From assembly GCF_001051995.2 (NCBI RefSeq), contig NZ_CP014646.1, positions 2,790,001 through 2,854,000 on the forward strand: DNA of 64,000 nt, written 5' to 3'. Shown piece by piece: positions 1 to 64,000 of this stretch. A program made the translations under genes and the position numbers. The notes beneath the pieces are model-generated. The model saw nothing but the letters and a program-made list of their open reading frames with translations. It had not been told where the DNA came from and searched no databases. The stretch is from Thauera humireducens (GTDB lineage Bacteria; Pseudomonadota; Gammaproteobacteria; Burkholderiales; Rhodocyclaceae). Every line of letters starts with the position of its first letter. The stretch's first letter is position 1.

Positions 1-983
1 GCGTCCCCCAATGCATCGGCGTCGCCCACGGCCACCAGGGGGCCAAAACGACCGCCGGCCAGCACCTCGCACGGGCCGCTCGGGCAGTCGGTCGCCACGC
101 TCGGCGTACCCAGCGCCAGCGCCTCGGTCAGCACGTTGGGCGATCCCTCCCACGCCGAACTCAGCACGAACAGATCGGCGCGCGCCATCCACGCATACGG
201 GTTGGGCGTGAAGCCCGGCAGGGCCACGTCCCCGGCCACACCAAGTTCCGCGGCGAGCGCTTCCAGCCGGCCCCGGTGGCGGCCCTCGCCGAGGATCACG
301 AGGCGCGCCGGGCGCTGACGCCGCAGGCGGGCGAAGGCGCGCACCAGGGTCGGGAAGTCCTTCTGCTCGGTGAGCCGGCCCGCGCCGAGGATCAAGGGTT
401 GCGCGCGGTCGCCGAACCACGGGTGGTCGACCACCTGCGCCGCCTGCTCGGCCAGCCGCGGCGTCACCACCGGATTGCGGATCACCTGCAGGCGCTCGCG
501 CGGCAGGCCGGTCAGGCGCACCGTGTCCTCGAGCACGCCGTCCGACACGCACACCACACGATCGACCGAGGTGTAGAGCAGCCGCATCGGCGCCACCCTC
601 AGCCAGCGGGCAATGCCCGAACGCCCCTCGAGTGCAGCCGACAGGTTCGTGCCGAGCCGGCCGACGATGCGCACCGTGCTGCCGGCAAGGCGGCGCGCCA
701 TCACCGCGGCCCGGATCGCCCTGTCCTTGGCAGCGAGCAGCGCATCGGGCCGGTTCTCGCGCAGGTAGCGCGCCAGCGGCCACACCGCCAGCCCGCTATG
801 GCGCACACCGAGGTCAATTAGGCGTACCCCGGGCGGCAGCGTGCCGAGATGCGCGCTGTCGGCACGGATCGCGAGCAGGTCGACCTGCACGCCGCGCGCG
901 GCGAACCCTTCGATCAGGTTCAGCACCATGCGCTCGACGCCACCCTCGCCAGAGAACGAGATGAACACCGCCAGACGACTCAT
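1..983 (-). CDS. GT4-family glycosyltransferase (partial, C-terminus outside window)
   Basis: Retaining GT-B glycosyltransferase expected to transfer a sugar from a nucleotide-sugar donor during cytoplasmic assembly of LPS core or another surface glycan. The ATG at 981-983 gives MSRLAVFISFSGEGGVERMV, whose glycine-rich acceptor loop GEGGVERM is typical of GT4. Further in are the domain linker HPWFG, the donor-domain strand LVILGEGRHRG and the E-x7-E type segment WEGSPNVLTEALALG followed by ATDCPSGP. The frame is open at the window edge, so the last few dozen residues are missing. It overlaps the upstream gene by 4 bases (ATGA) and closely resembles the next two genes. Donor and acceptor are not readable from sequence. 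Confidence 0.88.
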   Translation of the reverse strand, partial: MSRLAVFISFSGEGGVERMVLNLIEGFAARGVQVDLLAIRADSAHLGTLPPGVRLIDLGVRHSGLAVWPLARYLRENRPDALLAAKDRAIRAAVMARRLAGSTVRIVGRLGTNLSAALEGRSGIARWLRVAPMRLLYTSVDRVVCVSDGVLEDTVRLTGLPRERLQVIRNPVVTPRLAEQAAQVVDHPWFGDRAQPLILGAGRLTEQKDFPTLVRAFARLRRQRPARLVILGEGRHRGRLEALAAELGVAGDVALPGFTPNPYAWMARADLFVLSSAWEGSPNVLTEALALGTPSVATDCPSGPCEVLAGGRFGPLVAVGDADALGD

Positions 984-2089
984 TGGAACTCCCTGAAGCC
1001 AAGCGCGGCAAGGTAGGCGCGGGCGCTGGATTCGTCCGTGTACCCCTGCACCGCGGCGCGCGACGCCGCGGCGGAGGTCGGCGCGTCGAGCTGCCGCAGC
1101 AGGCCCGCCGCCAAGGCATCGACAGCGCCCACCGGCACCAGCGGACCATGACGGCCCCCCTCCAGTACCTCGCGCGGCCCGCTCGGGCAGTCGCACGCCA
1201 CGCTCGGCACCCCCAGCGCCAGCGCCTCGATCAGCACCACGGGCATCCCCTCCCAGCGCGAGGTCAGCGCGAACACGGCCGCACGCGACATCCACGCATA
1301 GGGGTTGGGGCAGAAGCCGGGCAGCGCCACGTCGGCCGAGACGCCCAGTTCGACCGCCAGCTTCTCCAGCTCTCCGCGGCGGCGGCCTTCACCGAGAATG
1401 AGCAGGCGGCAGGGGCGCTGCGCACGCACGCGGGCGAAGGCACGCAACAGGGTGGCGAAATCCTTGCGCTCGGAAAGTTCGCCGACCCCGAGGATCAGCG
1501 GCGGCTCGCCGGCGCCCAGCCACGGATGCTCGACCGCCTCGGCCGCCCTGGCGGTCATCGCCGGGGTGATGATCGGGCTCGGGACGACGCGGATGTGATC
1601 GCGCGCAAGGCCCGTATAGGCCGCGAGATCGTCGGCCACCCCGCGCGAAGGCACCAGCACGGCTTCGGCCGCCGGATACATCCAGCGCATCGACGTGCGC
1701 TGCAGCCAACGCTCGAAGGCGCCGCGGCTCGCCAGATTGACCGACACCGTCGTGCCGAGGCGCACCCCGACCCGCGTGGGCACATGCGCCATCCAGCGCG
1801 CGAACAAGGCCGCGCGGTTTACGCGGTCCTTGTCCGACAGCATCGCCTGTGGCCGCTCGCGGCGCAGGTAGCGGACCACACCCGGAATCGCCGTGTTCAC
1901 GTGACTCACGCCCAGCGGCAGGTAACGGACGCCGTCGGGCAGCGCATCGAACCTGGGTCCATGTCCGTCCACGCCGAGCACGTCGACCCGCAGGCCCAGG
2001 CGTGCAATCGCCGGCACCAGATTGCGCAGCACGCGATCGACGCCGCTGTGGCCGGAGGTGGCCGCGAAGATGGCGAGATCGGTGCTCAC
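980..2089 (-). CDS. GT4-family glycosyltransferase
   Basis: Complete 369-residue GT4 glycosyltransferase, second of three tandem paralogues. It starts with GTG at 2089, overlapping the upstream stop in a GTGA junction, so translation is probably coupled. The N-terminal acceptor domain begins MSTDLAIFAATSGHSGVDRV. The donor domain has LILGVGELSERKDF, LLILGEGRRRGEL and the acidic loop WEGMPVVLIEALALG, followed by CDCPSGPREVLEGG, which is nearly identical in its two neighbours. There is no signal peptide, so it is a cytoplasmic or peripheral enzyme. Substrate unknown; the setting near msbA and a GT9 enzyme suggests LPS outer core. Confidence 0.88.
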   Translation of the reverse strand: MSTDLAIFAATSGHSGVDRVLRNLVPAIARLGLRVDVLGVDGHGPRFDALPDGVRYLPLGVSHVNTAIPGVVRYLRRERPQAMLSDKDRVNRAALFARWMAHVPTRVGVRLGTTVSVNLASRGAFERWLQRTSMRWMYPAAEAVLVPSRGVADDLAAYTGLARDHIRVVPSPIITPAMTARAAEAVEHPWLGAGEPPLILGVGELSERKDFATLLRAFARVRAQRPCRLLILGEGRRRGELEKLAVELGVSADVALPGFCPNPYAWMSRAAVFALTSRWEGMPVVLIEALALGVPSVACDCPSGPREVLEGGRHGPLVPVGAVDALAAGLLRQLDAPTSAAASRAAVQGYTDESSARAYLAALGFREFQ

Positions 2090-3204
2090 GCGCGCGCCTC
2101 CCCGCCGGCCAGCAGGCGCTGGAACAACTCGTGGTATCGCCGGGCGCAGGTCTCTACGGTGTATTCGCGCACGGCTTCGCTGCGCCGCTCGACGTCGCCG
2201 GGATGGTCCAGCGTCGCCGCCATCGCCGCGGCCAGGGCATCGACATCATCGACCGGCACCAGCGGCGCCACCTCGCCGCCGCGCAGAATCTCGCGCGGTC
2301 CGCTCGGGCAATCCGTCGCCACTACCGGCACGCCGATCGCCAGCGCCTCGGTCAGCGCATTCGGCGACCCCTCCCAGCGCGAGGAAAGGACGAACAGACC
2401 GGCACGGGCAAGATAGCGGTAGGGATTCGCATCGAAGCCCGGCAAAGCGAAGTCCTCCGCAACACCGAGCCGCGCCGCCTGCTCGCACAACTCGCGGCGC
2501 AATCGGCCCTCGCCAAGGATCATCAGGCGACACGGACGCCCGGCGCGGACGCGGGCAAACGCGGACAACAAGGTGTCAAAGCCCTTCTGCGTGCGCAACC
2601 CACCGACGGCGATCACCACCGGCGGTTGCCCGGGGGCAAACCAGGGATGGTCGAGCGCCTCGGCCGCATGTTGCCGCAGGGCCGGCGTGACGACCGGATT
2701 CCGGATCAGGTGCGTGCGTTCAGCCGGCAGGTGTGCAATGGCGGCAATGTCGCGTACGACGCCCTCTGAATTGCCAACCACCGCTGCCGCTGCGCCGTAT
2801 GCGCCGCGGATCAAGCGGTAGGCGCGCCAGCGCTTGAGTACATTGCGCTGGGCAAGGCGCTCGGACACCGTCGTGCCCGGCCGCATCACGAGCTTGAACG
2901 GCACGCCCGACAGACGCCGGGCCAGCACCGCGGTCCGCCCCGCCTTGTCCTTGCCGCACAGCACGAAATCGGGACGGAACTGCTTGAGGTAGCGGCGCAT
3001 GAAAGGCTGGATCTCGAACACGCCCGAGCGCCCCGACTCGACCAGGCGGACGCGCCGGTCGAGTTGATCCAGATAGGGCTCGTGCCGCGACCGCGTGACG
3101 AAATCGACCTCCACGCCCAGATCCGCGAGGCCACCCGCGAGATTCACCAGCATGCGCTCGACGCCGCCATCACCGAACGAGGGCATGAAAATAGTTAGGC
3201 GCAT
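2086..3204 (-). CDS. GT4-family glycosyltransferase
   Basis: 372-residue GT4 glycosyltransferase, first gene of the minus-strand trio. I chose the ATG at 3202-3204 (MRLTIFMPSFGDGGVERML) because it begins exactly at the first beta strand of the fold and has GGAG about 8 bases upstream; the frame stays open far upstream but that part is antisense to the divergent gene. Family signs are the GDGGVERM acceptor loop, VVIAVGGLRTQKGF, LMILGEGRLRREL, WEGSPNALTEALAIG and ATDCPSGPREILRGG. It overlaps the next gene by 4 bases. Same core fold as its two downstream neighbours, so the set looks like a tandem expansion. Confidence 0.9.
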   Translation of the reverse strand: MRLTIFMPSFGDGGVERMLVNLAGGLADLGVEVDFVTRSRHEPYLDQLDRRVRLVESGRSGVFEIQPFMRRYLKQFRPDFVLCGKDKAGRTAVLARRLSGVPFKLVMRPGTTVSERLAQRNVLKRWRAYRLIRGAYGAAAAVVGNSEGVVRDIAAIAHLPAERTHLIRNPVVTPALRQHAAEALDHPWFAPGQPPVVIAVGGLRTQKGFDTLLSAFARVRAGRPCRLMILGEGRLRRELCEQAARLGVAEDFALPGFDANPYRYLARAGLFVLSSRWEGSPNALTEALAIGVPVVATDCPSGPREILRGGEVAPLVPVDDVDALAAAMAATLDHPGDVERRSEAVREYTVETCARRYHELFQRLLAGGEARA

Positions 3205-3288
3205 CCACGGGCTCCAGACGAAGGGCGAAAGTATACCGGAACCCTCCGCGCTCAGTTCATGCCGCCTCGGGCCTCTCAGGCGTGCGGC

Positions 3289-3294
3289 TATAAT
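3289..3294 (+). promoter_or_regulatory. candidate -10 element for the plus-strand glycosyltransferase run
   Basis: A perfect TATAAT at 3289-3294 lies in the 120-base divergent gap, 31 bases before the first plausible start at 3325. No convincing -35 hexamer is visible at the usual distance, so the promoter is weak, activator-dependent, or not real. It is the only consensus-like -10 in the gap. Confidence 0.4.
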
Positions 3295-3324
3295 CCCGCT
3301 TCTTTGTCCCTGCCCGTGGGCGTG

Positions 3325-4419
3325 ATGCCGCCACAGATCATCTACCTTGCCCGAGGTCGCCCACAGCGGCCGCGGGCCAACCTGATCCAGACCCTGCATA
3401 CCGTCGAGGCCCTCGGCGTGGCCGGAGCCAAGGTGCGCCTGTATGTCCCGCCGGTGCCGCGAGGGTTCGACATGGCAGACTTTCTGGCTGGCATGGGCAT
3501 TCGCCACCCGATCGACATCCACCCCACCTGGATGCTGCACAGCCGCTGGAAGGGCTGGCCGCTGGCGCTGCTGCAGCGCGGGGCCCTGCGCCGCGCCGAC
3601 GCGGTCTACACCCGCGTGCCCGATTTCTCGCTGCTGCTGGCCCGCGCCGGGATTGCGCACTTCCTGGAAGTCCACGACACGGCCAGCCTCTCGGCCGAAG
3701 GCCTGATCGCACCGCTCCTCGCCGCGCAGGCAAAGGGCCTGCTCAGGGGGCTGACCGTGATCACCGCCGCCGGCCGCGACGCGCTGGCCGATGTGGGTTT
3801 CGATCCCTCGCGCATTGCGGTCCTGCCCAGCGGCGTGGATCTGGAGGCCTTTTCCCGGGTACCGTTGCCCTCCGCCGACGATTTCGCCCATCCCAGGCTC
3901 ATGTACGTTGGTCGGATCAGCGCCGACCGCGGCCTGCCCCTGTTCGAACGAATCGCATCGGCTGGATTCCCCCTCGTCCTCATCGGCCCGCAGGACGGCA
4001 CGGTGAAATGCAGCGCGGAGAACCTCGCGCTCGAGCCCGCCATCCCCCACGCCGCCGTCCCGTCCGCACTCGCACGGGGCGCCATTGCGCTGATGCCCTA
4101 TCAGACGGACCTGCGCCACGCGGCAACGATCAGCCCGATCAAGCTCTTCGAGGCCATGGCCGCCGGGCGACTCGTCATCGCCTCCGACCTGCCACCGATC
4201 AGAGAGGTCGTCCGGCACGGCGAAAACGGCCTGCTGGTCCCGGCTGACGATCCCGTGGCGTGGGTTGAGGCTGTCCGCCGTGCCCAAGGCGCCCCAGGCC
4301 ACGCGGTGGCGATGGCAATGAAGGGCCGGGAAACCGCGGCGGAGTATGACTGGGGCACGCGCGCAAGACGGTTGCTGACGTTTTGCTGCCCCGATCACCC
4401 ACAAAGCCCGTCCGACTGA
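3325..4419 (+). CDS. GT4-family glycosyltransferase
   Basis: GT-B fold glycosyltransferase of 364 residues. The ATG at 3325 (MPPQIIYLARGRPQRPRANL) was preferred; a GTG lies one codon upstream and a longer frame from 3259 would extend into the putative promoter. The donor domain carries LMYVGRISADRGLPLFERI and the nucleotide-sugar-binding stretch LFEAMAAGRLVIASDLPPIR with RHGENGLLVP, as in GT4 enzymes. It lacks the CPSGP signature of the minus-strand trio, so it is not a recent copy. It heads a run of six surface-glycan genes transcribed toward msbA. Specificity unknown. Confidence 0.85.
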   Translation: MPPQIIYLARGRPQRPRANLIQTLHTVEALGVAGAKVRLYVPPVPRGFDMADFLAGMGIRHPIDIHPTWMLHSRWKGWPLALLQRGALRRADAVYTRVPDFSLLLARAGIAHFLEVHDTASLSAEGLIAPLLAAQAKGLLRGLTVITAAGRDALADVGFDPSRIAVLPSGVDLEAFSRVPLPSADDFAHPRLMYVGRISADRGLPLFERIASAGFPLVLIGPQDGTVKCSAENLALEPAIPHAAVPSALARGAIALMPYQTDLRHAATISPIKLFEAMAAGRLVIASDLPPIREVVRHGENGLLVPADDPVAWVEAVRRAQGAPGHAVAMAMKGRETAAEYDWGTRARRLLTFCCPDHPQSPSD

Positions 4420-4443
4420 CAATACCGCGTCAAACGCCGCTTC

Positions 4444-5985
4444 ATGACCAACTCAATCGGCCCCAGCCACCGCTCGATCTTTGCTCGCCTATCGCCTGCA
4501 AGCATCCGCGCGTGGTCGACCAGCCTAACCGGCACCCGGCTTCTCGGAGCAGTCGCGCTGTTGCTGTCGATGATGCTCGCAGCGAGCATGGGCGAGATCA
4601 TCAACCGTGACGGCATCATCTATGTCCGGTCAGCTCAAGCGTTCCTCGATGATGGCCTGAGCGCCGCCATGGAGGTGTACAACTGGCCAGCCTATTCCAT
4701 CCTCATTGCACTTCTTTCGGGCATGAGTGGTCTTTCGCTCGAAGCCGCTGCCCATTTGGTCAATGCGGGCTTGATGGTCCTGCTACTGGACTCCTTTATC
4801 CGCCTGTGTAGGCAGCTCGATCCCGTCAGCGCGAGACCATGGATCGCTGCGCTGGTGTTCCTGACCTTTCCGCCGCTGGCGCACAGCCTGGAGATTTACC
4901 GGGACTGGGGCTACCTCGCCTTCGCAATGTTCGCATTCACTCACCTGCTGCGCTTCTGGCAGGACGACGTTGGACAGATCAAGGATGCGCTGCTTTGGCA
5001 AGGCGGGATGTTCGCAGCCACCCTGTTCCGCGTCGAAGGTGCGGCCCTCCTTGTACTCGCTCCGCTCGCTCTGATTTTTCAAGCCAGACCATGGCGCGCG
5101 CGAATGTGGCGGACGTTTCTTGCAAGTTCGTGGTCGTTACCTGCCCTGCTCCTCGGCATCGCCCTGCTCGCCTTGGGCGAAGTCCAGCTGGGCAAGTTCA
5201 GGGATCTGCTCGTCTATTCAAATCCGAGCACCGTATTTGGCGCGTTCAACGACGTCGCACAACAGTTCTCATCAGCGCTAAACAAGTACAGCGACGACTT
5301 TGCTCCACATATGCTGGCCAGCGGCATCGTCACCGTGGCCACGTGGATGGCATTCAAGAATCTTGGCGCATTCATTGGGTTGATCACGCTCTTTGGCGCG
5401 TACCAATTCGGCCTACCTCGCCAGAACGGGCATCGGTTGATCTATGCGCTGATCGGCATCGTCACCCTCATTGTCATTACGTTTCTCGCGGCTCGCTTGA
5501 TCATAGTCGGGCGTTACGCGCTGCTTGCGTCATGTCTGCTGATGACGATCACAGTCTGGGTGTCGACCCGCTTGTTCGAAGCAAGCAAGCGCAATCGACG
5601 CGGCTATCGGTGGGCGTGGCTTGTCGTATTCACTGGACTGGTTATCGGCGCCCTGGTCAACATCGGCGCACGCCCCGACTACAAGGCGTACATCCGCGAC
5701 GCCGGGCAGTGGATAAAGCACAGCGTCCCGGCCGATACGTTGGTCATCACCAACGATTTCATCATTGACTACTATGCTGAACGCCCCCACGGCCCCAAGC
5801 TCGACAGGCTCGACAAGGTACGTGACCACTTGGCGGCCACTTCGCCACCCTACTATGTGGTGCTGCGCATCAAGGACCACGACATGGACGAGGCGCGTGC
5901 CCTATTCGCGACAGATCCAGCCAAGGAGTTCAGAAGTTCGCGCGCGCCGGAAGGCATCCTCATCTTCCATGTCGAAACGCCCTGA
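4444..5985 (+). CDS. polytopic membrane protein, GT-C/ArnT-like glycosyltransferase candidate
   Basis: 513-residue protein with about ten to twelve hydrophobic segments spread along its length and a soluble C-terminal end. After the first membrane segment it has EIINRDGIIYVRSAQAFLDDG; an acidic D-G-x-x-Y loop in this position is typical of GT-C enzymes that use polyprenyl-phosphate sugars on the periplasmic face (PMT/ArnT-like superfamily). Near the C-terminus PADTLVITNDFIIDYYAERP resembles the periplasmic domain seen in that group. No exact family is recognised. It sits 24 bases after a GT4 gene and 13 before a heptosyltransferase-like gene, consistent with modification of LPS core or lipid A. 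Base composition is somewhat lower in GC than its neighbours. Confidence 0.6.
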   Translation: MTNSIGPSHRSIFARLSPASIRAWSTSLTGTRLLGAVALLLSMMLAASMGEIINRDGIIYVRSAQAFLDDGLSAAMEVYNWPAYSILIALLSGMSGLSLEAAAHLVNAGLMVLLLDSFIRLCRQLDPVSARPWIAALVFLTFPPLAHSLEIYRDWGYLAFAMFAFTHLLRFWQDDVGQIKDALLWQGGMFAATLFRVEGAALLVLAPLALIFQARPWRARMWRTFLASSWSLPALLLGIALLALGEVQLGKFRDLLVYSNPSTVFGAFNDVAQQFSSALNKYSDDFAPHMLASGIVTVATWMAFKNLGAFIGLITLFGAYQFGLPRQNGHRLIYALIGIVTLIVITFLAARLIIVGRYALLASCLLMTITVWVSTRLFEASKRNRRGYRWAWLVVFTGLVIGALVNIGARPDYKAYIRDAGQWIKHSVPADTLVITNDFIIDYYAERPHGPKLDRLDKVRDHLAATSPPYYVVLRIKDHDMDEARALFATDPAKEFRSSRAPEGILIFHVETP

Positions 5986-5998
5986 GCCAAGCCCTGCC

Positions 5999-7045
5999 AT
6001 GAACCGCCTCCTCATCGTCCGCACCTCCGCCATCGGCGACGTCGTCTTCGCATCGCCCTTCGCTGCGGCGGTCAAGCGCACGTGGCCGCAGGCGCATGTG
6101 GCGTGGCTGGTCGAGCCGGGCATTCACGAGCTACTCGCGGCCGATCCCTGCATCGACGAGCTGATCCTGTGGCCGAAAGGCGAGTGGAAGCAGCTCTGGC
6201 ATAACCGCCGGTACGGAGAGCTGTTCCGACGCATCCGCGCGTTCCGCGCCCTGTTGCGGGCAAAGCGCTTCGACACCGCCATCGACATGCAGAGCCTGCT
6301 GAAGAGCGGCCTGCTGACCTGGCTTTCAGGCGCCCCGCGCCGCATCGGGCTCGGCTCGCGCGAAGGCAGCCAATGGCTGATGACCGAGCGCGTGCCCAAG
6401 GGCGGCATCGCGCGCCGTATCGGCTCCGAGTACCGCTATCTGGCCGAACAGCTGGGCCTTGATGCCGGCGAGTTCTTGCCGCGGCTGTGTGTCGGCGACG
6501 ATACCGAGGCCAAGGCGCAGGCGCTGATGGCGGCACACGGCCTGGCGCCGAAGCGGTTCGCCGTGTTTGCCCCCTTCACCACGCGACCGCAGAAGCACTG
6601 GTTCGAGGACGCCTGGCAGGCGCTGGCGCCAAAGGTGCGTGACGAACTGGGGCTCACGCCCGTCATCCTCGGCGGTCCGGCGGACCGCGAGGCCGCGGCG
6701 CGCATCGCCGGAAACACGCCCGGGGTGATCTCGCTCGCCGGCGCCACCCGCCTGCCCGAGGCGGCCGCGCTGATCCGCCATGCCGGCCTGCTGGTCGGCG
6801 TAGACACCGGACTCACCCACATGGGCACGGCCTTCGCCACCCCCACCGTTGCGCTGTTCGGCTCCACCCGCCCCTACCTCGACACCGGCCGCAGCAACGG
6901 CCGCGTGATCTGGCTCGGGCTGCCCTGTTCGCCCTGCCGCCGCCGCCCGACCTGCGACGGCGCCTTCACCTGCCTGCGCGAGATCACCGCCGACCGGGTC
7001 ATGGACGAGGCTCGCGCCGTGCTCAGCGTGGAACACGCATCATGA
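5999..7045 (+). CDS. glycosyltransferase family 9 (heptosyltransferase-like)
   Basis: 348-residue GT9 enzyme, the family of ADP-heptose:LPS heptosyltransferases WaaC, WaaF and WaaQ. The start ATG at 5999 gives MNRLLIVRTSAIGDVVFASP, the family's N-terminal signature (RTSAIGD). The C-terminal donor site shows FAPFTTRPQKHW and GLLVGVDTGLTHMGTAFATP followed by VALFGSTRP, all conserved in GT9. The Cys-rich end (PCSPCRRRPTCDGAFTC) is common in WaaF/WaaQ-like members. It overlaps the next gene by ATGA. A role in LPS inner-core heptose addition is likely; which heptose (I, II or III) is not decidable. The gmhA-hldE fusion at 32-33 kb could supply its donor. Confidence 0.85.
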   Translation: MNRLLIVRTSAIGDVVFASPFAAAVKRTWPQAHVAWLVEPGIHELLAADPCIDELILWPKGEWKQLWHNRRYGELFRRIRAFRALLRAKRFDTAIDMQSLLKSGLLTWLSGAPRRIGLGSREGSQWLMTERVPKGGIARRIGSEYRYLAEQLGLDAGEFLPRLCVGDDTEAKAQALMAAHGLAPKRFAVFAPFTTRPQKHWFEDAWQALAPKVRDELGLTPVILGGPADREAAARIAGNTPGVISLAGATRLPEAAALIRHAGLLVGVDTGLTHMGTAFATPTVALFGSTRPYLDTGRSNGRVIWLGLPCSPCRRRPTCDGAFTCLREITADRVMDEARAVLSVEHAS

Positions 7046-8130
7046 AGGTGCTGCACGTCGAAGCCGGCCGCCACCTCTACGGCGGCGCCAAGCAGGTGCT
7101 CTACATTGTCGAGGGCCTGGCCCGGCGCGGCGTGGAGAACCTGCTCGCCTGCCCGACCGGCGCCCACATCGCAAGCGCCGCGGGTGCCCATGCCCGCGTG
7201 TTCGAGATGCCGATGAAGGGCGACGTCGACATCGGCCTTGCCTTCCGCCTGCGCCGCCTGATCGCCACCGAGCGCCCCGACCTCGTGCACATCCACAGCC
7301 GCCGCGGCGCAGACCTTTGGGGCGGGCTGGCGGCGCGGCTGGCCGGCGTGCCCTGCGTGCTGTCGCGCCGTGTGGACAACCCCGAGGCACGCTGGGTGGT
7401 GGCGGCGAAATACCGGCTGTACGATCACGTGATCACCATCTCGGACGGGATCCGCGACGTGCTGCTGGCTGAGGGTCTCGCACCCGACCGGGTGTCCTGC
7501 GTGCGCAGCGCGGTCGACCCGGCACCCTACCTGATCGACTACGACAGGGCCGGCTACCGGGCGCAACTCGGGCTGCCCGCCGATACCCTGCTCGTCGGCA
7601 TCGTCGCGCAGCTGATCGCGCGCAAGGGCCATCGCCACCTGCTCGCGGCGCTGAAGGACGTCCTGCCTCACCACCCCCACCTGCAGGTGCTGGTCTTCGG
7701 ACGCGGCCCGCTCGAGGCGGAATTGCGCCAGGCCATCGTGGACCAGGGCCTCGCCGGCACGGTCCGCCTGATGGGCTTCGTCGACAACCTGCCCGACATC
7801 CTCGGCTGCCTCGACCTGCTGGCGCACCCGGCCGACATGGAAGGCCTGGGCGTGTCGCTGCTGCAGGCCTCGGCAGCGCGGGTGCCGATCATCGCGAGCC
7901 GGGCCGGTGGCATGCCCGAGGCCGTGCGCGATGGCGAGAACGGCCTCCTGATCCCGCCGGGCGACGTCCCGGCCCTGGCCGCGGCCATGAACCGCCTGCT
8001 CGGCGATGCAACCTTGCGCGCCTGCATGGGCGAGGCTGGCCGCGCCCTGGTACTGCGCGAGTTCTCGACCGAGGCGATGTGCGACGGCAACCTCGCGATC
8101 TACCGCAAGGTCCTGGAGGAACACCGATGA
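7042..8130 (+). CDS. GT4-family glycosyltransferase
   Basis: 362-residue GT-B enzyme, ATG at 7042 overlapping the previous stop. MKVLHVEAGRHLYGGAKQVL holds the Gly-rich acceptor loop. The donor half has VGIVAQLIARKGHRHLLAAL, VLVFGRGPLEAEL and the nucleotide-binding region GLGVSLLQASAARVPIIASR, then GGMPEAVRDGENGLLIPPGD. In the E-x7-E motif the first acidic position reads E-G-L-G-V-S and the second is a Gln (LLQAS), a variation found in some GT4 LPS core enzymes. Tightly coupled to the heptosyltransferase-like gene before it and the GT4 gene after it, so probably an LPS core transferase. Confidence 0.85.
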   Translation: MKVLHVEAGRHLYGGAKQVLYIVEGLARRGVENLLACPTGAHIASAAGAHARVFEMPMKGDVDIGLAFRLRRLIATERPDLVHIHSRRGADLWGGLAARLAGVPCVLSRRVDNPEARWVVAAKYRLYDHVITISDGIRDVLLAEGLAPDRVSCVRSAVDPAPYLIDYDRAGYRAQLGLPADTLLVGIVAQLIARKGHRHLLAALKDVLPHHPHLQVLVFGRGPLEAELRQAIVDQGLAGTVRLMGFVDNLPDILGCLDLLAHPADMEGLGVSLLQASAARVPIIASRAGGMPEAVRDGENGLLIPPGDVPALAAAMNRLLGDATLRACMGEAGRALVLREFSTEAMCDGNLAIYRKVLEEHR

Positions 8131-9197
8131 AATCGCTGCACATGATCGGCAGCACGCACATGGGCGGCGCCGAGCGCTGGTTCACGCGCTTTCTCGCCGC
8201 CATGCTGCGCCAGGGCGAGGACGTCGAGGCTGTGGTGCGACGCGGGTCCGAACTCGCCCAGCATCACCTCGCCGGCATTCCTCATCACGAGCTGCCGTTC
8301 CGCACCGTCTGGGATCCGTTTTCGCGCCATGCCGTGTCGCGGCTCATCGCCCGCAGCGACGCGCCCATCGTGCAGACCTACATGGGTCGCGCCACCCGCC
8401 TCACCCATCTCAAGCGCGGCCGCGGCAAGGTGCATGTGTCCCGCCTTGGCGGCTACTACAAGCTCGCCCCCTTCCGCCACGCCCATGCCTGGATCGGCAA
8501 CACCAAGGGCCTGTGCGACTGGATGATCCAGGGTGGCCTGCCCGCCGAGCGCGTGTTTCACATCACCAATTTCGCCGATCCGGCCCGTGCGGTGGCCGCG
8601 GACGAACTGCATGCCCTGCGCCAGCGCATCGGCGTGCTGCCAGAAGACTGGATCATGGTGACCGCCGGGCGGCTGATCGACGTCAAGGGACACCGCTACC
8701 TGGTCGACGCGCTCAGCAGCCTGCCCGCCGAGATCGACGGCCAGCGCCTGCGGCTGGTGGTCCTGGGCGACGGCGACCTGGCGGCGCCCCTTGCCGAACA
8801 GGCGCGCCAGGCGGGCGTGGCCGACCGCATCCTGTGGGCGGGCTGGCAGCATGATCCGGCGCCCTGGTTCCACGTCGCCGACATGGTGGTGTTCCCCTCG
8901 CGCGACGCCGAGACCCTGGGCAACGTCATCCTCGAAGCCTGGGCCTATGGCAAGCCGCTGGTCGCCAGCGCCTTCCGTGGCGCGCGCGAGATCACCCGGC
9001 CTGGCGAAGACGCCTGGGTCGTCCCGTGCGACGATGGTGCGGCGCTTGCGGCCGGCATCGAACACGTCATCCGCAACCCCGGCCTGCAACGACAGATGGT
9101 GGCGAACGGCCTCGCCCGCATCGAGCGCGACTTCTCCGAGACCGCGGTGATCGCACAATACCGTGCGCTCTACGCCCAATTGCTCGACAATCGCTGA
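8127..9197 (+). CDS. GT4-family glycosyltransferase
   Basis: 356-residue GT4 enzyme; ATG at 8127 within an ATGA overlap. The start MKSLHMIGSTHMGGAERWF carries the GGAERW loop. Donor-domain motifs are VTAGRLIDVKGHRYL, LVVLGDGDLAAPL and VVFPSRDAETLGNVILEAWA, with E at both ends of the E-x7-E element, followed by GKPLVASAFRGAREI. Residues around HAWIGNTKGLCDWMI form the usual inter-domain segment where such enzymes receive the acceptor. Coupled to the preceding genes; separated from the deacetylase by an 86-base repeat-like insert. Likely an LPS core or modifying transferase; substrate unknown. Confidence 0.85.
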   Translation: MKSLHMIGSTHMGGAERWFTRFLAAMLRQGEDVEAVVRRGSELAQHHLAGIPHHELPFRTVWDPFSRHAVSRLIARSDAPIVQTYMGRATRLTHLKRGRGKVHVSRLGGYYKLAPFRHAHAWIGNTKGLCDWMIQGGLPAERVFHITNFADPARAVAADELHALRQRIGVLPEDWIMVTAGRLIDVKGHRYLVDALSSLPAEIDGQRLRLVVLGDGDLAAPLAEQARQAGVADRILWAGWQHDPAPWFHVADMVVFPSRDAETLGNVILEAWAYGKPLVASAFRGAREITRPGEDAWVVPCDDGAALAAGIEHVIRNPGLQRQMVANGLARIERDFSETAVIAQYRALYAQLLDNR

Positions 9198-9283
9198 AGT
9201 GGCACGACCCCCACGCTCACTTCGTTCGCTGCCCCCCGAGGGGGCGCAGGCCTCCCTTGGGGCGGCCCGGCGGGAGGCCTGAC
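9198..9283. repeat. GC-rich REP-like intergenic palindrome
   Basis: The gap between the GT4 gene and the deacetylase holds two consecutive palindromes. One is C-rich/G-rich (CCCCC-GA-GGGGG around 9236-9244). The second pairs AGGCCTCCC (9248-9256) with GGGAGGCCT (9272-9280). Sequences of this look, with ACGCTCACTTCGTTCGCTG before a C-run, recur between genes in many betaproteobacteria; copy number in this genome cannot be seen here. The second arm ends three bases before the next ATG and contains the only GGGAGG ribosome-binding candidate of that gene. Confidence 0.6.
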
Positions 9284-10057
9284 ATGGACACCGGCATCAA
9301 CATCCTCATGTACCACCAGGTCGGCGAGTTCGCACCAATGAAGGCGCACCGCTCGACCTACTGCGACCATCGCCGCTTCGCCCGCCAGATGGCCTTTCTG
9401 GCGCGCTTCGGCTACACCGTGCTATCGATGGACCAGGTGTTGGCCTGCCTGCGCGGCGAGGCGCCCGTCCCGCCCAAGGCGGTAGCGCTGACCTTCGACG
9501 ACGGCTACGAGAACTTCTACGAGTACGCCTTCCCGGTGCTGAAACAGCACGGTTTCCCGGCGATGGTGTACCTGATCTCGGGCCTGCTCGGCCAACCCTC
9601 GAGTTGGTTCGCCAAGGACGGCCGCGACACCCCGCCGCTGATGAGCGCCGAACGCGTGCGCCAGCTGCATCGCGAAGGCATCGACTTCGGCTCGCACTCG
9701 GCCACCCACGTCAAGCTGGCCGAACAGGACACGAACCGCATCCGCGAGGAAGTCACCCGCTCCAAGCGCGAACTGGAAGACGTGCTCGGCGCCGCGGTCG
9801 CGCATTTCTGCTACCCCTACGGCAGCCACGACATGCGTGCGGTCGAAGCCGTGGCCGAAGCCGGCTACCAGTGCGCAACCACCTGCGTGCGCGCGCCCGC
9901 GACGACCGACGACGACCCGCTGACCCTGCCACGCAAGGCCGTGTCCTGGGGCGACAACCTCATCGGCCTGTGGTGGCGCCTGCACATGAAGAACACGCCC
10001 AAGCAGGCACCGATCAGGCGGCCGGACAGCAGCTTCAGCGCAGCAGGCAGTCGGTAG
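9284..10057 (+). CDS. polysaccharide deacetylase (NodB homology, CE4)
   Basis: 257-residue carbohydrate esterase family 4 protein that removes acetyl or formyl groups from N-acylated sugars using a divalent metal. Motif 1 is TFDDG at residues 70-74 (catalytic base and metal-binding Asp). Motif 2 is SHSATH at 137-142 with the two metal His residues. Motif 3 is CYPYGSHD at about 177-184. There is no signal peptide (MDTGINILMYHQVGEF), so it may act in the cytoplasm or at the inner leaflet, as ArnD does. The MYHQV start is common in LPS-linked deacetylases. Its ribosome-binding site is embedded in the palindrome just upstream. Converges with msbA. Confidence 0.87.
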   Translation: MDTGINILMYHQVGEFAPMKAHRSTYCDHRRFARQMAFLARFGYTVLSMDQVLACLRGEAPVPPKAVALTFDDGYENFYEYAFPVLKQHGFPAMVYLISGLLGQPSSWFAKDGRDTPPLMSAERVRQLHREGIDFGSHSATHVKLAEQDTNRIREEVTRSKRELEDVLGAAVAHFCYPYGSHDMRAVEAVAEAGYQCATTCVRAPATTDDDPLTLPRKAVSWGDNLIGLWWRLHMKNTPKQAPIRRPDSSFSAAGSR

Positions 10058-10096
10058 GCAGGTCGATCGCGCCGGCTCGGCTGGTCCTCAGTTGCC

Positions 10097-11878
10097 CTAC
10101 TCCTCGCCCCCTACGGCCTGCAGCCGCGCATAAGGGCCGCCGCGAACAGACAGCTCGGCATGCGTGCCGCGCTCGACGATGCGGCCGTTCTCCATCACCA
10201 GGATCTGGTCCGCCTTTTCGATCGTCGACAGCCGGTGCGCGATCACGATCGTGGTCCGCCCGACCATCAGGCGCTCGATCGCCGCCTGGATCAGGCGCTC
10301 GGACTCGGTATCCAGCGCCGAGGTCGCTTCGTCGAGGATCAGGATCGGCGCGTTCTTCAATAGCGCACGCGCAATTGCCAGCCGTTGCCGCTGGCCGCCG
10401 GAGAGCATCACGCCGTTCTCGCCGATCTCGGTATCCAGCCCATTCGGCAGCCGGTCGATGAACTCCTTCGCCGCGGCGGCCTCCACCGCCGCCTCGATCG
10501 CCTCGCGCGGCGCGTCGGCCAGGTCGCCGTAGGCGATGTTGTTGGCGACCGTATCGTTGAACAGCGTCACCTGTTGCGACACCAGCGCCACGTGGCGGCG
10601 CAGGTTGCGCAAGGTGTAGTCGCGCACGTCCACACCGTCGATACATATCTCGCCGCAGTCGTGGTCGTAGAAGCGGGTGAACAGGCTGGCGAGCGTGGAC
10701 TTGCCGCTGCCCGAGCGCCCCACCAGCGCCACCATCTGTCCGGGCTGCACGTCGAATGAAAGCTCGTGCAGCACCTCGCGCTCCGTTCCCGGATAGCGGA
10801 ACGACAGCCCGCGCACCTCGATGCGGCCCTCGACCCGCTCACGCACGACCGTGCCCTGGTCAAGCTCCGAGGGCTCGTCGAGTTGCTCGAAGATGCTCTC
10901 CGCCCCTGCCACACCCCGCTGGATCTTGGAACTCACCTCCGACAACTGGCGGATCGGCTTGGGCAGCATCGCAGCCGCGGTGATGTAGGCGACCAGGTCG
11001 CCCGCGCTCGCGTCGCCGCGCAGCAGCAGCACCAGGAACAGCACCACCGACATCGCCGAATAGATGACGACCTGCAGAATCGGCGTGTAGGTCGCGTTGG
11101 TCTTGCCCATGCGCAACTGCTTGCGCGTGTTGTTCTCGCTCGCCTCGCGGAAACGGCGGGACTCGTAGTCCTCCCCGCCGAAGCTGCGGACCACCCGGTA
11201 GCCCTGGATGGTCTCTGACACCACATGGGTCACGTCGCCCATCGCACGCTGGATCTTCTTCGCCTGCTTGCGAAACTTGCGCGACGCCCGCGACACCAGC
11301 ACGCTGATCACCGGCAGCACCGCCACCATCACCAGCGTCAGCTTCCAGTTCATCCAGATCAGGTAGCCGAACAGGAAGACGACGCTGAGCCCTTCGCGGA
11401 TCACGATCTTGATCGCATCGGTCGCCGCCGCGGTCACCATCGTCACGTTGAAGGTGATGCGCGAGATCAGGTGCCCCGAGTTGTGCCGGTCGAAGTAATG
11501 GTTGGGCAGCCGCAGCATGCTGTCGAACAAGGCCAGGCGCAGGTCATGCACCAGTCCGAGCGACACCTTGCTCATGAAGTAATTGCCCAGGTAAGACCCC
11601 ACCCCCTGCCAGATCGCGATCAGCACGATCATCACCGGCACGGCCTTGACGAGGTCAACGCCGTCAAGGAACGGCACGCCGAGCTGCAGACCCTCCGTCG
11701 CCCCCCCCAGGCCATCGACGAAGTACTTCATCACCCCGGCCAGCATCGGCTGGGACGAGGCGAAGATCATGAAGCCGAGGATGCTGACCGCGAACGTGCC
11801 CACGTACGGGCGCACGTAGCTGAGCAGGCGGAAGTAGATGCGCAGGCTGGAGGGGGGTGTTGCCTGAAGGGGTGTCAT
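10097..11878 (-). CDS. msbA: lipid A export ABC transporter, permease/ATPase MsbA
   Basis: 593-residue half-transporter that dimerises and flips core-lipid A across the inner membrane. N-terminal ABC_membrane domain (residues about 20-310, six helices) and C-terminal ATPase domain. Walker A is GRSGSGKST, the Q-loop ends VALVSQQVTLFNDTVANNI, the signature is LSGGQRQRLAIARAL, Walker B is ILILDEATSALD and the switch His is in TIVIAHRLSTIEKAD. Length matches MsbA (about 580). The ATG at 11878 follows a plausible promoter about 100 bases upstream. The neighbouring LPS core genes fit the role. A general lipid or multidrug exporter is the alternative. Confidence 0.92.
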   Translation of the reverse strand: MTPLQATPPSSLRIYFRLLSYVRPYVGTFAVSILGFMIFASSQPMLAGVMKYFVDGLGGATEGLQLGVPFLDGVDLVKAVPVMIVLIAIWQGVGSYLGNYFMSKVSLGLVHDLRLALFDSMLRLPNHYFDRHNSGHLISRITFNVTMVTAAATDAIKIVIREGLSVVFLFGYLIWMNWKLTLVMVAVLPVISVLVSRASRKFRKQAKKIQRAMGDVTHVVSETIQGYRVVRSFGGEDYESRRFREASENNTRKQLRMGKTNATYTPILQVVIYSAMSVVLFLVLLLRGDASAGDLVAYITAAAMLPKPIRQLSEVSSKIQRGVAGAESIFEQLDEPSELDQGTVVRERVEGRIEVRGLSFRYPGTEREVLHELSFDVQPGQMVALVGRSGSGKSTLASLFTRFYDHDCGEICIDGVDVRDYTLRNLRRHVALVSQQVTLFNDTVANNIAYGDLADAPREAIEAAVEAAAAKEFIDRLPNGLDTEIGENGVMLSGGQRQRLAIARALLKNAPILILDEATSALDTESERLIQAAIERLMVGRTTIVIAHRLSTIEKADQILVMENGRIVERGTHAELSVRGGPYARLQAVGGEE

Positions 11879-11956
11879 TGGAGCCTGAAGCGGGGAAAGC
11901 CATCATGGGCGCACTCGCCCGGGCCTGAAGCCCACGTGCGGCGCGCAAGGACGCAC

Positions 11957-11985
11957 ATGATAGCGCCGGAGACGGCGGGCCAGAA
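11957..11985 (-). promoter_or_regulatory. candidate sigma-70 promoter of msbA
   Basis: Read on the minus strand, TTCTGG (11985-11980) and TATCAT (11962-11957) are separated by 17 bases, about 80 bases upstream of the msbA start. It is the best promoter-like pair in this part of the gap. Confidence 0.45.
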
Positions 11986-12028
11986 CCGGCGCGGTTTTGG
12001 CGATTTGCGCACCCCTAGTTTTGTGCAG

Positions 12029-12057
12029 TTTATATCTCTCGCTGCAGGTGCGATAAT
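12029..12057 (+). promoter_or_regulatory. candidate promoter of the O-antigen locus; rest of 11.88-12.22 kb gap
   Basis: The 342-base gap between msbA and the polysaccharide locus holds divergent promoters and the start of the AT-richer DNA. On the plus strand TTTATA (12029-12034) and GATAAT (12052-12057) have a 17-base spacer. A second -10-like TAGAAT is at 12095-12100 without a clear -35. No ops/JUMPstart-type element (GGCGGTAGCGT) was found between 12.0 and 12.22 kb, and no RNA gene was recognised. A long untranslated leader of about 150 bases would result. Confidence 0.4.
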
Positions 12058-12220
12058 TCCAGCTGTCGGATACCAGCTCCCCGCCACGCAGACCTAGAAT
12101 AATGACATCAGCCTTTTATATATGGGTCGGAGCTGTCATCTGAAAACGACTTACAACGGATGCGTCTGCTGCAGTTGTGCAAGCTCTGCTTCTGCGCAGT
12201 CCAATTAAACGGGATTAATT

Positions 12221-14092
12221 ATGGGCTATTTGATCGAAAAGTACACCGAAGAATATTTTCTCCGAGAAGGCGAATCTGGCCAGGTACTTCACTATGGCGT
12301 AGAAGGAGTTGAGTCGTTTCGGCGAGGAAATCTGCGCGAGCATGACCAAGAAATCCTTGAGCATATTAATTTTAATGGCGCACGTGTTCTTGAGTTCGGA
12401 TTTGGTCGCGGAGAGACCATTAAATATGTATGGGAACGAAAAGCCGCCAGCTATATTGGAGTTGACTTTTCTGAAGCGGCCTGCCGCATTGCGAGGGAGT
12501 TTCTAGAACGCTACGCTATTTCAGGGCCGACGATCTATCAGTCGGATGCCTTGGACTTTGTGCGGGCCTATGCAGGCGGTCAGATTGGCAACGCCTCTGG
12601 CCAACTTGATATCGTGATGATGCTTGACTTCATCGAACATGTACCCCGAGCGGAACTGGTGGAAATTTTAACCGCTCTGAGACCATGCATGTCTGCATCT
12701 GCTGTTGTCGTTGTCAATACGCCCGACTTTTTCGTTGATAACGATGTCGTTACGGAGGGTCTTAACGAGCTAGGGCGCGATTCATCGGATTTTGTAGCCG
12801 AAACACAGGGAATGCATTGCAATCGTTACACCCTCGACAGTCTACGCCAGTTCTTCGCTGGCCTTGGGTATCTCGCGGTATCGCGTGGGCATTATTTCGT
12901 TCTGGCGACAACACCGCAGAATAACTGGCTGGGGGAGTTGAGTTACCGGCAACTGTGGAATGAAGCGCGGGATCGCGGTTGCAGGTTGGCTGGCGCGTGG
13001 CCGCGCGAGAGCTTTGAAGTTCCTTACCCAGTTGCCGAAACACCCGAGCTTAAAACCTTTGGTGAAGGGAATCTTTCGGGAGTTTCCCTATACGTCACGA
13101 AGAGTTATGAAGAATATTACCGGAACGGCAACTATGACGATTTCTTGTCTGAGTACCTGACCCGCTTCGATTTGTCAGGCCAAACGGTGTTTGATATCGG
13201 CGCTTTCGTCGGAGCAAACACTCTGCAATTTTCTCGCATGGTCGGAGAGGGGGGACTAGTCTGCTCCTTTGAGCCCAATCCCTTTAATCGAGATCGCCTG
13301 CGCCTCAATTTATCAGAGAATCCCCACCTTGATGAGCGCGTAAGGGTCTTCCCGTTTGCGGTATCTGACCAAGAAGGGCAGATTAACTTCCGGCTTCATC
13401 GCAATGTGGATGCGGGAATCAGCAGCGCATCATACATCGATGGCGCTCATACCACGATGACGGACGTCGAGTTGTCAAACTTCGGATTCACAGATGTTTC
13501 CGTGGACGTCTGCACGATTGATGAGTTTGTCGAGCGGACTGCTTTTTCGCCAAAATGCATCAAGCTGGACATTGAAGGCGCAGAACATCTCGCGCTATTT
13601 GGGGCGGCGAAAACGCTGGCCACACATCGTCCGATTCTTTTGATCGAACTGCATTCGACCTTCTGCGCAGCAACCGTTATCAATACTCTGGCAAAATTTG
13701 GCTACACGAGTGAAGTGTTGTTCGTTGAGCCTGATGGCCGCTGTTTCATTGGATCAAATTCAGCGGCGCCAATTGATGCAAAACCTGAAACAGGGGTTTT
13801 GCAATTGAAGTTTGACACTTTGCGTGCCGAGATGGCTCACATACGGCGAAAGTCTGAGGCAGACGCCGCGCGCCTGAGTGCTTCGACCCAGGAGTGTTCC
13901 AGTCTGAAGCTAGAATTAGCCGGGGCAAATGATCGCGTGCGAGAATTAGAAGTTCAGCAGTTGGATTTGCAGCGCCGCTTTAACGAGCAGCAGGTCATAT
14001 TGGCTTCGGTCCAGGCTAACTTGTTGCGCTATCAACTCTTCCCCATCATACGGCTAGCCCGCAAGATCAAGCGGATTTTCAGCGGGAGCTAA
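12221..14092 (+). CDS. double methyltransferase with coiled coil (class I MTase + FkbM); possible O-chain terminator
   Basis: 623 residues with three parts. Residues about 50-230 are a class I SAM methyltransferase: motif I VLEFGFGRGET (56-66), acidic strand end IGVDFS (79-84) and MMLDFIEHVP (133-142). Residues about 320-505 are an FkbM-family methyltransferase: VFDIGAFVGANTLQFS (323-338), SFEPNP (349-354) and the family signature CIKLDIEGAEHLAL (446-459). Residues about 528-600 are heptad-rich and charged, a predicted coiled coil, and 603-620 is a basic amphipathic end. It is the first gene of the locus, followed by wzm/wzt. FkbM enzymes O-methylate sugars; capping the non-reducing end in the manner of WbdD is inference. 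Ribosome-binding site weak. Confidence 0.75.
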   Translation: MGYLIEKYTEEYFLREGESGQVLHYGVEGVESFRRGNLREHDQEILEHINFNGARVLEFGFGRGETIKYVWERKAASYIGVDFSEAACRIAREFLERYAISGPTIYQSDALDFVRAYAGGQIGNASGQLDIVMMLDFIEHVPRAELVEILTALRPCMSASAVVVVNTPDFFVDNDVVTEGLNELGRDSSDFVAETQGMHCNRYTLDSLRQFFAGLGYLAVSRGHYFVLATTPQNNWLGELSYRQLWNEARDRGCRLAGAWPRESFEVPYPVAETPELKTFGEGNLSGVSLYVTKSYEEYYRNGNYDDFLSEYLTRFDLSGQTVFDIGAFVGANTLQFSRMVGEGGLVCSFEPNPFNRDRLRLNLSENPHLDERVRVFPFAVSDQEGQINFRLHRNVDAGISSASYIDGAHTTMTDVELSNFGFTDVSVDVCTIDEFVERTAFSPKCIKLDIEGAEHLALFGAAKTLATHRPILLIELHSTFCAATVINTLAKFGYTSEVLFVEPDGRCFIGSNSAAPIDAKPETGVLQLKFDTLRAEMAHIRRKSEADAARLSASTQECSSLKLELAGANDRVRELEVQQLDLQRRFNEQQVILASVQANLLRYQLFPIIRLARKIKRIFSGS

Positions 14093-14106
14093 CAAGACTA
14101 GCGATT

Positions 14107-14147
14107 CGGCAGGCACCCCTATGAAAATAGCGACAGGGGGACTGCCG
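14107..14147 (+). other. intergenic stem-loop before wzm
   Basis: In the 116-base gap after the methyltransferase gene, CGGCAG (14107-14112) pairs with CTGCCG (14142-14147) and, inside it, CCCCT (14116-14120) pairs with AGGGG (14135-14139), leaving a 14-base A-rich loop. No T-tract follows, so it is unlikely to be an intrinsic terminator. An mRNA processing or stability element is possible. Confidence 0.5.
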
Positions 14148-14208
14148 GGCCCCGCCACCTCTATCTGTGCCGTATGCATGTAACTGCAATTCTTTTTGGA
14201 ATGCTTTT

Positions 14209-14994
14209 GTGATACTTAAAAAAATTTCCAAGTATTTGCCGGTTTTTTTTGACTTGGTTAAGTCTGATTTTCAGCGTCGCTACCTTGGAACATATCTTGG
14301 GGCATTCTGGGCAGTAGCTGCGCCATTTTCAATCATTGGCGTATTGCTGTTCGTTTTCAATGTGGGTTTTCGCTCTGGCCCTGTAGCTGGCGTTGATTTC
14401 GACGTTTGGCTCGTATCAGGCCTAATAGTCTGGTTTTACATCAGCGACGCCATCGTTTCGGGAGGCAACTCCATAACGGAATATGGCTTTCTCGTGAAAA
14501 AAATTCGATTCATGACCGAACTGCTGCCGGTCGTTAGAATTACATCATCTCTTTATATTCACTTGATTAATTTTTCTCTTCTGTTGGTTTTGCTTCTCTT
14601 TCGCGGGCATTATCCAACCTTACATTGGGCGCAGCTTCCGTATTATTTTGTCGCCCTATATATTTTTGTCCTAGCGCTTGGAATGATCGCTGCCGTGATA
14701 CAGGTTTTTGTGAAAGACTTCGGCGGAGTAATCGCAATTCTAATGCAGATCGGATTCTGGGCAACACCGATTTTGTGGGACGCCAAGATTTTGCCAGATC
14801 ATTTTAGATTCATAGTGACGTACAACCCTGCTAATTACCTTGTTCAGGGCTACCGCGAAACCTTGTTGTTTGAAAAGTGGTTTTTCGATCGTCCGCTAGA
14901 GAGTTTATTCTTTTGGGGGCTGACCTTGGCGCTCTTTACCGTCGGGCTCACACTATTTAATCGAACCAAACATCAATTTGCAGACGTACTTTAA
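14209..14994 (+). CDS. wzm: O-antigen/polysaccharide ABC transporter permease Wzm
   Basis: Inner-membrane half of the Wzm/Wzt exporter, which moves undecaprenyl-linked polysaccharide to the periplasm. 261 residues with six hydrophobic segments in ABC2_membrane order. The N-terminal amphipathic stretch DLVKSDFQRRYLGTYLGAFW is characteristic of the family (the cytoplasmic gate helix before TM1). I chose the GTG at 14209, with TTGGA 8 bases upstream, because it gives the usual length; an in-frame GTG at 14167 would add 14 unrelated residues. It lies 8 bases before wzt, so both are co-translated. Pairing with wzt and absence of wzx/wzy in the window argue for the ABC-transporter-dependent route. 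Confidence 0.9.
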   Translation: MILKKISKYLPVFFDLVKSDFQRRYLGTYLGAFWAVAAPFSIIGVLLFVFNVGFRSGPVAGVDFDVWLVSGLIVWFYISDAIVSGGNSITEYGFLVKKIRFMTELLPVVRITSSLYIHLINFSLLLVLLLFRGHYPTLHWAQLPYYFVALYIFVLALGMIAAVIQVFVKDFGGVIAILMQIGFWATPILWDAKILPDHFRFIVTYNPANYLVQGYRETLLFEKWFFDRPLESLFFWGLTLALFTVGLTLFNRTKHQFADVL

Positions 14995-15002
14995 TCCTGC
15001 CG

Positions 15003-16322
15003 ATGAAAAATGCTATTTCCGTTCGTAATCTGACAAAAACTTATCGCCTTTATCGGTCCAAGGCGGATCGTGCCGTAGATATTTTCCTACCGTTTGGCAA
15101 GGTTCGATATCAAAACCATCATGCCCTGCGTGACATTACCTTTGATGTTGATGTGGGTGAGTGTGTTGGCATTATTGGTCGGAACGGCTCTGGGAAGTCG
15201 ACCTTGCTAAAGATTCTTACTGGTGTTTTGGCGCCGACCCAAGGGGAGGTAAAGGTCCATGGAAAGATTGCCTCTCTGCTCGAACTAGGCGCAGGTTTCA
15301 ACCCTGAACTGACGGGCCGAGAGAATATTTTTTTCCACGGCACGCTGATGGGCTGCACGCGGAAAGAGATTGAGACACGTCTTGACGAGATTATAGCTTT
15401 TGCTGATATCGGGGAGTTTATCGAACAACCGGTCAAGGTGTATTCCAGCGGGATGTTCGTTCGGCTCGCCTTTGCTGTTTCGGTGCATACTGATCCGGAC
15501 GTCTTGATCGTCGATGAAGCCCTCGCGGTCGGCGATGTACGGTTTCAGAAAAAATGCATCGACTTTATGCGACGCTACAAGGACAGTGGCAAGACCATTT
15601 TGTTTGTGAGTCATGACATTTTCACCGTTAAATCTTTCTGCAATCGCCTTGTACTGCTCCATGATGGCCAGATTGAACTGATCGGTAATCCTGACGAGGT
15701 GGCCAATCGATATCACCAGATAATGTTCCCAAAGTCGGCAGAAGCACCGACCCATGCCGTGACCTCAGGGGCTCATCTCGATCTAGGCGTCGAAGTCTAT
15801 GATGGGAGTTACTGGCTAGATGTTGACGTTGATGTTGCCGATCATCAGTGGGGCGACGGTGCTGCTTGGATTAAACAACTACGCGTAGGCGGGATTCGCG
15901 AGCCGAATCTTTTCGGATGGCAGGATGAGGTGGTGATCGAGGCTGTGGTTCAATGGAGTCCCGATGCGGCAGGTCGGATATCTCTTGAGCACAACGTCCC
16001 TCCGCGTTTATTGATTGGTTACCGTTTTGAAAACAGTCAGGGATGGGTCATAACCAATTTCACAAATGCCATGATTGCAGACGATGCTATTGATGTTGAT
16101 CTTTTGACGCATTCGAGCTGCCTCATTCGCTGTCGGATTGGCGCAATGCAATTGGCATCCGGGCATTACTTCATTACCCCAGGTATCGCGATCGGCACAA
16201 AGGACAATCTGTTTCCAGTTAAGGAATACACCAATTTGATTCATTTGTATTGCGATACAAATGAATCGGTACTTGGGCAGATTATTTTGCCATATGACAT
16301 TCATGTTGTGGACAAGGCATGA
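15003..16322 (+). CDS. wzt: polysaccharide ABC transporter ATPase Wzt with C-terminal carbohydrate-binding domain
   Basis: 439 residues. The N-terminal ATPase domain (about 1-240) has Walker A GRNGSGKST, the signature YSSGMFVRLAFAVSVH and Walker B VLIVDEALAVGD. The C-terminal extension (about 265-435) is a beta-rich domain of the Wzt_C type. In E. coli O8/O9a this domain binds the modified, methyl-capped non-reducing end and makes export depend on chain termination. Its presence, with a multi-domain methyltransferase two genes upstream, suggests a capped polymer here too. ATG at 15003, 8 bases after wzm. Some Wzt proteins lack this domain, so its presence is informative. Confidence 0.92.
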   Translation: MKNAISVRNLTKTYRLYRSKADRAVDIFLPFGKVRYQNHHALRDITFDVDVGECVGIIGRNGSGKSTLLKILTGVLAPTQGEVKVHGKIASLLELGAGFNPELTGRENIFFHGTLMGCTRKEIETRLDEIIAFADIGEFIEQPVKVYSSGMFVRLAFAVSVHTDPDVLIVDEALAVGDVRFQKKCIDFMRRYKDSGKTILFVSHDIFTVKSFCNRLVLLHDGQIELIGNPDEVANRYHQIMFPKSAEAPTHAVTSGAHLDLGVEVYDGSYWLDVDVDVADHQWGDGAAWIKQLRVGGIREPNLFGWQDEVVIEAVVQWSPDAAGRISLEHNVPPRLLIGYRFENSQGWVITNFTNAMIADDAIDVDLLTHSSCLIRCRIGAMQLASGHYFITPGIAIGTKDNLFPVKEYTNLIHLYCDTNESVLGQIILPYDIHVVDKA

Positions 16323-16377
16323 CCCCCTTTGGCGAAAAATTAGAACTAATGAAGATCCGGTGGATTGAGCAAACAAT

Positions 16378-17442
16378 ATGGATAAGATTCCCGTCGTTTC
16401 ATCTGCCCCGAGTGCTGTTTCGATTGGGCGACAGGTATGGGCTGACTTCGCCAGGGTTGTCGCCGTTTATGGTGTGGTGCTTATCCACTCTTGCGGTGCT
16501 GCGTTTTATCAGTACAGCAAAATCCCACTATCAAGTTGGTTGCAGGCGGTCGTACTCGACTCTGTAGTGCGGAGCGCGGTGCCGCTTTTCGTGATGCTTT
16601 CCGGGGCCTTGATTTTCGGCACTGCTGCCAAAGGAGGCACAATTGTTGAAACCATTCATCAAATCCCTCGGCGTCTGATGCGAGTTTTTGTCCCACTAGT
16701 TATATGGAGTGGATTGTATCTTTTGTACCTCGCTCAATCTGGGCTTGAGGTTGATATAAAGAGCATTTTGATAAAGCCTGCGATGTACCACCTATGGTTT
16801 GGGTACATGATTCTAGGGATTTATTTTTTGTTACCCATTCTTCGCCCGATTTACACATCGATGCAGGGCTCCGTAAGCTTTGCTTCGTATTTCTTTGTCG
16901 TTTGGATTGTTTTGACTTCGGTGTCAGTTTACTGGCCGATTTCTTTCCTGTCCCTTCTACAACAAAATAGCCTGTTTGGCTACGGTGGGTATTTCATTCT
17001 TGGGGCTCTGCTCGCCACGGTTCAAATACCCTTCTCATCGATTGTGTGGGCAGTAGTTTGGGGGGCTAGTGTCCTGCTGACAGCTTGTATAACTTGGCTC
17101 AAATCAGAATCTGCCGGATTGCCAGTAGAAACGGCTTTTGACTATTTTAGTCCAAATGTTGTAGTAGCTTCGGTGGCAGCTTTTGTTTTGTTAAGTCGGA
17201 TCCGCATTGCCAATCACCTGACCGATTTTATTAAAGCCCTTAGTGACCTGAGCTTCATCGTCTATTTCGTCCATGTATTGGTTTTGGAATATGTCCGCTT
17301 TAATCCAATTTTAATACAAGAAACAGAAAAATGGCCCGTAGGGTTGCTCATCATAGCGATTTCGTTAATCACCTTCTTACTTAGTATGCTTATTGCGTCC
17401 ACTATTCGATTAGCTCCTGGGAGCCGACATGTATTCGGATGA
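16378..17442 (+). CDS. acyltransferase 3 family membrane O-acyltransferase
   Basis: 354-residue integral membrane protein with about ten hydrophobic helices and the acyltransferase_3 (PF01757-like) N-terminal signature ADFARVVAVYGVVLIHSCG: the R in the first segment and the H after VVLI are the family's conserved pair. Members move acetyl or other acyl groups from a cytoplasmic donor onto surface sugars (WecH, OafA-like). It probably O-acetylates the polysaccharide. The ribosome-binding site is poor (GGATTGAG about 10 bases before ATG). It overlaps the next gene by 14 bases. AT-rich relative to the flanks, as is the rest of the locus. Confidence 0.83.
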   Translation: MDKIPVVSSAPSAVSIGRQVWADFARVVAVYGVVLIHSCGAAFYQYSKIPLSSWLQAVVLDSVVRSAVPLFVMLSGALIFGTAAKGGTIVETIHQIPRRLMRVFVPLVIWSGLYLLYLAQSGLEVDIKSILIKPAMYHLWFGYMILGIYFLLPILRPIYTSMQGSVSFASYFFVVWIVLTSVSVYWPISFLSLLQQNSLFGYGGYFILGALLATVQIPFSSIVWAVVWGASVLLTACITWLKSESAGLPVETAFDYFSPNVVVASVAAFVLLSRIRIANHLTDFIKALSDLSFIVYFVHVLVLEYVRFNPILIQETEKWPVGLLIIAISLITFLLSMLIASTIRLAPGSRHVFG

Positions 17443-18718
17443 TAAGGAGGCGAAGGGCAATGCGTCTGGAGTACTTCCCAACGCCTTCCCGAGACAGCCA
17501 TCCCGTGGAAGGGTTCTGTTGTTTAGCTATGCCTTTCCTCCGATGCAGGTACAAATGACCCCTGCCGTTTTTAAGCCGATGGCAGCGATCGTTCAGCAAG
17601 GCTATGACGTCGATGTCGTATGTGCCGACTCTTTTTGCCGCGAGCTCCCGCTCGATGCAAGTTTGCTACCGCATGCCAAAAAACTTTTTCCGAATATTAC
17701 CCGCCTTAATCCGCCGGCGGGACTTCTGGGGTGGATTCGAAGGAAGTCTAATGTGCTGTCTCGTATTCCCGATTTAATGACGGTTTTAAGCAGAACGGCT
17801 TATGAGCATTTGATGGATATCGACCTTGATCAATATGAATCAGTGATTACCTGGTCGCCGTTTCATTCCATAAATCCCGTAATGGTTGAGGTCAAGAAAG
17901 CCAGAAAGAGAGTTCGCTGGATTGCCCAATTCAGCGACCCTTGGGCGGGCAACCCATTAGAGGTCCATCGACTAACTAAGATGTGGAATGCTTACCATGA
18001 GCCGCAGACAGTGAGGTCAGCTGATCATATTGTTCACAGCTCTGCGTATTCCCGTAATCTGATGATGGGAAGTCACCCTGATCATCTGAACCGGAAAACC
18101 AGTGTTTTGCCACACGTGTTTAACTCCGATCTTTATCCCCAACGCCCCAAAGCGAAAAATGAGAAAATAGTAATGCGCTACGTTGGCGTGTTATATGGAC
18201 GGCGCTCTCCGGAACCTTTGTTCGCTGCGCTAAACAATCTTTTTGAACGCCGTAGGGATTTGTCAGATCGTTTGGTAGTCGAGTTTGTAGGGCATGTTCC
18301 CCAAGCCATGTTGCAAACGGCGGCTGCGCGGGCATTGCCGCCTGGCTGTGTTCGTAATGTTCCTACAGTGGACTACTTGAAGTCTCTGGAGTTGATGTAC
18401 GACGCGGATATCCTTCTGCTGATCGAGGCTGATATTCGCCAGAATCTGTTTCTCGCTAGTAAGGTGTCGGACTATTTTGGCGCCAATACTCCGATTGTTG
18501 GACTGTTGCCACCGGGAGCGTCTGAAGATGCTTTGGCTGGATTGGGGGGCTGGCATGCGCGCCCAAACGATATTCCTTCTATTTCTAATAGTTTGCAATT
18601 AGCCTTGTCGCACGTAATTGCCAATAGGGGAGAATCTTGGTGCAACGATGATTTCCGGTTGACCTTTGGGGGTCAATCGGTTGCTGAACGATTCCTCCAG
18701 ATTTTCCGGGGGTTTTGA
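17429..18718 (+). CDS. glycosyltransferase, GT4-like
   Basis: 429-residue protein with a GT-B-type layout. After a polar N-terminus it has RVLLFSYAFPPMQVQMTPAV, the FPP loop typical of one large GT4-like group. Mid-protein VRWIAQFSDPWAGNPL corresponds to the conserved D-P-W segment of these enzymes. In the donor half, MRYVGVLYGRRSPEPLFAAL and DADILLLIEADIRQNLFLASKVSDYFGANTPIVGLLPPG replace the usual E-x7-E region. No exact family name is recognised. It is co-transcribed with the exporter genes, so it is likely to add one sugar of the repeat unit. ATG at 17429 preceded by weak GGGAG. Confidence 0.72.
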   Translation: MYSDDKEAKGNASGVLPNAFPRQPSRGRVLLFSYAFPPMQVQMTPAVFKPMAAIVQQGYDVDVVCADSFCRELPLDASLLPHAKKLFPNITRLNPPAGLLGWIRRKSNVLSRIPDLMTVLSRTAYEHLMDIDLDQYESVITWSPFHSINPVMVEVKKARKRVRWIAQFSDPWAGNPLEVHRLTKMWNAYHEPQTVRSADHIVHSSAYSRNLMMGSHPDHLNRKTSVLPHVFNSDLYPQRPKAKNEKIVMRYVGVLYGRRSPEPLFAALNNLFERRRDLSDRLVVEFVGHVPQAMLQTAAARALPPGCVRNVPTVDYLKSLELMYDADILLLIEADIRQNLFLASKVSDYFGANTPIVGLLPPGASEDALAGLGGWHARPNDIPSISNSLQLALSHVIANRGESWCNDDFRLTFGGQSVAERFLQIFRGF

Positions 18719-18723
18719 TAACT

Positions 18724-19998
18724 ATGAAAAAGAAGATTCTGTTTGTTGCGATGCAAATGAGCCAGCACACCGTTCGCTGGATCAATCAGATTTCTGATGC
18801 AGGGTGGGATGTTCATCTTTTCCCGGTGAACTATCTCCCGGTGCATGGAGAACTTCGCAACGTTACAATCCATCAGCCGTGGTACGTTGTTAGACCGCGC
18901 GTTTTGTTGCAGCGGCTTTTGAGAAGCCCAAAGACGCTATTCCATAATGTCGAGAGCGAGTTACATCCGAACCGTTGTCCGTCCAAGGCAATCTATCCGT
19001 TACCAGTTCTTGCGCGATGGCTGCCCTATCTGAATGGATTTAAGCGGGTACGCTTGGGAGAGTCGGACGCTAGCGCACCGTTGCTCTACGGACCCAAAGT
19101 GCTGGCTAGGCTAATCCGCAAGCTCAAGCCAGACTTGGTTCACTCTCTGGAGTTTCAACACTGTGGCTACAATGTGCTGAAGGCGAAGGAACTCTATGGC
19201 TCGGGCTTTCCGAAATGGTTGGCGACGAACTGGGGTAGCGACATCTATTACTATCGCCAGTTTGAGGATCATCAGAGTCAGATCTCCCGCCTGCTTAAGT
19301 CTGTGGACTACTATTCTTGTGAGTGCGAACGGGACGTCCAACTGGCCTTAAAGCTTGGCCTGACCGCACCAGTAATGTCGGTAATGCCAAACACGGGTGG
19401 ATTTGATCTGAGTAAACTTGAGGGTGTTCGAGCGATTCACCCACCCTCGAAGCGTAGAATCCTCATGGTCAAAGGTTATCAGCATTTCGCTGGCCGGGCG
19501 CTGACTGCGCTTGATGCTCTTGAGCGTTGCGCTCAAGAATTGAAGAGCTATCTCGTGGTCGTCTTTTCTGCGTCTCCGGAGATATATGCCCGGGTCGATG
19601 AGCTACGTGACTACGTGGGCATCAACATCCGGATCCTGCCTCATACTAGTCACGACGCAATGCTGCGCATGTTCAGTCGCGCCAGGATTTATCTGGGTGT
19701 AAGCGTTTCAGATGCCATCAGTACATCAATGCTTGAGGCTATGGCGATGGGAGCGTTCCCGATACAAACTGATACCTCTTGCTGTACCGAATGGATTGAA
19801 TGTGGGAAAAGCGGCTTTCAGATTCCAGCGGACAATCCAGAAGTGATCGCAGAGCGTATTAAAATGGCATTGGCTAACGATGATTTGGTTGAGGTTGCGG
19901 CCGAGTTGAATTGGAAAACAACGCAGGAGCGTCTAGACCGCCGTCTGCTCAGCAAAAAAGCTGAGGGATTTTATCGCGCTATTTTTTCTGCTGAGTGA
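18724..19998 (+). CDS. GT4-family glycosyltransferase
   Basis: 424-residue GT-B glycosyltransferase. The ATG at 18724 is preferred; a TTG at 18715 overlapping the previous stop would add three residues. The donor domain shows RILMVKGYQHFAGRALTALD and the binding loop SVSDAISTSMLEAMAMGAFPI, followed by QTDTSCCTEWIECGKSGFQI, a GT4 arrangement with one E at the second acidic position. The N-terminal half has the long inserted stretch common in enzymes for amino-sugar repeat units, but substrate cannot be inferred. Lower-GC codon use like its neighbours. Confidence 0.75.
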   Translation: MKKKILFVAMQMSQHTVRWINQISDAGWDVHLFPVNYLPVHGELRNVTIHQPWYVVRPRVLLQRLLRSPKTLFHNVESELHPNRCPSKAIYPLPVLARWLPYLNGFKRVRLGESDASAPLLYGPKVLARLIRKLKPDLVHSLEFQHCGYNVLKAKELYGSGFPKWLATNWGSDIYYYRQFEDHQSQISRLLKSVDYYSCECERDVQLALKLGLTAPVMSVMPNTGGFDLSKLEGVRAIHPPSKRRILMVKGYQHFAGRALTALDALERCAQELKSYLVVVFSASPEIYARVDELRDYVGINIRILPHTSHDAMLRMFSRARIYLGVSVSDAISTSMLEAMAMGAFPIQTDTSCCTEWIECGKSGFQIPADNPEVIAERIKMALANDDLVEVAAELNWKTTQERLDRRLLSKKAEGFYRAIFSAE

Positions 19999-20016
19999 CT
20001 CAAGACAACTGGCCTC

Positions 20017-21060
20017 ATGATGCAGCCACCACGTAATAAACTTGTTATTCATGCGCCGAACGTTCATACGGGCGGCGGGCTGGTTTTGTTACGTGCATTA
20101 CTGCAGTATGAAGCCCAACCCCTTCGCCTCGCATTCCTGGATACGCGGCTCATGCAGAACATGCCAAGGATCACTGAAGCAAAGTTCATATATGTGCGGC
20201 GCTCTTTGATTTCTCGTTTGCGGGCTGAGTTACTGCTGTGGTTCAGTGCTAGATTTGACGACACTCTTTTATGCTTTCACGGCCTACCGCCCCTTTTGCC
20301 TTATAGGGGATCGGTAGTAGTGTTCCTACAGAACCGTTTATTGATCGAGTGTTGCAGTCTGGCAGGCTACCCATTACGTGTCCGAGTGAGACTTTGGTTG
20401 GAACGAATTTGGTGCAGGCTGCTTCAGCGGCGCTGTTCACATTACATCGTTCAAACACCCTCCATGGCTGCCTTATTGAAGAATTGGCTGCGGCGAGATG
20501 TGCCTATTTCGGTTATCCCTTTTGCTCCGACAGATCCAGTCAAGTCGCCTACTGGTAAAATCTTTAACGGCTGGAGGTTCGATTTCGTATATGTATCCTC
20601 TGGCGAAGCTCACAAGAATCATATGAACCTAGTCGAAGCGTGGCGGCTTCTGGCTGCGTCGGGTTGCAGGCCATCGTTAGCGTTGACCCTGGATACTCAA
20701 GCCTATCCCGAGTTGTGCACTCATATTTCACGCGTTGCTGATGAGTACGCTTTGACGGTTACTAACCTAGGTTTGTTGTCTAAAGAAGCGGTCAATAGTT
20801 TGTATCAGTCGGTTGGAGCAATGATCTATCCTTCTACCACCGAATCGTTTGGACTCCCGTTAATCGAGGCTGCCAAGTGGGGCTTGCCGATCCTGGCACC
20901 TGAGCTCGACTACGTGCGTGATGTGGTTAACCCCACCGAAACCTTTGATCCTAACTCTCCTGTGTCGATCGCAAGAGCGGTCAGCCGTTTTCTTGGTGTT
21001 GCCGAAAAACCGATCGAGATCAGGACAGCCGCTGCGTTTCTGGAAGAAGTTTTGCGATGA
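20017..21060 (+). CDS. GT4-family glycosyltransferase
   Basis: 347-residue GT4 enzyme; two adjacent ATGs at 20017 and 20020 are both possible. The acceptor loop is NVHTGGGLVLLRAL. The donor domain has FVYVSSGEAHKNHMNLVEAW and the nucleotide-sugar site MIYPSTTESFGLPLIEAAKWGLPI with both Glu residues of the E-x7-E motif, then LAPELDYVRDVV. The E-S-F-G-L-P-L-I-E pattern is that of mannosyl- and glucosyl-type GT4 transferases (WbaZ/RfaG-like), though donor choice is not certain. It overlaps the following wbuB-like gene by 4 bases (ATGA). Confidence 0.85.
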   Translation: MMQPPRNKLVIHAPNVHTGGGLVLLRALLQYEAQPLRLAFLDTRLMQNMPRITEAKFIYVRRSLISRLRAELLLWFSARFDDTLLCFHGLPPLLPYRGSVVVFLQNRLLIECCSLAGYPLRVRVRLWLERIWCRLLQRRCSHYIVQTPSMAALLKNWLRRDVPISVIPFAPTDPVKSPTGKIFNGWRFDFVYVSSGEAHKNHMNLVEAWRLLAASGCRPSLALTLDTQAYPELCTHISRVADEYALTVTNLGLLSKEAVNSLYQSVGAMIYPSTTESFGLPLIEAAKWGLPILAPELDYVRDVVNPTETFDPNSPVSIARAVSRFLGVAEKPIEIRTAAAFLEEVLR

Positions 21061-22298
21061 ACGTTTTGCTTTGGAGCCAATACTTCTGGCCTGAAAGTTT
21101 CCGCATTAACGAGTTAGCCACTGCGCTCCAGCAGCATGATGTTCAGGTAACAGTCTTGACAGGCAAACCGAATTATCCGGAGGGCGAGATATTTCAGGGA
21201 TACAGCGCTCTCGGAGTCCAGCGCGAATTATATGCTGGTATTGAGGTGGTTCGGATGCCGCTGCTGCCCCGGGGTAATGGTTCGCCGGTGCGTATGGCGA
21301 TGAATTATCTTTCTTTTATTTTTTCAAGCACAATCCTTGCTCCGATTGCGCTCAGAAAGCTGCATTTCGACGTCGTATTTGTATATGCTCCGTCCCCCAT
21401 TCTTCAGGCGCTACCGGCGATCTTGCTTGCGTGGTTAAAGGGGGCACCACTGGTTGTGTGGGTGCAGGATCTTTGGCCTGAAAGCCTCAAGGTGACAGGT
21501 TATGTGAAAAACCGCTTGGCGCTAAGGGTCGTGGAGACCTTGGTGCGTTATATCTATCGTCGCGCAGACTCCATCCTGATTCAGTCGGAGGCCTTTCGTG
21601 ACTCAGTTACGCGTTTGACAAGAGCCCCCGAAAAAGTACGATACTACCCGAATACTGCCCAGCCATTCCAAGATGAGAATGCGGAAATGGTTGAGTCTCA
21701 ACTTGTTTCCCGAGTCCGCATGTGCTTTTCTTTGGTGTTCGCCGGGAACCTTGGCGCCGCACAGTCGCTGGAAACAATCTTACTCGCTGCTGAATACCTG
21801 AAAGACCAACCAGATATTCGATTTTTCATCATCGGAACTGGAAGCCGAGGGGCGTGGCTCACGCAGGAGGTCGTTCGCCGAAAGTTAGCTAATGTGGTGC
21901 TGACCGGACGCATGCCCTACGCGGAAATGCCGGCAGTTTTTGCCGCAGCTTCGGCCTTGCTCGTGACCTTAGCGGACTCTCCCGCCCTTGCGCTTACCAT
22001 TCCAAGCAAGCTGCAAGCCTATTTAGCAGCTGGAAGACCTGTGATAGCTAGTCTTAATGGTGAAGGCGCAAATATTGTAAAGGAGTCTGAAGCTGGATTC
22101 ACTTGCCCGGCTGGGGACGCAGAAGCGTTGGCGGCTGCAGTGCTGAAGCTCTATGGTTTGGCACCGAGCGAACGAAATCGCATGGGCAGCAATGGTCGCC
22201 GCTATTTCGACAAACATTTTGATCCATCAAAGCGATTGAGAGAGCTCATTGAGCTATTTCAGAGCCTTTCAAGAGAGAAGAAGGAAAAGGTGCAATGA
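21057..22298 (+). CDS. wbuB: WbuB-like GT4 glycosyltransferase (probable L-FucNAc/L-QuiNAc transferase)
   Basis: 413-residue GT4 enzyme matching the WbuB layout: NVLLWSQYFWPESFRINEL at the N-terminus, VTVLTGKPNYPEGEIFQGY, then VWVQDLWPESLKVTGYVKN. The donor site has LRFFIIG-type strand FFIIGTGSRGAWL and LLVTLADSPALALTIPSKLQAYLAAGRPV. E. coli WbuB adds L-FucNAc; the next three genes here look like the matching UDP-L-6-deoxy-HexNAc pathway, which supports the assignment. The symbol is by similarity of motifs only; the real donor could be UDP-L-QuiNAc. Overlaps genes on both sides by 4 bases. Confidence 0.75.
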   Translation: MNVLLWSQYFWPESFRINELATALQQHDVQVTVLTGKPNYPEGEIFQGYSALGVQRELYAGIEVVRMPLLPRGNGSPVRMAMNYLSFIFSSTILAPIALRKLHFDVVFVYAPSPILQALPAILLAWLKGAPLVVWVQDLWPESLKVTGYVKNRLALRVVETLVRYIYRRADSILIQSEAFRDSVTRLTRAPEKVRYYPNTAQPFQDENAEMVESQLVSRVRMCFSLVFAGNLGAAQSLETILLAAEYLKDQPDIRFFIIGTGSRGAWLTQEVVRRKLANVVLTGRMPYAEMPAVFAAASALLVTLADSPALALTIPSKLQAYLAAGRPVIASLNGEGANIVKESEAGFTCPAGDAEALAAAVLKLYGLAPSERNRMGSNGRRYFDKHFDPSKRLRELIELFQSLSREKKEKVQ

Positions 22299-23149
22299 GA
22301 GTATTGGTTTTGGGTGCATCAGGTATGCTCGGCAACGCAATGTTGCGATCACTTTCAGAGTACGGAGAAATTCAGGCCTTTGGAACTGCGCGCTCTTCTT
22401 CTATTCAGCGCCATTTCGCCCGAGAGATTTCTAGTAAAATCATCGCTGGCGTGGATGTTGAAAACCAGGATGCTTTGACACATGCGTTCGCCAAGGTGAA
22501 GCCTCAGGTGGTGATCAACTGCATTGGCGTCATTAAGCAATTGGCGGCTGCAGATGATCCGCTTCAGGCACTGCCGATCAACGCCATGCTGCCCCATCGT
22601 TTGGCACGACTTTGTGAGCTGAGCGGCGCGCGCTTGGTGCACGTCAGCACGGACTGCGTATTCGCGGGTACCAAAGGTGACTATCGAGAATCAGATCCTG
22701 CTGATGCCGTCGACCTTTACGGAAGGTCCAAACATCTAGGCGAGGTAGCCTATCCACACACCGTTACGCTGCGCACATCAATCATTGGAAATGAATTATC
22801 TAGCGCGCATGCGTTGCTTGGTTGGTTTTTGGCCCAGGAGGGTCGGGTCAAGGGGTACACCAAGGCTATTTTCTCCGGATTGCCGACTGTTGAACTGGCG
22901 CGGGTTGTACGCGATGTGGTGCTGCCGAGGCCTGAGCTTTCTGGCCTCTACCATGTGGCCTCAGCACCTATTGCTAAGTATGACCTGCTCAAACTGATCG
23001 CAGATGTCTATGGCAGAAAGATTGAAATCATTCCGGATGATTCGCTGGTAATTAATCGATCGCTGAATTCGGAGCGCTTCAAAGATGCGACAGGTTATGT
23101 CGCGCCAACATGGCCAGAGTTGGTGAAGCGCATGTTTGAGTTCAAGTAG
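22295..23149 (+). CDS. RmlD-like SDR reductase for UDP-L-6-deoxy-HexNAc synthesis
   Basis: 284-residue short-chain dehydrogenase/reductase of the RmlD type. It has an N-terminal nucleotide-binding loop LGASGMLGNAML, the conserved VNCIGVIKQ and VHVSTDCVFAG segments, and Y-G-R-S-K as the YxxxK catalytic pair (DLYGRSKHLGE). FnlB/WbjC reductases of the L-FucNAc pathway are about 370 residues with a C-terminal cupin; this protein lacks that domain and is closer in size to the RmlD-like reductases WbvR/QnlA used for UDP-L-QuiNAc. Flanked by wbuB and fnlA homologues, so a role in this pathway rather than dTDP-rhamnose is likely. Confidence 0.75.
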   Translation: MRVLVLGASGMLGNAMLRSLSEYGEIQAFGTARSSSIQRHFAREISSKIIAGVDVENQDALTHAFAKVKPQVVINCIGVIKQLAAADDPLQALPINAMLPHRLARLCELSGARLVHVSTDCVFAGTKGDYRESDPADAVDLYGRSKHLGEVAYPHTVTLRTSIIGNELSSAHALLGWFLAQEGRVKGYTKAIFSGLPTVELARVVRDVVLPRPELSGLYHVASAPIAKYDLLKLIADVYGRKIEIIPDDSLVINRSLNSERFKDATGYVAPTWPELVKRMFEFK

Positions 23150-23161
23150 GGGAGGTATCCA

Positions 23162-24172
23162 ATGTTCGATGATAGTGTCTTGATGATTACGGGTGGAACA
23201 GGATCCTTCGGGAATGCGGTTCTCAACCGCTTCCTGCATACGGGTGTTCGTGAGATCCGAATCTTCAGTCGAGATGAGAAGAAGCAAGAGGATATGCGCA
23301 TCGCGCTTAATAATGACAAGCTTAAGTTCTATATCGGCGATGTGCGTAATGAATGCAGTATTGCGCAGGCCATGAAGGGGGTTGACTACGTGTTCCACGC
23401 GGCCGCACTTAAGCAAGTGCCGTCCTGCGAGTTCTATCCCATGGAAGCGGTTCGGACCAATGTTATTGGTACAGAAAATGTCTTGAATGCGGCGGCCGCT
23501 AACGGTGTGCAACGCGTGGTGGTGCTTAGCACCGACAAGGCGGTCTATCCAATCAACGCCATGGGCATTTCCAAAGCAATGGCGGAGAAAGTTACGGTGG
23601 CCCGATCGCGCATGCAGCGCAAGGGTGAAACGGTATTCTGCGCTACCCGCTACGGGAACGTGATGGCCTCTAGGGGATCCGTGATTCCGCTGTTCGTTTC
23701 ACAAATCAAAGCCGGCAAGCCTCTGACGGTAACCGATCCGAACATGACTCGATTCCTGATGTCACTCGAAGATTCGGTGGACCTTGTTCTCTATGCGTAC
23801 GCTAACGCAGAGCAAGGCGATATCTTCGTTCAGAAAGCACCTGCATCAACGGTGGGAGATCTTGCCCAAGCGTTACAGGAGTTGTTTGATCGTCATGTTG
23901 GTGTCCGTGTGATCGGCACGCGCCATGGCGAAAAGCTTTACGAATCGCTGATTTCGCGCGAAGAAATGGCTCACGCTCGCGATCTAGGCGGCTATTACCG
24001 AATTCCGGCAGACAATCGAGATCTGAATTACGCGAAGTACTTCAGCGAAGGTGAAGAAGAAATCTCTCGTCTGGACGATTACACTTCTCATAGTACTACA
24101 CGGTTGAACGTATCTCAGGTCAAGGAACTGCTGCTAAAATTAGACTACATCAAGGATGAGTTGAATGCTTAA
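23162..24172 (+). CDS. fnlA: UDP-GlcNAc 4,6-dehydratase/5-epimerase (FnlA/WbjB/CapE type)
   Basis: 336-residue extended SDR that converts UDP-GlcNAc to a 4-keto-6-deoxy sugar with inversion at C5, and C3 in this family, opening the UDP-L-FucNAc/L-QuiNAc route. NAD loop ITGGTGSFGNAVL; FHAAALKQVPSCEFYPMEAV is the family substrate-site motif; the catalytic pair is M-G-I-S-K (INAMGISKAMAEK), i.e. MxxxK in place of YxxxK as in CapE/FlaA1 enzymes; then CATRYGNVMASRGSVIPLF. Length matches CapE/WbjB (about 340). GGGGAGG lies 9 bases before the ATG. Its stop overlaps the wecB-like gene by 8 bases. Confidence 0.9.
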   Translation: MFDDSVLMITGGTGSFGNAVLNRFLHTGVREIRIFSRDEKKQEDMRIALNNDKLKFYIGDVRNECSIAQAMKGVDYVFHAAALKQVPSCEFYPMEAVRTNVIGTENVLNAAAANGVQRVVVLSTDKAVYPINAMGISKAMAEKVTVARSRMQRKGETVFCATRYGNVMASRGSVIPLFVSQIKAGKPLTVTDPNMTRFLMSLEDSVDLVLYAYANAEQGDIFVQKAPASTVGDLAQALQELFDRHVGVRVIGTRHGEKLYESLISREEMAHARDLGGYYRIPADNRDLNYAKYFSEGEEEISRLDDYTSHSTTRLNVSQVKELLLKLDYIKDELNA

Positions 24173-25295
24173 GGTCATGACTATTGTCGGCACTAGGCCG
24201 GAGCTCATCAAGATGAGTAGGGTGATTGCTGAATTCGATCGCCACACTCAGCATGTGCTGGTGCACACGGGGCAAAACTACGACTATGAACTGAATCAGG
24301 TTTTTTTCGATGATCTTGAGATCCGCAAGCCTGACCACTTTCTGGAGGCCGTGGGCGATAGTGCGGCACAAACCATTGCAAGGGTGATTGAGAAAGCCGA
24401 TGAGGTTTTGGCCACAGAGCAGCCGGACGCCGTGATGCTGTACGGCGACACCAACTCCTGCTTGGCAGTTGTTGCGGCAAAACGGCGGAAGGTGCCGGTA
24501 TTTCACATGGAGGCGGGCAACCGCTGCTTTGACCAGCGCGTGCCCGAAGAGCTCAATCGCAAGGTGTTGGACCACCTGAGCGACATCAACTTGGTGCTGA
24601 CCGAGCACGCCAGACGCTACCTCATTGCGGAGGGGATCCGGTCTGAAACCATCATCAAGACCGGATCGCACATGCGTGAGGTGCTGGATCACTACATGCC
24701 CAAGATCCAGGCCTCTGACGTACTCCAACGCATGCAGCTGTTGCGGGGGCGCTACTTCATTGTCAGCGCACACCGCGAGGAGAATGTGGACTCAGAGGAG
24801 AACCTTCGGGACTTGCTGCAAACGCTGAATGCACTGGCCGAGGCTTACGACGTGCCTGTGATCGTTTCGACTCACCCGAGAACCCGCAAGCGGCTGGATG
24901 CCCTGTCGGGAGTGGAGCCAGATTCCAGAATTCAGTTCATGAAGCCATTTAGCTTCTGTGACTACATCCGCCTGCAAATGGAAGGTCTCTGCGTCATTTC
25001 TGACAGCGGAACGATCACCGAAGAAGCGTCGCTCCTGAATCTGCCCGCCATCACGATTCGCAATGCCCACGAGCGCCCTGAAGGCATGGATGCCGGGACG
25101 CTGATCATGGCGGGTCTGAAGAAGGATCGTGTGCTGGATGCGGTTCGGATCACAGTGGCTCAACACACTCATGAGAAAGCCTCCGTTCGCCCGGTGCAGG
25201 ATTACGAGAACCCTTCAGTCTCCAAGCAGGTGCTTCGTATTGTGGAAAGCTACACCGATTACGTTAACAGAACGGTGTGGCATACGGCTTCATAG
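24165..25295 (+). CDS. wecB: UDP-GlcNAc 2-epimerase family (FnlC/WbjD/CapG type)
   Basis: 376-residue WecB-fold epimerase. The third step of the UDP-L-FucNAc pathway inverts C2 of the L-configured intermediate. N-terminal VGTRPELIKM, DAVMLYGDTNSCLAVVAAK, FHMEAGNRCFDQRVPEELNR and late CVISDSGTITEEASLLNLPA carry the conserved Asp, Glu, Arg and His residues of the family. True WecB (UDP-GlcNAc to UDP-ManNAc) is the alternative, but in place of the usual GLR-T sequence this protein reads AGNRCFDQ, as in FnlC-type epimerases, and it directly follows the fnlA homologue. Confidence 0.88.
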   Translation: MLKVMTIVGTRPELIKMSRVIAEFDRHTQHVLVHTGQNYDYELNQVFFDDLEIRKPDHFLEAVGDSAAQTIARVIEKADEVLATEQPDAVMLYGDTNSCLAVVAAKRRKVPVFHMEAGNRCFDQRVPEELNRKVLDHLSDINLVLTEHARRYLIAEGIRSETIIKTGSHMREVLDHYMPKIQASDVLQRMQLLRGRYFIVSAHREENVDSEENLRDLLQTLNALAEAYDVPVIVSTHPRTRKRLDALSGVEPDSRIQFMKPFSFCDYIRLQMEGLCVISDSGTITEEASLLNLPAITIRNAHERPEGMDAGTLIMAGLKKDRVLDAVRITVAQHTHEKASVRPVQDYENPSVSKQVLRIVESYTDYVNRTVWHTAS

Positions 25296-25299
25296 ACCC

Positions 25300-26253
25300 A
25301 TGGGGCGAGATGACGGATGGACACTGGTAACAGGCGCAAACGGATTCGTCGGTTCGGCGCTGATGGGGCGGCTGCAGGCGGAAGGTCTGCAGCCCCTTGG
25401 CACGTGTCGCGGCACCTCGTTGAATGAGCGTTGCGTTGCTGCGCCACCACTCGAAGCCGGCGGTGATTGGTCTGGTCTGCTGAAGGGTGTTGATACGGTG
25501 GTGCATACCGCTGCGCGGGTTCATGTGATGCGGGACACTTCATCGAACCCGTTGGACGCGTTCCGCGCTGTGAATGTGACAGGCAGCCTGAACCTTGCGC
25601 GCCAGGCCGAGTCCGCGGGGGTAAAAAGGTTTGTGTTTATCAGCTCCGTGAAGGTCAACGGCGAAGAGACTCGCCACGGACGACCCTTCGCCGCCGGGAA
25701 CGATCCGGCGCCCGAGGACGCCTACGGCATCTCGAAGGCCGAGGCGGAAGCAGGACTCAGGGCCATCTCGGCGGAAACCGGCATGGAGCTCGTCATCATT
25801 CGGCCGCCCCTGGTGTATGGGCCAGGCGTCAAAGGCAATTTCGCTGCGATGATGCGTGCGGTGGCGCACGGACTGCCCTTGCCTTTCGGCGCAGTGACCG
25901 ACAGCCGCCGTAGCCTGGTTGGACTGGATAACCTGGTGGACCTGATTGTGACCTGCATCGATCATCCGGCGGCAGCCAACCAGACTTTTCTGGTGAGCGA
26001 CAATGAGGACCTGTCGACCGCCAATCTGCTGAGGCGTCTTGGCGCTGCCATGGGCAAGGGGGCACGCTTGCTCAACGTCCCACCGGCCCTTTTGAGTGCC
26101 GCTGCTGCAATGATCGGCAAGCGCGCCATCGCCCAGCGCCTGCTCGGCAATCTCCAGGTGGACATCAGCCACACCTGCAGGACGCTGGGCTGGAAGCCGC
26201 CCATCTCGGTGGACGAAGGGTTGCGGCGCACTGTGCAAGGTGGAATACGATGA
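25300..26253 (+). CDS. NAD-dependent epimerase/dehydratase, putative 4-ketoreductase (WbpV/WreQ type)
   Basis: 317-residue extended SDR, ATG at 25300, four bases after the epimerase stop. NAD-binding loop TGANGFVGSAL, VHTAARVHVM, FVFISSVKVNGEET, catalytic Y-G-I-S-K (DAYGISKAEAEAGL), RPPLVYGPGVKGNF. SDRs next to a small initiating sugar transferase and a WbpM-like dehydratase reduce UDP-4-keto-6-deoxy-GlcNAc to UDP-D-FucNAc (WbpV) or UDP-D-QuiNAc (WreQ). The stereochemistry cannot be called from sequence by eye. GC content is rising again here, matching the chromosomal background. Overlaps the next gene by ATGA. Confidence 0.8.
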   Translation: MGRDDGWTLVTGANGFVGSALMGRLQAEGLQPLGTCRGTSLNERCVAAPPLEAGGDWSGLLKGVDTVVHTAARVHVMRDTSSNPLDAFRAVNVTGSLNLARQAESAGVKRFVFISSVKVNGEETRHGRPFAAGNDPAPEDAYGISKAEAEAGLRAISAETGMELVIIRPPLVYGPGVKGNFAAMMRAVAHGLPLPFGAVTDSRRSLVGLDNLVDLIVTCIDHPAAANQTFLVSDNEDLSTANLLRRLGAAMGKGARLLNVPPALLSAAAAMIGKRAIAQRLLGNLQVDISHTCRTLGWKPPISVDEGLRRTVQGGIR

Positions 26254-26801
26254 TCCGGTTTTTCGACATACTGTTTTCCGCACTCGGTTTGTTGCTCGGT
26301 TGGCCAGTGCTGGCGGTGATTGCGCTGATCGGCCTGTGGGACACCGGCTCGCCGCTGTTCTGTCAGCAGCGAGTCGGACGCTTTCAGCAGCCGTTCATGC
26401 TGGTCAAGTTCCGCACGATGCGCCCCGGCACGGCATCGGTGGCCACGCACCTGGCGAGCGCCAGCGCCATCACGCCATTCGGCCGCTTCCTGCGCCGTAC
26501 GAAGCTCGACGAGTTACCTCAGTTGTGGAACGTGCTGAAAGGCGAGATGAGCCTGGTCGGGCCGCGGCCGTGCCTCTTCAACCAGCACGAGTTGATCGAG
26601 GAGCGTGCGCGGCGCGGCGTCTTCGATGCGCGTCCGGGAATTACCGGGCTGGCTCAGGTCAATGAAATCGACATGTCAACACCGAAGTTGCTGGCCGAGA
26701 CGGATGCGCGCATGCTGCGCTCCCTGAACACGGCGGTCTATTTCCGCTACATCCTCCTGACAGTGACCGGCAAGGGGGCCGGCGACCGGGTTCGTTCTTG
26801 A
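26250..26801 (+). CDS. initiating sugar (phosphoglycosyl) transferase, WreU/PglC-like
   Basis: 183-residue monotopic bacterial sugar transferase (PF02397 type) that moves a sugar-1-phosphate from a UDP-sugar to undecaprenyl phosphate, the first membrane step of polymer synthesis. N-terminal re-entrant helix IRFFDILFSALGLLLGWPVL, then FVKFRTM-like LVKFRTMRPG, the catalytic region LRRTKLDELPQLWNVLKGEM with the D-E pair, SLVGPRPCL and RPGITGLAQVN. The short length without extra N-terminal helices matches PglC/WreU rather than WcaJ/WbaP. Its probable substrate is the D-6-deoxy-HexNAc made by its two neighbours. Confidence 0.88.
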   Translation: MIRFFDILFSALGLLLGWPVLAVIALIGLWDTGSPLFCQQRVGRFQQPFMLVKFRTMRPGTASVATHLASASAITPFGRFLRRTKLDELPQLWNVLKGEMSLVGPRPCLFNQHELIEERARRGVFDARPGITGLAQVNEIDMSTPKLLAETDARMLRSLNTAVYFRYILLTVTGKGAGDRVRS

Positions 26802-26817
26802 GACCCTCACGTTCTTC

Positions 26818-28653
26818 ATGATCACTCGCCACGCGCGATCGACGCTCGTTTTTCTCTTCGACCTGCTGGCTGCCATCGCTGCGTGGCTCGGAGGTTTCCT
26901 GCTGCGCTTCAACTTGGAATGGCCGGTGCATTACGAGAGCAAGCTGCTGGTGGCTGGCGCGATGCTCTTGTTCATACATGCCATCGGATGCAGGGTCGCG
27001 GGCCTATACCGCGGCATGTGGGTTTTCGCCAGCCTGCCCGACCTGAAGCGGGTCCTGAAAGCGGTAGCCCTCTCCGCGCTCGCGCTGACCATTCTGATCG
27101 CACTCGACCGCGGCACCCCCGCGCTACCGCGGTCGATGATCGTGCTTTACCCGATGCTGTTATTGATGATCATGGGCGGCGGGCGCGCGGCCTGGCGCAT
27201 GTGGAAGGAGCACCGCCTGTACGGCGATCTGGTTGCGGCAGGCAAGCCGGTGATTGTGGTCGGCGCAGGCAGTGGCGGGGCCATGCTGGTTCGGGAGCTC
27301 GAGCGAAGCCCCGATTGGCGCGTCGTGGCGATGGTCGATGACAATCGCGACAAGTGGGGTCTTGAACTGAATGGTCACCCCGTCGCGGGTGGCATCCACA
27401 CTCTACCGGCCGTGCTCAAGGAGTACCGCGCTAATCACGTCATTCTCGCAATGCCGTCAGCGGCGTCGGACGCCCTGAAGCATGCGACCGATCTCGCGGT
27501 ACGGGCGGGTGCGCATGTGTTCACCGTGCCGGGGATCGAGGACCTCATGAACGGCAAGGTGGCGATCAACGCCATGCGTCCGGTCGATATTGAGGACTTG
27601 CTGGGCCGGGACCCTGTGCACATCGACACCGCACACGTCCACCACATGATTACCGGCAAGACCGTGCTGATCACCGGCGCCGGCGGTTCAATCGGCAGCG
27701 AACTCTGTCGCCAGCTCGCCCGCTTCGCACCGGCGCGGCTGGTGCTGGTGGAGACGAGCGAGTTCGCGCTGTACAACATCGAGCAGTGGTTCCGCATCCA
27801 CAAGCCCGAAACGCAGATCGTGCCGCTGGCCGGTGACGTGAAGGACGCGGCGCGACTCGAGGAGATCTTCGCCAACTGGAAGCCGCAACTGGTCTTCCAC
27901 GCCGCCGCCTACAAGCACGTGCCGCTCATGGAGGTCGGCAACGCCTGGCAGGCAGTGCGCAACAACGTGCTCGGCACGCTGCTGGTGGCAGCGCACGCGC
28001 AGCGCCACGGCGCCGAGCGCTTCGTGCTGATCTCCACCGACAAGGCGGTGAACCCCACCAACGTGATGGGCGCCACCAAACGCCTCGCCGAGATGGCCTG
28101 CGAGGCACTGCACAGTTCGGGCAAGGGCGGCACGCAGATGGAGATGGTGCGCTTCGGCAACGTTCTGGGCAGCACCGGAAGCGTGATCCCCAAGTTCGCC
28201 GAACAGATCGCCCGCGGCGGGCCGGTGACGGTGACCCACCCGGAAATCAACCGCTACTTCATGTCCATCCCCGAGGCAGCGCAGCTGGTACTACAGGCTG
28301 CGGCCATGGGCCATGGCGGCGAGATCTTCGTGCTTGACATGGGCGAGCCGGTGAAGATCGTCGACCTCGCGCGCAACATGATCCGGCTGTCGGGCTATAC
28401 GGAAGACGAGATCCGCATCGAGTTCACCGGGCTACGGCCGGGCGAGAAGCTGTACGAGGAGTTGCTGGCGGATGCGGAGGAAACGCGCGAGACACCGCAC
28501 CCCAAGCTGCGCATCGCGCGCTCGCGTCCGGTGGCCGAGACCTTCCTGGACGAGTTGGGCACCTGGCTGTCGCAGACGGGGCCGGTGAGCGATGATGAGG
28601 TGCGCGAGGGTCTGAAGCGCTGGGTGCCGGAGTATGAACCCGCGAGGCATTGA
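26818..28653 (+). CDS. membrane-bound UDP-GlcNAc 4,6-dehydratase (WbpM/CapD/PglF family)
   Basis: 611 residues. The N-terminal part has about four transmembrane segments (residues 10-110), then a CoA-binding-like Rossmann domain (VIVVGAGSGGAMLVREL), then the catalytic SDR domain with ITGAGGSIGSELCRQLARF, FHAAAYKHVPLMEVGNAWQA, ISTDKAVNPTNVMGATKRLAE (M-G-A-T-K as MxxxK pair), RFGNVLGSTGSVIPKF and GLRPGEKLYEELL. Makes UDP-4-keto-6-deoxy-D-GlcNAc, the precursor for UDP-D-FucNAc/QuiNAc. Length is close to WbpM (about 665) and PglF (about 590). Last gene of the O-antigen run, 16 bases after the initiating transferase. Confidence 0.92.
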   Translation: MITRHARSTLVFLFDLLAAIAAWLGGFLLRFNLEWPVHYESKLLVAGAMLLFIHAIGCRVAGLYRGMWVFASLPDLKRVLKAVALSALALTILIALDRGTPALPRSMIVLYPMLLLMIMGGGRAAWRMWKEHRLYGDLVAAGKPVIVVGAGSGGAMLVRELERSPDWRVVAMVDDNRDKWGLELNGHPVAGGIHTLPAVLKEYRANHVILAMPSAASDALKHATDLAVRAGAHVFTVPGIEDLMNGKVAINAMRPVDIEDLLGRDPVHIDTAHVHHMITGKTVLITGAGGSIGSELCRQLARFAPARLVLVETSEFALYNIEQWFRIHKPETQIVPLAGDVKDAARLEEIFANWKPQLVFHAAAYKHVPLMEVGNAWQAVRNNVLGTLLVAAHAQRHGAERFVLISTDKAVNPTNVMGATKRLAEMACEALHSSGKGGTQMEMVRFGNVLGSTGSVIPKFAEQIARGGPVTVTHPEINRYFMSIPEAAQLVLQAAAMGHGGEIFVLDMGEPVKIVDLARNMIRLSGYTEDEIRIEFTGLRPGEKLYEELLADAEETRETPHPKLRIARSRPVAETFLDELGTWLSQTGPVSDDEVREGLKRWVPEYEPARH

Positions 28654-28701
28654 GACGACGCGGTCGCAAGCAGGAACAGTGCTACACCGGCCGACGTGCC
28701 C

Positions 28702-28707
28702 TACAAT
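28702..28707 (+). promoter_or_regulatory. candidate -10 element before the MNT/HEPN pair
   Basis: TACAAT at 28702-28707 in the 90-base gap after the WbpM-like gene. The -35 position reads GTGCTA and is poor. The start of the next gene is 37 bases downstream. Confidence 0.35.
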
Positions 28708-28743
28708 ACCCTTGTTTCTCATTAGGCAACATTCGTTTCTTTT

Positions 28744-29334
28744 TTGAAAACATACGCCCCCGCCTCCGACCTGCTCTTCCCAAACCAGTACCGGCGCAAG
28801 GTGTTGGGACTGTTGCTCATGCGGCCCGACCAGCAGATTCATTTACGCGAGCTTGCAAGGATGATCGGGGCCGCACCGGGAACACTGAAGAAGGAGCTGG
28901 ATGCGCTTTGCGAAGCGGATTTGCTGCGTGCCGAGCGCACCGGCAACCAAGTGCGGTTCTGTGCAAACACCGAACATCCCGTATTCCCCGAGTTGCAGGC
29001 CTTGATCAGAAAGACGATAGGTCTTGCCGACACCCTGAGGCTGAGCTTGGCCCCGCTCGCCGACCGGATCGACGCAGCCTTCATCTTCGGCTCCATGGCC
29101 AGCGGAACTGAAAACGCCAGTAGCGACATCGACCTCATGGTGGTCGGCAATGCCAGCTTCGCCGAAATCGTCGATGCGACCTACGAGGCACAACTCGCGC
29201 TAGGGCGCGAGATCAATCCCAAGGTGATGAGCACGCGCGAGTGGCAGACGAAGAAGGCCGAGCGCAACGCCTTCCTTCAGGACGTGCTGCACAAGCCCCG
29301 GATCATGCTGATCGGAAACGCCGATGCCCTCTGA
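28744..29334 (+). CDS. winged-helix/MNT-type nucleotidyltransferase, antitoxin of an MNT-HEPN pair
   Basis: 196 residues. Residues about 10-75 are an ArsR-like winged helix (YRRKVLGLLLMRPDQQIHLRELARM, then LKKELDALCEADLLRAERTG). Residues about 105-180 are a minimal nucleotidyltransferase with GSMASG (116-121) and D-I-D at 128-130, the GSx10DxD-type active site. In MntA/HepT systems such enzymes AMPylate and silence the HEPN toxin; the fused winged helix suggests autoregulation. A TTG at 28744 is the only start that keeps the winged helix whole; there is no clear ribosome-binding site. Overlaps the HEPN gene by 11 bases. Confidence 0.75.
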   Translation: MKTYAPASDLLFPNQYRRKVLGLLLMRPDQQIHLRELARMIGAAPGTLKKELDALCEADLLRAERTGNQVRFCANTEHPVFPELQALIRKTIGLADTLRLSLAPLADRIDAAFIFGSMASGTENASSDIDLMVVGNASFAEIVDATYEAQLALGREINPKVMSTREWQTKKAERNAFLQDVLHKPRIMLIGNADAL

Positions 29335-29767
29335 CGCTGCTCTCGAAAACCTCGCCCGCATCGGTCAGCTGGACAAGGTGCCGTTCTCGCAGGATCTGAT
29401 GACCAGGATGCTGGCGACCGCACGAAGCAGACTGACTGATGCCCAACGCAACGAGAACAGCACGGAGACCCGCTTCGACTGCGCTTACACTGCGATTCGT
29501 GCGATCGCGGACGCAGCATTGCTGGCGCACGGTTACCGGACCTCTACGAGCAAGCCCGGACACCACCAGACGACGATTCAGTGCTTGACGCACACGCTCG
29601 GCGTGAGCGTTGGCATCGTGCGGGTACTCGATGCGCTCAGGAAACAGCGAAACCTCAGCGACTACGATGGCGAATCGATCACCGAACAAGCCCTGACGGA
29701 GTGCATCGATCAAGCATTGCGCCTGCAGGAGCTCGCTGTGGCGAAGCTCCCTGGTGCTGGGACGTGA
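29324..29767 (+). CDS. HEPN-domain protein, putative toxin of the MNT-HEPN pair
   Basis: 147-residue all-helical protein of the HEPN type (higher eukaryotes and prokaryotes nucleotide-binding), which in TA systems is an RNase. The conserved end-of-helix element is R-K-Q-R-N-L-S-D-Y at about 106-114. The R-N and the downstream Y fit many MNT-linked HEPN proteins, but the catalytic His of R-x4-6-H is not in its usual place, so nuclease activity is uncertain. An early FDCAYTAIRAIADAALLAHG helix is also typical. Starts inside the end of the nucleotidyltransferase gene, implying coupled translation. Confidence 0.72.
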   Translation: MPSDAALENLARIGQLDKVPFSQDLMTRMLATARSRLTDAQRNENSTETRFDCAYTAIRAIADAALLAHGYRTSTSKPGHHQTTIQCLTHTLGVSVGIVRVLDALRKQRNLSDYDGESITEQALTECIDQALRLQELAVAKLPGAGT

Positions 29768-29845
29768 CTCGAAGGTAAAAATGATGCACTTCGACAACGT
29801 ACTCTTGAGGAAGCCCGGGGACCGCCCCCGATTTGCCCCTGCGCC

Positions 29846-29879
29846 TTGCTAAAGACTTTAAAAAGACTATATTCAGTCT
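29846..29879 (+). promoter_or_regulatory. promoter with overlapping operator of the Phd/ParE-type pair
   Basis: TTGCTA (29846-29851) and TATATT (29868-29873) are spaced by 16 bases. An inverted repeat AGACT (29864-29868) / AGTCT (29875-29879) brackets the -10 element, the expected place for an antitoxin operator. A further AAAGACT copy lies at 29851-29857. Autorepression by the antitoxin-toxin complex is inferred from family behaviour. Confidence 0.6.
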
Positions 29880-29903
29880 CATCTAATCGCCCGGATGGCA
29901 GCC

Positions 29904-30182
29904 ATGCGCTACTCGACGCAAGTCAAACCGATCAGCTACCTCAAGGCCCATGCGGCCGAGGTGCTGGTTCAACTAGCCGAATGCCGGGAGCCCTTGGTGA
30001 TCACCCAGAACGGTGAAGCCAAGGCGGTATTGCAGGACGTGGCAACGTTCGAGGAAACGCAAGAGACCTTGGCCCTTCTGAAGCTCTTGGCGCTGGGCAA
30101 CCAGGAGGTCACGGCAGGCAAGGTCAGACCAGCGACCGAGGTCATTTCCCGCCTGCGCTCGAAGCGAGCCAGCGCGGAGTGA
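29904..30182 (+). CDS. type II antitoxin, Phd/YefM family
   Basis: 92-residue antitoxin; the ATG at 29904 (MRYSTQVKPISYLKAHAAEV) gives the usual Phd start, with an upstream ATG at 29895 as alternative. The Phd/YefM DNA-binding fold is seen in S-Y-L-K-A-H-A-A-E and PLVITQNGEAKAVLQDV. The tail EETQETLALLKLLALGNQEV is the toxin-neutralising region, ending with a basic stretch. The gene is preceded by a promoter with an overlapping palindrome and its stop overlaps the toxin start (GTGA). DNA-binding repressor plus toxin inhibitor. Confidence 0.88.
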   Translation: MRYSTQVKPISYLKAHAAEVLVQLAECREPLVITQNGEAKAVLQDVATFEETQETLALLKLLALGNQEVTAGKVRPATEVISRLRSKRASAE

Positions 30183-30532
30183 GGGAGTCGTCCTCCACGT
30201 TCGAGGTTTTGCTCACCGAAGGCGCCGAGCAGGACCTCGAGTCGATCTACGACTACATCGCCCAGTTCGACTGTGCAGCGAGCGCTGACTACGTACTCGA
30301 CCAGCTTGGCAGCGTCATCGAAAGCTTGACGAAGTTTCCAGAGCGCGGCAGCTATCCCAAGGAGTTGCTCGCGCTCGGCATCAAGGAGTACCGACAGACC
30401 TCGTTCAAGCCGTACCGGGTGATCTACCGCGTCATAGGCAGGCAGGTGGTGGTCTACGTGATCGCCGATGGTCGGCGCGACATGCAGACGGTGCTTACGC
30501 GAAGACTGCTCAGGGGCGGCGAGCTGCGCTGA
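30179..30532 (+). CDS. type II toxin, RelE/ParE family
   Basis: 117-residue ParE-like toxin. Starts with GTG at 30179, overlapping the antitoxin stop by 4 bases. The RelE/ParE fold is visible as FEVLLTEGAEQDLESIYDYIA, DYVLDQLGSVIESLTKFPERGSYPKEL, then YRQTSFKPYRVIYRVIGRQVVVYVIADGRRDMQTVL. The late R-x-I-Y-R and D-G-R-R-D elements match ParE members rather than mRNA-cutting RelE (no HxxR/Y catalytic set). ParE toxins poison DNA gyrase. Its partner is the Phd-type gene just upstream. Confidence 0.9.
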   Translation: MRESSSTFEVLLTEGAEQDLESIYDYIAQFDCAASADYVLDQLGSVIESLTKFPERGSYPKELLALGIKEYRQTSFKPYRVIYRVIGRQVVVYVIADGRRDMQTVLTRRLLRGGELR

Positions 30533-30577
30533 AGCGCAGCTGAAAAGCCATCTGCTCGAAACCAGGAATATGACCTC

Positions 30578-31459
30578 ATGACCCGCAAAGGCATCATCCT
30601 CGCCGGCGGCTCCGGCACCCGGCTCCACCCGGCCACGCTGGCCATCAGCAAGCAGTTGCTGCCGGTGTTCGACAAGCCGATGATCTACTACCCGCTCAGC
30701 ACCCTGATGCTGGCGGGTATCCGGGACATCCTCATCATCTCCACGCCGCAGGACACGCCGCGCTTCCAGCAGTTGCTGGGGGACGGCGCGCAATGGGGCT
30801 TGTCGCTGCAGTACGCCGTACAAGCCTCGCCGGACGGCCTGGCGCAGGCCTTCCTGATCGGCGAATCCTTCCTGGCGGGCGGCGACTGTGCGCTGGTGCT
30901 CGGGGACAACATCTTCTACGGCCACGACCTGCATCGCCTGCTCGACAGCGCGATGGCCCAGCGGGACGGCGCCACCGTGTTCGCGTATCACGTTCAGGAC
31001 GCCGAGCGCTATGGCGTTCTCGAGTTCGATGCGCGGGACCGCGTACTGTCGATCGAGGAAAAGCCGGCCCAGCCGAAATCAAACTATGCGGTAACGGGGC
31101 TCTACTTCTACGACGGCTCGGTGGTCGATCGCGCAAAGCGCCTGCGCCCCTCGGCACGGGGCGAACTGGAGATCACCGACCTCAACCGTCTTTATCTGGA
31201 CGACGGCGCGCTGCAGGTCGAGATCATGGGGCGCGGCTACGCGTGGCTGGATACCGGAACGCATGAATCCCTGCTCGACGCGAGCCAGTTCATCGCCACG
31301 CTGGAACGCCGCCAAGGGCTCAAGGTGGCCTGCCCGGAAGAGCTCGCCTACCGCCAGGGCTGGATCGACGCAACGCAGCTCGAACGCCTGGCCCTGCCTC
31401 TGGCCAGGAACGGCTACGGCCAATACCTGCTCCGTCTGCTGACCGAGCGGCCCTACTGA
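30578..31459 (+). CDS. rmlA: glucose-1-phosphate thymidylyltransferase RmlA
   Basis: 293-residue nucleotidyltransferase making dTDP-glucose from Glc-1-P and dTTP, first step of dTDP-L-rhamnose synthesis. The nucleotide-binding loop [16 protein letters not shown], then [53 protein letters not shown] and [17 protein letters not shown] are textbook RmlA segments. Length is standard (about 290). The ATG at 30578 lies 45 bases after the TA operon. Its stop shares one base with rmlC. RmlB and RmlD genes are absent nearby and must be elsewhere. Confidence 0.96.
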
Positions 31460-32007
31460 TGCAGGCCACACGACTCGCGATCCCGGATGTGATCCTGCTC
31501 GAACCCAGGGTATTCGGCGACGATCGCGGCTTCTTCATGGAGACCTTCAACCATCGCGACTTCGAGGCCGCCACCGGCTTGCATCCCGACTTCGTGCAGG
31601 ACAACCATTCACGCTCGCAGCGAGGCGTGCTGCGCGGCCTGCACTACCAGATCCGGCAGCCGCAGGGGAAGCTGGTACGGGTCGTGGGCGGTGAGATCTT
31701 CGATGTGGCCGTCGATCTGCGGCGGCGTTCCCCAACATTCGGCCGCTGGCTGGGCTGTGTGCTTTCTGCGGACAACAAGCGGCAAATGTGGATCCCCGAG
31801 GGCTTCGCGCACGGCTTTCTCGTGCTCAGCGAATCCGCCGACGTGCTCTACAAGGCAACGGACTACTACGCCCCGGCGCATGAACGCTGCCTGGCGTGGA
31901 ACGACCCGAGCGTCGGCATCGAGTGGCCACTGGAAGGCATCCAGCCCCTGCTGTCCGCCAAGGATCAAGGCGGCCTTCCATTGGCCGACTGCGACACCTT
32001 CGACTGA
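31459..32007 (+). CDS. rmlC: dTDP-4-dehydrorhamnose 3,5-epimerase RmlC
   Basis: 182-residue cupin epimerase that inverts C3 and C5 of dTDP-4-keto-6-deoxy-glucose. FFMETFNHRDFEAATGL, FVQDNHSRSQRGVLRGLHYQ (catalytic His in the HYQ segment), KLVRVVGGEIFDVAVDLRR, GFAHGFLVLSESADVLYK and Y near DYYAP are the family's conserved segments, and the length is standard. Translationally coupled to rmlA (TGATG). Ends 40 bases before the converging gmhA-hldE gene. Product would feed L-rhamnose synthesis once RmlD acts. Confidence 0.96.
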   Translation: MQATRLAIPDVILLEPRVFGDDRGFFMETFNHRDFEAATGLHPDFVQDNHSRSQRGVLRGLHYQIRQPQGKLVRVVGGEIFDVAVDLRRRSPTFGRWLGCVLSADNKRQMWIPEGFAHGFLVLSESADVLYKATDYYAPAHERCLAWNDPSVGIEWPLEGIQPLLSAKDQGGLPLADCDTFD

Positions 32008-32047
32008 GACCGGCCTGGCGCATTGCCCCGCCGGCCACGCGGAGAGC

Positions 32048-33103
32048 TCAGCCGCCCTCGCGGATCCGCTCGATCAGCCCGGTCGTCGAATGCCCTTCGA
32101 CGAAGCCCAGCACCTTCACCTCACCACCCGCGCGTCGCACGCATTCGCCGCCCGCGATCTGATCCGGTGTGTAGTCTCCGCCCTTGACCAGCAGGTCGGG
32201 GAGCACTGCGCAGATCAGGCGCTCGGGCGTGTCCTCGGCGAAGGGCACGACCCAGTCCACGCAGCCCAGCGCGACCAGCATGCGCAGGCGGTGGGCCAGC
32301 GCATTGACCGGGCGACTGTCGCCCTTGAGGCGGCGCACCGAGTCGTCGTCATTCACCGCGACGATCAGGCGGTCGCCAAGGGCGCGAGCCTGTTCCAGGT
32401 ACTCGATGTGACCGGGATGCAGGATGTCGAAGCAGCCGTTGGTCATCACGACCCGTTCGCCGGCCTGGCGCGCGGCGCGCACGGTCTCGATCGCCTGCGC
32501 CTCGGTCAACACACCCGCGGACGAATCGGTGTTCGCCACCGCGTCGGCAAGGTGGGCATCGACGTGGGCGCACCACATGTGGCCGACCATGATGTGGCAT
32601 TCCTGGATGTGCGCCGTCTCGGCCACGCCGACCGTCACCGCCAGGTCCACCAGTTCGCGCAGCTTGCCGCCATCGCGGCCGAGCAGGCCGACGACCTGCA
32701 CGCCACGCTTCCGCGCCGCTTCGACCGCGGCGATGACGTTGGGACTGTTGCCGCTGGTGGAGATGCCGACCAGCACGTCGCCCGACTGGCCGAGGGCCTC
32801 GACCTGGCGCGCGAAGACGTCGTTGAAGCCGTAGTCGTTGCCGACCGCGGTGAGGATGGAGGTGTCGGTGGTCAGCGCGATGGCCGGCAGGCCGCGACGC
32901 TCGGCGACGAAACGGCCGACCAGTTCGGCAGCGATGTGCTGCGCGTCGGCCGCGCTGCCGCCATTGCCGCACAGCAGGACCTTGTTGCCACGGTTGATCG
33001 CGGCGCTGATGCGTTGCGCCGCAGCCTCGACCGCCGGCTCGATGGCACGCAAAGCGGCGACGGCGGCGAGGTGCTTGTCGATGTAGTCGGAGATGGCGCT
33101 CAT
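32048..33103 (-). CDS. GmhA-HldE(C) fusion: sedoheptulose-7-P isomerase + heptose-1-P adenylyltransferase
   Basis: 351-residue fusion. Residues 1-195 are GmhA: SIS domain with [16 protein letters not shown] (45-60), [10 protein letters not shown] (114-123) and the late E-C-H-x-M-x-x-H pocket (168-175). Residues 215-351 are the HldE C-terminal nucleotidyltransferase (RfaE2): [16 protein letters not shown] (221-236), [23 protein letters not shown] and [14 protein letters not shown]. The two activities are steps 1 and 4 of ADP-D-glycero-D-manno-heptose synthesis. The kinase (HldE-N), GmhB and HldD are not in the window. ATG at 33103 chosen because it begins the SIS domain. Usually these are separate proteins; here a continuous frame joins them. 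Confidence 0.9.
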
Positions 33104-33240
33104 GCGGTGTCTCGCAGTTTGCCTTCGCTCGTGGGGAGCGCAGGCGTTCAAGTCGGTCGGGATGCTAGCACGCCGGATTTGCGGAGGCGGCTATCGGGGC
33201 CATTGCTGCGGCCGGCTCAGTGCGCCTGCAGTGTGCGCCC

Positions 33241-36003
33241 TCAGTGGGCTTCATCCCAGTTGTCCCCCGCCCCCACCTCCACCAGCAGCGGCACCTTGAG
33301 GTCTGCCACGCCGCCCATCAGCCTGGGCAGCTCGGCGCGGATCGTGTCGAGCTCGGCCTTCGGCACCTCCAGCACCAGTTCGTCGTGCACCTGCAGCACC
33401 AGCTTCGACTTCAGCCCCGAGCCCGCCAGCCAGTCGCTCACCGCGATCATCGCCTTCTTGATCAGGTCGGCGGCCGTACCCTGCATCGGCGCGTTGATCG
33501 CCGCGCGCTCGGCGGCCTGGCGGCGGCCGGCCTGGCTGGCGCGGATGTCGGGCAGGTAGAGGCGGCGGCCGAACACGGTCTCGACGAAGCCCTGCTCGCG
33601 CGCCTCGACGCGGGTGCGCTCCATGTAGTCGGCAACGCCGGGGTAGCGCGCGAAGTAGCGGTCGATCCAGCCCTGCGCCGCGGCGCGCTCGATGCCGAGG
33701 TTCTTCGCCAGGCCGTGCGCGCTCATGCCGTAGATGAGGCCGAAGTTGATCACCTTGGCGTAGCGGCGCTGTTCGCTGGTGACCTCCGCCGGCGGCACGC
33801 CGAAGACTTCGCCGGCAGTGGCGCGGTGCACGTCCTCGCCGTGGGCGAAGGCTTCGAGCAGGCGGGCGTCGCCCGACAGGTGGGCCATGATGCGCAACTC
33901 GATCTGCGAGTAGTCGGCCGATACGATGAAGTGGTCCTTGGGCGCGATGAAGGCGGCGCGGATGCGGCGGCCTTCCGGCGTGCGGATCGGAATGTTCTGC
34001 AGGTTGGGCTCGGAGCTCGAAAGCCGGCCGGTGACGGCGGTGGCCTGCGAGAAGCTGGTATGCACCCGGCCGGTCTTCGGATTGACCATGCGTGGCAGCT
34101 TGTCGGCGTAGGTGCTCTTGAGCTTCGACAGGCTGCGGTGTTCGAGCAGCAGCTTGGGCAGCGGGTAGTCCTCGGCAAGCTTCTCCAGCACCTCCTCGTC
34201 GGTGGAGGGCTGGCCGGTGGCGGTCTTCTTGACCACCGGCAGGCCGAGCTTGCCGAACAGGATCTCGCCGAGCTGCTTGGGCGAACCGAGGTTGAAGGGC
34301 TGGCCAGCGAGGTCATGGGCCTCGCGCTCCAGCTCGTGCAGGCGGCGGCCGAGTTCCTCGGAATGCTGGCTGAGCAGGAAAGGGTCGATGAGCACCCCGG
34401 TGCGCTCCATCTGCTGCAGCACCGACAACACCGGCAGCTCGATGTCGCGGTACAGCGCAGCAAGCTGCGGCGTGGCTTCGAGCTGCGGCCACAGGTGCTC
34501 GTGCAGGCGCAGGGTCACATCCGCGTCCTCGGCGGCGTACTCGGTGGCGCGGTCGATGGCGACCTCGTCGAAGCCGATCTGCTTGGCGCCCTTGCCGCAG
34601 ACCTCGGTATAGGGGAGTGTCGTCAGCCCGAGGTGGCGCTTGGCGAGCGAATCCATGTCGTGCGGCTTGTCGGACTCCAGCACGTAGGATTCGAGCAGGG
34701 TGTCGTGCGCGATGCCGCGCAGCCTGATGTCATGGTTAGCGAGCACGTGGGCGTCGTACTTCAGGTTCTGGCCCAGCTTGGCATGCTGGTCCGACTCCAG
34801 CCAGGGCTTGAGCCTGTCCAGCACCTCGGCCAGCGGCAGTTGTCCAGGCACGTCAGCGCCGCGATGCGCCAGCGGCAGGTAGGCGGCTTCGCCCGCGTCG
34901 GTCGAGAAGGACATGCCGACCAGGCGCGCAGCCATCGGTTCGAGGCTGGTGGTCTCGGTGTCGAAGGCAGTGAGTTCGGCCGCCGTGATCTTCGCCAGCC
35001 AGACGTCGAAGCTGGCCCAGTCGAGAATCGAAACGTAGCCGCCGCGATGCGCCCCCGGCTCGCCCGGTGGGTCGTCGGCCACCTCGGCCACCTCGGCCGG
35101 CTCGGCGGCGAAGCGGCGGCTGTCGGTCGCCGCCTTCGACGCCGCGACGCTCGCCGCGCCGCCGTCCAGGTCCTTGAGCCAGCCGCGAAACTCGAAGCGC
35201 TCGTACAGCGCGCGCAGCGCCGCCTTGTCGTCGTCGCGCGCCGGCAGCTCGTCCAGTGCCACGGGCAGTTCGACGTCGGTCGCCACCGTCACCAGCCTGC
35301 GCCCCAGCGGCAGGAAGTCCAGGTGCTTGCGCAGGTTCTCGCCAACCTTGCCCCCGACCTTGTCGGCGTTAGCGACCAGGTTGTCGAGGGTGCCGTACTC
35401 GGTGAGCCACTTCACCGCGGTCTTGGGACCGCACTTCTCCACGCCGGGCACATTGTCCACCGTGTCGCCGACCAAGGCCAGGTAGTCGACGATGCGCTCC
35501 GGCGGCACGCCGAACTTCGCTTCCACGCCGGCCGCGTCCAGCACCTCCTCGCTCATCGTGTTGACCCAGCGCACCCCGGGACGCACGAGCTGGGTAAGGT
35601 CCTTGTCGCCGGTCGAGATCACGACTTCCCAGCCGCGCTCGAGCGCCTGGCGGGTCAGCGTGCCGATGACGTCGTCGGCCTCCACGCCTTCCACCGACAG
35701 CAGCGGCCAACCCTCGGCCTGCACCGCCTCGTGCAGCGGCGCGATCTGCGCGCGCAGGTCGTCGGGCATCGGCGGACGGTGCGACTTGTACTCGGGATAC
35801 CAGTCGTCGCGGAAGGTCTTGCCCTTGGCGTCGAACACGCAAGCGCGGAATTCCGCCTTGTAGTCGCTTTCCAGCCGACGTAGCATCGAAAGCACTCCCC
35901 GGATCGCCCCCGTCGGCTCGCCCTGCGAATTGCGCAGGGCGGGCAGCGCATGGAAAGCGCGATAGAGATAGCTGGAGCCATCGACGAGCAGCAGGGTCGG
36001 CAT
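33241..36003 (-). CDS. polA: DNA polymerase I
   Basis: 920-residue family A polymerase for Okazaki fragment processing and repair. The 5'-nuclease domain (about 1-290) starts LLLVDGSSYLYRAFHAL with Asp clusters such as GVEADDVIGTL and STGDKDLTQLV. The 3'-5' exonuclease domain (about 320-510) keeps its metal site (AFDTETTSLE), so proofreading looks intact. The polymerase domain has SADYSQIELRIMAHLSGD, RRYAKVINFGLIYGMSAHGL and VHDELVLEVP. The ATG at 36003 begins at the first beta strand. Divergent from the LOG-family gene. A long reverse-strand frame across it is a GC-driven shadow. Confidence 0.98.
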   Translation of the reverse strand: MPTLLLVDGSSYLYRAFHALPALRNSQGEPTGAIRGVLSMLRRLESDYKAEFRACVFDAKGKTFRDDWYPEYKSHRPPMPDDLRAQIAPLHEAVQAEGWPLLSVEGVEADDVIGTLTRQALERGWEVVISTGDKDLTQLVRPGVRWVNTMSEEVLDAAGVEAKFGVPPERIVDYLALVGDTVDNVPGVEKCGPKTAVKWLTEYGTLDNLVANADKVGGKVGENLRKHLDFLPLGRRLVTVATDVELPVALDELPARDDDKAALRALYERFEFRGWLKDLDGGAASVAASKAATDSRRFAAEPAEVAEVADDPPGEPGAHRGGYVSILDWASFDVWLAKITAAELTAFDTETTSLEPMAARLVGMSFSTDAGEAAYLPLAHRGADVPGQLPLAEVLDRLKPWLESDQHAKLGQNLKYDAHVLANHDIRLRGIAHDTLLESYVLESDKPHDMDSLAKRHLGLTTLPYTEVCGKGAKQIGFDEVAIDRATEYAAEDADVTLRLHEHLWPQLEATPQLAALYRDIELPVLSVLQQMERTGVLIDPFLLSQHSEELGRRLHELEREAHDLAGQPFNLGSPKQLGEILFGKLGLPVVKKTATGQPSTDEEVLEKLAEDYPLPKLLLEHRSLSKLKSTYADKLPRMVNPKTGRVHTSFSQATAVTGRLSSSEPNLQNIPIRTPEGRRIRAAFIAPKDHFIVSADYSQIELRIMAHLSGDARLLEAFAHGEDVHRATAGEVFGVPPAEVTSEQRRYAKVINFGLIYGMSAHGLAKNLGIERAAAQGWIDRYFARYPGVADYMERTRVEAREQGFVETVFGRRLYLPDIRASQAGRRQAAERAAINAPMQGTAADLIKKAMIAVSDWLAGSGLKSKLVLQVHDELVLEVPKAELDTIRAELPRLMGGVADLKVPLLVEVGAGDNWDEAH

Positions 36004-36088
36004 GGTGAAAAATCCTTGCGGGGAAACCGCGTGGGCAAGGCCGCACTCAAACCGACATGGGCGCCCGACGCACAATCAAGAGAACAAC

Positions 36089-36814
36089 ATGACCGCGAAA
36101 GAAAAACTCCCCCGCAGCGTGCCCGACAGCACCGCACCGCGCTACAACGCGCGCGAGTCCTGGCGAATCTTCGGAATTATGGCAGAGTTCGTCGAGGCGA
36201 CCGAACGCCTCGCCTCGATCCGCCCCGCCGTGTCGATCTTCGGCAGCGCACGCACGCCGCCCGACCACCTGTACTACATCCTCACCGAACAGATCGCCCG
36301 CCTGCTGTCCGATTCGGGCTTCGCCGTCATCTCCGGCGGCGGACCGGGCATCATGGAAGCGGCCAACAAGGGTGCCTATTTCGGCAAGAGTCCGTCGGTG
36401 GGTCTCAACATCCAGCTGCCGCTGGAGCAGAGCGCCAACCCCTACCAGGACATCTCGCAGACCTTCCAGCACTTCTTCGCGCGCAAGTTCATGTTCGTGA
36501 AGTTCGCCGCGGCCTATGTCGTGATGCCCGGCGGCTTCGGCACGCTCGACGAGCTGCTCGAGGCGATGACGCTGGTGCAGACGAAGAAGAGCCGCCGCAT
36601 CCCGATCATCCTGGTGCATCGCCCGTTCTGGCAGGGCCTGCTCGACTGGCTGCGCGACCGCTTGGTCGCCGAAGGCATGATCAGCGCCGAGGACCTCGAC
36701 CTGGTGCAGGTCATCGACAAGCCCGAGGAGGTCGTCGAGGCCATCTTCAAGCACTACGAACGCCGCGGTTTCCAGCCCCTGCCGGCCGAACACGAGATGA
36801 TGCTGAACCTGTGA
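36089..36814 (+). CDS. LOG-family protein (TIGR00730), putative nucleotide 5'-monophosphate phosphoribohydrolase
   Basis: 241-residue Rossmann-fold protein. VSIFGSARTPPDHLYYILTE, ISGGGPGIMEAANKGAYFGKS and VMPGGFGTLDELLEAMTLVQ carry the LOG signature (GGGxGxME and PGGxGTxxE), where Arg and Glu residues cleave the N-glycosidic bond of AMP-type nucleotides or cytokinin ribotides. The longer N-terminal (WRIFGIMAEFVEATERL) and C-terminal extensions put it in the larger LOG subgroup close to PpnN-like proteins. ATG at 36089 preceded by AAGAGAA. Divergent from polA. Physiological substrate not certain. Confidence 0.88.
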   Translation: MTAKEKLPRSVPDSTAPRYNARESWRIFGIMAEFVEATERLASIRPAVSIFGSARTPPDHLYYILTEQIARLLSDSGFAVISGGGPGIMEAANKGAYFGKSPSVGLNIQLPLEQSANPYQDISQTFQHFFARKFMFVKFAAAYVVMPGGFGTLDELLEAMTLVQTKKSRRIPIILVHRPFWQGLLDWLRDRLVAEGMISAEDLDLVQVIDKPEEVVEAIFKHYERRGFQPLPAEHEMMLNL

Positions 36815-36913
36815 GCGCCGTTCCCCTTGCTGCCCCTCTGGCCGGCAGCGAGGCGCCGGCACAGCCTTGCACGGCTTAAACCGCTAGAATTACGGCATCT
36901 CCAGGAGAACACC

Positions 36914-37234
36914 ATGCGCCGCACCCTGATCGCCCTCCTGCTGGCCGCCGCCGTCCCGGCTTTCGCCCAGCAGCCCCCTGTCCTCGAGCCCATCCCCGAG
37001 CCGCCGCCGATGCCGACCGGCGCCGAGACCGACGAGCCCGAGGTCACCATCGTCCAGCGCGGCGAGGACACCGTCACCGAGTACCGCATCCGCGGCAAGC
37101 TCTACATGGTCAAGGTCACGCCACCGCATGGCGTGCCCTACTACCTGATCGACAAGGAAGGCACCGGCCAGATGGTGCGCCACGATGGCGCGGCCGACCT
37201 CGCCGTGCCGATGTGGGTGATCAAGTCCTGGTGA
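36914..37234 (+). CDS. secreted small protein, DUF2782 family
   Basis: 106-residue protein with a signal peptide (MRRTLIALLLAAAVPAFAQ, cleavage likely after A-F-A), a proline-rich linker, and a compact beta domain EVTIVQRGEDTVTEYRIRG, LYMVKVTPPHGVPYYLIDKEG, VPMWVIKSW that matches DUF2782 of betaproteobacteria. Function unknown; periplasmic. It typically precedes thrB and polA in this group, as here. A strong AGGAGA site is 6 bases before ATG. Its stop overlaps the next start (GTGA). Confidence 0.85.
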   Translation: MRRTLIALLLAAAVPAFAQQPPVLEPIPEPPPMPTGAETDEPEVTIVQRGEDTVTEYRIRGKLYMVKVTPPHGVPYYLIDKEGTGQMVRHDGAADLAVPMWVIKSW

Positions 37235-37776
37235 GCACTCCGGTGCCGGCCCGCCTGCGCAGCTTCGCACCGGTCGCCCGCGCCGATGCGCGGGTGCTCG
37301 TGCTCGGCAGCATGCCGGGCGCCGCCTCGCTGGCTGCGGCGGAGTACTACGCCCACCCGCGCAACGCGTTCTGGCCGATCATGGGCGCGCTGTTCGGCGC
37401 CGGTCCGGCCCGGCCCTACGCCGAGCGCCTGCAGCGCCTGAGCGCGGCTGGCATCGCGCTGTGGGACGTCATCGCCGCCTGCGAACGCGACGGCAGCCTC
37501 GACAGCGCCATCGCGCCCGACAGCGTCGAGCCGAACGACTTCGCCCGCCTGTTCCGCGACTGCCCGCATATCGCCCACGTGTTCTTCAACGGCACGGCCG
37601 CCGAAACCGCCTTCCGCCGCCACGTGCGCGGCCGCATCGCCCTGCCTGCCCTGCGCCTCACCCGCCTGCCCTCGACCAGCCCGGCGCATGCCGCGCGCGG
37701 CTTCGATGCGAAGCTCGCCGCCTGGCAGGTGGTGCGCGAGGCCGCAACGGCTGCCGGTCACGCCCTCGCGGCCTGA
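37231..37776 (+). CDS. DNA-deoxyinosine/uracil glycosylase (Mug/UDG superfamily)
   Basis: 181-residue base-excision repair glycosylase of the hypoxanthine-DNA glycosylase type. The motif LVLGSMPGAASLAAAEYYAHP is the active-site loop (GSxPG) of this UDG branch, followed by RNAFWPIMGALFG; FFNGTAAETAF and LTRLPSTSPAHA form the minor-groove and leucine-loop elements. The GTG at 37231, overlapping the previous stop, is preferred over a GTG at 37213. It would remove deaminated adenine (hypoxanthine) or uracil; exact substrate not proven. Part of a probable DUF2782-glycosylase-thrB run. Confidence 0.85.
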   Translation: MSTPVPARLRSFAPVARADARVLVLGSMPGAASLAAAEYYAHPRNAFWPIMGALFGAGPARPYAERLQRLSAAGIALWDVIAACERDGSLDSAIAPDSVEPNDFARLFRDCPHIAHVFFNGTAAETAFRRHVRGRIALPALRLTRLPSTSPAHAARGFDAKLAAWQVVREAATAAGHALAA

Positions 37777-37807
37777 TCCCTTCCAGCGTTTCGCTCCCGG
37801 AGCCTGC

Positions 37808-38761
37808 ATGTCCGTCTTCACCCCCGTTCCCGAACCCATCCTCGCCGACTGGCTGAAGGACTACGCCATCGGCCGGCTGGTGGAACTCAAGGGCATCTCC
37901 GCCGGCGTCCAGAACAGCAACTTTTTCGTCACCACCACGCTCGGCCGCTACGTGCTGACGCTGTTCGAAGACATGTCGCGCGCCGAGCTGCCCTACTACC
38001 TGCACCTGATGGCGCACCTCGCACGTCACGGTCTGCCGGTGCCCGGTCCGATCGCCAACCGCCACAACGAATACCTCGGCACGCTGCAGGAGCGCCCCGC
38101 CGCACTGGTCGTGCGCCTGTCGGGCGCCTCCGAGATGAACCCGGGCGTCGCGCACTGCGAAAAGGTCGGCGCCATGCTCGCCGGCCTGCACCTGGCCGGC
38201 CAGTCCTACGGCCGCCGCCAGGAGAACCCGCGCGGCGCGGGCTGGCGCAGCGCCACGGCCGCCGTCGTGCGGCCGTTCCTGCCCGCCGACGAACAGGCCC
38301 TGCTCGACGCCGAACTCGCCTTCCAGGCCAGCGTGGACATCGAATCGCTGCCCGCCGGCGCCATCCACGCCGACCTGTTCCGCGACAACGTGCTGTGGGA
38401 CGACGACGATGGCACGCCGCGCATCGGCGGCGTCATCGACTTCTACTTCGCCGGCTACGACGCACTGCTGTTCGACGTCGCCGTCACCGTCAACGACTGG
38501 TGCGCCCAGCCCGACGCAGCGCTCGATCCGCAGCGCACCGCCGCCCTGCTCGAGGCCTATCACGCCGAACGCCCCTTCACCGACGCCGAGCGCGCCGCCT
38601 GGCCCGCCATGCTGCGCGCCGCCGCGCTGCGCTTCTGGCTGTCGCGCGCCGCCGACTTCCACCAGCCGCGCGCGGGCGAGATGGTGCTGGTGAAGGACCC
38701 CGACGAATACCGCGACATCCTGCGTCTGCGCGCCGCCTGCGTGCCGCCCCTGCCGCTATGA
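37808..38761 (+). CDS. thrB: homoserine kinase ThrB (APH-fold type)
   Basis: 317-residue kinase phosphorylating L-homoserine for threonine synthesis. It belongs to the aminoglycoside-phosphotransferase-fold ThrB of alpha/betaproteobacteria, not the GHMP-fold ThrB of E. coli. ISAGVQNSNFFVTTTLGRYVLTLFE is the nucleotide-loop region; AIHADLFRDNVLWDDD is the catalytic HxDxxxxN loop; GVIDFYFAGYDALLFDVAVTVNDW the metal-binding D. ATG at 37808 after GGAGCCTGC. Overlaps the next gene by ATGA. Length standard (about 315). Confidence 0.93.
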   Translation: MSVFTPVPEPILADWLKDYAIGRLVELKGISAGVQNSNFFVTTTLGRYVLTLFEDMSRAELPYYLHLMAHLARHGLPVPGPIANRHNEYLGTLQERPAALVVRLSGASEMNPGVAHCEKVGAMLAGLHLAGQSYGRRQENPRGAGWRSATAAVVRPFLPADEQALLDAELAFQASVDIESLPAGAIHADLFRDNVLWDDDDGTPRIGGVIDFYFAGYDALLFDVAVTVNDWCAQPDAALDPQRTAALLEAYHAERPFTDAERAAWPAMLRAAALRFWLSRAADFHQPRAGEMVLVKDPDEYRDILRLRAACVPPLPL

Positions 38762-39570
38762 ACACGCACCGGCGTCACCCGCCCCCGCCCGCCCCAGGCG
38801 ACGTCGTCCCCGGCCACGCCCTGCAGTGGCTCGCCGACGGCTGGCGCCTGTTCTTGAAGGCGCCCGGCGTATGGGCCATCCAGGCGCTGATCCTGTTCGT
38901 GATCCTCGCCGCGCTCGGTGTCCTGCCCTTCCTCGGCTGGGCCGCGGCGCCCATCGCCCTGCCGGTGCTGGTCGGCGGCATGCTCGCCGGCGCGCAGGCG
39001 CTCGACCGCGGCCAGGCGCTGCGCGTGGACCACCTGTTCGAGGGCATCCGCCGCCATGCCGGCAACCTGCTGCTGGTCGGCGTCTTCCACCTGCTCGGCG
39101 CGCTGCTGGCGGCGCTGATCGCCGCGGCCATCGGCGGCAGTGCCGTGCTCACCGGCATGGTCGTCGGCGCGGTGCCCGGCGCGGGCGTGGCGGCCGGCGG
39201 CATGATGCTCGGCGTGCTCGTGTTCACCGTGCTGTGGGCGCTGCTGATGATGGCGCTGTGGTTCGCCCCTGCGCTGGTCATGCTGCACGACGTCGCCCCG
39301 CTCGACGCCATGAAGCTGTCGGCGCGTGCATGCATGCACAACCTGCTCGCCTTCCTCGTGCTCGCCACCCTGCTCTACGTGCTGGTGTGGGTGGCCATGA
39401 TCCCTGCCGGGCTCGGCATGCTGGCGCTGATCCCGGTGATCGCCGGCGCGCTGTATGCGGCCTGGCGCGAGACCTTCGCGCCGGCACTGCCCGCCCTGCC
39501 GTCGCCGGACGCCCTCGTAGCCGACGCCCCTCCCGCACCGCCCCCCGGCGACGTGCCGCCCCAGACCTGA
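38758..39570 (+). CDS. BPSS1780-family membrane protein
   Basis: 270-residue integral membrane protein with about five to six hydrophobic segments, hydrophilic proline-rich N- and C-termini, and the family's sequence WLADGWRLFLKAPGVWAIQALI. Members are found in tandem in betaproteobacteria; function unknown. Contains a long glycine/alanine-rich membrane region (GSAVLTGMVVGAVPGAGVAAGG). Overlaps thrB by 4 bases and is followed 10 bases later by a paralogue, so the two are likely co-expressed and may form a complex. Confidence 0.8.
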   Translation: MNTHRRHPPPPAPGDVVPGHALQWLADGWRLFLKAPGVWAIQALILFVILAALGVLPFLGWAAAPIALPVLVGGMLAGAQALDRGQALRVDHLFEGIRRHAGNLLLVGVFHLLGALLAALIAAAIGGSAVLTGMVVGAVPGAGVAAGGMMLGVLVFTVLWALLMMALWFAPALVMLHDVAPLDAMKLSARACMHNLLAFLVLATLLYVLVWVAMIPAGLGMLALIPVIAGALYAAWRETFAPALPALPSPDALVADAPPAPPPGDVPPQT

Positions 39571-39580
39571 AGACCCACTC

Positions 39581-40384
39581 ATGCAAGCAAACCAACTCCC
39601 CTCCCAGCGCGGCTGGGCCTGGCTGCGCGAAGGCCTGCAGCTGTGGCGCCGCAACCCGGCGCTGCTCACCTTCGCTGCCTTCGGCTACCTGCTCACGCTG
39701 GTCGTAATCAGCATCGTGCCGCTCATCGGTCAGCTCGCCTCTTCGCTGATCATGCCGGCGCTGTCGGTCGGCGTGCTCAACGCCTGCCGCGCCATCGACG
39801 CAGGCCGCAAGGTCGGCCCCGACGTGCTGTTCTCGGGCTTTCGCACCAACCTGCAGGCGCTCGTCACCATCGGCGGCATCTACCTCATCGGCACCCTTGT
39901 CGTGCTGTTCCTGGTCGGACTGGTCGACGACGGCACGCTGGCGCAGGCAATGCGCAGCGGCGAGATCGACGAACAGGCCGCGGCCGACTCCAACCTCGGC
40001 TTCTCGCTGCTGGTGGCGCTGCTGCTGTCGACCCCGCTGATGATGGCCTACTGGTTCGCGCCGATGCTGGCCGCGTGGTGGAAGATACCGGCCCCCAAGG
40101 CGATGTTCTTCAGCTTCTACGCCTGCCTGCGCAACTGGCGGCCCTTCCTGGCCTACGCCGTGGGGCTGCTGCTGTTCGGCGCTTTCGTCCCCGGCCTCGT
40201 CATCGGCGTCCTCGGCCTGGTGTCGCCGACACTCGCCACACTGGCTTCCTTCCCGGTGCCGCTGATCCTGATCCCGGTGCTGTTCGCCAGCTTCTTCGCC
40301 AATGCCCGCGACGTGTTCGGCCTGCCCGAGGGCAACGCCGCGCGCGTGCTGACCCCGTCCGACAACGATGCCACGCCCGACTGA
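39581..40384 (+). CDS. BPSS1780-family membrane protein (paralogue)
   Basis: 267 residues, about six hydrophobic segments. The start RGWAWLREGLQLWRRNPALLTF aligns with the same position of the preceding protein (WLADGWRLFLKAPGVW), so the two are tandem paralogues. Further family features are MPALSVGVLNACRAIDAG and PLMMAYWFAPMLAAWWKIPAPKAMFFSFYACLRNW. No catalytic motif is visible. The end overlaps the start of nadD by 17 bases, suggesting coupled expression. Function unknown. Confidence 0.82.
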   Translation: MQANQLPSQRGWAWLREGLQLWRRNPALLTFAAFGYLLTLVVISIVPLIGQLASSLIMPALSVGVLNACRAIDAGRKVGPDVLFSGFRTNLQALVTIGGIYLIGTLVVLFLVGLVDDGTLAQAMRSGEIDEQAAADSNLGFSLLVALLLSTPLMMAYWFAPMLAAWWKIPAPKAMFFSFYACLRNWRPFLAYAVGLLLFGAFVPGLVIGVLGLVSPTLATLASFPVPLILIPVLFASFFANARDVFGLPEGNAARVLTPSDNDATPD

Positions 40385-41054
40385 GCAGCCGGACGGCAGC
40401 GGCCCGCTGGGCCTGCTCGGCGGCACCTTCGACCCGATCCACCTCGGCCACCTGCGGCTGGCCGAAGAGGCGCGCGAAGCACTTGGGCTGGCGCGCGTGC
40501 GCCTGATCCCCGCCGGCCAGCCGCCCCACCGCGGCGAGCCCGGCAGCACCGCCGACGACCGGCTGGCCATGGCGCGGCTCGCCGCGGCCGGCAATCCCGG
40601 CTTCGAGATCGACGATGGCGAGGTCCGCAGCGAACGCAAGAGCTATACCGTGCTCACGCTCGAACGCCTGCGCGCCGAACTCGGTCCGCAGCGTCCGCTG
40701 GTGCTGATCCTCGGTGCCGACGCCTTCGAAGGCCTGCCGGCCTGGCACCGATGGCAGGAAATCTTCGGCCTGGCGCACATCGCCGTCGCCAACCGCCCCG
40801 GCTATTCGCCGCACGCCCGCCGCTGGCCGGCCACGCTGTCGCCGGCGCTCGCCGCCGCCTGCCAGGACCGCCACGCAGCGGACCCCGCCGAGTTGCGCCA
40901 CACCCCGGCCGGCCGCGTCCTGCCCTTCGACATGACCCCGCTGGCGATTTCGGCGTCGCTGATCCGCGACCTCATCGGCCACGGGCACAGCGCACGCTAT
41001 TTGCTGCCCGATTCCGTTCTCGACTATATTGAAACGCATGGGCTTTACCGCTGA
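40368..41054 (+). CDS. nadD: nicotinate-nucleotide adenylyltransferase
   Basis: 228-residue nucleotidyltransferase that joins nicotinate mononucleotide and ATP to give deamido-NAD. LLGGTFDPIHLGHLRLAEEA is the G-x-F-D-P-x-H-x-G-H active site; VLIPAGQPPHR-like LIPAGQPPHRGEPG and ILGADAFEGLPAWHRWQEI are substrate-binding segments; ISASLIRDLIGHG corresponds to the ISSTxIR ATP motif. Its length is slightly over the usual 215 because of a polar N-terminus. Starts inside the end of the BPSS1780-like gene. Followed by rsfS and rlmH as in most proteobacteria. Confidence 0.95.
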   Translation: MPRPTEQPDGSGPLGLLGGTFDPIHLGHLRLAEEAREALGLARVRLIPAGQPPHRGEPGSTADDRLAMARLAAAGNPGFEIDDGEVRSERKSYTVLTLERLRAELGPQRPLVLILGADAFEGLPAWHRWQEIFGLAHIAVANRPGYSPHARRWPATLSPALAAACQDRHAADPAELRHTPAGRVLPFDMTPLAISASLIRDLIGHGHSARYLLPDSVLDYIETHGLYR

Positions 41055-41138
41055 GGCGGTTACGAGCCCTTTTGTTTTTCACCGTATTCCCTGTTTTTTG
41101 TCCTCCCTCACCCAACCAACCGGACCTGCCCCCTCTTG

Positions 41139-41501
41139 ATGGATACCCCCGCCCTGCAGCAGATCGTCGTTTCCGCCCTCGAAGACATCAAGGCGCGCGA
41201 CATCGAAGTCATCGACACCTCGCGCCACACCCCGCTGTTCGACCGCATCATCGTCGCCAGCGCCGAGTCGAACCGCCAGACCCGCGCCCTCGCGCGCAAC
41301 GTGCATGACAAGGTGCGCGAGGCCGGCGCCGACGTGATCAGCATCGAAGGCGAGGAAACCGGCGAGTGGGTGCTGGTCGACCTCGGCAGCATCGTCGTCC
41401 ACATCATGCAGCCAGCGGTGCGCAGCTACTACCGGCTGGAAGAGCTGTGGAACACCACCCCTGCCTCGCGCAAGCCGGCTCACGCCGCCGCGGGCGAGTG
41501 A
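41139..41501 (+). CDS. rsfS: ribosome silencing factor RsfS
   Basis: 120-residue RsfS/Iojap protein that binds L14 of the 50S subunit and blocks subunit joining in stationary phase. [40 protein letters not shown] and [20 protein letters not shown] are the conserved core; the tail [12 protein letters not shown] is typical. ATG at 41139 taken as start, with a TTG immediately before it. Ends 1 base before the rlmH start codon. Confidence 0.95.
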
Positions 41502-41502
41502 G

Positions 41503-41973
41503 TTGAAGCTGTTCGTCGTCGCCGTCGGCCATCGCATGCCCGCCTGGGTCGAGGCCGGCTTCGACGAGTTCGCGCGCCGCATGCCGCGCGAGCTGCCGCT
41601 GCAACTGGTCGAGGTGAAGGCCGAGCCGCGCACCAGCGGCAAGACGGTGGACGCGATGATGGCGGCCGAGGCCGCGCGCATCGAGGCGGCCCTGCCGCCG
41701 CGCTGCCGCCGCGTCATCCTCGACGAGCGCGGCGCCGACCTCTCCACCGTGGCGCTTTCGCGCCGGCTCGAGGCCTGGCAGGGCGAAGGCCAGGACGTCG
41801 CGCTGATCGTCGGCGGCCCCGACGGTCTGTCGCCCGGCTTCAAGGCCACGGCGCACGAGGCGATCCGCCTCTCCAGCCTGACCCTGCCGCACGCCCTGGT
41901 GCGCCCGCTGCTGGCCGAGGCGCTGTATCGCGCGTGGACGGTGCTGCGCAATCACCCCTATCATCGCGAATAA
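41503..41973 (+). CDS. rlmH: 23S rRNA pseudouridine-1915 N3-methyltransferase RlmH
   Basis: 156-residue SPOUT methyltransferase acting on m3-pseudouridine 1915 in the 70S ribosome. It starts with TTG at 41503 ([20 protein letters not shown]), the only start before the first strand. The SAM trefoil-knot segments are [33 protein letters not shown] and [23 protein letters not shown], ending NHPYHRE, where the C-terminal Y-H-R/K-E is diagnostic. Length is standard at 155-160. Directly after rsfS. Confidence 0.96.
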
Positions 41974-41997
41974 ATATCCCTTGCTGCCAACGCACCG

Positions 41998-42609
41998 ATG
42001 AGCCTGCGCATCTACCTTGCCTCCAAGAGCCCACGCCGGCGTGAACTGCTGCGCCAGATCGGCGTGCAGTTCGATGTCCTGACCTTCCGCGGCGGCGAGC
42101 GCGGCGAAGACCCGGACGTCGACGAAACGCCGATCCCCGGCGAAGCCGTCGAGCACTACGTCGAACGCCTGGCACTGACCAAGGCCGACGCCGGGGTGCG
42201 CCGCATCCATTGGCGCAAGATGCTGCGCCGCCCGGTGCTGGCGGCGGACACCACGCTCGAACTCGACGGCGAAATCATCGGCAAGCCGGTCGATGCCGCC
42301 GATGCCCAGGCCATCCTGCGCAGGCTGTCGGGTCGCAGCCACCGCGTGCTGACCGCACTGGCCGTCAGCGACGGGCAGCGCACCCGCAGCAGACTGGCGG
42401 TGAGCACGGTGAAGTTCCGCGAACTGTCGGACAGCGAGATCCGCCTGTATGTCGCCAGCGGCGAACCCATGGACAAGGCAGGCGCCTACGGCATCCAGGG
42501 CAAGGCGGCGATCTTCATCGAGGAGATCCACGGCAGCTACTCGGGAATCATGGGCCTGCCGCTGTTCGAAACCGCGCAACTGCTCGAAGGCTTCGGCTAT
42601 TCTTTCTAG
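41998..42609 (+). CDS. maf: Maf-family nucleotide pyrophosphatase
   Basis: 203-residue Maf/HAM1-like house-cleaning pyrophosphatase acting on non-canonical or dTTP/UTP nucleotides. The N-terminal signature is LASKSPRRRELLRQIGV. VLAADTTLELDGEIIGKP contains the catalytic Asp, and GAYGIQGKAAIFIEEIHGSYSGIMGLPLFE matches the YceF/YhdE Maf pattern with the IxGxYxxVxGLP element. Among Maf subgroups the dTTP/UTP type (YhdE) is plausible given its place before rng. A very stable hairpin follows its stop. Confidence 0.92.
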   Translation: MSLRIYLASKSPRRRELLRQIGVQFDVLTFRGGERGEDPDVDETPIPGEAVEHYVERLALTKADAGVRRIHWRKMLRRPVLAADTTLELDGEIIGKPVDAADAQAILRRLSGRSHRVLTALAVSDGQRTRSRLAVSTVKFRELSDSEIRLYVASGEPMDKAGAYGIQGKAAIFIEEIHGSYSGIMGLPLFETAQLLEGFGYSF

Positions 42610-42626
42610 CCTGCGCGCGATGAGCC

Positions 42627-42672
42627 ATGCGCAAGGGCGGCCCGCATCGCGAGACGGGCCGCCCTTGCGCAT
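42627..42672. terminator. 18-bp perfect hairpin between maf and rng
   Basis: ATGCGCAAGGGCGGCCCG (42627-42644) and its exact complement (42655-42672) flank a 10-base loop. Only TTT follows, so classical intrinsic termination is doubtful. It could act as a weak terminator, an RNase target or a transcript-stability element controlling rng, whose own product is an RNase. Spans most of the 84-base gap. Confidence 0.55.
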
Positions 42673-42693
42673 TTCCCATTGACGCAGGCTTTC

Positions 42694-44148
42694 ATGAGCA
42701 CCGAATTCCTCATCAACTTCACCCCGCAGGAGACGCGGGTCGCGATCATCGAGCAAGGCGTGGTGCAGGAGCTCCATGTCGAACGCACCGCCAGCCGCGG
42801 TATCGTCGGCAACGTGTATCTGGGCAAGGTGGTGCGCGTGCTGCCCGGCATGCAGTCGGCCTTCATCGACATCGGCCTCGAGCGTACCGCCTTCCTGCAC
42901 GTGGCCGACATCTGGAGCGACCGCCAGAACGGCGAGCCGGCCCGGCCGATCGAGCGAATCCTGGCCGAGGGCCAGAGCCTGATGGTGCAGGTGCTGAAGG
43001 ATCCGATCGGCACCAAGGGCGCGCGCCTGTCGACACAGATCAGTCTGGCCGGCCGGCTGCTGGTCTATCTGCCGCAGGAAAGGCACATCGGCATCTCGCA
43101 GCGTATCGAGGACGAGGCCGAGCGCGAGGCCCTGCGCGGCCGCCTGACGGCGCTGGTGCCCGAGGACGAAGCCGGCGGCTTCATCGTGCGCACGATGGCG
43201 GAGTCCGCGTCGGACGAGGAGCTCGCGGCCGACATCGGGTATCTGCGCAAGCTATGGCGCGAGGTCCAGAACAGCAGCACCGGGCTGCTGCCGCCCCAGT
43301 TGCTGCACGAAGACCTCAGCCTCGGCCAGCGCGCGCTGCGCGACATCGCCAACGAGGAGACCGCACGCATCCGGGTCGACTCGCGGGAGAACTACCAGAA
43401 GCTCACCGCGTTCGCGCAGGAATACACCCCCAAGGTGCTGCCGCTGCTCGAGCACTACAGCGGCGAGCGGCCGCTGTTCGAGCTCTACAACGTCGAGGAG
43501 GAGATCCAGAAGGCGCTGGCACGGCGCGTGGACCTCAAGTCCGGCGGCTACCTCATCATCGACCAGACCGAGGCGATGACCACCGTCGACGTGAATACCG
43601 GCGGCTTCGTCGGTGCGCGCAACTTCGACGACACCATCTTCAAGACCAACCTCGAAGCCACCCAGACCATCGCCCGCCAGCTGCGGCTGCGCAACCTGGG
43701 CGGCATCATCATCATCGACTTCATCGACATGGAGAACGCCGAGCACCGCGAGATGGTGCTGGACGAGTTCCGCAAGGCCTTGTCGCGCGACCACACCAAG
43801 ATGAGCATCAACGGCTTCACCGCGCTGGGCCTGGTCGAGATGACGAGGAAGCGCACGCGTGAATCGCTGGCGCACCTGCTGTGCGAGCCCTGTCCCACCT
43901 GTGGTGGTCGCGGCGAGGTGAAAACTGCGCGCACCGTGGCCTACGAGGTGCTGCGCGAGCTGCTGCGCGAGGCGCGCCAGTTCAACGCCCGCGAGTTCCG
44001 CGTGCTCGCCGCGCCGGACGTGATCGACCTCTTCCTCGACGAGGAGAGCCAGTCGCTCGCGATGCTGTCGGATTTCATCGACAAGAAGATCTCGCTGCAC
44101 GCCGAGGCCAGCTACACGCAGGAACAGTACGACATCGTGCTGCTGTAA
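42694..44148 (+). CDS. rng: ribonuclease G
   Basis: 484-residue endoribonuclease of the RNase E/G family, for 16S rRNA 5'-end maturation and mRNA decay. An S1-like RNA-binding domain covers about residues 37-115 (GNVYLGKVVRVLPGMQSAF). The catalytic metal Asp residues are D299 (TVDVNTGG) and D342 (IIIIDFIDM). The zinc-link is C400-P-T-C403 (CEPCPTCGGRG), which joins dimers. Length matches RNase G (about 489), with no RNase E C-terminal scaffold. ATG at 42694, 22 bases after a long hairpin. A TTG at 42679 would add five residues and is less likely. Confidence 0.97.
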   Translation: MSTEFLINFTPQETRVAIIEQGVVQELHVERTASRGIVGNVYLGKVVRVLPGMQSAFIDIGLERTAFLHVADIWSDRQNGEPARPIERILAEGQSLMVQVLKDPIGTKGARLSTQISLAGRLLVYLPQERHIGISQRIEDEAEREALRGRLTALVPEDEAGGFIVRTMAESASDEELAADIGYLRKLWREVQNSSTGLLPPQLLHEDLSLGQRALRDIANEETARIRVDSRENYQKLTAFAQEYTPKVLPLLEHYSGERPLFELYNVEEEIQKALARRVDLKSGGYLIIDQTEAMTTVDVNTGGFVGARNFDDTIFKTNLEATQTIARQLRLRNLGGIIIIDFIDMENAEHREMVLDEFRKALSRDHTKMSINGFTALGLVEMTRKRTRESLAHLLCEPCPTCGGRGEVKTARTVAYEVLRELLREARQFNAREFRVLAAPDVIDLFLDEESQSLAMLSDFIDKKISLHAEASYTQEQYDIVLL

Positions 44149-44173
44149 GCGCCCAGTCCCCGGATCCGTTTCC

Positions 44174-45118
44174 ATGCCCGCCCAGAAACCGGCCGAGCCG
44201 CAACCCGACGCGTTCGGCAGCCCGCTGGGCCGCTACTTCGCCGCCACCCGCCCGGCCTTCCTGTCGGTGACGCTGGTCGCCTGCCTGATCGGGCTCGCCT
44301 CGGCCTGGCGCAGCGGTCTTGCGCCGGACCCGGCCACCGCCGTGGTGACGGTGCTGTTCGCACTCGTCGCGCATGCGGCCGGCAACGTCATCAACGACTA
44401 TCACGACGCCATGAGCGGAGCCGACGACGCCAACAGCGGGCGTCTGTTTCCGTTCACCGGTGGCAGCCGCTTCATCCAGAACGGCGTGCTCGGCCTGCGC
44501 CAGACCGCCCTGCTCGGCTACGGCCTGCTGGCGGCGGTGGTGCCCGCGGGGCTATGGTTGAGCTGGCAGGCCGGACCGGGCCTGGTGCTGATCGGGCTGG
44601 CGGGCCTGGTGCTGGGCTGGGCGTACTCGGCGCCACCGCTCAAGCTCGTCAGCCGCGGACTGGGCGAGCTGGTGATCGCCGCCTGCTGGCTGCTGGTGGT
44701 GGTTGGCACGGATTACGTGCAGCGCGGCGCCTTCGATGCACTGCCCTTCGTCGCCGGCCTGTCTTACGCGTTGCTGGTAGCCAACCTGCTGTTCATCAAC
44801 CAGTTTCCCGACCATGCCGGCGACGCGGCAGCCGGCAAGCGCACCCTGGTCGTGCTGCTCGGCCCGCAGGTGGCGAAATGGGGCTACCTGCTGATCGCGA
44901 TCCTCGCTTACGGCTGGCTCGTGGCGATGGTCGGCAACGACACCCTGCCGCAGAAGACCGCCGCTGCTGCGATGACGCTGGTCCTGTCCTTCTCCGCCGG
45001 ACGCGACTTGCTGGAATACGCCTCGGAGCCGGCGGAACTCGTGCCCGCGATCAGGCGCACCATCCTCGCGACCAACCTCCACGGCCTGATCCTCGCCGGC
45101 GCACTGGCGTTCGGCTGA
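44174..45118 (+). CDS. UbiA-family prenyltransferase
   Basis: 314-residue membrane prenyltransferase with about eight to nine hydrophobic segments. The first Asp-rich motif is NVINDYHDAMSGADDAN (N-D-x-x-D), the second is NQFPDHAGDAAAGKRTLVV; both bind Mg-diphosphate of an isoprenoid. The pattern is closer to MenA-like (1,4-dihydroxy-2-naphthoate) prenyltransferases than to UbiA proper, but no other quinone gene is nearby, so the acceptor is unknown. ATG at 44174, 25 bases after rng, probably co-transcribed with it. Confidence 0.85.
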   Translation: MPAQKPAEPQPDAFGSPLGRYFAATRPAFLSVTLVACLIGLASAWRSGLAPDPATAVVTVLFALVAHAAGNVINDYHDAMSGADDANSGRLFPFTGGSRFIQNGVLGLRQTALLGYGLLAAVVPAGLWLSWQAGPGLVLIGLAGLVLGWAYSAPPLKLVSRGLGELVIAACWLLVVVGTDYVQRGAFDALPFVAGLSYALLVANLLFINQFPDHAGDAAAGKRTLVVLLGPQVAKWGYLLIAILAYGWLVAMVGNDTLPQKTAAAAMTLVLSFSAGRDLLEYASEPAELVPAIRRTILATNLHGLILAGALAFG

Positions 45119-45156
45119 GCGTCACGGCGCCCGCGAGCGCTTGCAGGAAGCCGCAG

Positions 45157-45780
45157 TCACCGGCCTGACGCGTCGTCTTCCCTCTCCACCGCAGACAGCC
45201 CGCCCGAAAGTCCGGGCAAGCCCTCGCCCCGAAGCTGCTTGATCGTGCGTGAAACGGTTTCGATCGTCAGGCCCGTGATCTCCGCAATATCCCGGAGACG
45301 GGGCAGGACCTGGCCGGCCCGGGCACGCCGGCCGACGACGCCAGAACTCATGATCGAGAACAGGCGGGCGACGCGCTCGGTGGCGCGTCCGGTACGCAGC
45401 GCCAGAATGTCGGCGAAGCGCTGCTCTGCGCGCGCGAGCGCCTTCAACAAACCCTCGTGTCCGGGACGCTCGCCGTACTCGTTCCACGGAATGAGCGTGC
45501 AATCGGAAAGTGCGCGCGCCGTGAAGGTATAGCGTTCGAGCAACAGCGTTTCGGCGCCGATGATGTCCCCGACGACGGCAAGGCTGGCAAGGGCGTCGTG
45601 ACCGTCTCCATCCAGCCCACGGTCTAGACGGACCGTCCCGGCGACCACCCGCCACGCGCCACCCTTCTCTCCCGCCTGATAGATGGAAAAACCGCGCGGG
45701 AAATGCCTGGGCGTGTTCACGACCAGGTCCGAAAGATCCCCGTCCATCCCAAACCCGTCGGATCCGCTGAATTCCACCAT
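45157..45780 (-). CDS. Crp/Fnr-family transcriptional regulator without Fe-S cysteines
   Basis: About 207 residues from the ATG at 45780; ATGs at 45795 and a GTG at 45822 are alternatives, and 45780 has GGAG at a 9-base spacing. A cyclic-nucleotide-like beta-roll (residues 25-110) is followed by a dimer helix and a winged helix. In the recognition helix LTIETVSRTIKQL the E, S and R sit as in FNR, where they read TTGAT half-sites. Only one Cys (SDCTLIP) is present, so no FNR 4Fe-4S cluster; a DNR-like NO or redox sensor is possible. Divergent from cydPABX-ybgE with an FNR-like box between. Confidence 0.85.
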   Translation of the reverse strand: MVEFSGSDGFGMDGDLSDLVVNTPRHFPRGFSIYQAGEKGGAWRVVAGTVRLDRGLDGDGHDALASLAVVGDIIGAETLLLERYTFTARALSDCTLIPWNEYGERPGHEGLLKALARAEQRFADILALRTGRATERVARLFSIMSSGVVGRRARAGQVLPRLRDIAEITGLTIETVSRTIKQLRGEGLPGLSGGLSAVEREDDASGR

Positions 45781-45898
45781 CCTGCGCTGCTCCATGCCAC
45801 GGCGAGGCTCGAGCGGCCTCACGAGGGACGAGATTCTCCGCGTATCGCCCGTTTAGGCAAGGCCATTCACACGAACAGCCGCGCGATCTGTCCCGAAG

Positions 45899-45912
45899 TT
45901 GATCCATGTCAA
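45899..45912. promoter_or_regulatory. FNR/ANR-type operator upstream of cyd
   Basis: TTGATCCATGTCAA at 45899-45912 matches the FNR consensus TTGAT-N4-ATCAA at nine of ten positions. It is 65 bases before cydP and 119 before the regulator gene's start. If the cyd transcript starts near 45947, the site would be centred at about -41.5 (class II activation). The -10 for cyd is not clear. Confidence 0.72.
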
Positions 45913-45977
45913 ACAACTGGCCGCGGTGCTTCGTGCGGACGAAACTACCTCGCCTCCACCACCCGGGAATCAGCCCC

Positions 45978-46175
45978 ATGACCCTTATGGAACGTGGCCT
46001 GTTGCGTCATCTCACCCTCGCCATCGTGATCAAGCTGGCGCTGATCACCGCGCTGTGGTGGGCGTTCATCCGCGACGCGAAGGTGGCGGTCGACGCCGGC
46101 GCGATGGCCGCGCAGGCGCTCGCCCCGGCCAGCGTAAAACAACACACGACATCTGGAGAAACCCATGGTCAGTGA
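45978..46175 (+). CDS. cydP: cytochrome bd oxidase small subunit CydP
   Basis: 65-residue single-span protein: a basic N-terminus ([17 protein letters not shown]) then a hydrophobic helix to about residue 25 with the typical WWAFIRD end, and an alanine-rich tail. Members precede cydA in betaproteobacterial bd operons. ATG at 45978 is favoured over in-frame upstream starts because it begins the membrane region. The end overlaps the cydA start by 11 bases. Its role is probably assembly or stability, by similarity in position to CydX. Confidence 0.75.
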
Positions 46176-47727
46176 GCAACTCGTCGACCTGTCGCGGCTG
46201 CAGTTCGCCGCCACGGCGATGTACCACTTCCTCTTCGTGCCGCTCACGCTCGGCATGGTGTGGATGCTGGTCATCATGGAAAGCGTCTATGTCATGACCG
46301 GCAAGACGATCTACAAGGACATGACCCGCTTCTGGGGCAAGCTCTTCGGCATCAACTTCGCGCTGGGCGTCACCACCGGCATCACGCTGGAGTTCCAGTT
46401 CGGCACCAACTGGGCCTACTACTCGCACTACGTGGGCGACATCTTCGGCGCACCGCTGGCGATCGAGGGGCTGATGGCCTTCTTTCTCGAATCGACCTTC
46501 ATCGGCCTGTTCTTCTTCGGCTGGGACCGCCTGTCGCGCCAGCAGCACCTGCTGGTGACGATCCTGATGGCGGTGGGCACCAACCTGTCGGCGCTGTGGA
46601 TCCTGATCGCCAACGGCTGGATGCAGAACCCGGTGGGTTCCGAGTTCAGTTTTGAAACCATGCGCATGGAGCTCACCGACTTCTGGGCGGTGGTGTTCAA
46701 CCCGGTGGCGCAGGGCAAGTTCGTGCATACGGTGTCGGCGGGCTACGTGACCGGCGCGATGTTCGTGCTGTCGATCTCGGCCTGGTCCCTGCTGCGCGGG
46801 CGCGACGTGGAGTTCGCCAAGCGCTCGTTCCGCATCGCGGCGGCCTTCGGCTTCGCCTCGATCTGCTCGGTGATCGTGCTCGGCGACGAGTCGGGCTATG
46901 CGATCGGCGAAGCGCAGCAGACCAAGCTCGCAGCGATGGAGGCGATGTGGGAGACCGAGCCGGCGCCGGCGAGCTTCAACGTCATCGCGCTGCCCAACGA
47001 AGCCGAGATGAAGAACGACTTCGCCCTCCACATTCCCTGGGTGATGGGCCTCATCGGCACGCGCTCGCTGGACAAGGAATTGCCCGGCCTCAACCAGATC
47101 TACGCACTGAACCGCGAGCGGGTGACGGTGGGCGTGGAGGCGGTGAAGCTGCTCGAGGCGCTGCGCAAGAATCCGCAGGACGCGGCGCTGCGTGAGGCCT
47201 TCGACAAGGTCAAGGCCGACCTCGGCTTCGGCCTGCTGCTCAAGAAGTACGTCGCCTCGATGGACGACGTCACGCCCGCGCTGATCGAGCGCGCCGCACG
47301 CGACACGCTGCCCAAGGTGGCGCCGCTGTTCTGGACCTTCCGCATCATGGTGGCGCTGGGCTTCGCGATGCTCGCGCTGTTCGGCCTGGCCCTGTGGTAC
47401 TCGATCAAGGGCGACTTCGCCCAGCGGCCGTGGCTGCTCAGGTGGGCGCTGTGGTTCCTGCCGGTGCCCTGGCTGGCCTGCGAGATGGGCTGGTTCGTCG
47501 CCGAGTACGGCCGCCAGCCGTGGACCATCTACGGCGTGCTGCCCACCCACCTGTCGGTGTCCACGCTGACGGTGGAAAGCCTGTACGGCTCGCTCGCCGG
47601 TTTCGTCGGCTTCTACACCCTGCTGCTGATCGTCGAGATGGTCCTGATGGTGAAGTTCGCCCGCCAAGGACCGGGGAGTCTCGGCACCGGCCGCTACATG
47701 AACGAAACCCACCACGCCCACGCCTGA
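46165..47727 (+). CDS. cydA: cytochrome bd ubiquinol oxidase subunit I
   Basis: 520-residue CydA carrying haems b558, b595 and d; oxidises quinol with O2 at low oxygen. Nine to ten membrane segments. Haem ligands are visible as His in [12 protein letters not shown], His in [14 protein letters not shown], and Met/Glu-rich [18 protein letters not shown]. The quinol loop between helices 6 and 7 is long (about 255-380), the E. coli-like L-type, and contains [21 protein letters not shown]. Length matches E. coli (522). ATG at 46165 with GGAG nearby, inside the end of cydP. Confidence 0.97.
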
Positions 47728-47743
47728 TCCCGTAGCGGACATC

Positions 47744-48886
47744 ATGATCTTCGACTACCCGACCCTGAAACTCATCTGGTGGCTGCTGGTGGGCGTGTTG
47801 CTCGTCGGCTTCGCCATCATGGACGGCCACGACATGGGCGTGGGCACGCTGCTGCCCTTCGTCGGCCAGAACGACGAGGAGCGCCGCGTCGTCATCAACA
47901 CCGTCGGCCCGCACTGGGACGGCAACCAGGTGTGGTTCATCACCGGCGGCGGCGCCATCTTCGCCGCCTGGCCGATCGTCTATGCCACGGCCTTCTCGGG
48001 CTTCTACTGGGCGATGCTGGCGGTGCTGTGGGCGCTGTTCTTCCGCCCGGTGGGCTTCGACTACCGCAGCAAGATCCACAACGCCACCTGGCGCAGCACC
48101 TGGGACTGGGGGCTCTTCATCGGCGGGGCGGTGCCGCCGCTGATCTTCGGCGTGGCCTTCGGCAACCTGCTGCAGGGCGTGCCCTTCCACTTCGACGACT
48201 CCCTGGTGCCCTATTACACCGGCTCGTTCTGGGGCCTGCTGAACCCCTTCGCGCTCCTGGCCGGCGTGGTGAGCACGGCGATGATCACCTTCCACGGCGC
48301 GATCTATCTCGCCCACCGCACCGAGGGCGACATCCAGCGCCGTTCGATCACCGCCGCGCTGATCTTCGGCACGCTGATGCTGGCCGGCTTCAGCGCCGCC
48401 GGGCTGTGGATCGCCAACGGCGGCTTCGGCTATGCCATCACCTCGGCGGTGGACACCGCGGCGCTGCCCAACCCGCTCGCCAAGACGGTCGAACTGCAAC
48501 CGGGCGCCTGGCTGGCCAACTACGCCAAGGCGCCGCTGACGCTGCTGGTGCCGGCGCTGGCCTACGCCGGCGGCATCGCCGCGCTGTGGCTGGTGTGGAA
48601 GGGCCGCACCCTGGCCGCATTCGTCGCGTCGTCGTTCGCCCTCGTGGGCGTGATCGGCACCGCCGGCGTGTCGATGTTCCCCTTCGTGATGCCCTCCTCC
48701 ACCGTGCCCTCGGCGAGCCTGACCGTGTGGGATGCGGTCTCGAGCCAGCGCACGCTGGGCATCATGTTCTGGGCCACGCTGATCTTCATGCCGATCATCG
48801 TCGCCTACACCAGCTGGGCCTACAAGGTGATGGCGGGCAAGGTCACGACCGCCTACATCCGCGAGAACGAACACTCCGCGTACTGA
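47744..48886 (+). CDS. cydB: cytochrome bd ubiquinol oxidase subunit II
   Basis: 380-residue CydB with eight to nine hydrophobic segments; forms the bd heterodimer with CydA. The N-terminal LIWWLLVGVLLVGFAIMDGHDMGVGTLLPF is the conserved D-G-x-D-x-G proton-path region, followed by VGPHWDGNQVWFITGGGAIFAAWP. Length equals that of E. coli CydB (379). ATG at 47744, 17 bases after cydA. The cydDC haem/glutathione exporter genes are not in the window. Confidence 0.97.
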   Translation: MIFDYPTLKLIWWLLVGVLLVGFAIMDGHDMGVGTLLPFVGQNDEERRVVINTVGPHWDGNQVWFITGGGAIFAAWPIVYATAFSGFYWAMLAVLWALFFRPVGFDYRSKIHNATWRSTWDWGLFIGGAVPPLIFGVAFGNLLQGVPFHFDDSLVPYYTGSFWGLLNPFALLAGVVSTAMITFHGAIYLAHRTEGDIQRRSITAALIFGTLMLAGFSAAGLWIANGGFGYAITSAVDTAALPNPLAKTVELQPGAWLANYAKAPLTLLVPALAYAGGIAALWLVWKGRTLAAFVASSFALVGVIGTAGVSMFPFVMPSSTVPSASLTVWDAVSSQRTLGIMFWATLIFMPIIVAYTSWAYKVMAGKVTTAYIRENEHSAY

Positions 48887-48915
48887 ACCCACACGAACCG
48901 AACAAGGAGAACGAC

Positions 48916-49074
48916 ATGTGGTATTTCGCCTGGGTCCTGGGCATCGGTTTCGCCGTGCTGCTGGCCATCCTGAACGCCCTGTGGGGCGAGAATGAAGAGG
49001 CGCGTGCCGAGGCGCTGCGGCAGGCCCGTCTCGACGCCGCCCCCGCCGACCCGAACGGCAGTGGTGCGCACTGA
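48916..49074 (+). CDS. cydX: cytochrome bd oxidase subunit CydX
   Basis: 52-residue single-helix subunit. MWYFAWVLGIGFAVLLAILNALWGE is the CydX signature (W-Y-F-A-W-x-L-G), followed by a charged tail EEARAEALRQARL. CydX stabilises the haems of the bd complex. The ATG follows AAGGAGA at 7 bases spacing. Sits 30 bases after cydB. Longer than E. coli CydX (37), which is common in betaproteobacteria. Confidence 0.92.
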   Translation: MWYFAWVLGIGFAVLLAILNALWGENEEARAEALRQARLDAAPADPNGSGAH

Positions 49075-49090
49075 CCGCGGCAAGGAGGCC

Positions 49091-49399
49091 ATGATGAACA
49101 CGAAGCTCGCCGGCCCGGCCGCCGCGCCGACCGGTGGCATCCGACTGCTGCCGCTGCTGGCCGCCATCGTGATCATGCTCGGCATCACCGCCTGGCCCGC
49201 CACCCTCTCCGGTCCGCAGGGCGGTGCGGACCACTGGGCCGCCATGGCGCTGTTCTGGGCCATGAGCGCGGGCTTCGTGCGCGGCGTCGGCTTCGTGCCG
49301 CGGCACCGGGCCTGGCGCCTGCTGTTCTCGGGGGGCGCCTGCCTGCTGGGCATTGCCCTGGCAGCAGCGCGCATGGCCCTGCTGAACAGCCCGCAATAG
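49091..49399 (+). CDS. ybgE: cyd operon YbgE-family membrane protein
   Basis: 102 residues with three predicted membrane segments (LLPLLAAIVIMLGITAWPATL, WAAMALFWAMSAGFVRGVGF, LLFSGGACLLGIALAAARM). AAGGAGG is 3-4 bases before the first of two adjacent ATGs, so this gene is well translated. It follows cydX in the same operon, as YbgE does in enterobacteria. Function unknown; the family is defined by operon position as well as sequence. The last gene of the run; livF converges on it. Confidence 0.75.
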   Translation: MMNTKLAGPAAAPTGGIRLLPLLAAIVIMLGITAWPATLSGPQGGADHWAAMALFWAMSAGFVRGVGFVPRHRAWRLLFSGGACLLGIALAAARMALLNSPQ

Positions 49400-49430
49400 C
49401 GGGCGCTGGCGCGTCCCGGCGCGGGATACA

Positions 49431-50147
49431 TCAGACGCCCAGATAGCGATGCCAGACTTCGCGCTGGGCGTCCAGTTCGGCCGAACTGCCCTGCCAGGCG
49501 ATGCGCCCGCGCTCCAGGATCAGGTTGCGGTCGGCCAGCGGAAGCAGCTTCTCGACGTACTTGTCCACCACCAGCGTGGTCTGGCCCTGCGCCTTCAGCA
49601 GCGCGAGACAACGCCAGATCTCGTCGCGGATCACCGGCGCGAGGCCTTCGGTGGCTTCGTCCAGGATCAGCAAGCGCGGATTGGTCGACAGCGCCCGCGC
49701 AATCGCCAGCATCTGCTGCTCGCCGCCCGAGAGCTGGTTGCCCATGTGGCGAGCGCGCTCGGCCAGGCGCGGGAAGAGGTCATACAGGCGTTCCAGCGTC
49801 CACGGCTCGGCCACGCCATTGCGGCGGTCGGCGAAGGCGACGAGGTGCTCGCGCACGGTCAGATTGGGGAAGCACTGCCGGCCCTCGGGCACGATCGCCA
49901 CGCCGAGACGGGCGATGTGGTCGGCGCGCGCGGCCTGGATCGGCCGGCCGTCGAAGAGGATCTCGCCGCGCTGCGGGCGCAGGCCGCCGACAATCGTCCT
50001 GATCGTCGTACTCTTGCCCATGCCGTTGCGTCCGAGCAGGGCGACCACATCGCCCGGGCGGATGTCGAAGTCGAGCCCGAACAGCACCTGGCTGGCGCCA
50101 TAGCCCGCCTCCAGGCCGCGGCAGCTGAGCAATGGCGAGGCGTTCAT
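49431..50147 (-). CDS. livF: branched-chain amino-acid-type ABC transporter ATPase LivF
   Basis: 238-residue ATPase of the HAAT family (leucine/isoleucine/valine or related substrates). Walker A is GRNGMGKST, the signature is QLSGGEQQMLAIARAL and Walker B is LLILDEATEGLAP. After Walker B the usual VEQN-type segment reads LVVDKYVEKLLPLADRNLIL, so the switch region is unusual. Coupled to livG by a 4-base overlap. Last gene of livKHMGF. In this group such transporters may carry aromatic or dicarboxylic compounds; no substrate is evident. Confidence 0.9.
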   Translation of the reverse strand: MNASPLLSCRGLEAGYGASQVLFGLDFDIRPGDVVALLGRNGMGKSTTIRTIVGGLRPQRGEILFDGRPIQAARADHIARLGVAIVPEGRQCFPNLTVREHLVAFADRRNGVAEPWTLERLYDLFPRLAERARHMGNQLSGGEQQMLAIARALSTNPRLLILDEATEGLAPVIRDEIWRCLALLKAQGQTTLVVDKYVEKLLPLADRNLILERGRIAWQGSSAELDAQREVWHRYLGV

Positions 50148-50893
50148 GCGGCCACCTCGGTCCCGAGATAGACCGACTGCACCTCGGGATGCCCCTTCAC
50201 ATGCGCCGCGTCGCCGGAGGTCAGCACGCGGCCGTACACCAGCACCGAAATCCGGTCGGCGAGCTGGAAAACCGCATCCATGTCGTGCTCGATCAAGAGA
50301 ATCGCCGTGTCGCGCCGCAGGCGGTCGATCAGCGCCACCATCTGCAGCGAATCCTCCGGCCCCATCCCCGCCATCGGCTCATCGAGCAGCAGCAGCTTGG
50401 GCCGCGCCGCCAGCGCCAGCGCGACGTCGAGCTTCTTCTGCATGCCGTGCGGCAGCGTGCCGGCCGGACGATCGAGCACATCGGCCAGGCCGACCTTGTC
50501 CGCCAGCGCCAGGGCGCCGTCCATCAGCGCCGTCTCGGCCTCGCGCCGCCGCAGGCAGCGGAAGCTGGTGCCCGCCTGCGCCTGCACCGCCAGCAGCAGG
50601 TTGTCGCGCACGGAATCGTTGCGGAACACGCTGGTGATCTGGAAGCAGCGCGCCAGGCCATGGCGCACGCGCATGTGCGGCGCCAGCGCGGTGAGATCGA
50701 CGCCGTCGAGCACGATGCGTCCGGCATCGGCCGGCAGCAGGCCGCTGACGAGATTGACCAGGGTGGACTTGCCGGCACCATTGGGTCCGATCAGCGCATG
50801 GATCTCGCCCGGCGCCACCGTCAGGTCGACCTGGTCGGTCGCAAGCAGGCCGCCGAAGCGCTTCACCAGGCCCTCGGTCACGAACAGGCTCAT
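50144..50893 (-). CDS. livG: branched-chain amino-acid-type ABC transporter ATPase LivG
   Basis: 249-residue ATPase paired with LivF. Walker A GPNGAGKST, Q-loop RCFQITSVF, a modified signature TLPHGMQKKLDVALALA, Walker B LLLLDEPMAGMG, and the switch His in ILLIEHDMDAVF. The standard LivG signature is SYGxQRxLEIARAL; here HGMQKKLDVALAL is the equivalent. ATG at 50893, overlapping livM by 4 bases. Long upstream open frame is antisense noise plus the livM region, not part of the protein. Confidence 0.92.
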   Translation of the reverse strand: MSLFVTEGLVKRFGGLLATDQVDLTVAPGEIHALIGPNGAGKSTLVNLVSGLLPADAGRIVLDGVDLTALAPHMRVRHGLARCFQITSVFRNDSVRDNLLLAVQAQAGTSFRCLRRREAETALMDGALALADKVGLADVLDRPAGTLPHGMQKKLDVALALAARPKLLLLDEPMAGMGPEDSLQMVALIDRLRRDTAILLIEHDMDAVFQLADRISVLVYGRVLTSGDAAHVKGHPEVQSVYLGTEVAA

Positions 50894-51888
50894 GCCGCGC
50901 CCCCCTGGCCGCCGCGGCGCTCGAGCAGCGCCGCCAGCCCCTGCGGCGCATGGAAGACGACCAGCAACAGCAGCACGCCCAGCGGCCAGTGCCAGTAGTC
51001 GGTGTGCATCTTCAGCACTTCCTCCAGGGTCAGCCACAGCGCCACACCCAGCGGCGCGCCCCAGCGCCGGCCAAGGCCGCCCAGGATCACCATCACCAGC
51101 AGCAGCGCAGACTGCGTCCAGTGCATCACGCCGGGGCTGACGAAGGCGTTGTGGCTGGCGAGCAGGCCGCCGGCCAGCCCCGCCACCGCGCCGGCGGCAA
51201 CGAAGCCGGCGAGCTTGAGGCGGAAGACCGGGTAGCCGAGCGCGACCATGCGCGTCTCGTTGTCGCGGATGCCGCGCAACGCATGGCCGTAGCGCGAATG
51301 CGCAACCCGGCTGAAGAGCGCGAACACCCCGGCCGCGATCGCCAGCACCACCCAGTAGAAGACGTCCGGGTGTGCGCCATCGAGCCAGGCGCCCATCGCC
51401 AGCGGCGTGTACAGCCCGTAGCCGTCGTCGCCGCCATAGGTGCGCAGCGACACCGCCAGGTAGTAAAGCATCTGCGCGAAGGCGAGCGTGATCATGATGA
51501 AGTACACGCCGCGCGTGCGCAGCGACACCATGCCGATCAGCGCTGCCGCCACGCCAGCGACCGCCAGCGCGCCGCCCCAGGCCAGCCAGGCCGACGAGAC
51601 GCCCGCCTCGACCAGCGCCACCACCGCATAGGCGCCGACGCCGACGAAGCCGGCGTGGCCCAGCGCCGCCATGCCGCCGTAGCCGAGGATGAAGTTGAGG
51701 CTGGTCGCGGCAATGGCGACGATCAGCACCCGGCGCACGAAACCGACGTAGTACTCCAGCCCCAGCGTCGGCGCCAGCAAGGGAAAGACGGCCAGCAGCG
51801 CCAGCACCAGCCAAGGCAGGCGGCGCACCGCGCCGGGAAAACGGGTGGCGAAGGACGGGTGCGCCACGGCGGAAGCAGGATTCGTCAC
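50890..51888 (-). CDS. livM: branched-chain amino-acid-type ABC transporter permease LivM
   Basis: 332-residue permease with about nine to ten hydrophobic segments and the BPD_transp_2 hallmarks SLNFILGYGGMAALGHAGFVGVGAYA and NETRMVALGYPVFRLKLAGFV (the EAA-like coupling helix). GTG start at 51888, eight bases after the livH stop. Forms the inner-membrane channel with LivH. Coupled to livG by overlap. Confidence 0.92.
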   Translation of the reverse strand: MTNPASAVAHPSFATRFPGAVRRLPWLVLALLAVFPLLAPTLGLEYYVGFVRRVLIVAIAATSLNFILGYGGMAALGHAGFVGVGAYAVVALVEAGVSSAWLAWGGALAVAGVAAALIGMVSLRTRGVYFIMITLAFAQMLYYLAVSLRTYGGDDGYGLYTPLAMGAWLDGAHPDVFYWVVLAIAAGVFALFSRVAHSRYGHALRGIRDNETRMVALGYPVFRLKLAGFVAAGAVAGLAGGLLASHNAFVSPGVMHWTQSALLLVMVILGGLGRRWGAPLGVALWLTLEEVLKMHTDYWHWPLGVLLLLVVFHAPQGLAALLERRGGQGGAA

Positions 51889-51896
51889 AGCGGTCT

Positions 51897-52817
51897 TCAG
51901 GCGCGGGCGGGGAACAGGCCCGCGGGTTTGAGCGTAAGCACGGCCGCCATCAGCACGTACATCGCGATGCCGGCCAGCGCGGGCCCGAGGTCGGCCGCCA
52001 CCGAGGGCGGCAACACCGCGCGCAGCGCCGGCGGCAGGAAGGCGCGGCCGGCGGTATCGACCAGGCCGACCAGCAGCGCGGCAACGAAGGCGCCGCGCAC
52101 CGAGCCGATGCCACCGATGACGATGACCACCAGCGCCGGAATCAGGATGGCCTCGCCCATGCCGACCTGCACCGAGCTGATCGGCGCCATCAGCGCCCCG
52201 GCCAGGGCCGCGAGCCCGGCGCCGAGCGCGAACACGAAGGAAAACACCGCCCCCACGCGCACGCCCATGAATTCCGCCATCTGCCGGTTCGAGGCCCCGG
52301 CACGCACCAGCATGCCGACGCGGGTGTTGTTCACCAGCAGGTAGAGCCCGAGCGCCACCAGCAGGCCTGCACCGATCAGGAGCAGGCGGTAGGCCGGATA
52401 GGGCAGCCCCTCGAACAACTGCACCGGTCCGGCGAGCGCGGCCGGCGTCGAGGCCATCAGCGGCGCCACGCCCCAGATCGCCTTCACCGCATCATCCGCG
52501 ATCAGGATGATGCCGAAGGTGGCCAGCACCTGGACCAGATGGTCGCGACGATAGAGGTGGCGCACCACCAGCAGCTCGAGCACGGCCGCCACGGCCACGG
52601 TGACGAGCACCGCCGCAAGCACCGCGCCGGCGAACGAGCCGCTCGCCTCGTGCACGCGCGCGGCGACGTAGGCGCCCGCCATGTAGAGCGAGCCGTGGGC
52701 GAGGTTCATCGTGTCCATGATGCCGAACACCAGCGTCAGGCCGGCGGCAATCAGGAACAGCATCAGGCCGTAGCCGAGGCCGTTGAGCAGTTGCTCGAAA
52801 ACGAAGATGGCATCCAT
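51897..52817 (-). CDS. livH: branched-chain amino-acid-type ABC transporter permease LivH
   Basis: 306-residue permease with eight to nine hydrophobic segments. FEQLLNGLGYGLMLFLIAAGLTLVFGIMDTMNLAHGSLYMAGAY is the LivH N-terminal signature; NNTRVGMLVRAGASNRQMAEFMGVRV is the coupling region; SVRGAFVAALLVG the C-terminal core. The ATG at 52817 matches the family start; an ATG 13 codons upstream is less likely. The 87-base gap to livK contains no terminator I can see. Confidence 0.93.
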   Translation of the reverse strand: MDAIFVFEQLLNGLGYGLMLFLIAAGLTLVFGIMDTMNLAHGSLYMAGAYVAARVHEASGSFAGAVLAAVLVTVAVAAVLELLVVRHLYRRDHLVQVLATFGIILIADDAVKAIWGVAPLMASTPAALAGPVQLFEGLPYPAYRLLLIGAGLLVALGLYLLVNNTRVGMLVRAGASNRQMAEFMGVRVGAVFSFVFALGAGLAALAGALMAPISSVQVGMGEAILIPALVVIVIGGIGSVRGAFVAALLVGLVDTAGRAFLPPALRAVLPPSVAADLGPALAGIAMYVLMAAVLTLKPAGLFPARA

Positions 52818-52904
52818 CGGGGAGATCCGGAGGCAGTGCGGCAAGGCACGCCGCACCGCAGTGCGGGACGGACACGGGGACGCCCGCCCCCGTCCCGCGC
52901 GGTC

Positions 52905-54065
52905 TTACATCTTGCAGGCGCCGACGTAGGCGTCCTGGTGCTGCTCGAGCGTGGTGCCCACCAGCTTGTTGGTGATGCGGCCCTCGGCGTCCTTGCCGAC
53001 TTCGCGCAGGTAGTAGTTCTGCACCGGGAAGTTGTTGACGCCGTACTTGAACTCGCCGCGCACCGACTGGAAGCTCGGGCTCTTCAGCGCCTTCAGCACG
53101 GCCTCGCGGTCGGCGACCTTGCCGCCGACATCGCGCACCGCGGCATCCATCGCCATCAGCGTGTCGTAGGCCATCGCCGCATACACCGAGGGGTAGCGGC
53201 CGTCGTACTTCTTGCGGAAGGACGACACGAACTCGGCGTTCGCCGCATTCTTCAGATCGTGCGTCCAGTGCGCGGTGTTGAGCACGCCGATCATCGGCTC
53301 GCCCACAGCCTGGATCACGTCCTCGTCGGCCGAAAAGCCGGGGGCGATCAGCGGGATGTCCTTCAGGCCGCCGCCGACGAACTGCTTGACGAAGTTGATC
53401 CCCATCGCACCGGGCAGGAAGAAGAACACCGCGTCCGGCTTGGCGGCGCGGATCTGGGCGATCTCGGCGGCATAGTCGATCTGGCCGAGCTTGGTGTAGA
53501 TCTCGTCCTTCACCTCGCCCTTGTACAGGCGCTTGAAGCCGTTCAGGTGGTCCTTGCCCGCCGGGTAGTTGGGGGCGATCAGGACCACGTTCTTGTAGCC
53601 CTTCTCGTTGGCGACCTTGCCGGCGGCCTCGTCATAGGTGTCGTTCTGGTACTGGGCGAAGAAGTACGGGCTGCACTTGTCGCCGGCATAGGCGCTCGGG
53701 CCGGGGTTGGCCGACAGGTAGGGCACCTTGGCGGCGAACAGCGCCGGCCCCACGGCGAGCGCCGCGTTGGAACCGATCGGGCCGGTGAAGAAGTCGATCT
53801 TGTCACGCTGCAGGTAGCGGGAGACGAGCTGGTTGGCCTGCTCAGGGTTACCGCCGAAGTCGGTGCGCAGGAACTCCGCCGGCTGGCCGCCGAGCTTGCC
53901 GCCCAGCTTCTCGATCGCCAGCTCGAAGCCGTCGCGCGCCTCGGCCCCGAGCGCCGCGAACGGGCCGGAAATGTCGAGTGCGATGCCGACCTTGATGTCG
54001 GCGGCATGCGCGGCAGCAGCGCCGCACAGCGCCAGGGCGACGGCCAGGTTCTTCATCTGCAGCAT
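52905..54065 (-). CDS. livK: periplasmic substrate-binding protein LivK-like
   Basis: 386-residue periplasmic binding protein (Peripla_BP_6). Signal peptide MLQMKNLAVALALCGAAAAHA, cleaved before ADIKVGIALDISGPF. The ligand site lies between the two lobes (TGPIGSNAALAVGPALF, VPYLSANPGPSAYAG, LIAPGFSADEDVI). Substrates of this branch include leucine, aromatic acids and others; the ligand is not deduced. GAGGAGA lies 8 bases before ATG and a promoter candidate is 100 bases upstream. First gene of the livKHMGF operon. Confidence 0.92.
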   Translation of the reverse strand: MLQMKNLAVALALCGAAAAHAADIKVGIALDISGPFAALGAEARDGFELAIEKLGGKLGGQPAEFLRTDFGGNPEQANQLVSRYLQRDKIDFFTGPIGSNAALAVGPALFAAKVPYLSANPGPSAYAGDKCSPYFFAQYQNDTYDEAAGKVANEKGYKNVVLIAPNYPAGKDHLNGFKRLYKGEVKDEIYTKLGQIDYAAEIAQIRAAKPDAVFFFLPGAMGINFVKQFVGGGLKDIPLIAPGFSADEDVIQAVGEPMIGVLNTAHWTHDLKNAANAEFVSSFRKKYDGRYPSVYAAMAYDTLMAMDAAVRDVGGKVADREAVLKALKSPSFQSVRGEFKYGVNNFPVQNYYLREVGKDAEGRITNKLVGTTLEQHQDAYVGACKM

Positions 54066-54160
54066 TGAGTGTCTCCTCGTTTTGTATCGACAGGGGGTAC
54101 GGAAGCGGCGCGGCACCGCAGGGATCGCGCACGATCGGTGCAAGCGCACGAAGTTGCCCG

Positions 54161-54188
54161 ATTCTAGCCTGAGCACGATGCCCGTCAG
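54161..54188 (-). promoter_or_regulatory. candidate promoter of livKHMGF; rest of 54.07-54.37 kb gap
   Basis: Read on the minus strand, CTGACG (54188-54183) and TAGAAT (54166-54161) are spaced by 16 bases, about 100 bases before livK. The remaining 300-base gap is otherwise featureless apart from a weak TAGACT about 50 bases before ruvA. No gene of ruvC type is present. Confidence 0.45.
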
Positions 54189-54367
54189 CAGGAAAATGCC
54201 CTGCACGGCACGGGACACAAGCGCAGGGCAGCACGCCCGTTTCCGGCTGGCGCCCCGCGGCGCGCCCGGACTGTATGAAATTTCACCTCCCGATGCAGGC
54301 AGCCACCGGCTGCACTGGTAGACTTGCGCATCCCCACAGTGACTGCCCGAGGCCCAGGACCGCGATC

Positions 54368-54967
54368 ATGATCGGACGCATCACCGGCACCTTGCTGGAA
54401 AAGAATCCGCCGCAGATCCTCGTTGACGTGCACGGCGTCGGCTACGAGATCGACGTGCCGATGAGCACCTTCTACAACCTGCCCGCAACGGGGGCCCAGG
54501 TCAGCCTGCACACCCATCACGTCGTGCGCGAGGACGGCCATTTCCTGTTCGGCTTCGCCACCGAGGAAGAGCGCGCCACCTTCCGCCAGTTGCTCAAGGT
54601 ATCGGGCATCGGCGCGCGCATGGCGCTGGCCGTGCTGTCCGGGCTGTCGGTCAACGATCTCGCCCAGGCCGTGGCGCTGCAGGAAGCCGGCCGTCTGGTG
54701 AAGATCCCGGGTATCGGCAAGAAGACCGCCGAGCGCCTGTTGCTGGAGCTGCGCGACAAGCTGGGCAAGGCGCTGCCGAACATGGCCGGCGCCCGGCTCA
54801 CGGCCGCGCCGGGCACCGCCCCCGACGCGAAGAGCGACATCCTCAACGCGCTGCTGGCCCTGGGCTACAACGAGCGCGAGGCGCTGGGCGCGATGAAGGG
54901 CCTGGACGAGGCGGTGGGCGTGTCCGACGGCATCCGCCAGGCGCTGAAGCTGCTGTCGAAGGGCTAA
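54368..54967 (+). CDS. ruvA: Holliday junction branch migration protein RuvA
   Basis: 199-residue Ruv[32 protein letters not shown] is domain I; the two helix-hairpin-helix motifs are [17 protein letters not shown] and [22 protein letters not shown]; the C-terminal domain III ([22 protein letters not shown]) contacts RuvB. RuvA tetramers clamp the Holliday junction. ATG at 54368; upstream in-frame ATG at 54275 would add 31 unrelated residues. RuvC is not in the window. Confidence 0.97.
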
Positions 54968-54976
54968 ACTGCCACC

Positions 54977-56032
<1,056 letters not shown>

Positions 56033-56053
56033 CACCCGAGCCGGGGACTGGCG

Positions 56054-56407
56054 ATGCGCTCGGTTCAGGTCGTGATGTTCATGCTGTGCGTGCTCGGCGG
56101 CCTCTACCTGCTGACGCAGGCGCCGCCCTTCTTCCTGCCCAGCCGCGGCAACCCCGCCATCGGCCTGCAGTTCGACGCCACGGCCTCACGCCTGCTGGGT
56201 GCCGGCCTGCTCGCACTGGCGGCCCTTGGCAGCCTGTATCTGCGCACGATGTACTACTCGGGAGAACGCCGCCTGCCTGGCCCGGTGGCGCAGCGTCGTT
56301 ACTTCGGCCTGCTGCTGCTGGCGCTGGCGCTGCTGCTGGCGGCCATGCTCAGCGCCGAGATCAGTCCGAATCCCGACTATCGACCCCGCGTAGAACTGCC
56401 AGGCTGA
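56054..56407 (+). CDS. small hypothetical membrane protein
   Basis: 117 residues with three hydrophobic segments (about 8-25, 46-63, 84-101), a short periplasmic or cytoplasmic loop with FFLPSRGNPAIGLQFDATASR, and a charged end. No family is recognised. ATG at 56054, 21 bases after ruvB, so it may be co-transcribed. An uncharacterised inner-membrane protein; coding is supported by codon-position GC bias and the absence of a better frame, but it could be dispensable. Confidence 0.6.
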   Translation: MRSVQVVMFMLCVLGGLYLLTQAPPFFLPSRGNPAIGLQFDATASRLLGAGLLALAALGSLYLRTMYYSGERRLPGPVAQRRYFGLLLLALALLLAAMLSAEISPNPDYRPRVELPG

Positions 56408-56425
56408 GGTCGTGGGCGCACGACC

Positions 56426-56968
56426 TTACTCCTGGAGCAGCTTGCGCGCACGATCCGCGGTTTCGATGACTTCCGACAATTCGCGCGAAGTCAGCACCTT
56501 GCCGAAATGATCGAAAGCGACCTCGGTAACGAACAGGTGACCATTGCCGCGCCGCTCGACCCAGCCGAGCTCGACCAGGCGCACGATCTTGCGCCGCACG
56601 GTCTCGCGCGGCAAACCGGTTGCCGCAGCGATCGAATAGGCATTGCAGGGGCGCAGCGTGCAGGTTCGCCAGGCATCGGGGCTGCTTGGCAGGCCTTCCT
56701 CGGCACGCCCGTTGCGCCCGCCATTGCCGTTCGCCGACGCATGTTCGAACGCACCGGTGTTGTGCATCGCGATCTCGCCGAGCAGGATCGGCAGCAAGAT
56801 GTCGCGATCGAACTCTTCGAACCAGCGCCGCAGGTTGCGGATCTCGTGCCGCATCAGCAACAGCGCGACGGTGCGGATGGCAGCGTGCGAGGATTCGGAG
56901 GACTGTTGTTCAGTCTCGACCATTCCCTCGCTGGTCGAGCTCGCCTTGGGGGGGGCTGTGTTTGACAT
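56426..56968 (-). CDS. winged-helix DNA-binding regulator (unassigned family)
   Basis: 180 residues. The C-terminal half has a helix-turn-helix typical of Lrp/MarR-like winged helices: CNAYSIAAATGLPRETVRRKIVRLVELGWVERRGNGHLFVTE. The N-terminal half is helical (IRTVALLLMRHEIRNLRRWFEEFDRDILLPILLGEIAMHNTG) with an unusual glycine/asparagine-rich linker (ASANGNGGRNGRAEEG). No known family is named with confidence. Start ATG at 56968. It is separated from the xerC operon by a terminator-like palindrome. A transcriptional regulator of unknown target. Confidence 0.7.
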   Translation of the reverse strand: MSNTAPPKASSTSEGMVETEQQSSESSHAAIRTVALLLMRHEIRNLRRWFEEFDRDILLPILLGEIAMHNTGAFEHASANGNGGRNGRAEEGLPSSPDAWRTCTLRPCNAYSIAAATGLPRETVRRKIVRLVELGWVERRGNGHLFVTEVAFDHFGKVLTSRELSEVIETADRARKLLQE

Positions 56969-57086
56969 GTGTTCCCGAGCGGGGCTCGCTCCGGTGCAGG
57001 AGAGGCCGCATGAGCTTGGAATATTAAATATTTATCAAGTGCTCCAAGACTAAAAGCATAACGCAAGCCCCTGAAAGACATGCGTT

Positions 57087-57107
57087 AAAAAATGCCCAAT
57101 TTGGGCA
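57087..57107 (-). terminator. intrinsic terminator of the xerC operon
   Basis: Read on the minus strand, TGCCCAA (57107-57101) pairs with TTGGGCA (57099-57093), followed by six T residues (57092-57087). It begins 20 bases after the xerC stop. The stem is short, so efficiency is uncertain; the flanking A-run on the other side could let it work in both directions. Confidence 0.6.
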
Positions 57108-57126
57108 AAAATGCGGGAATTGCAGG

Positions 57127-58062
57127 TCATTTCCGCGCACGTGGGTGCGCTTTGTCATACACGCTGGCCAGATGCTGGAAATCGAGGTGGATATAGACCT
57201 GGGTGCTGCGGATGCTCGCATGGCCGAGCAGCTCCTGCACGGCACGCAGGTCCCCGCTCGACTGCAGCAAGTGACTGGCGAAACTGTGGCGCAGCATGTG
57301 GGGATGAACATGCACACCGAGGCCGAGCACACGGGCCCGATGCGCCAGCCGGCTGCGGATGCCGGCGGGTGACAGCCGCTGCCCGGTACGGCTCAGAAAC
57401 ACGGCCTTCTCGCCAGCGGCGGCGAGTTGCCCACGCAACGCGAGCCATTGACGCAAGGCCTCGAGCGCCTTCCCGCCCACCGGAACACTGCGGCTGCGCT
57501 GACGCTTGCCGGTAACGGTGACCATCGCCTCGGCCAGATCGAGACCGCCATCGACGTCCAGCGCCGCCAGCTCGGCCAGGCGCAGACCCGAGGAATAGAA
57601 CAGCTCGAACATCGCCACGTCGCGCACTTCAAGCACGCTCTCGGCCTCGGGATCGAGCAGCGCCTGAGCCTGGTCGGGCGATAGCGCGCGCGGTAGCGTG
57701 GTGGCAGATCTTGGCGCCCGGATACCCTCGACGGGGTTCGCCTTGAGGCCATGGTGGCGTGCCAGCCAGCGATACAGACCGCGCCAGGCCGACAGGTTGC
57801 GGGCGATGGAGCGCCCCGACAGGCCTTCGCCGTGCAGACGGCCGACGAAGCGGCGGATGTCATGCACCGCCAAGTCCGGCAGCGGTCGTCCTTCAGCCAG
57901 GCGCAGCAGGTTGCCGAGGTCGCGCCGGTAGGCCGCCAGCGTCAGCGGCGACGCACGTCGTTGACTGGCCAGCCAGCCCAGCCAGGCCTCGACCTCGTCC
58001 GGCAGTGGCAAGGCGCCGGCTGACGGCGTCGCGGAGGACGGTCCCGAGGGCTGCGCGCTCAT
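57127..58062 (-). CDS. xerC: tyrosine recombinase XerC
   Basis: 311-residue tyrosine recombinase that, with XerD, resolves chromosome dimers at dif. A SAM-like N-terminal core-binding domain (about 20-105) precedes the catalytic domain. The catalytic set is visible: R in YSSGLRLAELAALDV, K in TVTGKRQRSRSVP, H-x-x-R in HPHMLRHSFASHLLQS, H in LLGHASIRSTQ and the nucleophile Tyr in VYIHLDFQHLASVYDK. Start ATG at 58062. Last gene of a conserved run with dapF and a DUF484 gene, as in many proteobacteria. Confidence 0.96.
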   Translation of the reverse strand: MSAQPSGPSSATPSAGALPLPDEVEAWLGWLASQRRASPLTLAAYRRDLGNLLRLAEGRPLPDLAVHDIRRFVGRLHGEGLSGRSIARNLSAWRGLYRWLARHHGLKANPVEGIRAPRSATTLPRALSPDQAQALLDPEAESVLEVRDVAMFELFYSSGLRLAELAALDVDGGLDLAEAMVTVTGKRQRSRSVPVGGKALEALRQWLALRGQLAAAGEKAVFLSRTGQRLSPAGIRSRLAHRARVLGLGVHVHPHMLRHSFASHLLQSSGDLRAVQELLGHASIRSTQVYIHLDFQHLASVYDKAHPRARK

Positions 58063-58097
58063 GCGATGTCAGCGCAGGGATTGGCGCGGCGCCGGCA

Positions 58098-58733
58098 TCA
58101 AGGCTGGGGCTTCAGGGCCGCTGCGGCAAGCTCGCCGATGCGGCCGAGGTAGAGCGTGCCCATCTCGGCATAGAAACGCTCAGGTTCGGCACCTCCGAGG
58201 GCCAGCAGACCGAACACGGCACCGGCCGCACGCAACGGAATCAGCGCAACGGAGCGGACATGCGGCGCGGATTCACCGAAGCAGGCCAGCAGCTCCATGC
58301 TCTCGGGCGCACCGCAGTAGGGGTGACGCATCGCCTCGAGCTGGCGCTTCAATGGCTCGGCAAAGCGGCAGGACTCATCATTGCCACGCCACAGCTCGAG
58401 CGCGACATAAGGCACGGCGAAATCCTCGCGCAGGCTGGCCACCAGCAACTGTCCGGCCAGCTGCGGCTCGCGCGCCTCCAGCAGCTGCGCCGCAAGGCCA
58501 TGCACCTTGGCGCTGATGTCGTCGTTCTCCTCGCCGAAGCGGATCAGCTCGTCCAGCTTGTGCTCGAGCTGGCGGATCTTGTCGCGCAGTGCGTGCAGCT
58601 GACGTTCGGCAAGTGAGATCGCCTGGCCGCCATGCTGCGGATGCGGCACCGTGAGCTGGGTGAACAACTCGCCGTGCTCGGCGAGGAAATCGGGGTTGTC
58701 GCGCAGGTAGCGCGCAACGTCTTCGGCGTTCAT
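58098..58733 (-). CDS. DUF484 family (GAF-like) protein
   Basis: 211 residues. The N-terminus MNAEDVARYLRDNPDFLAEHGELFTQL is the DUF484 signature, followed by a coiled-coil stretch (ERQLHALRDKIRQLEHKLDELI) and a GAF-like domain with ALIPLRAAGAVFGLLALGG. Function unknown; in E. coli the homologue YigA sits between dapF and xerC, the same arrangement as here. ATG at 58733 preferred over a long upstream extension. Confidence 0.88.
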   Translation of the reverse strand: MNAEDVARYLRDNPDFLAEHGELFTQLTVPHPQHGGQAISLAERQLHALRDKIRQLEHKLDELIRFGEENDDISAKVHGLAAQLLEAREPQLAGQLLVASLREDFAVPYVALELWRGNDESCRFAEPLKRQLEAMRHPYCGAPESMELLACFGESAPHVRSVALIPLRAAGAVFGLLALGGAEPERFYAEMGTLYLGRIGELAAAALKPQP

Positions 58734-58819
58734 CGGCAATACTCCCGTCGGGCGACGCATGCGCCCGTCATCATACATGGCGCAACGGCCGACGGCCGCG
58801 CGCAGCGAATTCCGTGATT

Positions 58820-59653
58820 TCAGTCGAGCGACATCTCGCCCTCGAACACCGTGACCGCCGGTCCGGTCATCAGCACCGGCGTGCCGGGACCGCCCCATGC
58901 GATCTCGAGTTCGCCGCCGCGGGTCTCGACCCGCACCGGCGACTCCACCAGATTGCGCACAATACCCGCAACCACGGCGGCACAGGCGCCGGTGCCACAG
59001 GCGAGCGTCTCACCCGCGCCGCGCTCGAACACGCGCAGGCGCACCCGGTGCGCATCGACGATCTGCAGGAAGCCCGCATTGACCCGTGCCGGAAAACGCG
59101 GGTGGCGCTCGATCAGCGCGCCCTGCCCGGTCACCGGCGCGGTATCGACGTCGGCCACCACCTGCACCGCATGCGGGTTGCCCATCGACACCGCGGTGAT
59201 CGCCACCGTCGCGTCACCCACCTGCAGCGGCTGCACCAGGGCGTCGGAATCGGATACGAAGGGCACCTTCGCCGGCATCAGCTCGGGCACACCCATATCG
59301 ACCGTGACGAGCCCATCCTCGCGCAAGCGCGGCGCAATCACGCCGGATTTCGTCTCGACGCGGATCTCGCGCTTGTCGGTCAGGCCCTTGTCGTGCACGA
59401 AGCGTACGAAACAGCGCGCACCGTTGCCGCACTGCTCGACTTCGCCGCCATCGGCGTTGAAGATTCGATAACGGAAGTCGACGCCGGGCTGGGTCGCCGG
59501 CTCGACGACCAGCAACTGGTCGCAGCCGACGCCGAAGTGGCGGTCGGCGATGGCCTTGACGCGCGCCGGCGTGAGGTCGACCGGCGCGCGCGTGGCGTCA
59601 ATGACGACGAAGTCGTTGCCGAGTCCATGCATCTTGGTGAAGCGCAGTCTCAT
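58820..59653 (-). CDS. dapF: diaminopimelate epimerase
   Basis: 277-residue epimerase converting LL- to meso-diaminopimelate for lysine and peptidoglycan. [15 protein letters not shown] is the N-terminal motif. The two catalytic cysteines lie in [13 protein letters not shown] and [26 protein letters not shown] and GNPHAVQVV are further conserved segments. ATG at 59653. Length is usual (about 275). The gap to the DUF484 gene is 86 bases. Confidence 0.97.
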
Positions 59654-59755
59654 CGCAGCTCTTTCAGGAGTAGGCGGTTGCAGGGCAGACCGGGTCTGCA
59701 GGCGGCGATTGTCCTCCACCATGCCGACCAGCGTCCACCGGACCGGCACGCCACC

Positions 59756-60628
59756 TCAGTAGAAGCGCGGCTCGCCCTTGGGCCGCGTCTTGAAGCGGCG
59801 GTGCACCCAGTAGTACTGCTCGGGCATGGTGCGCACCACGCCTTCGAGCCAGCGGTTCATGCGCAGGGTGTCGGCCTCGACGTCGTCGGACGGATAGTCC
59901 GCCCACGGCTCGCCCAGCTCCAGCACGTAGCCTTTGCCGCCGGGCAGGACGCGCGCGATGCTGGGCACCACCGCGGCACCGGCCAGGCGCGCCAGGCGCG
60001 GCAGACCGGTGATGGTGGCGGCCGGCACGCCGAAGAAGGGCACGAAGATCGATTCTCGGCGTCCGTAATCGAGGTCGGGCAAGTAGTAGAGCGGGCGGCC
60101 GGCCTTCATCGCCTTCACTGTGGACCGCACACCATCGCTGCGCGACAGCAGCAGCTGGTCGTTGAAGCGGCTGCGGCCATGATGCAGCCAGTGGTCGAAG
60201 ACCTCGTTCTTCTGCCGGGCATAGACGCTGACGAAATCGCCTTCCATCGACAGCCGGGTGCCTGCCATGTCGAGACCGACGAAGTGCGGCGTGAGCAGAA
60301 TCACCGGCCGCCCTGCGGCCTTCAGCGCGTTCAGGCGCTCGAGGCCCTCGATGCGCACCAGCTTGCGCAGGCGCTCCGGGCTTGCCCACCAGGCCAGGCC
60401 CCGCTCCAGCATGCTGCGCCCGGTGACGGCGAAGTGCCGCCGCGCCAGCGCACGGCGCTCGGCCTCGGACAGTTCCGGAAAGCACAGCCGCAGGTTGGTC
60501 AGCGCCACCTTGCGCCGCGGCGCCACGAACACGTAGAGCAGCAGGCCGAACGCTTCACCGATTCGCGACAGCAACGACAAGGGCAGCCAGTGGAGCAGCC
60601 AGAAGATCCCGATGGCGAGGCGACTCAT
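59756..60628 (-). CDS. lipid A biosynthesis acyltransferase (LpxL/LpxM-like)
   Basis: 290-residue late acyltransferase that adds a secondary acyl chain to Kdo2-lipid IVA. One N-terminal hydrophobic helix (IGIFWLLHWLPLSLLSRIG), then the catalytic H-x4-D motif TPHFVGLD at about 115-122, and later YYWVHRRFKTRPKGEPRFY, the usual C-terminal signature. ATG at 60628, overlapping the previous gene by 4 bases. Two such genes in tandem suggest two secondary acylations (LpxL then LpxM roles); which is which is not clear. Confidence 0.88.
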   Translation of the reverse strand: MSRLAIGIFWLLHWLPLSLLSRIGEAFGLLLYVFVAPRRKVALTNLRLCFPELSEAERRALARRHFAVTGRSMLERGLAWWASPERLRKLVRIEGLERLNALKAAGRPVILLTPHFVGLDMAGTRLSMEGDFVSVYARQKNEVFDHWLHHGRSRFNDQLLLSRSDGVRSTVKAMKAGRPLYYLPDLDYGRRESIFVPFFGVPAATITGLPRLARLAGAAVVPSIARVLPGGKGYVLELGEPWADYPSDDVEADTLRMNRWLEGVVRTMPEQYYWVHRRFKTRPKGEPRFY

Positions 60629-61566
60629 TGCCCGGCCTCCGCGGCGGCGGCGACACGCTCGCCGCGCGGCTGCTTGTAGCGGTTGTAACCCCACAGGTAC
60701 TGCTGCGGGCACTGCAGGATGATGCGCTCGACCTCGCGGTTGATGATGGCGACGTCGGTTTCGAGCTCGCCGGTCAGCGCCTCGGTCGGCGCCTGCAGGC
60801 GGAACACGAAGCCCTCGCCGCGCGGCAGACGCTCGGCCCAGGTGTAGATCACGCGCACCCCCTTCACCGCGGCCAGGCGTGCCGCTAGCGTCATCGTCCA
60901 CGCGGGCTTGCCGAAGAAGGGCGCCCACATGCCTTCGCCTTCGCCCGGCACCTGGTCCGGCAGCATGCCCACCGCTTCCTGGCTGCGCAGGGTCTTGACC
61001 AGCTTGCGCACGCCCGACAGGTCGGCCGGAGCAGTGCGCATCTGGCCGCGCGCGCGGCCCGCTTCCATCAGCGGCTGCAGTTCGGGCTTGCGGGGCGGGC
61101 GGTAGAGCACGGTGATCGGGATCCGGGCCGCGATGCACTGCGCGGTAATCTCGAAGCACCCCAGGTGCGGCGTGATGAAGAGGATGCCCGCGCCGTCCGC
61201 ACGCGCCTGCTCGACGAGCGCCCAGCCTTCGGTACGCACGGCGCCCGCCACGACTTCCTCGGCCGGGCGCAGCCAGATCCAGGGCAGTTCCAGCGCCTGC
61301 CGCCCGGCCTCGGCGATGGCCGCACGCAGCACGCGCTCGTCCTCGCGCCCGAGCGCATTGAACAGGTTCTCGCGCAGGCGCCGTGCATAGGAGGGCGACG
61401 CGCGATACACGAGCCAGCCCGCCCACGCGCCAAGACGGTGCAGCCAGGACAGCGGGAGGCGGGATAGAAGACGAAAGGAAAGATTGACCAGCACGTCAGA
61501 GTCGGGCGAATGGAAACCGGCCAGGAAACGAAGGTCCGCCGCAGCCGGACGACGAAAATCGGTCAC
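60625..61566 (-). CDS. lipid A biosynthesis acyltransferase (LpxL/LpxM-like)
   Basis: 313-residue paralogue of the next gene. The LPLSWLHRLGAWAGWLVYRASPSYARRLRENL membrane-proximal segment is followed by the catalytic H-x4-E motif FITPHLGCFE and by LPDQVPGEGEGMWAPFFGKP. It ends QYLWGYNRYKQPRGE. The assigned GTG start at 61566 gives a longer N-terminus than the family's usual 290-300; a GTG at 61494 is an alternative and no ribosome-binding site is obvious for either. Faces metK divergently across a 235-base gap. Confidence 0.86.
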   Translation of the reverse strand: MTDFRRPAAADLRFLAGFHSPDSDVLVNLSFRLLSRLPLSWLHRLGAWAGWLVYRASPSYARRLRENLFNALGREDERVLRAAIAEAGRQALELPWIWLRPAEEVVAGAVRTEGWALVEQARADGAGILFITPHLGCFEITAQCIAARIPITVLYRPPRKPELQPLMEAGRARGQMRTAPADLSGVRKLVKTLRSQEAVGMLPDQVPGEGEGMWAPFFGKPAWTMTLAARLAAVKGVRVIYTWAERLPRGEGFVFRLQAPTEALTGELETDVAIINREVERIILQCPQQYLWGYNRYKQPRGERVAAAAEAGQ

Positions 61567-61604
61567 CCGGCGCGCGACTTCACACCGGATTCAGGGGTGA
61601 ATGC

Positions 61605-61633
61605 TTACACAGCAGACGATCCGGGTCTATAAT
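61605..61633 (+). promoter_or_regulatory. sigma-70 promoter of metK
   Basis: TTACAC (61605-61610) and a perfect TATAAT (61628-61633) with 17-base spacing; predicted start of RNA near 61640, leaving a leader of about 160 bases before metK. The best promoter match in the window. Confidence 0.75.
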
Positions 61634-61639
61634 CGCGGC

Positions 61640-61801
61640 GACCGCCGAGTTAAATCGACAACTTGCAGGGCGGCGACGTGGCAAGGGTGCACGCGTCACA
61701 AATACTGCTAAAGCGTCGGCTGCTCGACGAAATCCCCGGAGCTGGCCGCAGACGCAAGTCATTGGCTGATCGGGGATTTTCTGTTTCTGGAGCAGAGCAA
61801 C
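61640..61801 (+). promoter_or_regulatory. structured metK 5' leader with terminator-like hairpin
   Basis: Within the leader, GCCGA (61644-61648)/TCGGC (61716-61720), GCAG (61665-61668)/CTGC (61705-61708) and GACGTG (61675-61680)/CGCGTC (61692-61697) can nest into one fold. GTCG (61715-61718)/CGAC (61725-61728) competes with the outer helix. Downstream AAATCCCCG (61730-61738) pairs with CGGGGATTT (61771-61779) over a loop holding GAC-GCAA-GTC, and is followed by a T-rich stretch. The metK ribosome-binding site GGAG is at 61789-61792. I do not recognise a known SAM riboswitch class. Confidence 0.5.
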
Positions 61802-62965
61802 ATGGCTGAATTTCTGTTTACGTCCGAGTCCGTTTCCGAAGGCCATCCCGACAAGGTCGCCGACCAGGTCTCCGACGGCGTCCTCGACGCCATCCTGGCC
61901 GAGGACCCCAAGGCCCGCGTCGCCTGCGAGACGCTGGTGTCCACCGGCCTGGTTGTGATCTCGGGCGAGATCACCACGACCGCCCACCCCAACTATCGCG
62001 AAATCGCGCAGGAAGTCATCCGCCGCATCGGCTACGACAATTCCGACATCGGCTTCGACTACAAGAGCTGCGCCGTGCTGGCCGCGATCAACCGCCAGTC
62101 GCCCGACATCGCCCAGGGGGTGAATGCCGCCAACGACGACCCGCTCGATCAGGGCGCCGGCGACCAGGGCCTGATGTTCGGTTACGCGACCAACGAAACC
62201 CCCAGCCTGATGCCGCTGCCGATCTACTACGCGCACCGAATCATGCAGCGCCAGGCCGAAGTGCGTAAGGACGGCCGCCTGCCGTGGCTGCGCCCGGATG
62301 CCAAGAGCCAGCTGACGGTGAAGTACGTCGATGGCAAGCCGGTGGCGATCGACACCGTGGTCGTCTCCACCCAGCACGACCCGGACGTGACCCAGGAGCA
62401 GATCCGTGAGGCGGTGATCGAGCTGATCATCAAGCCGGTGCTGCCCAAGGAGCTGATGCAGGGCGATGTGCGTTACCTGGTCAACCCCACCGGCCGCTTC
62501 GTGGTCGGCGGCCCGCACGGCGACTGCGGCCTGACCGGGCGCAAGATCATCGTCGACACCTACGGCGGCGCGGCCCACCACGGCGGCGGCGCGTTCTCGG
62601 GCAAGGACCCGTCCAAGGTCGACCGCTCGGCCGCCTACGCCGGCCGCTACGTGGCGAAGAACATCGTCGCCGCCGGCCTGGCCGACAAGTGCGAGGTGCA
62701 GGTGGCGTACGCAATCGGCGTGGCGCGCCCGGTGAGCCTGATGGTCAACACCTTCGGCACCGGCAAGGTCGCCGACGAGAAGATCGTCGAACTGGTCGGC
62801 AAGCACTTCGACCTGCGCCCGAAGGCCATCATCCAGACCCTGGACCTGCTGCGCCCGATCTACTCCAAGACCGCCGCCTACGGCCACTTCGGCCGCGACG
62901 AGCCGGAGTTCAGCTGGGAGCAGACCGACAAGGCCGCCGCACTGCGCGCCGACGCCGGACTGTAA
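61802..62965 (+). CDS. metK: S-adenosylmethionine synthetase
   Basis: 387-residue MetK making SAM from methionine and ATP. N-terminal [20 protein letters not shown], the hexapeptide-type loop [12 protein letters not shown], catalytic [19 protein letters not shown], and C-terminal conserved [14 protein letters not shown]. Length matches E. coli MetK (384). ATG at 61802 after GGAGCAGAGCAAC. Behind a long structured leader; a strong intrinsic terminator follows. Confidence 0.98.
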
Positions 62966-62981
62966 TCCAAGCCAGTCCCAT

Positions 62982-63018
62982 GCCCCTCGCCGGCAGCGGC
63001 GGGGGGCGTTTCGTTTTC
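62982..63018 (+). terminator. intrinsic terminator of metK
   Basis: GCCCCTCGCCG (62982-62992) pairs with CGGCGGGGGGC (62997-63007) over a GCAG loop (11 pairs, one T-G), followed by GTTTCGTTTTC. It starts 17 bases after the metK stop. Confidence 0.8.
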
Positions 63019-63089
63019 AGGGCACGGCGCCGCGAACGCGTCGACGCCTATACTGTCTGTCAAAACTCCCCAGCACGCTCGATACGCCC

Positions 63090-64000
63090 ATGCTCCAGCA
63101 AGTCCTGATGTTTGGCCTCGGCCTCACCGTTCTCGTCATCGGCGCCGACGTACTGGTGCGCGGCGCCTCGCGCCTGGCGGTCTCCTTCGGCGTATCGCCG
63201 CTAGTGGTGGGCCTCACGGTGGTCGCCTTCGGCACCAGCGCACCGGAAATGGCGGTGTCGGTCGGCTCCGCATTGGCCGGCAGCCCCGACCTCGCGATCG
63301 GCAACGTGGTGGGCAGCAATATCTGCAACGTGCTGCTCATCCTCGGCATCTCGGCGCTGATCACACCGCTGCTGGTCGACGAGCAAATCATCCGCCAGGA
63401 GATCCCGATCATGATCGGCGTCTCCGCGCTGCTGGTGGTGATGGCGCTCGACGGCCGGATCGGCATTCTCGAATCCGTCGTCCTGTTCGCACTGGTCATC
63501 GCCTACACCATCTTCCTGGTCGTACAGTCGCGACGTGCCTCGAAGGCGGCGCAGGACGAGTTCGAGACCGAGATTCCGACCTCCACCTGGGACCGCCACT
63601 GGGCGGTGCAGGTGGCCCTGATCGTGGTCGGCCTGGTCATGCTGGTGGTGGGCGCGGACTGGCTGGTGGACGCTGCCGTCGCCTTCGCGCGCGCCTTCGG
63701 CATCAGCGACCTGGTGGTCGGACTGACCGTGGTGGCCGTTGGCACTTCGATGCCCGAGATCGCGACCTCGATCGTCGCCGCGATGCGGGGCCAGCGCGAA
63801 ATCGCGGTCGGCAACGTGGTCGGCAGCAACATCTTCAACATCCTGGCCGTACTCGGCGCCTCGGGCATCGCCTCGGGCATCACCACCGGCGCAGGCCTGC
63901 CGGTGTCGGAGGCTGCACGCAACTTCGACCTGTGGGTGATGCTGGCCGTCGCCTTCGCCTGCCTGCCGATCATGCTCTCGGGCCGCGAGATCGCACGCTG
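63090..64000 (+). CDS. Na+/Ca2+ exchanger family protein, YrbG-like (partial)
   Basis: Integral membrane CaCA-superfamily antiporter; the frame is open at the window edge after about 303 residues, against about 320-325 for YrbG-like members. The two alpha-repeats are visible: TVVAFGTSAPEMAVSVGSAL with AIGNVVGSNICNVLL (about 45-85), and VAVGTSMPEIATSIVAAM with AVGNVVGSNIFNIL (about 215-260); the E/D and G-N/S-N residues form the ion site. Between them is a hydrophilic loop (RRASKAAQDEFETEIPTSTW). ATG at 63090. No neighbour-based hint of its ion is available. Confidence 0.9.
   Translation, partial: MLQQVLMFGLGLTVLVIGADVLVRGASRLAVSFGVSPLVVGLTVVAFGTSAPEMAVSVGSALAGSPDLAIGNVVGSNICNVLLILGISALITPLLVDEQIIRQEIPIMIGVSALLVVMALDGRIGILESVVLFALVIAYTIFLVVQSRRASKAAQDEFETEIPTSTWDRHWAVQVALIVVGLVMLVVGADWLVDAAVAFARAFGISDLVVGLTVVAVGTSMPEIATSIVAAMRGQREIAVGNVVGSNIFNILAVLGASGIASGITTGAGLPVSEAARNFDLWVMLAVAFACLPIMLSGREIAR

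Follow-up and report, generated by a model that had tools for sequence, protein, structure and literature searches.

The window, a stretch of 64,000 nucleotides from Thauera humireducens, contains a single open frame on the forward strand at positions 12221-14092, which encodes a protein of 623 amino acids. As the preliminary description of this DNA had claimed, wzm and a wzt with a C-terminal binding domain follow it directly. The wzm gene (14167-14994, + strand) encodes an ABC-2 permease (PF01061) that is 56% identical to its counterpart in Ramlibacter paludis; homology to the Ramlibacter protein begins at residue 24 and, therefore, the true start of wzm may be later than 14167. The wzt gene encodes an ATPase domain (15003-15731, + strand; PF00005), with PDB matches to chains of TarH, TagH and O-antigen (RfbE-named) ABC transporters, and a candidate cap-binding domain at its C-terminus (15732-16322, + strand). 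The latter scores 22.9 bits against PF14524, under the gathering cut-off of 30.4, and for this reason it is named Wzt_C-like here. It aligns in hhalign with eight Wzt_C domains (probability 94, E = 1.4e-7). The top Foldseek match of its model is 2r5o, a Wzt C-terminal domain (E = 0.014; none reached 0.001), and this serves as supporting evidence only, since the mean pLDDT of the model is low (52.0).

The genes that follow are all on the + strand. An acyltransferase (16378-17442; PF01757), for which the 40 kb analysed in Ramlibacter gave no match, is followed by four glycosyltransferase-like genes (17429-22298; starts at 17429, 18715, 20017 and 21057). Pfam glycosyltransferase families match three of the four; the gene at 17429-18718 has no Pfam match, while the Ramlibacter gene that is 63% identical to it weakly matches PF13579 (29.1 bits against a cut-off of 29.7). 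Next are three genes at 22295-25295 that match PF04321, PF02719 with PF08485, and PF02350, and that we take from these families to be fnlB-, fnlA- and fnlC-like genes of the UDP-L-FucNAc pathway. The last group by Pfam (25129-28653) comprises an epimerase, a Bac_transf sugar transferase and a dehydratase, presumably WbpM-like; none has a match of its own in the 40 kb of Ramlibacter, and the gene at 26818 matches only the fnlA-like gene there.

In bins of 2 kb, the GC content is 46-57% between 12 and 26 kb, against 61-73% for the rest of the first 40 kb. To the left of the locus lies an ABC exporter gene (10097-11878), which we assume to be msbA-like; it is 98.8% identical in a congener (L173), where the Wzm/Wzt locus that follows is a different one. 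On account of the low GC content and of this near-identical exporter beside a different locus, the region looks like an exchangeable O-antigen island, and the boundary at the msbA-like gene is likely to be the site at which O-antigen loci are swapped. Further upstream (5765-10057) are a heptosyltransferase-type GT9 gene, two GT4-type genes and a polysaccharide deacetylase gene, which possibly serve in the synthesis of the LPS core.

The protein encoded at 12221-14092 begins with a class I methyltransferase domain, termed MT1 (residues 1-229; 12221-12907, + strand). MT1 falls among the class I families PF13489, PF13649 and PF08241, with 43.6 bits against PF13489 (gathering cut-off 27), and a structural search recovered its Rossmann fold. 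A linker (residues 230-295; 12908-13105, + strand) leads to an FkbM methyltransferase domain (residues 296-512; 13106-13756, + strand), which scores 63.6 bits against PF05050 (cut-off 22.7). The later part of the linker folds with the second domain in the AlphaFold model, a monomer built from 10 sequences only, and the structural alignment of the second domain begins at about residue 270. Sequence, Pfam, AlphaFold and structural search agree that both domains are complete with their motifs intact, which bears out the two enzymes named in the preliminary description. Its further point, that a second methyltransferase takes the place of a kinase, also stands: no Pfam kinase domain matches the 623 amino acids, and both Pfam and the structural search identify the second domain as a methyltransferase. 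A hidden kinase of the kind found in Klebsiella pneumoniae O7 was considered and is ruled out, because the linker, with its 66 residues, leaves no space for one and a methyltransferase occupies the second position. Among the 13 solved chains that match the protein in the PDB at E up to 1 (phmmer) there is no named terminator. WbdD does not appear among the best 50 matches in each of two structural searches of the main model, which has no bearing either way.

The enzyme domains are followed by a coil-like helix (residues 526-603; 13796-14029, + strand), delineated by a heuristic coil score of our own and by AlphaFold, which predicts a helix over residues 523-621. The segment of 78 amino acids would measure about 116 angstrom (~12 nm) if fully helical. 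Its composition is strongly helical. The preliminary description had called residues 528-600 or so heptad-rich; the coil-like helix is upheld, but the heptad phase is not significant (83 of 1000 shuffles reach it), and neither is the hydrophobic period (301 of 2000 shuffles). No tandem repeats were found in the coil. Of 15 other proteins in the window, one exceeds the threshold of this score, over 32 residues, which is short of the 35-residue limit used in the survey described below. The helix ends in a basic stretch (14030-14089, + strand) which, by its charge composition, is a candidate membrane-associating segment: residues 600-623 contain six K/R and no D/E. The amphipathic end proposed earlier is thus basic and predicted to be helical, with membrane association as a candidate property.

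Is this arrangement of domains found elsewhere? Full-length matches among 61 genomes (the source genome and 60 relatives) were confined to the source genome, with 12 others matching in part. At E up to 1e-10, 20 of 369 genomes of the class match, the source genome included, and the other 19 do so over the FkbM part only; each of the 52 records returned by a plasmid search covers less than 80% of the protein. Relatives of MT1 are rare. At E up to 1e-12 they occur in two of 398 genomes of the phylum (one being the source genome) and in two of 399 genomes of the family of Ramlibacter (one being Ramlibacter), the second match being partial in both cases. A genome collection (84,980 species by its description) was scanned with two short MT1 peptide patterns, which gave 52 loci and misses members that lack the patterns.

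Within the reach of this pattern-limited scan, the only other protein found with MT1, FkbM, a coil and a basic end is that of Ramlibacter paludis (L041). The two proteins are 67% identical in MT1, 58% in FkbM, 19% in the coil and 39% in the basic end, which has eight K/R and one D/E in Ramlibacter and is predicted to be helical in both. The Ramlibacter gene sits directly before wzm and wzt (the latter 57% identical). Both loci also contain the four glycosyltransferase-like genes (39-64% identity), two of which are inverted in Ramlibacter relative to the window, as well as fnlB (66%), fnlA (75%) and fnlC (60%). It might be argued that the gene is a relic or a degenerate copy on a transferred island and has no present role, as the low GC content would allow. 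The frame is open, however, the motifs are intact and both enzyme domains are 58-67% identical to those of Ramlibacter, which makes this very improbable.

While the enzymes are conserved, the coils differ greatly in length: 337 amino acids in Ramlibacter (tail, residues 531-867; ~50 nm if fully helical) against 78 in the window. The Ramlibacter tail has a peak period of 3.52 residues, which none of 2000 shuffles reaches. Self-identity of this coil (L041:11591-12601) is 35% at a lag of 14 residues and 34% at a lag of 28, compared with a highest shuffled maximum of 20% (1000 shuffles), and in its DNA Tandem Repeats Finder detects units of 21 nt (4.0 copies) and 42 nt (2.4 copies). Thus, much of the Ramlibacter coil is built of two-heptad units of 14 amino acids.

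How common are proteins that join a methyltransferase to a coil beside Wzt_C? Among 276 genomes of the class, 63 contain a match to PF14524, at 70 places in all, and every one of these regions was analysed. At least 16 of the 70 places have a methyltransferase and a coil in one protein (11 by our own profile and five more by Pfam), and several of these proteins also carry glycosyltransferase domains. The count is a lower bound, as 14 further coil-rich ORFs lay outside the Pfam scan and contig ends truncate some of the regions. The home-made profiles for MT1 and FkbM never matched the same ORF at these 70 places, and hence no protein with MT1, FkbM and a coil was found there. It follows that kinase-free methyltransferase-coil proteins are ordinary in this setting, and the form with two methyltransferases is rare. 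The absence of the kinase, which the preliminary description had treated as new, is therefore no novelty; WbdD of Escherichia coli O8 is likewise described as a simple methyltransferase (PMC3482155).

Two proteins near wzt in the survey regions (L109:9967-11214 and L111:5129-6673) have the order DUF4214, coil, methyltransferase, with the methyltransferase at the opposite end. An apparent fusion in Luteimonas (L083) with FkbM and methyltransferase in reverse order was rejected, since it is actually two reading frames.

With five same-genus regions added (Wzt match at E up to 1e-60), the survey comprised 75 regions, in 70 of which the Wzt ORF was recovered. In one of the same-genus genomes, a protein beside wzm and wzt has the order FkbM, coil, GT4 (L170:5895-8459), FkbM being the only head domain found. 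The C-terminal domain of the window Wzt is 49% identical to that of Ramlibacter, and it has just two other matches at E up to 1e-3 in the survey regions, both at 23-24% identity. For this reason, the putative terminator and its reader domain on Wzt seem to travel together.

What might the protein do? In PMC11231755, the coil is presented as the marker of the terminator strategy, and WbdD is described as having a catalytic head, a coil and an amphipathic helix associated with the membrane. The coil separates the polymerase from the terminator, chains are ended only when they exceed a minimum length, and a transporter module reads the end; the ruler role of the coil is established for E. coli O9 and for K. 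pneumoniae O12 (PMC11231755). For Aquifex, a methyl-only cap read by Wzt is established, in the form of methylated mannose or rhamnose (PMC9445017). The Thauera protein has WbdD-type parts in the corresponding order, and the same three-part protein precedes wzm and wzt in Ramlibacter. Further support comes from the FkbM-coil-GT4 protein beside wzm and wzt in the same genus (L170) and from an MT1 relative that contains a weakly Wzt_C-like stretch (L043, see below). On these grounds we regard it, with some reserve, as the probable coiled-coil chain terminator of an ABC-transporter O-antigen pathway, in which a head of two methyltransferases would cap the non-reducing end. Catalysis, substrate, capping and ruler function are all features that we infer.

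In the proposed mechanism, glycosyltransferases would extend a lipid-linked chain at the membrane, and the coil would hold the two-methyltransferase head away from it. A chain that has grown far enough to meet the head would be O-methylated at its non-reducing end. Methylation would stop growth and create an end that the C-terminal domain of Wzt can read, and this reading would license export through Wzm/Wzt. The two enzymes probably both act at or near the chain end, either by adding two methyl groups or by one enzyme making the substrate of the other. The earlier suggestion of a terminator whose coil measures the chain draws support from the anatomy of head, coil and basic end and from the wzm/wzt context, which are kept in Ramlibacter; the short coil in the window and its weak heptad signal speak against it.

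The two enzymes could instead divide their labour, with one capping the chain and the other methylating a different residue (internal or in the adaptor) or being simply carried along. Single-methyltransferase coil proteins are, as described above, common beside Wzt_C, and the same genus has a coil protein with a lone FkbM head (L170). Moreover, the serotypes of Vibrio cholerae O1 are described as differing by a methyl on the terminal sugar, whose presence or absence depends on the rfbT/wbeT methyltransferase, so that export need not depend on a terminal methyl; RfbT can be called FkbM-like solely on a weak PF05575 match of a relative. The linkage between the two domains argues otherwise. It was counted over 54 loci, namely the 52 from the pattern scan and two Azospirillum plasmid loci, many of the distant loci being short. 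FkbM accompanies MT1 in seven of the seven close relatives (34% identity or more across essentially the entire domain), in the same protein in six and in the next gene in one (L044), whereas it occurs anywhere in the locus in two of 47 distant relatives. As four of the seven are from Azospirillum, they amount to about four independent cases. A division of labour is, therefore, rather unlikely.

The four Azospirillum loci (L037, L038, L042 and L045) encode MT1-GT2-FkbM proteins that are 34-38% identical in MT1, with the GT2 domain shown by Pfam for one of them. None of the four has a coil by the heuristic score, and none of the four loci contains a match to the window Wzm or Wzt within flanks of 6-10 kb. 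The A. lipoferum gene lies among hydrogenase genes. Since close relatives of MT1 exist there without coil or Wzm/Wzt, the pair of MT1 and FkbM was probably recruited to the coil/Wzm/Wzt system, and it may be older than its use beside Wzm/Wzt. Homologues away from Wzm/Wzt had been named beforehand as evidence against a terminator. The enzyme pair does occur in this way, within these flanks, in all four Azospirillum loci, but both coil-bearing proteins known here adjoin Wzm/Wzt.

These relatives also lend themselves to a reading without any terminator, in which repeat units would receive their methyl groups from the pair as they are synthesised, and the coil would serve only to hold glycosyltransferases at the membrane as a scaffold. 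A pair combined with GT2, and with no Wzm/Wzt in the flanks, is what such a role would lead one to expect. A plain modifier of repeat units needs no cap-reading transporter, and yet both coil-bearing forms adjoin wzm and wzt with a related Wzt C-domain, which makes this reading quite unlikely. A separate gene, from a gammaproteobacterial MAG (L043:599-3037), encodes MT1 and FkbM separated by a stretch that weakly resembles Wzt_C (E = 7.9e-4, below the cut-off); a cap-binding domain inside a modifying enzyme would parallel the CBM of K. pneumoniae O7, as described in PMC11231755.

The terminator reading can be extended, tentatively. The chain end could be doubly methylated, or verified in two steps, by two unrelated methyltransferases and read by a co-inherited Wzt domain, and the coil could be an evolvable ruler, lengthened by duplication of 42 nt (two heptads) in register. 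The Thauera cluster would then make short chains, and its Ramlibacter counterpart chains several times as long; this fuller version is possible but doubtful. The window and Ramlibacter form a natural pair, with one shared enzyme head, a shared transporter and many shared sugar genes but rods of 78 and 337 residues, which allows a test, beyond the enterobacteria, of whether chains become longer or shorter with the coil. The 14-residue units of Ramlibacter hint at how such rulers change.

Is this, as was first proposed, a new type of terminator? The pairing of MT1 and FkbM in one coil protein is new and unusual, while the machinery of coiled-coil terminators is already known. Open-access searches found no paper combining FkbM with Wzm, Wzt, O-antigen and methyltransferase, and none combining FkbM, O-antigen and coiled-coil; the phrase 'two methyltransferase' was not found in the first ten of 51 open-access papers on related terms, and searches on multiply methylated caps added nothing of use. 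The Thauera and Ramlibacter proteins suggest that FkbM methyltransferases, alone (as in L170) or paired, be counted among the candidate chain-end modifiers of coil proteins.

Judged against WbdD-type terminators, the protein adjoins wzm and wzt, has an N-terminal enzyme followed by a predicted coil (with a significant heptad signal in Ramlibacter only), and is accompanied by a Wzt with a cap-reader-like C-domain. The Azospirillum proteins differ in having GT2 between the two domains, no coil, and no Wzm/Wzt match in their flanks. The methyltransferase-coil (-GT) proteins beside Wzt_C share its neighbourhood and logic, but these searches found in them no second domain of the FkbM type. ORF6 of K. 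pneumoniae O7, a methyltransferase-kinase-CBM-coil-GTs protein (PMC11231755), is similarly modular, with extra domains between methyltransferase and coil. It differs in its unannotated kinase of 223 residues and its fused polymerase modules; the Thauera protein has no such large unassigned stretch and no fused GT. WbdD of E. coli O8 and K. pneumoniae O5 shares the methyl-only chemistry, the coil and the ABC pathway. Here there are two methyltransferase domains, and a chain with FnlABC-type sugars is presumed in place of the polymannose. The order of parts corresponds to that described for WbdD of E. coli O9a and K. pneumoniae O3 in PMC3482155 and PMC11231755: an N-terminal methyltransferase, a second catalytic domain, a coil, a C-terminal membrane-associating region (a candidate here) and a transporter module that reads the end. 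In O9a and O3 the second domain is a kinase, whereas in Thauera it is an FkbM methyltransferase.
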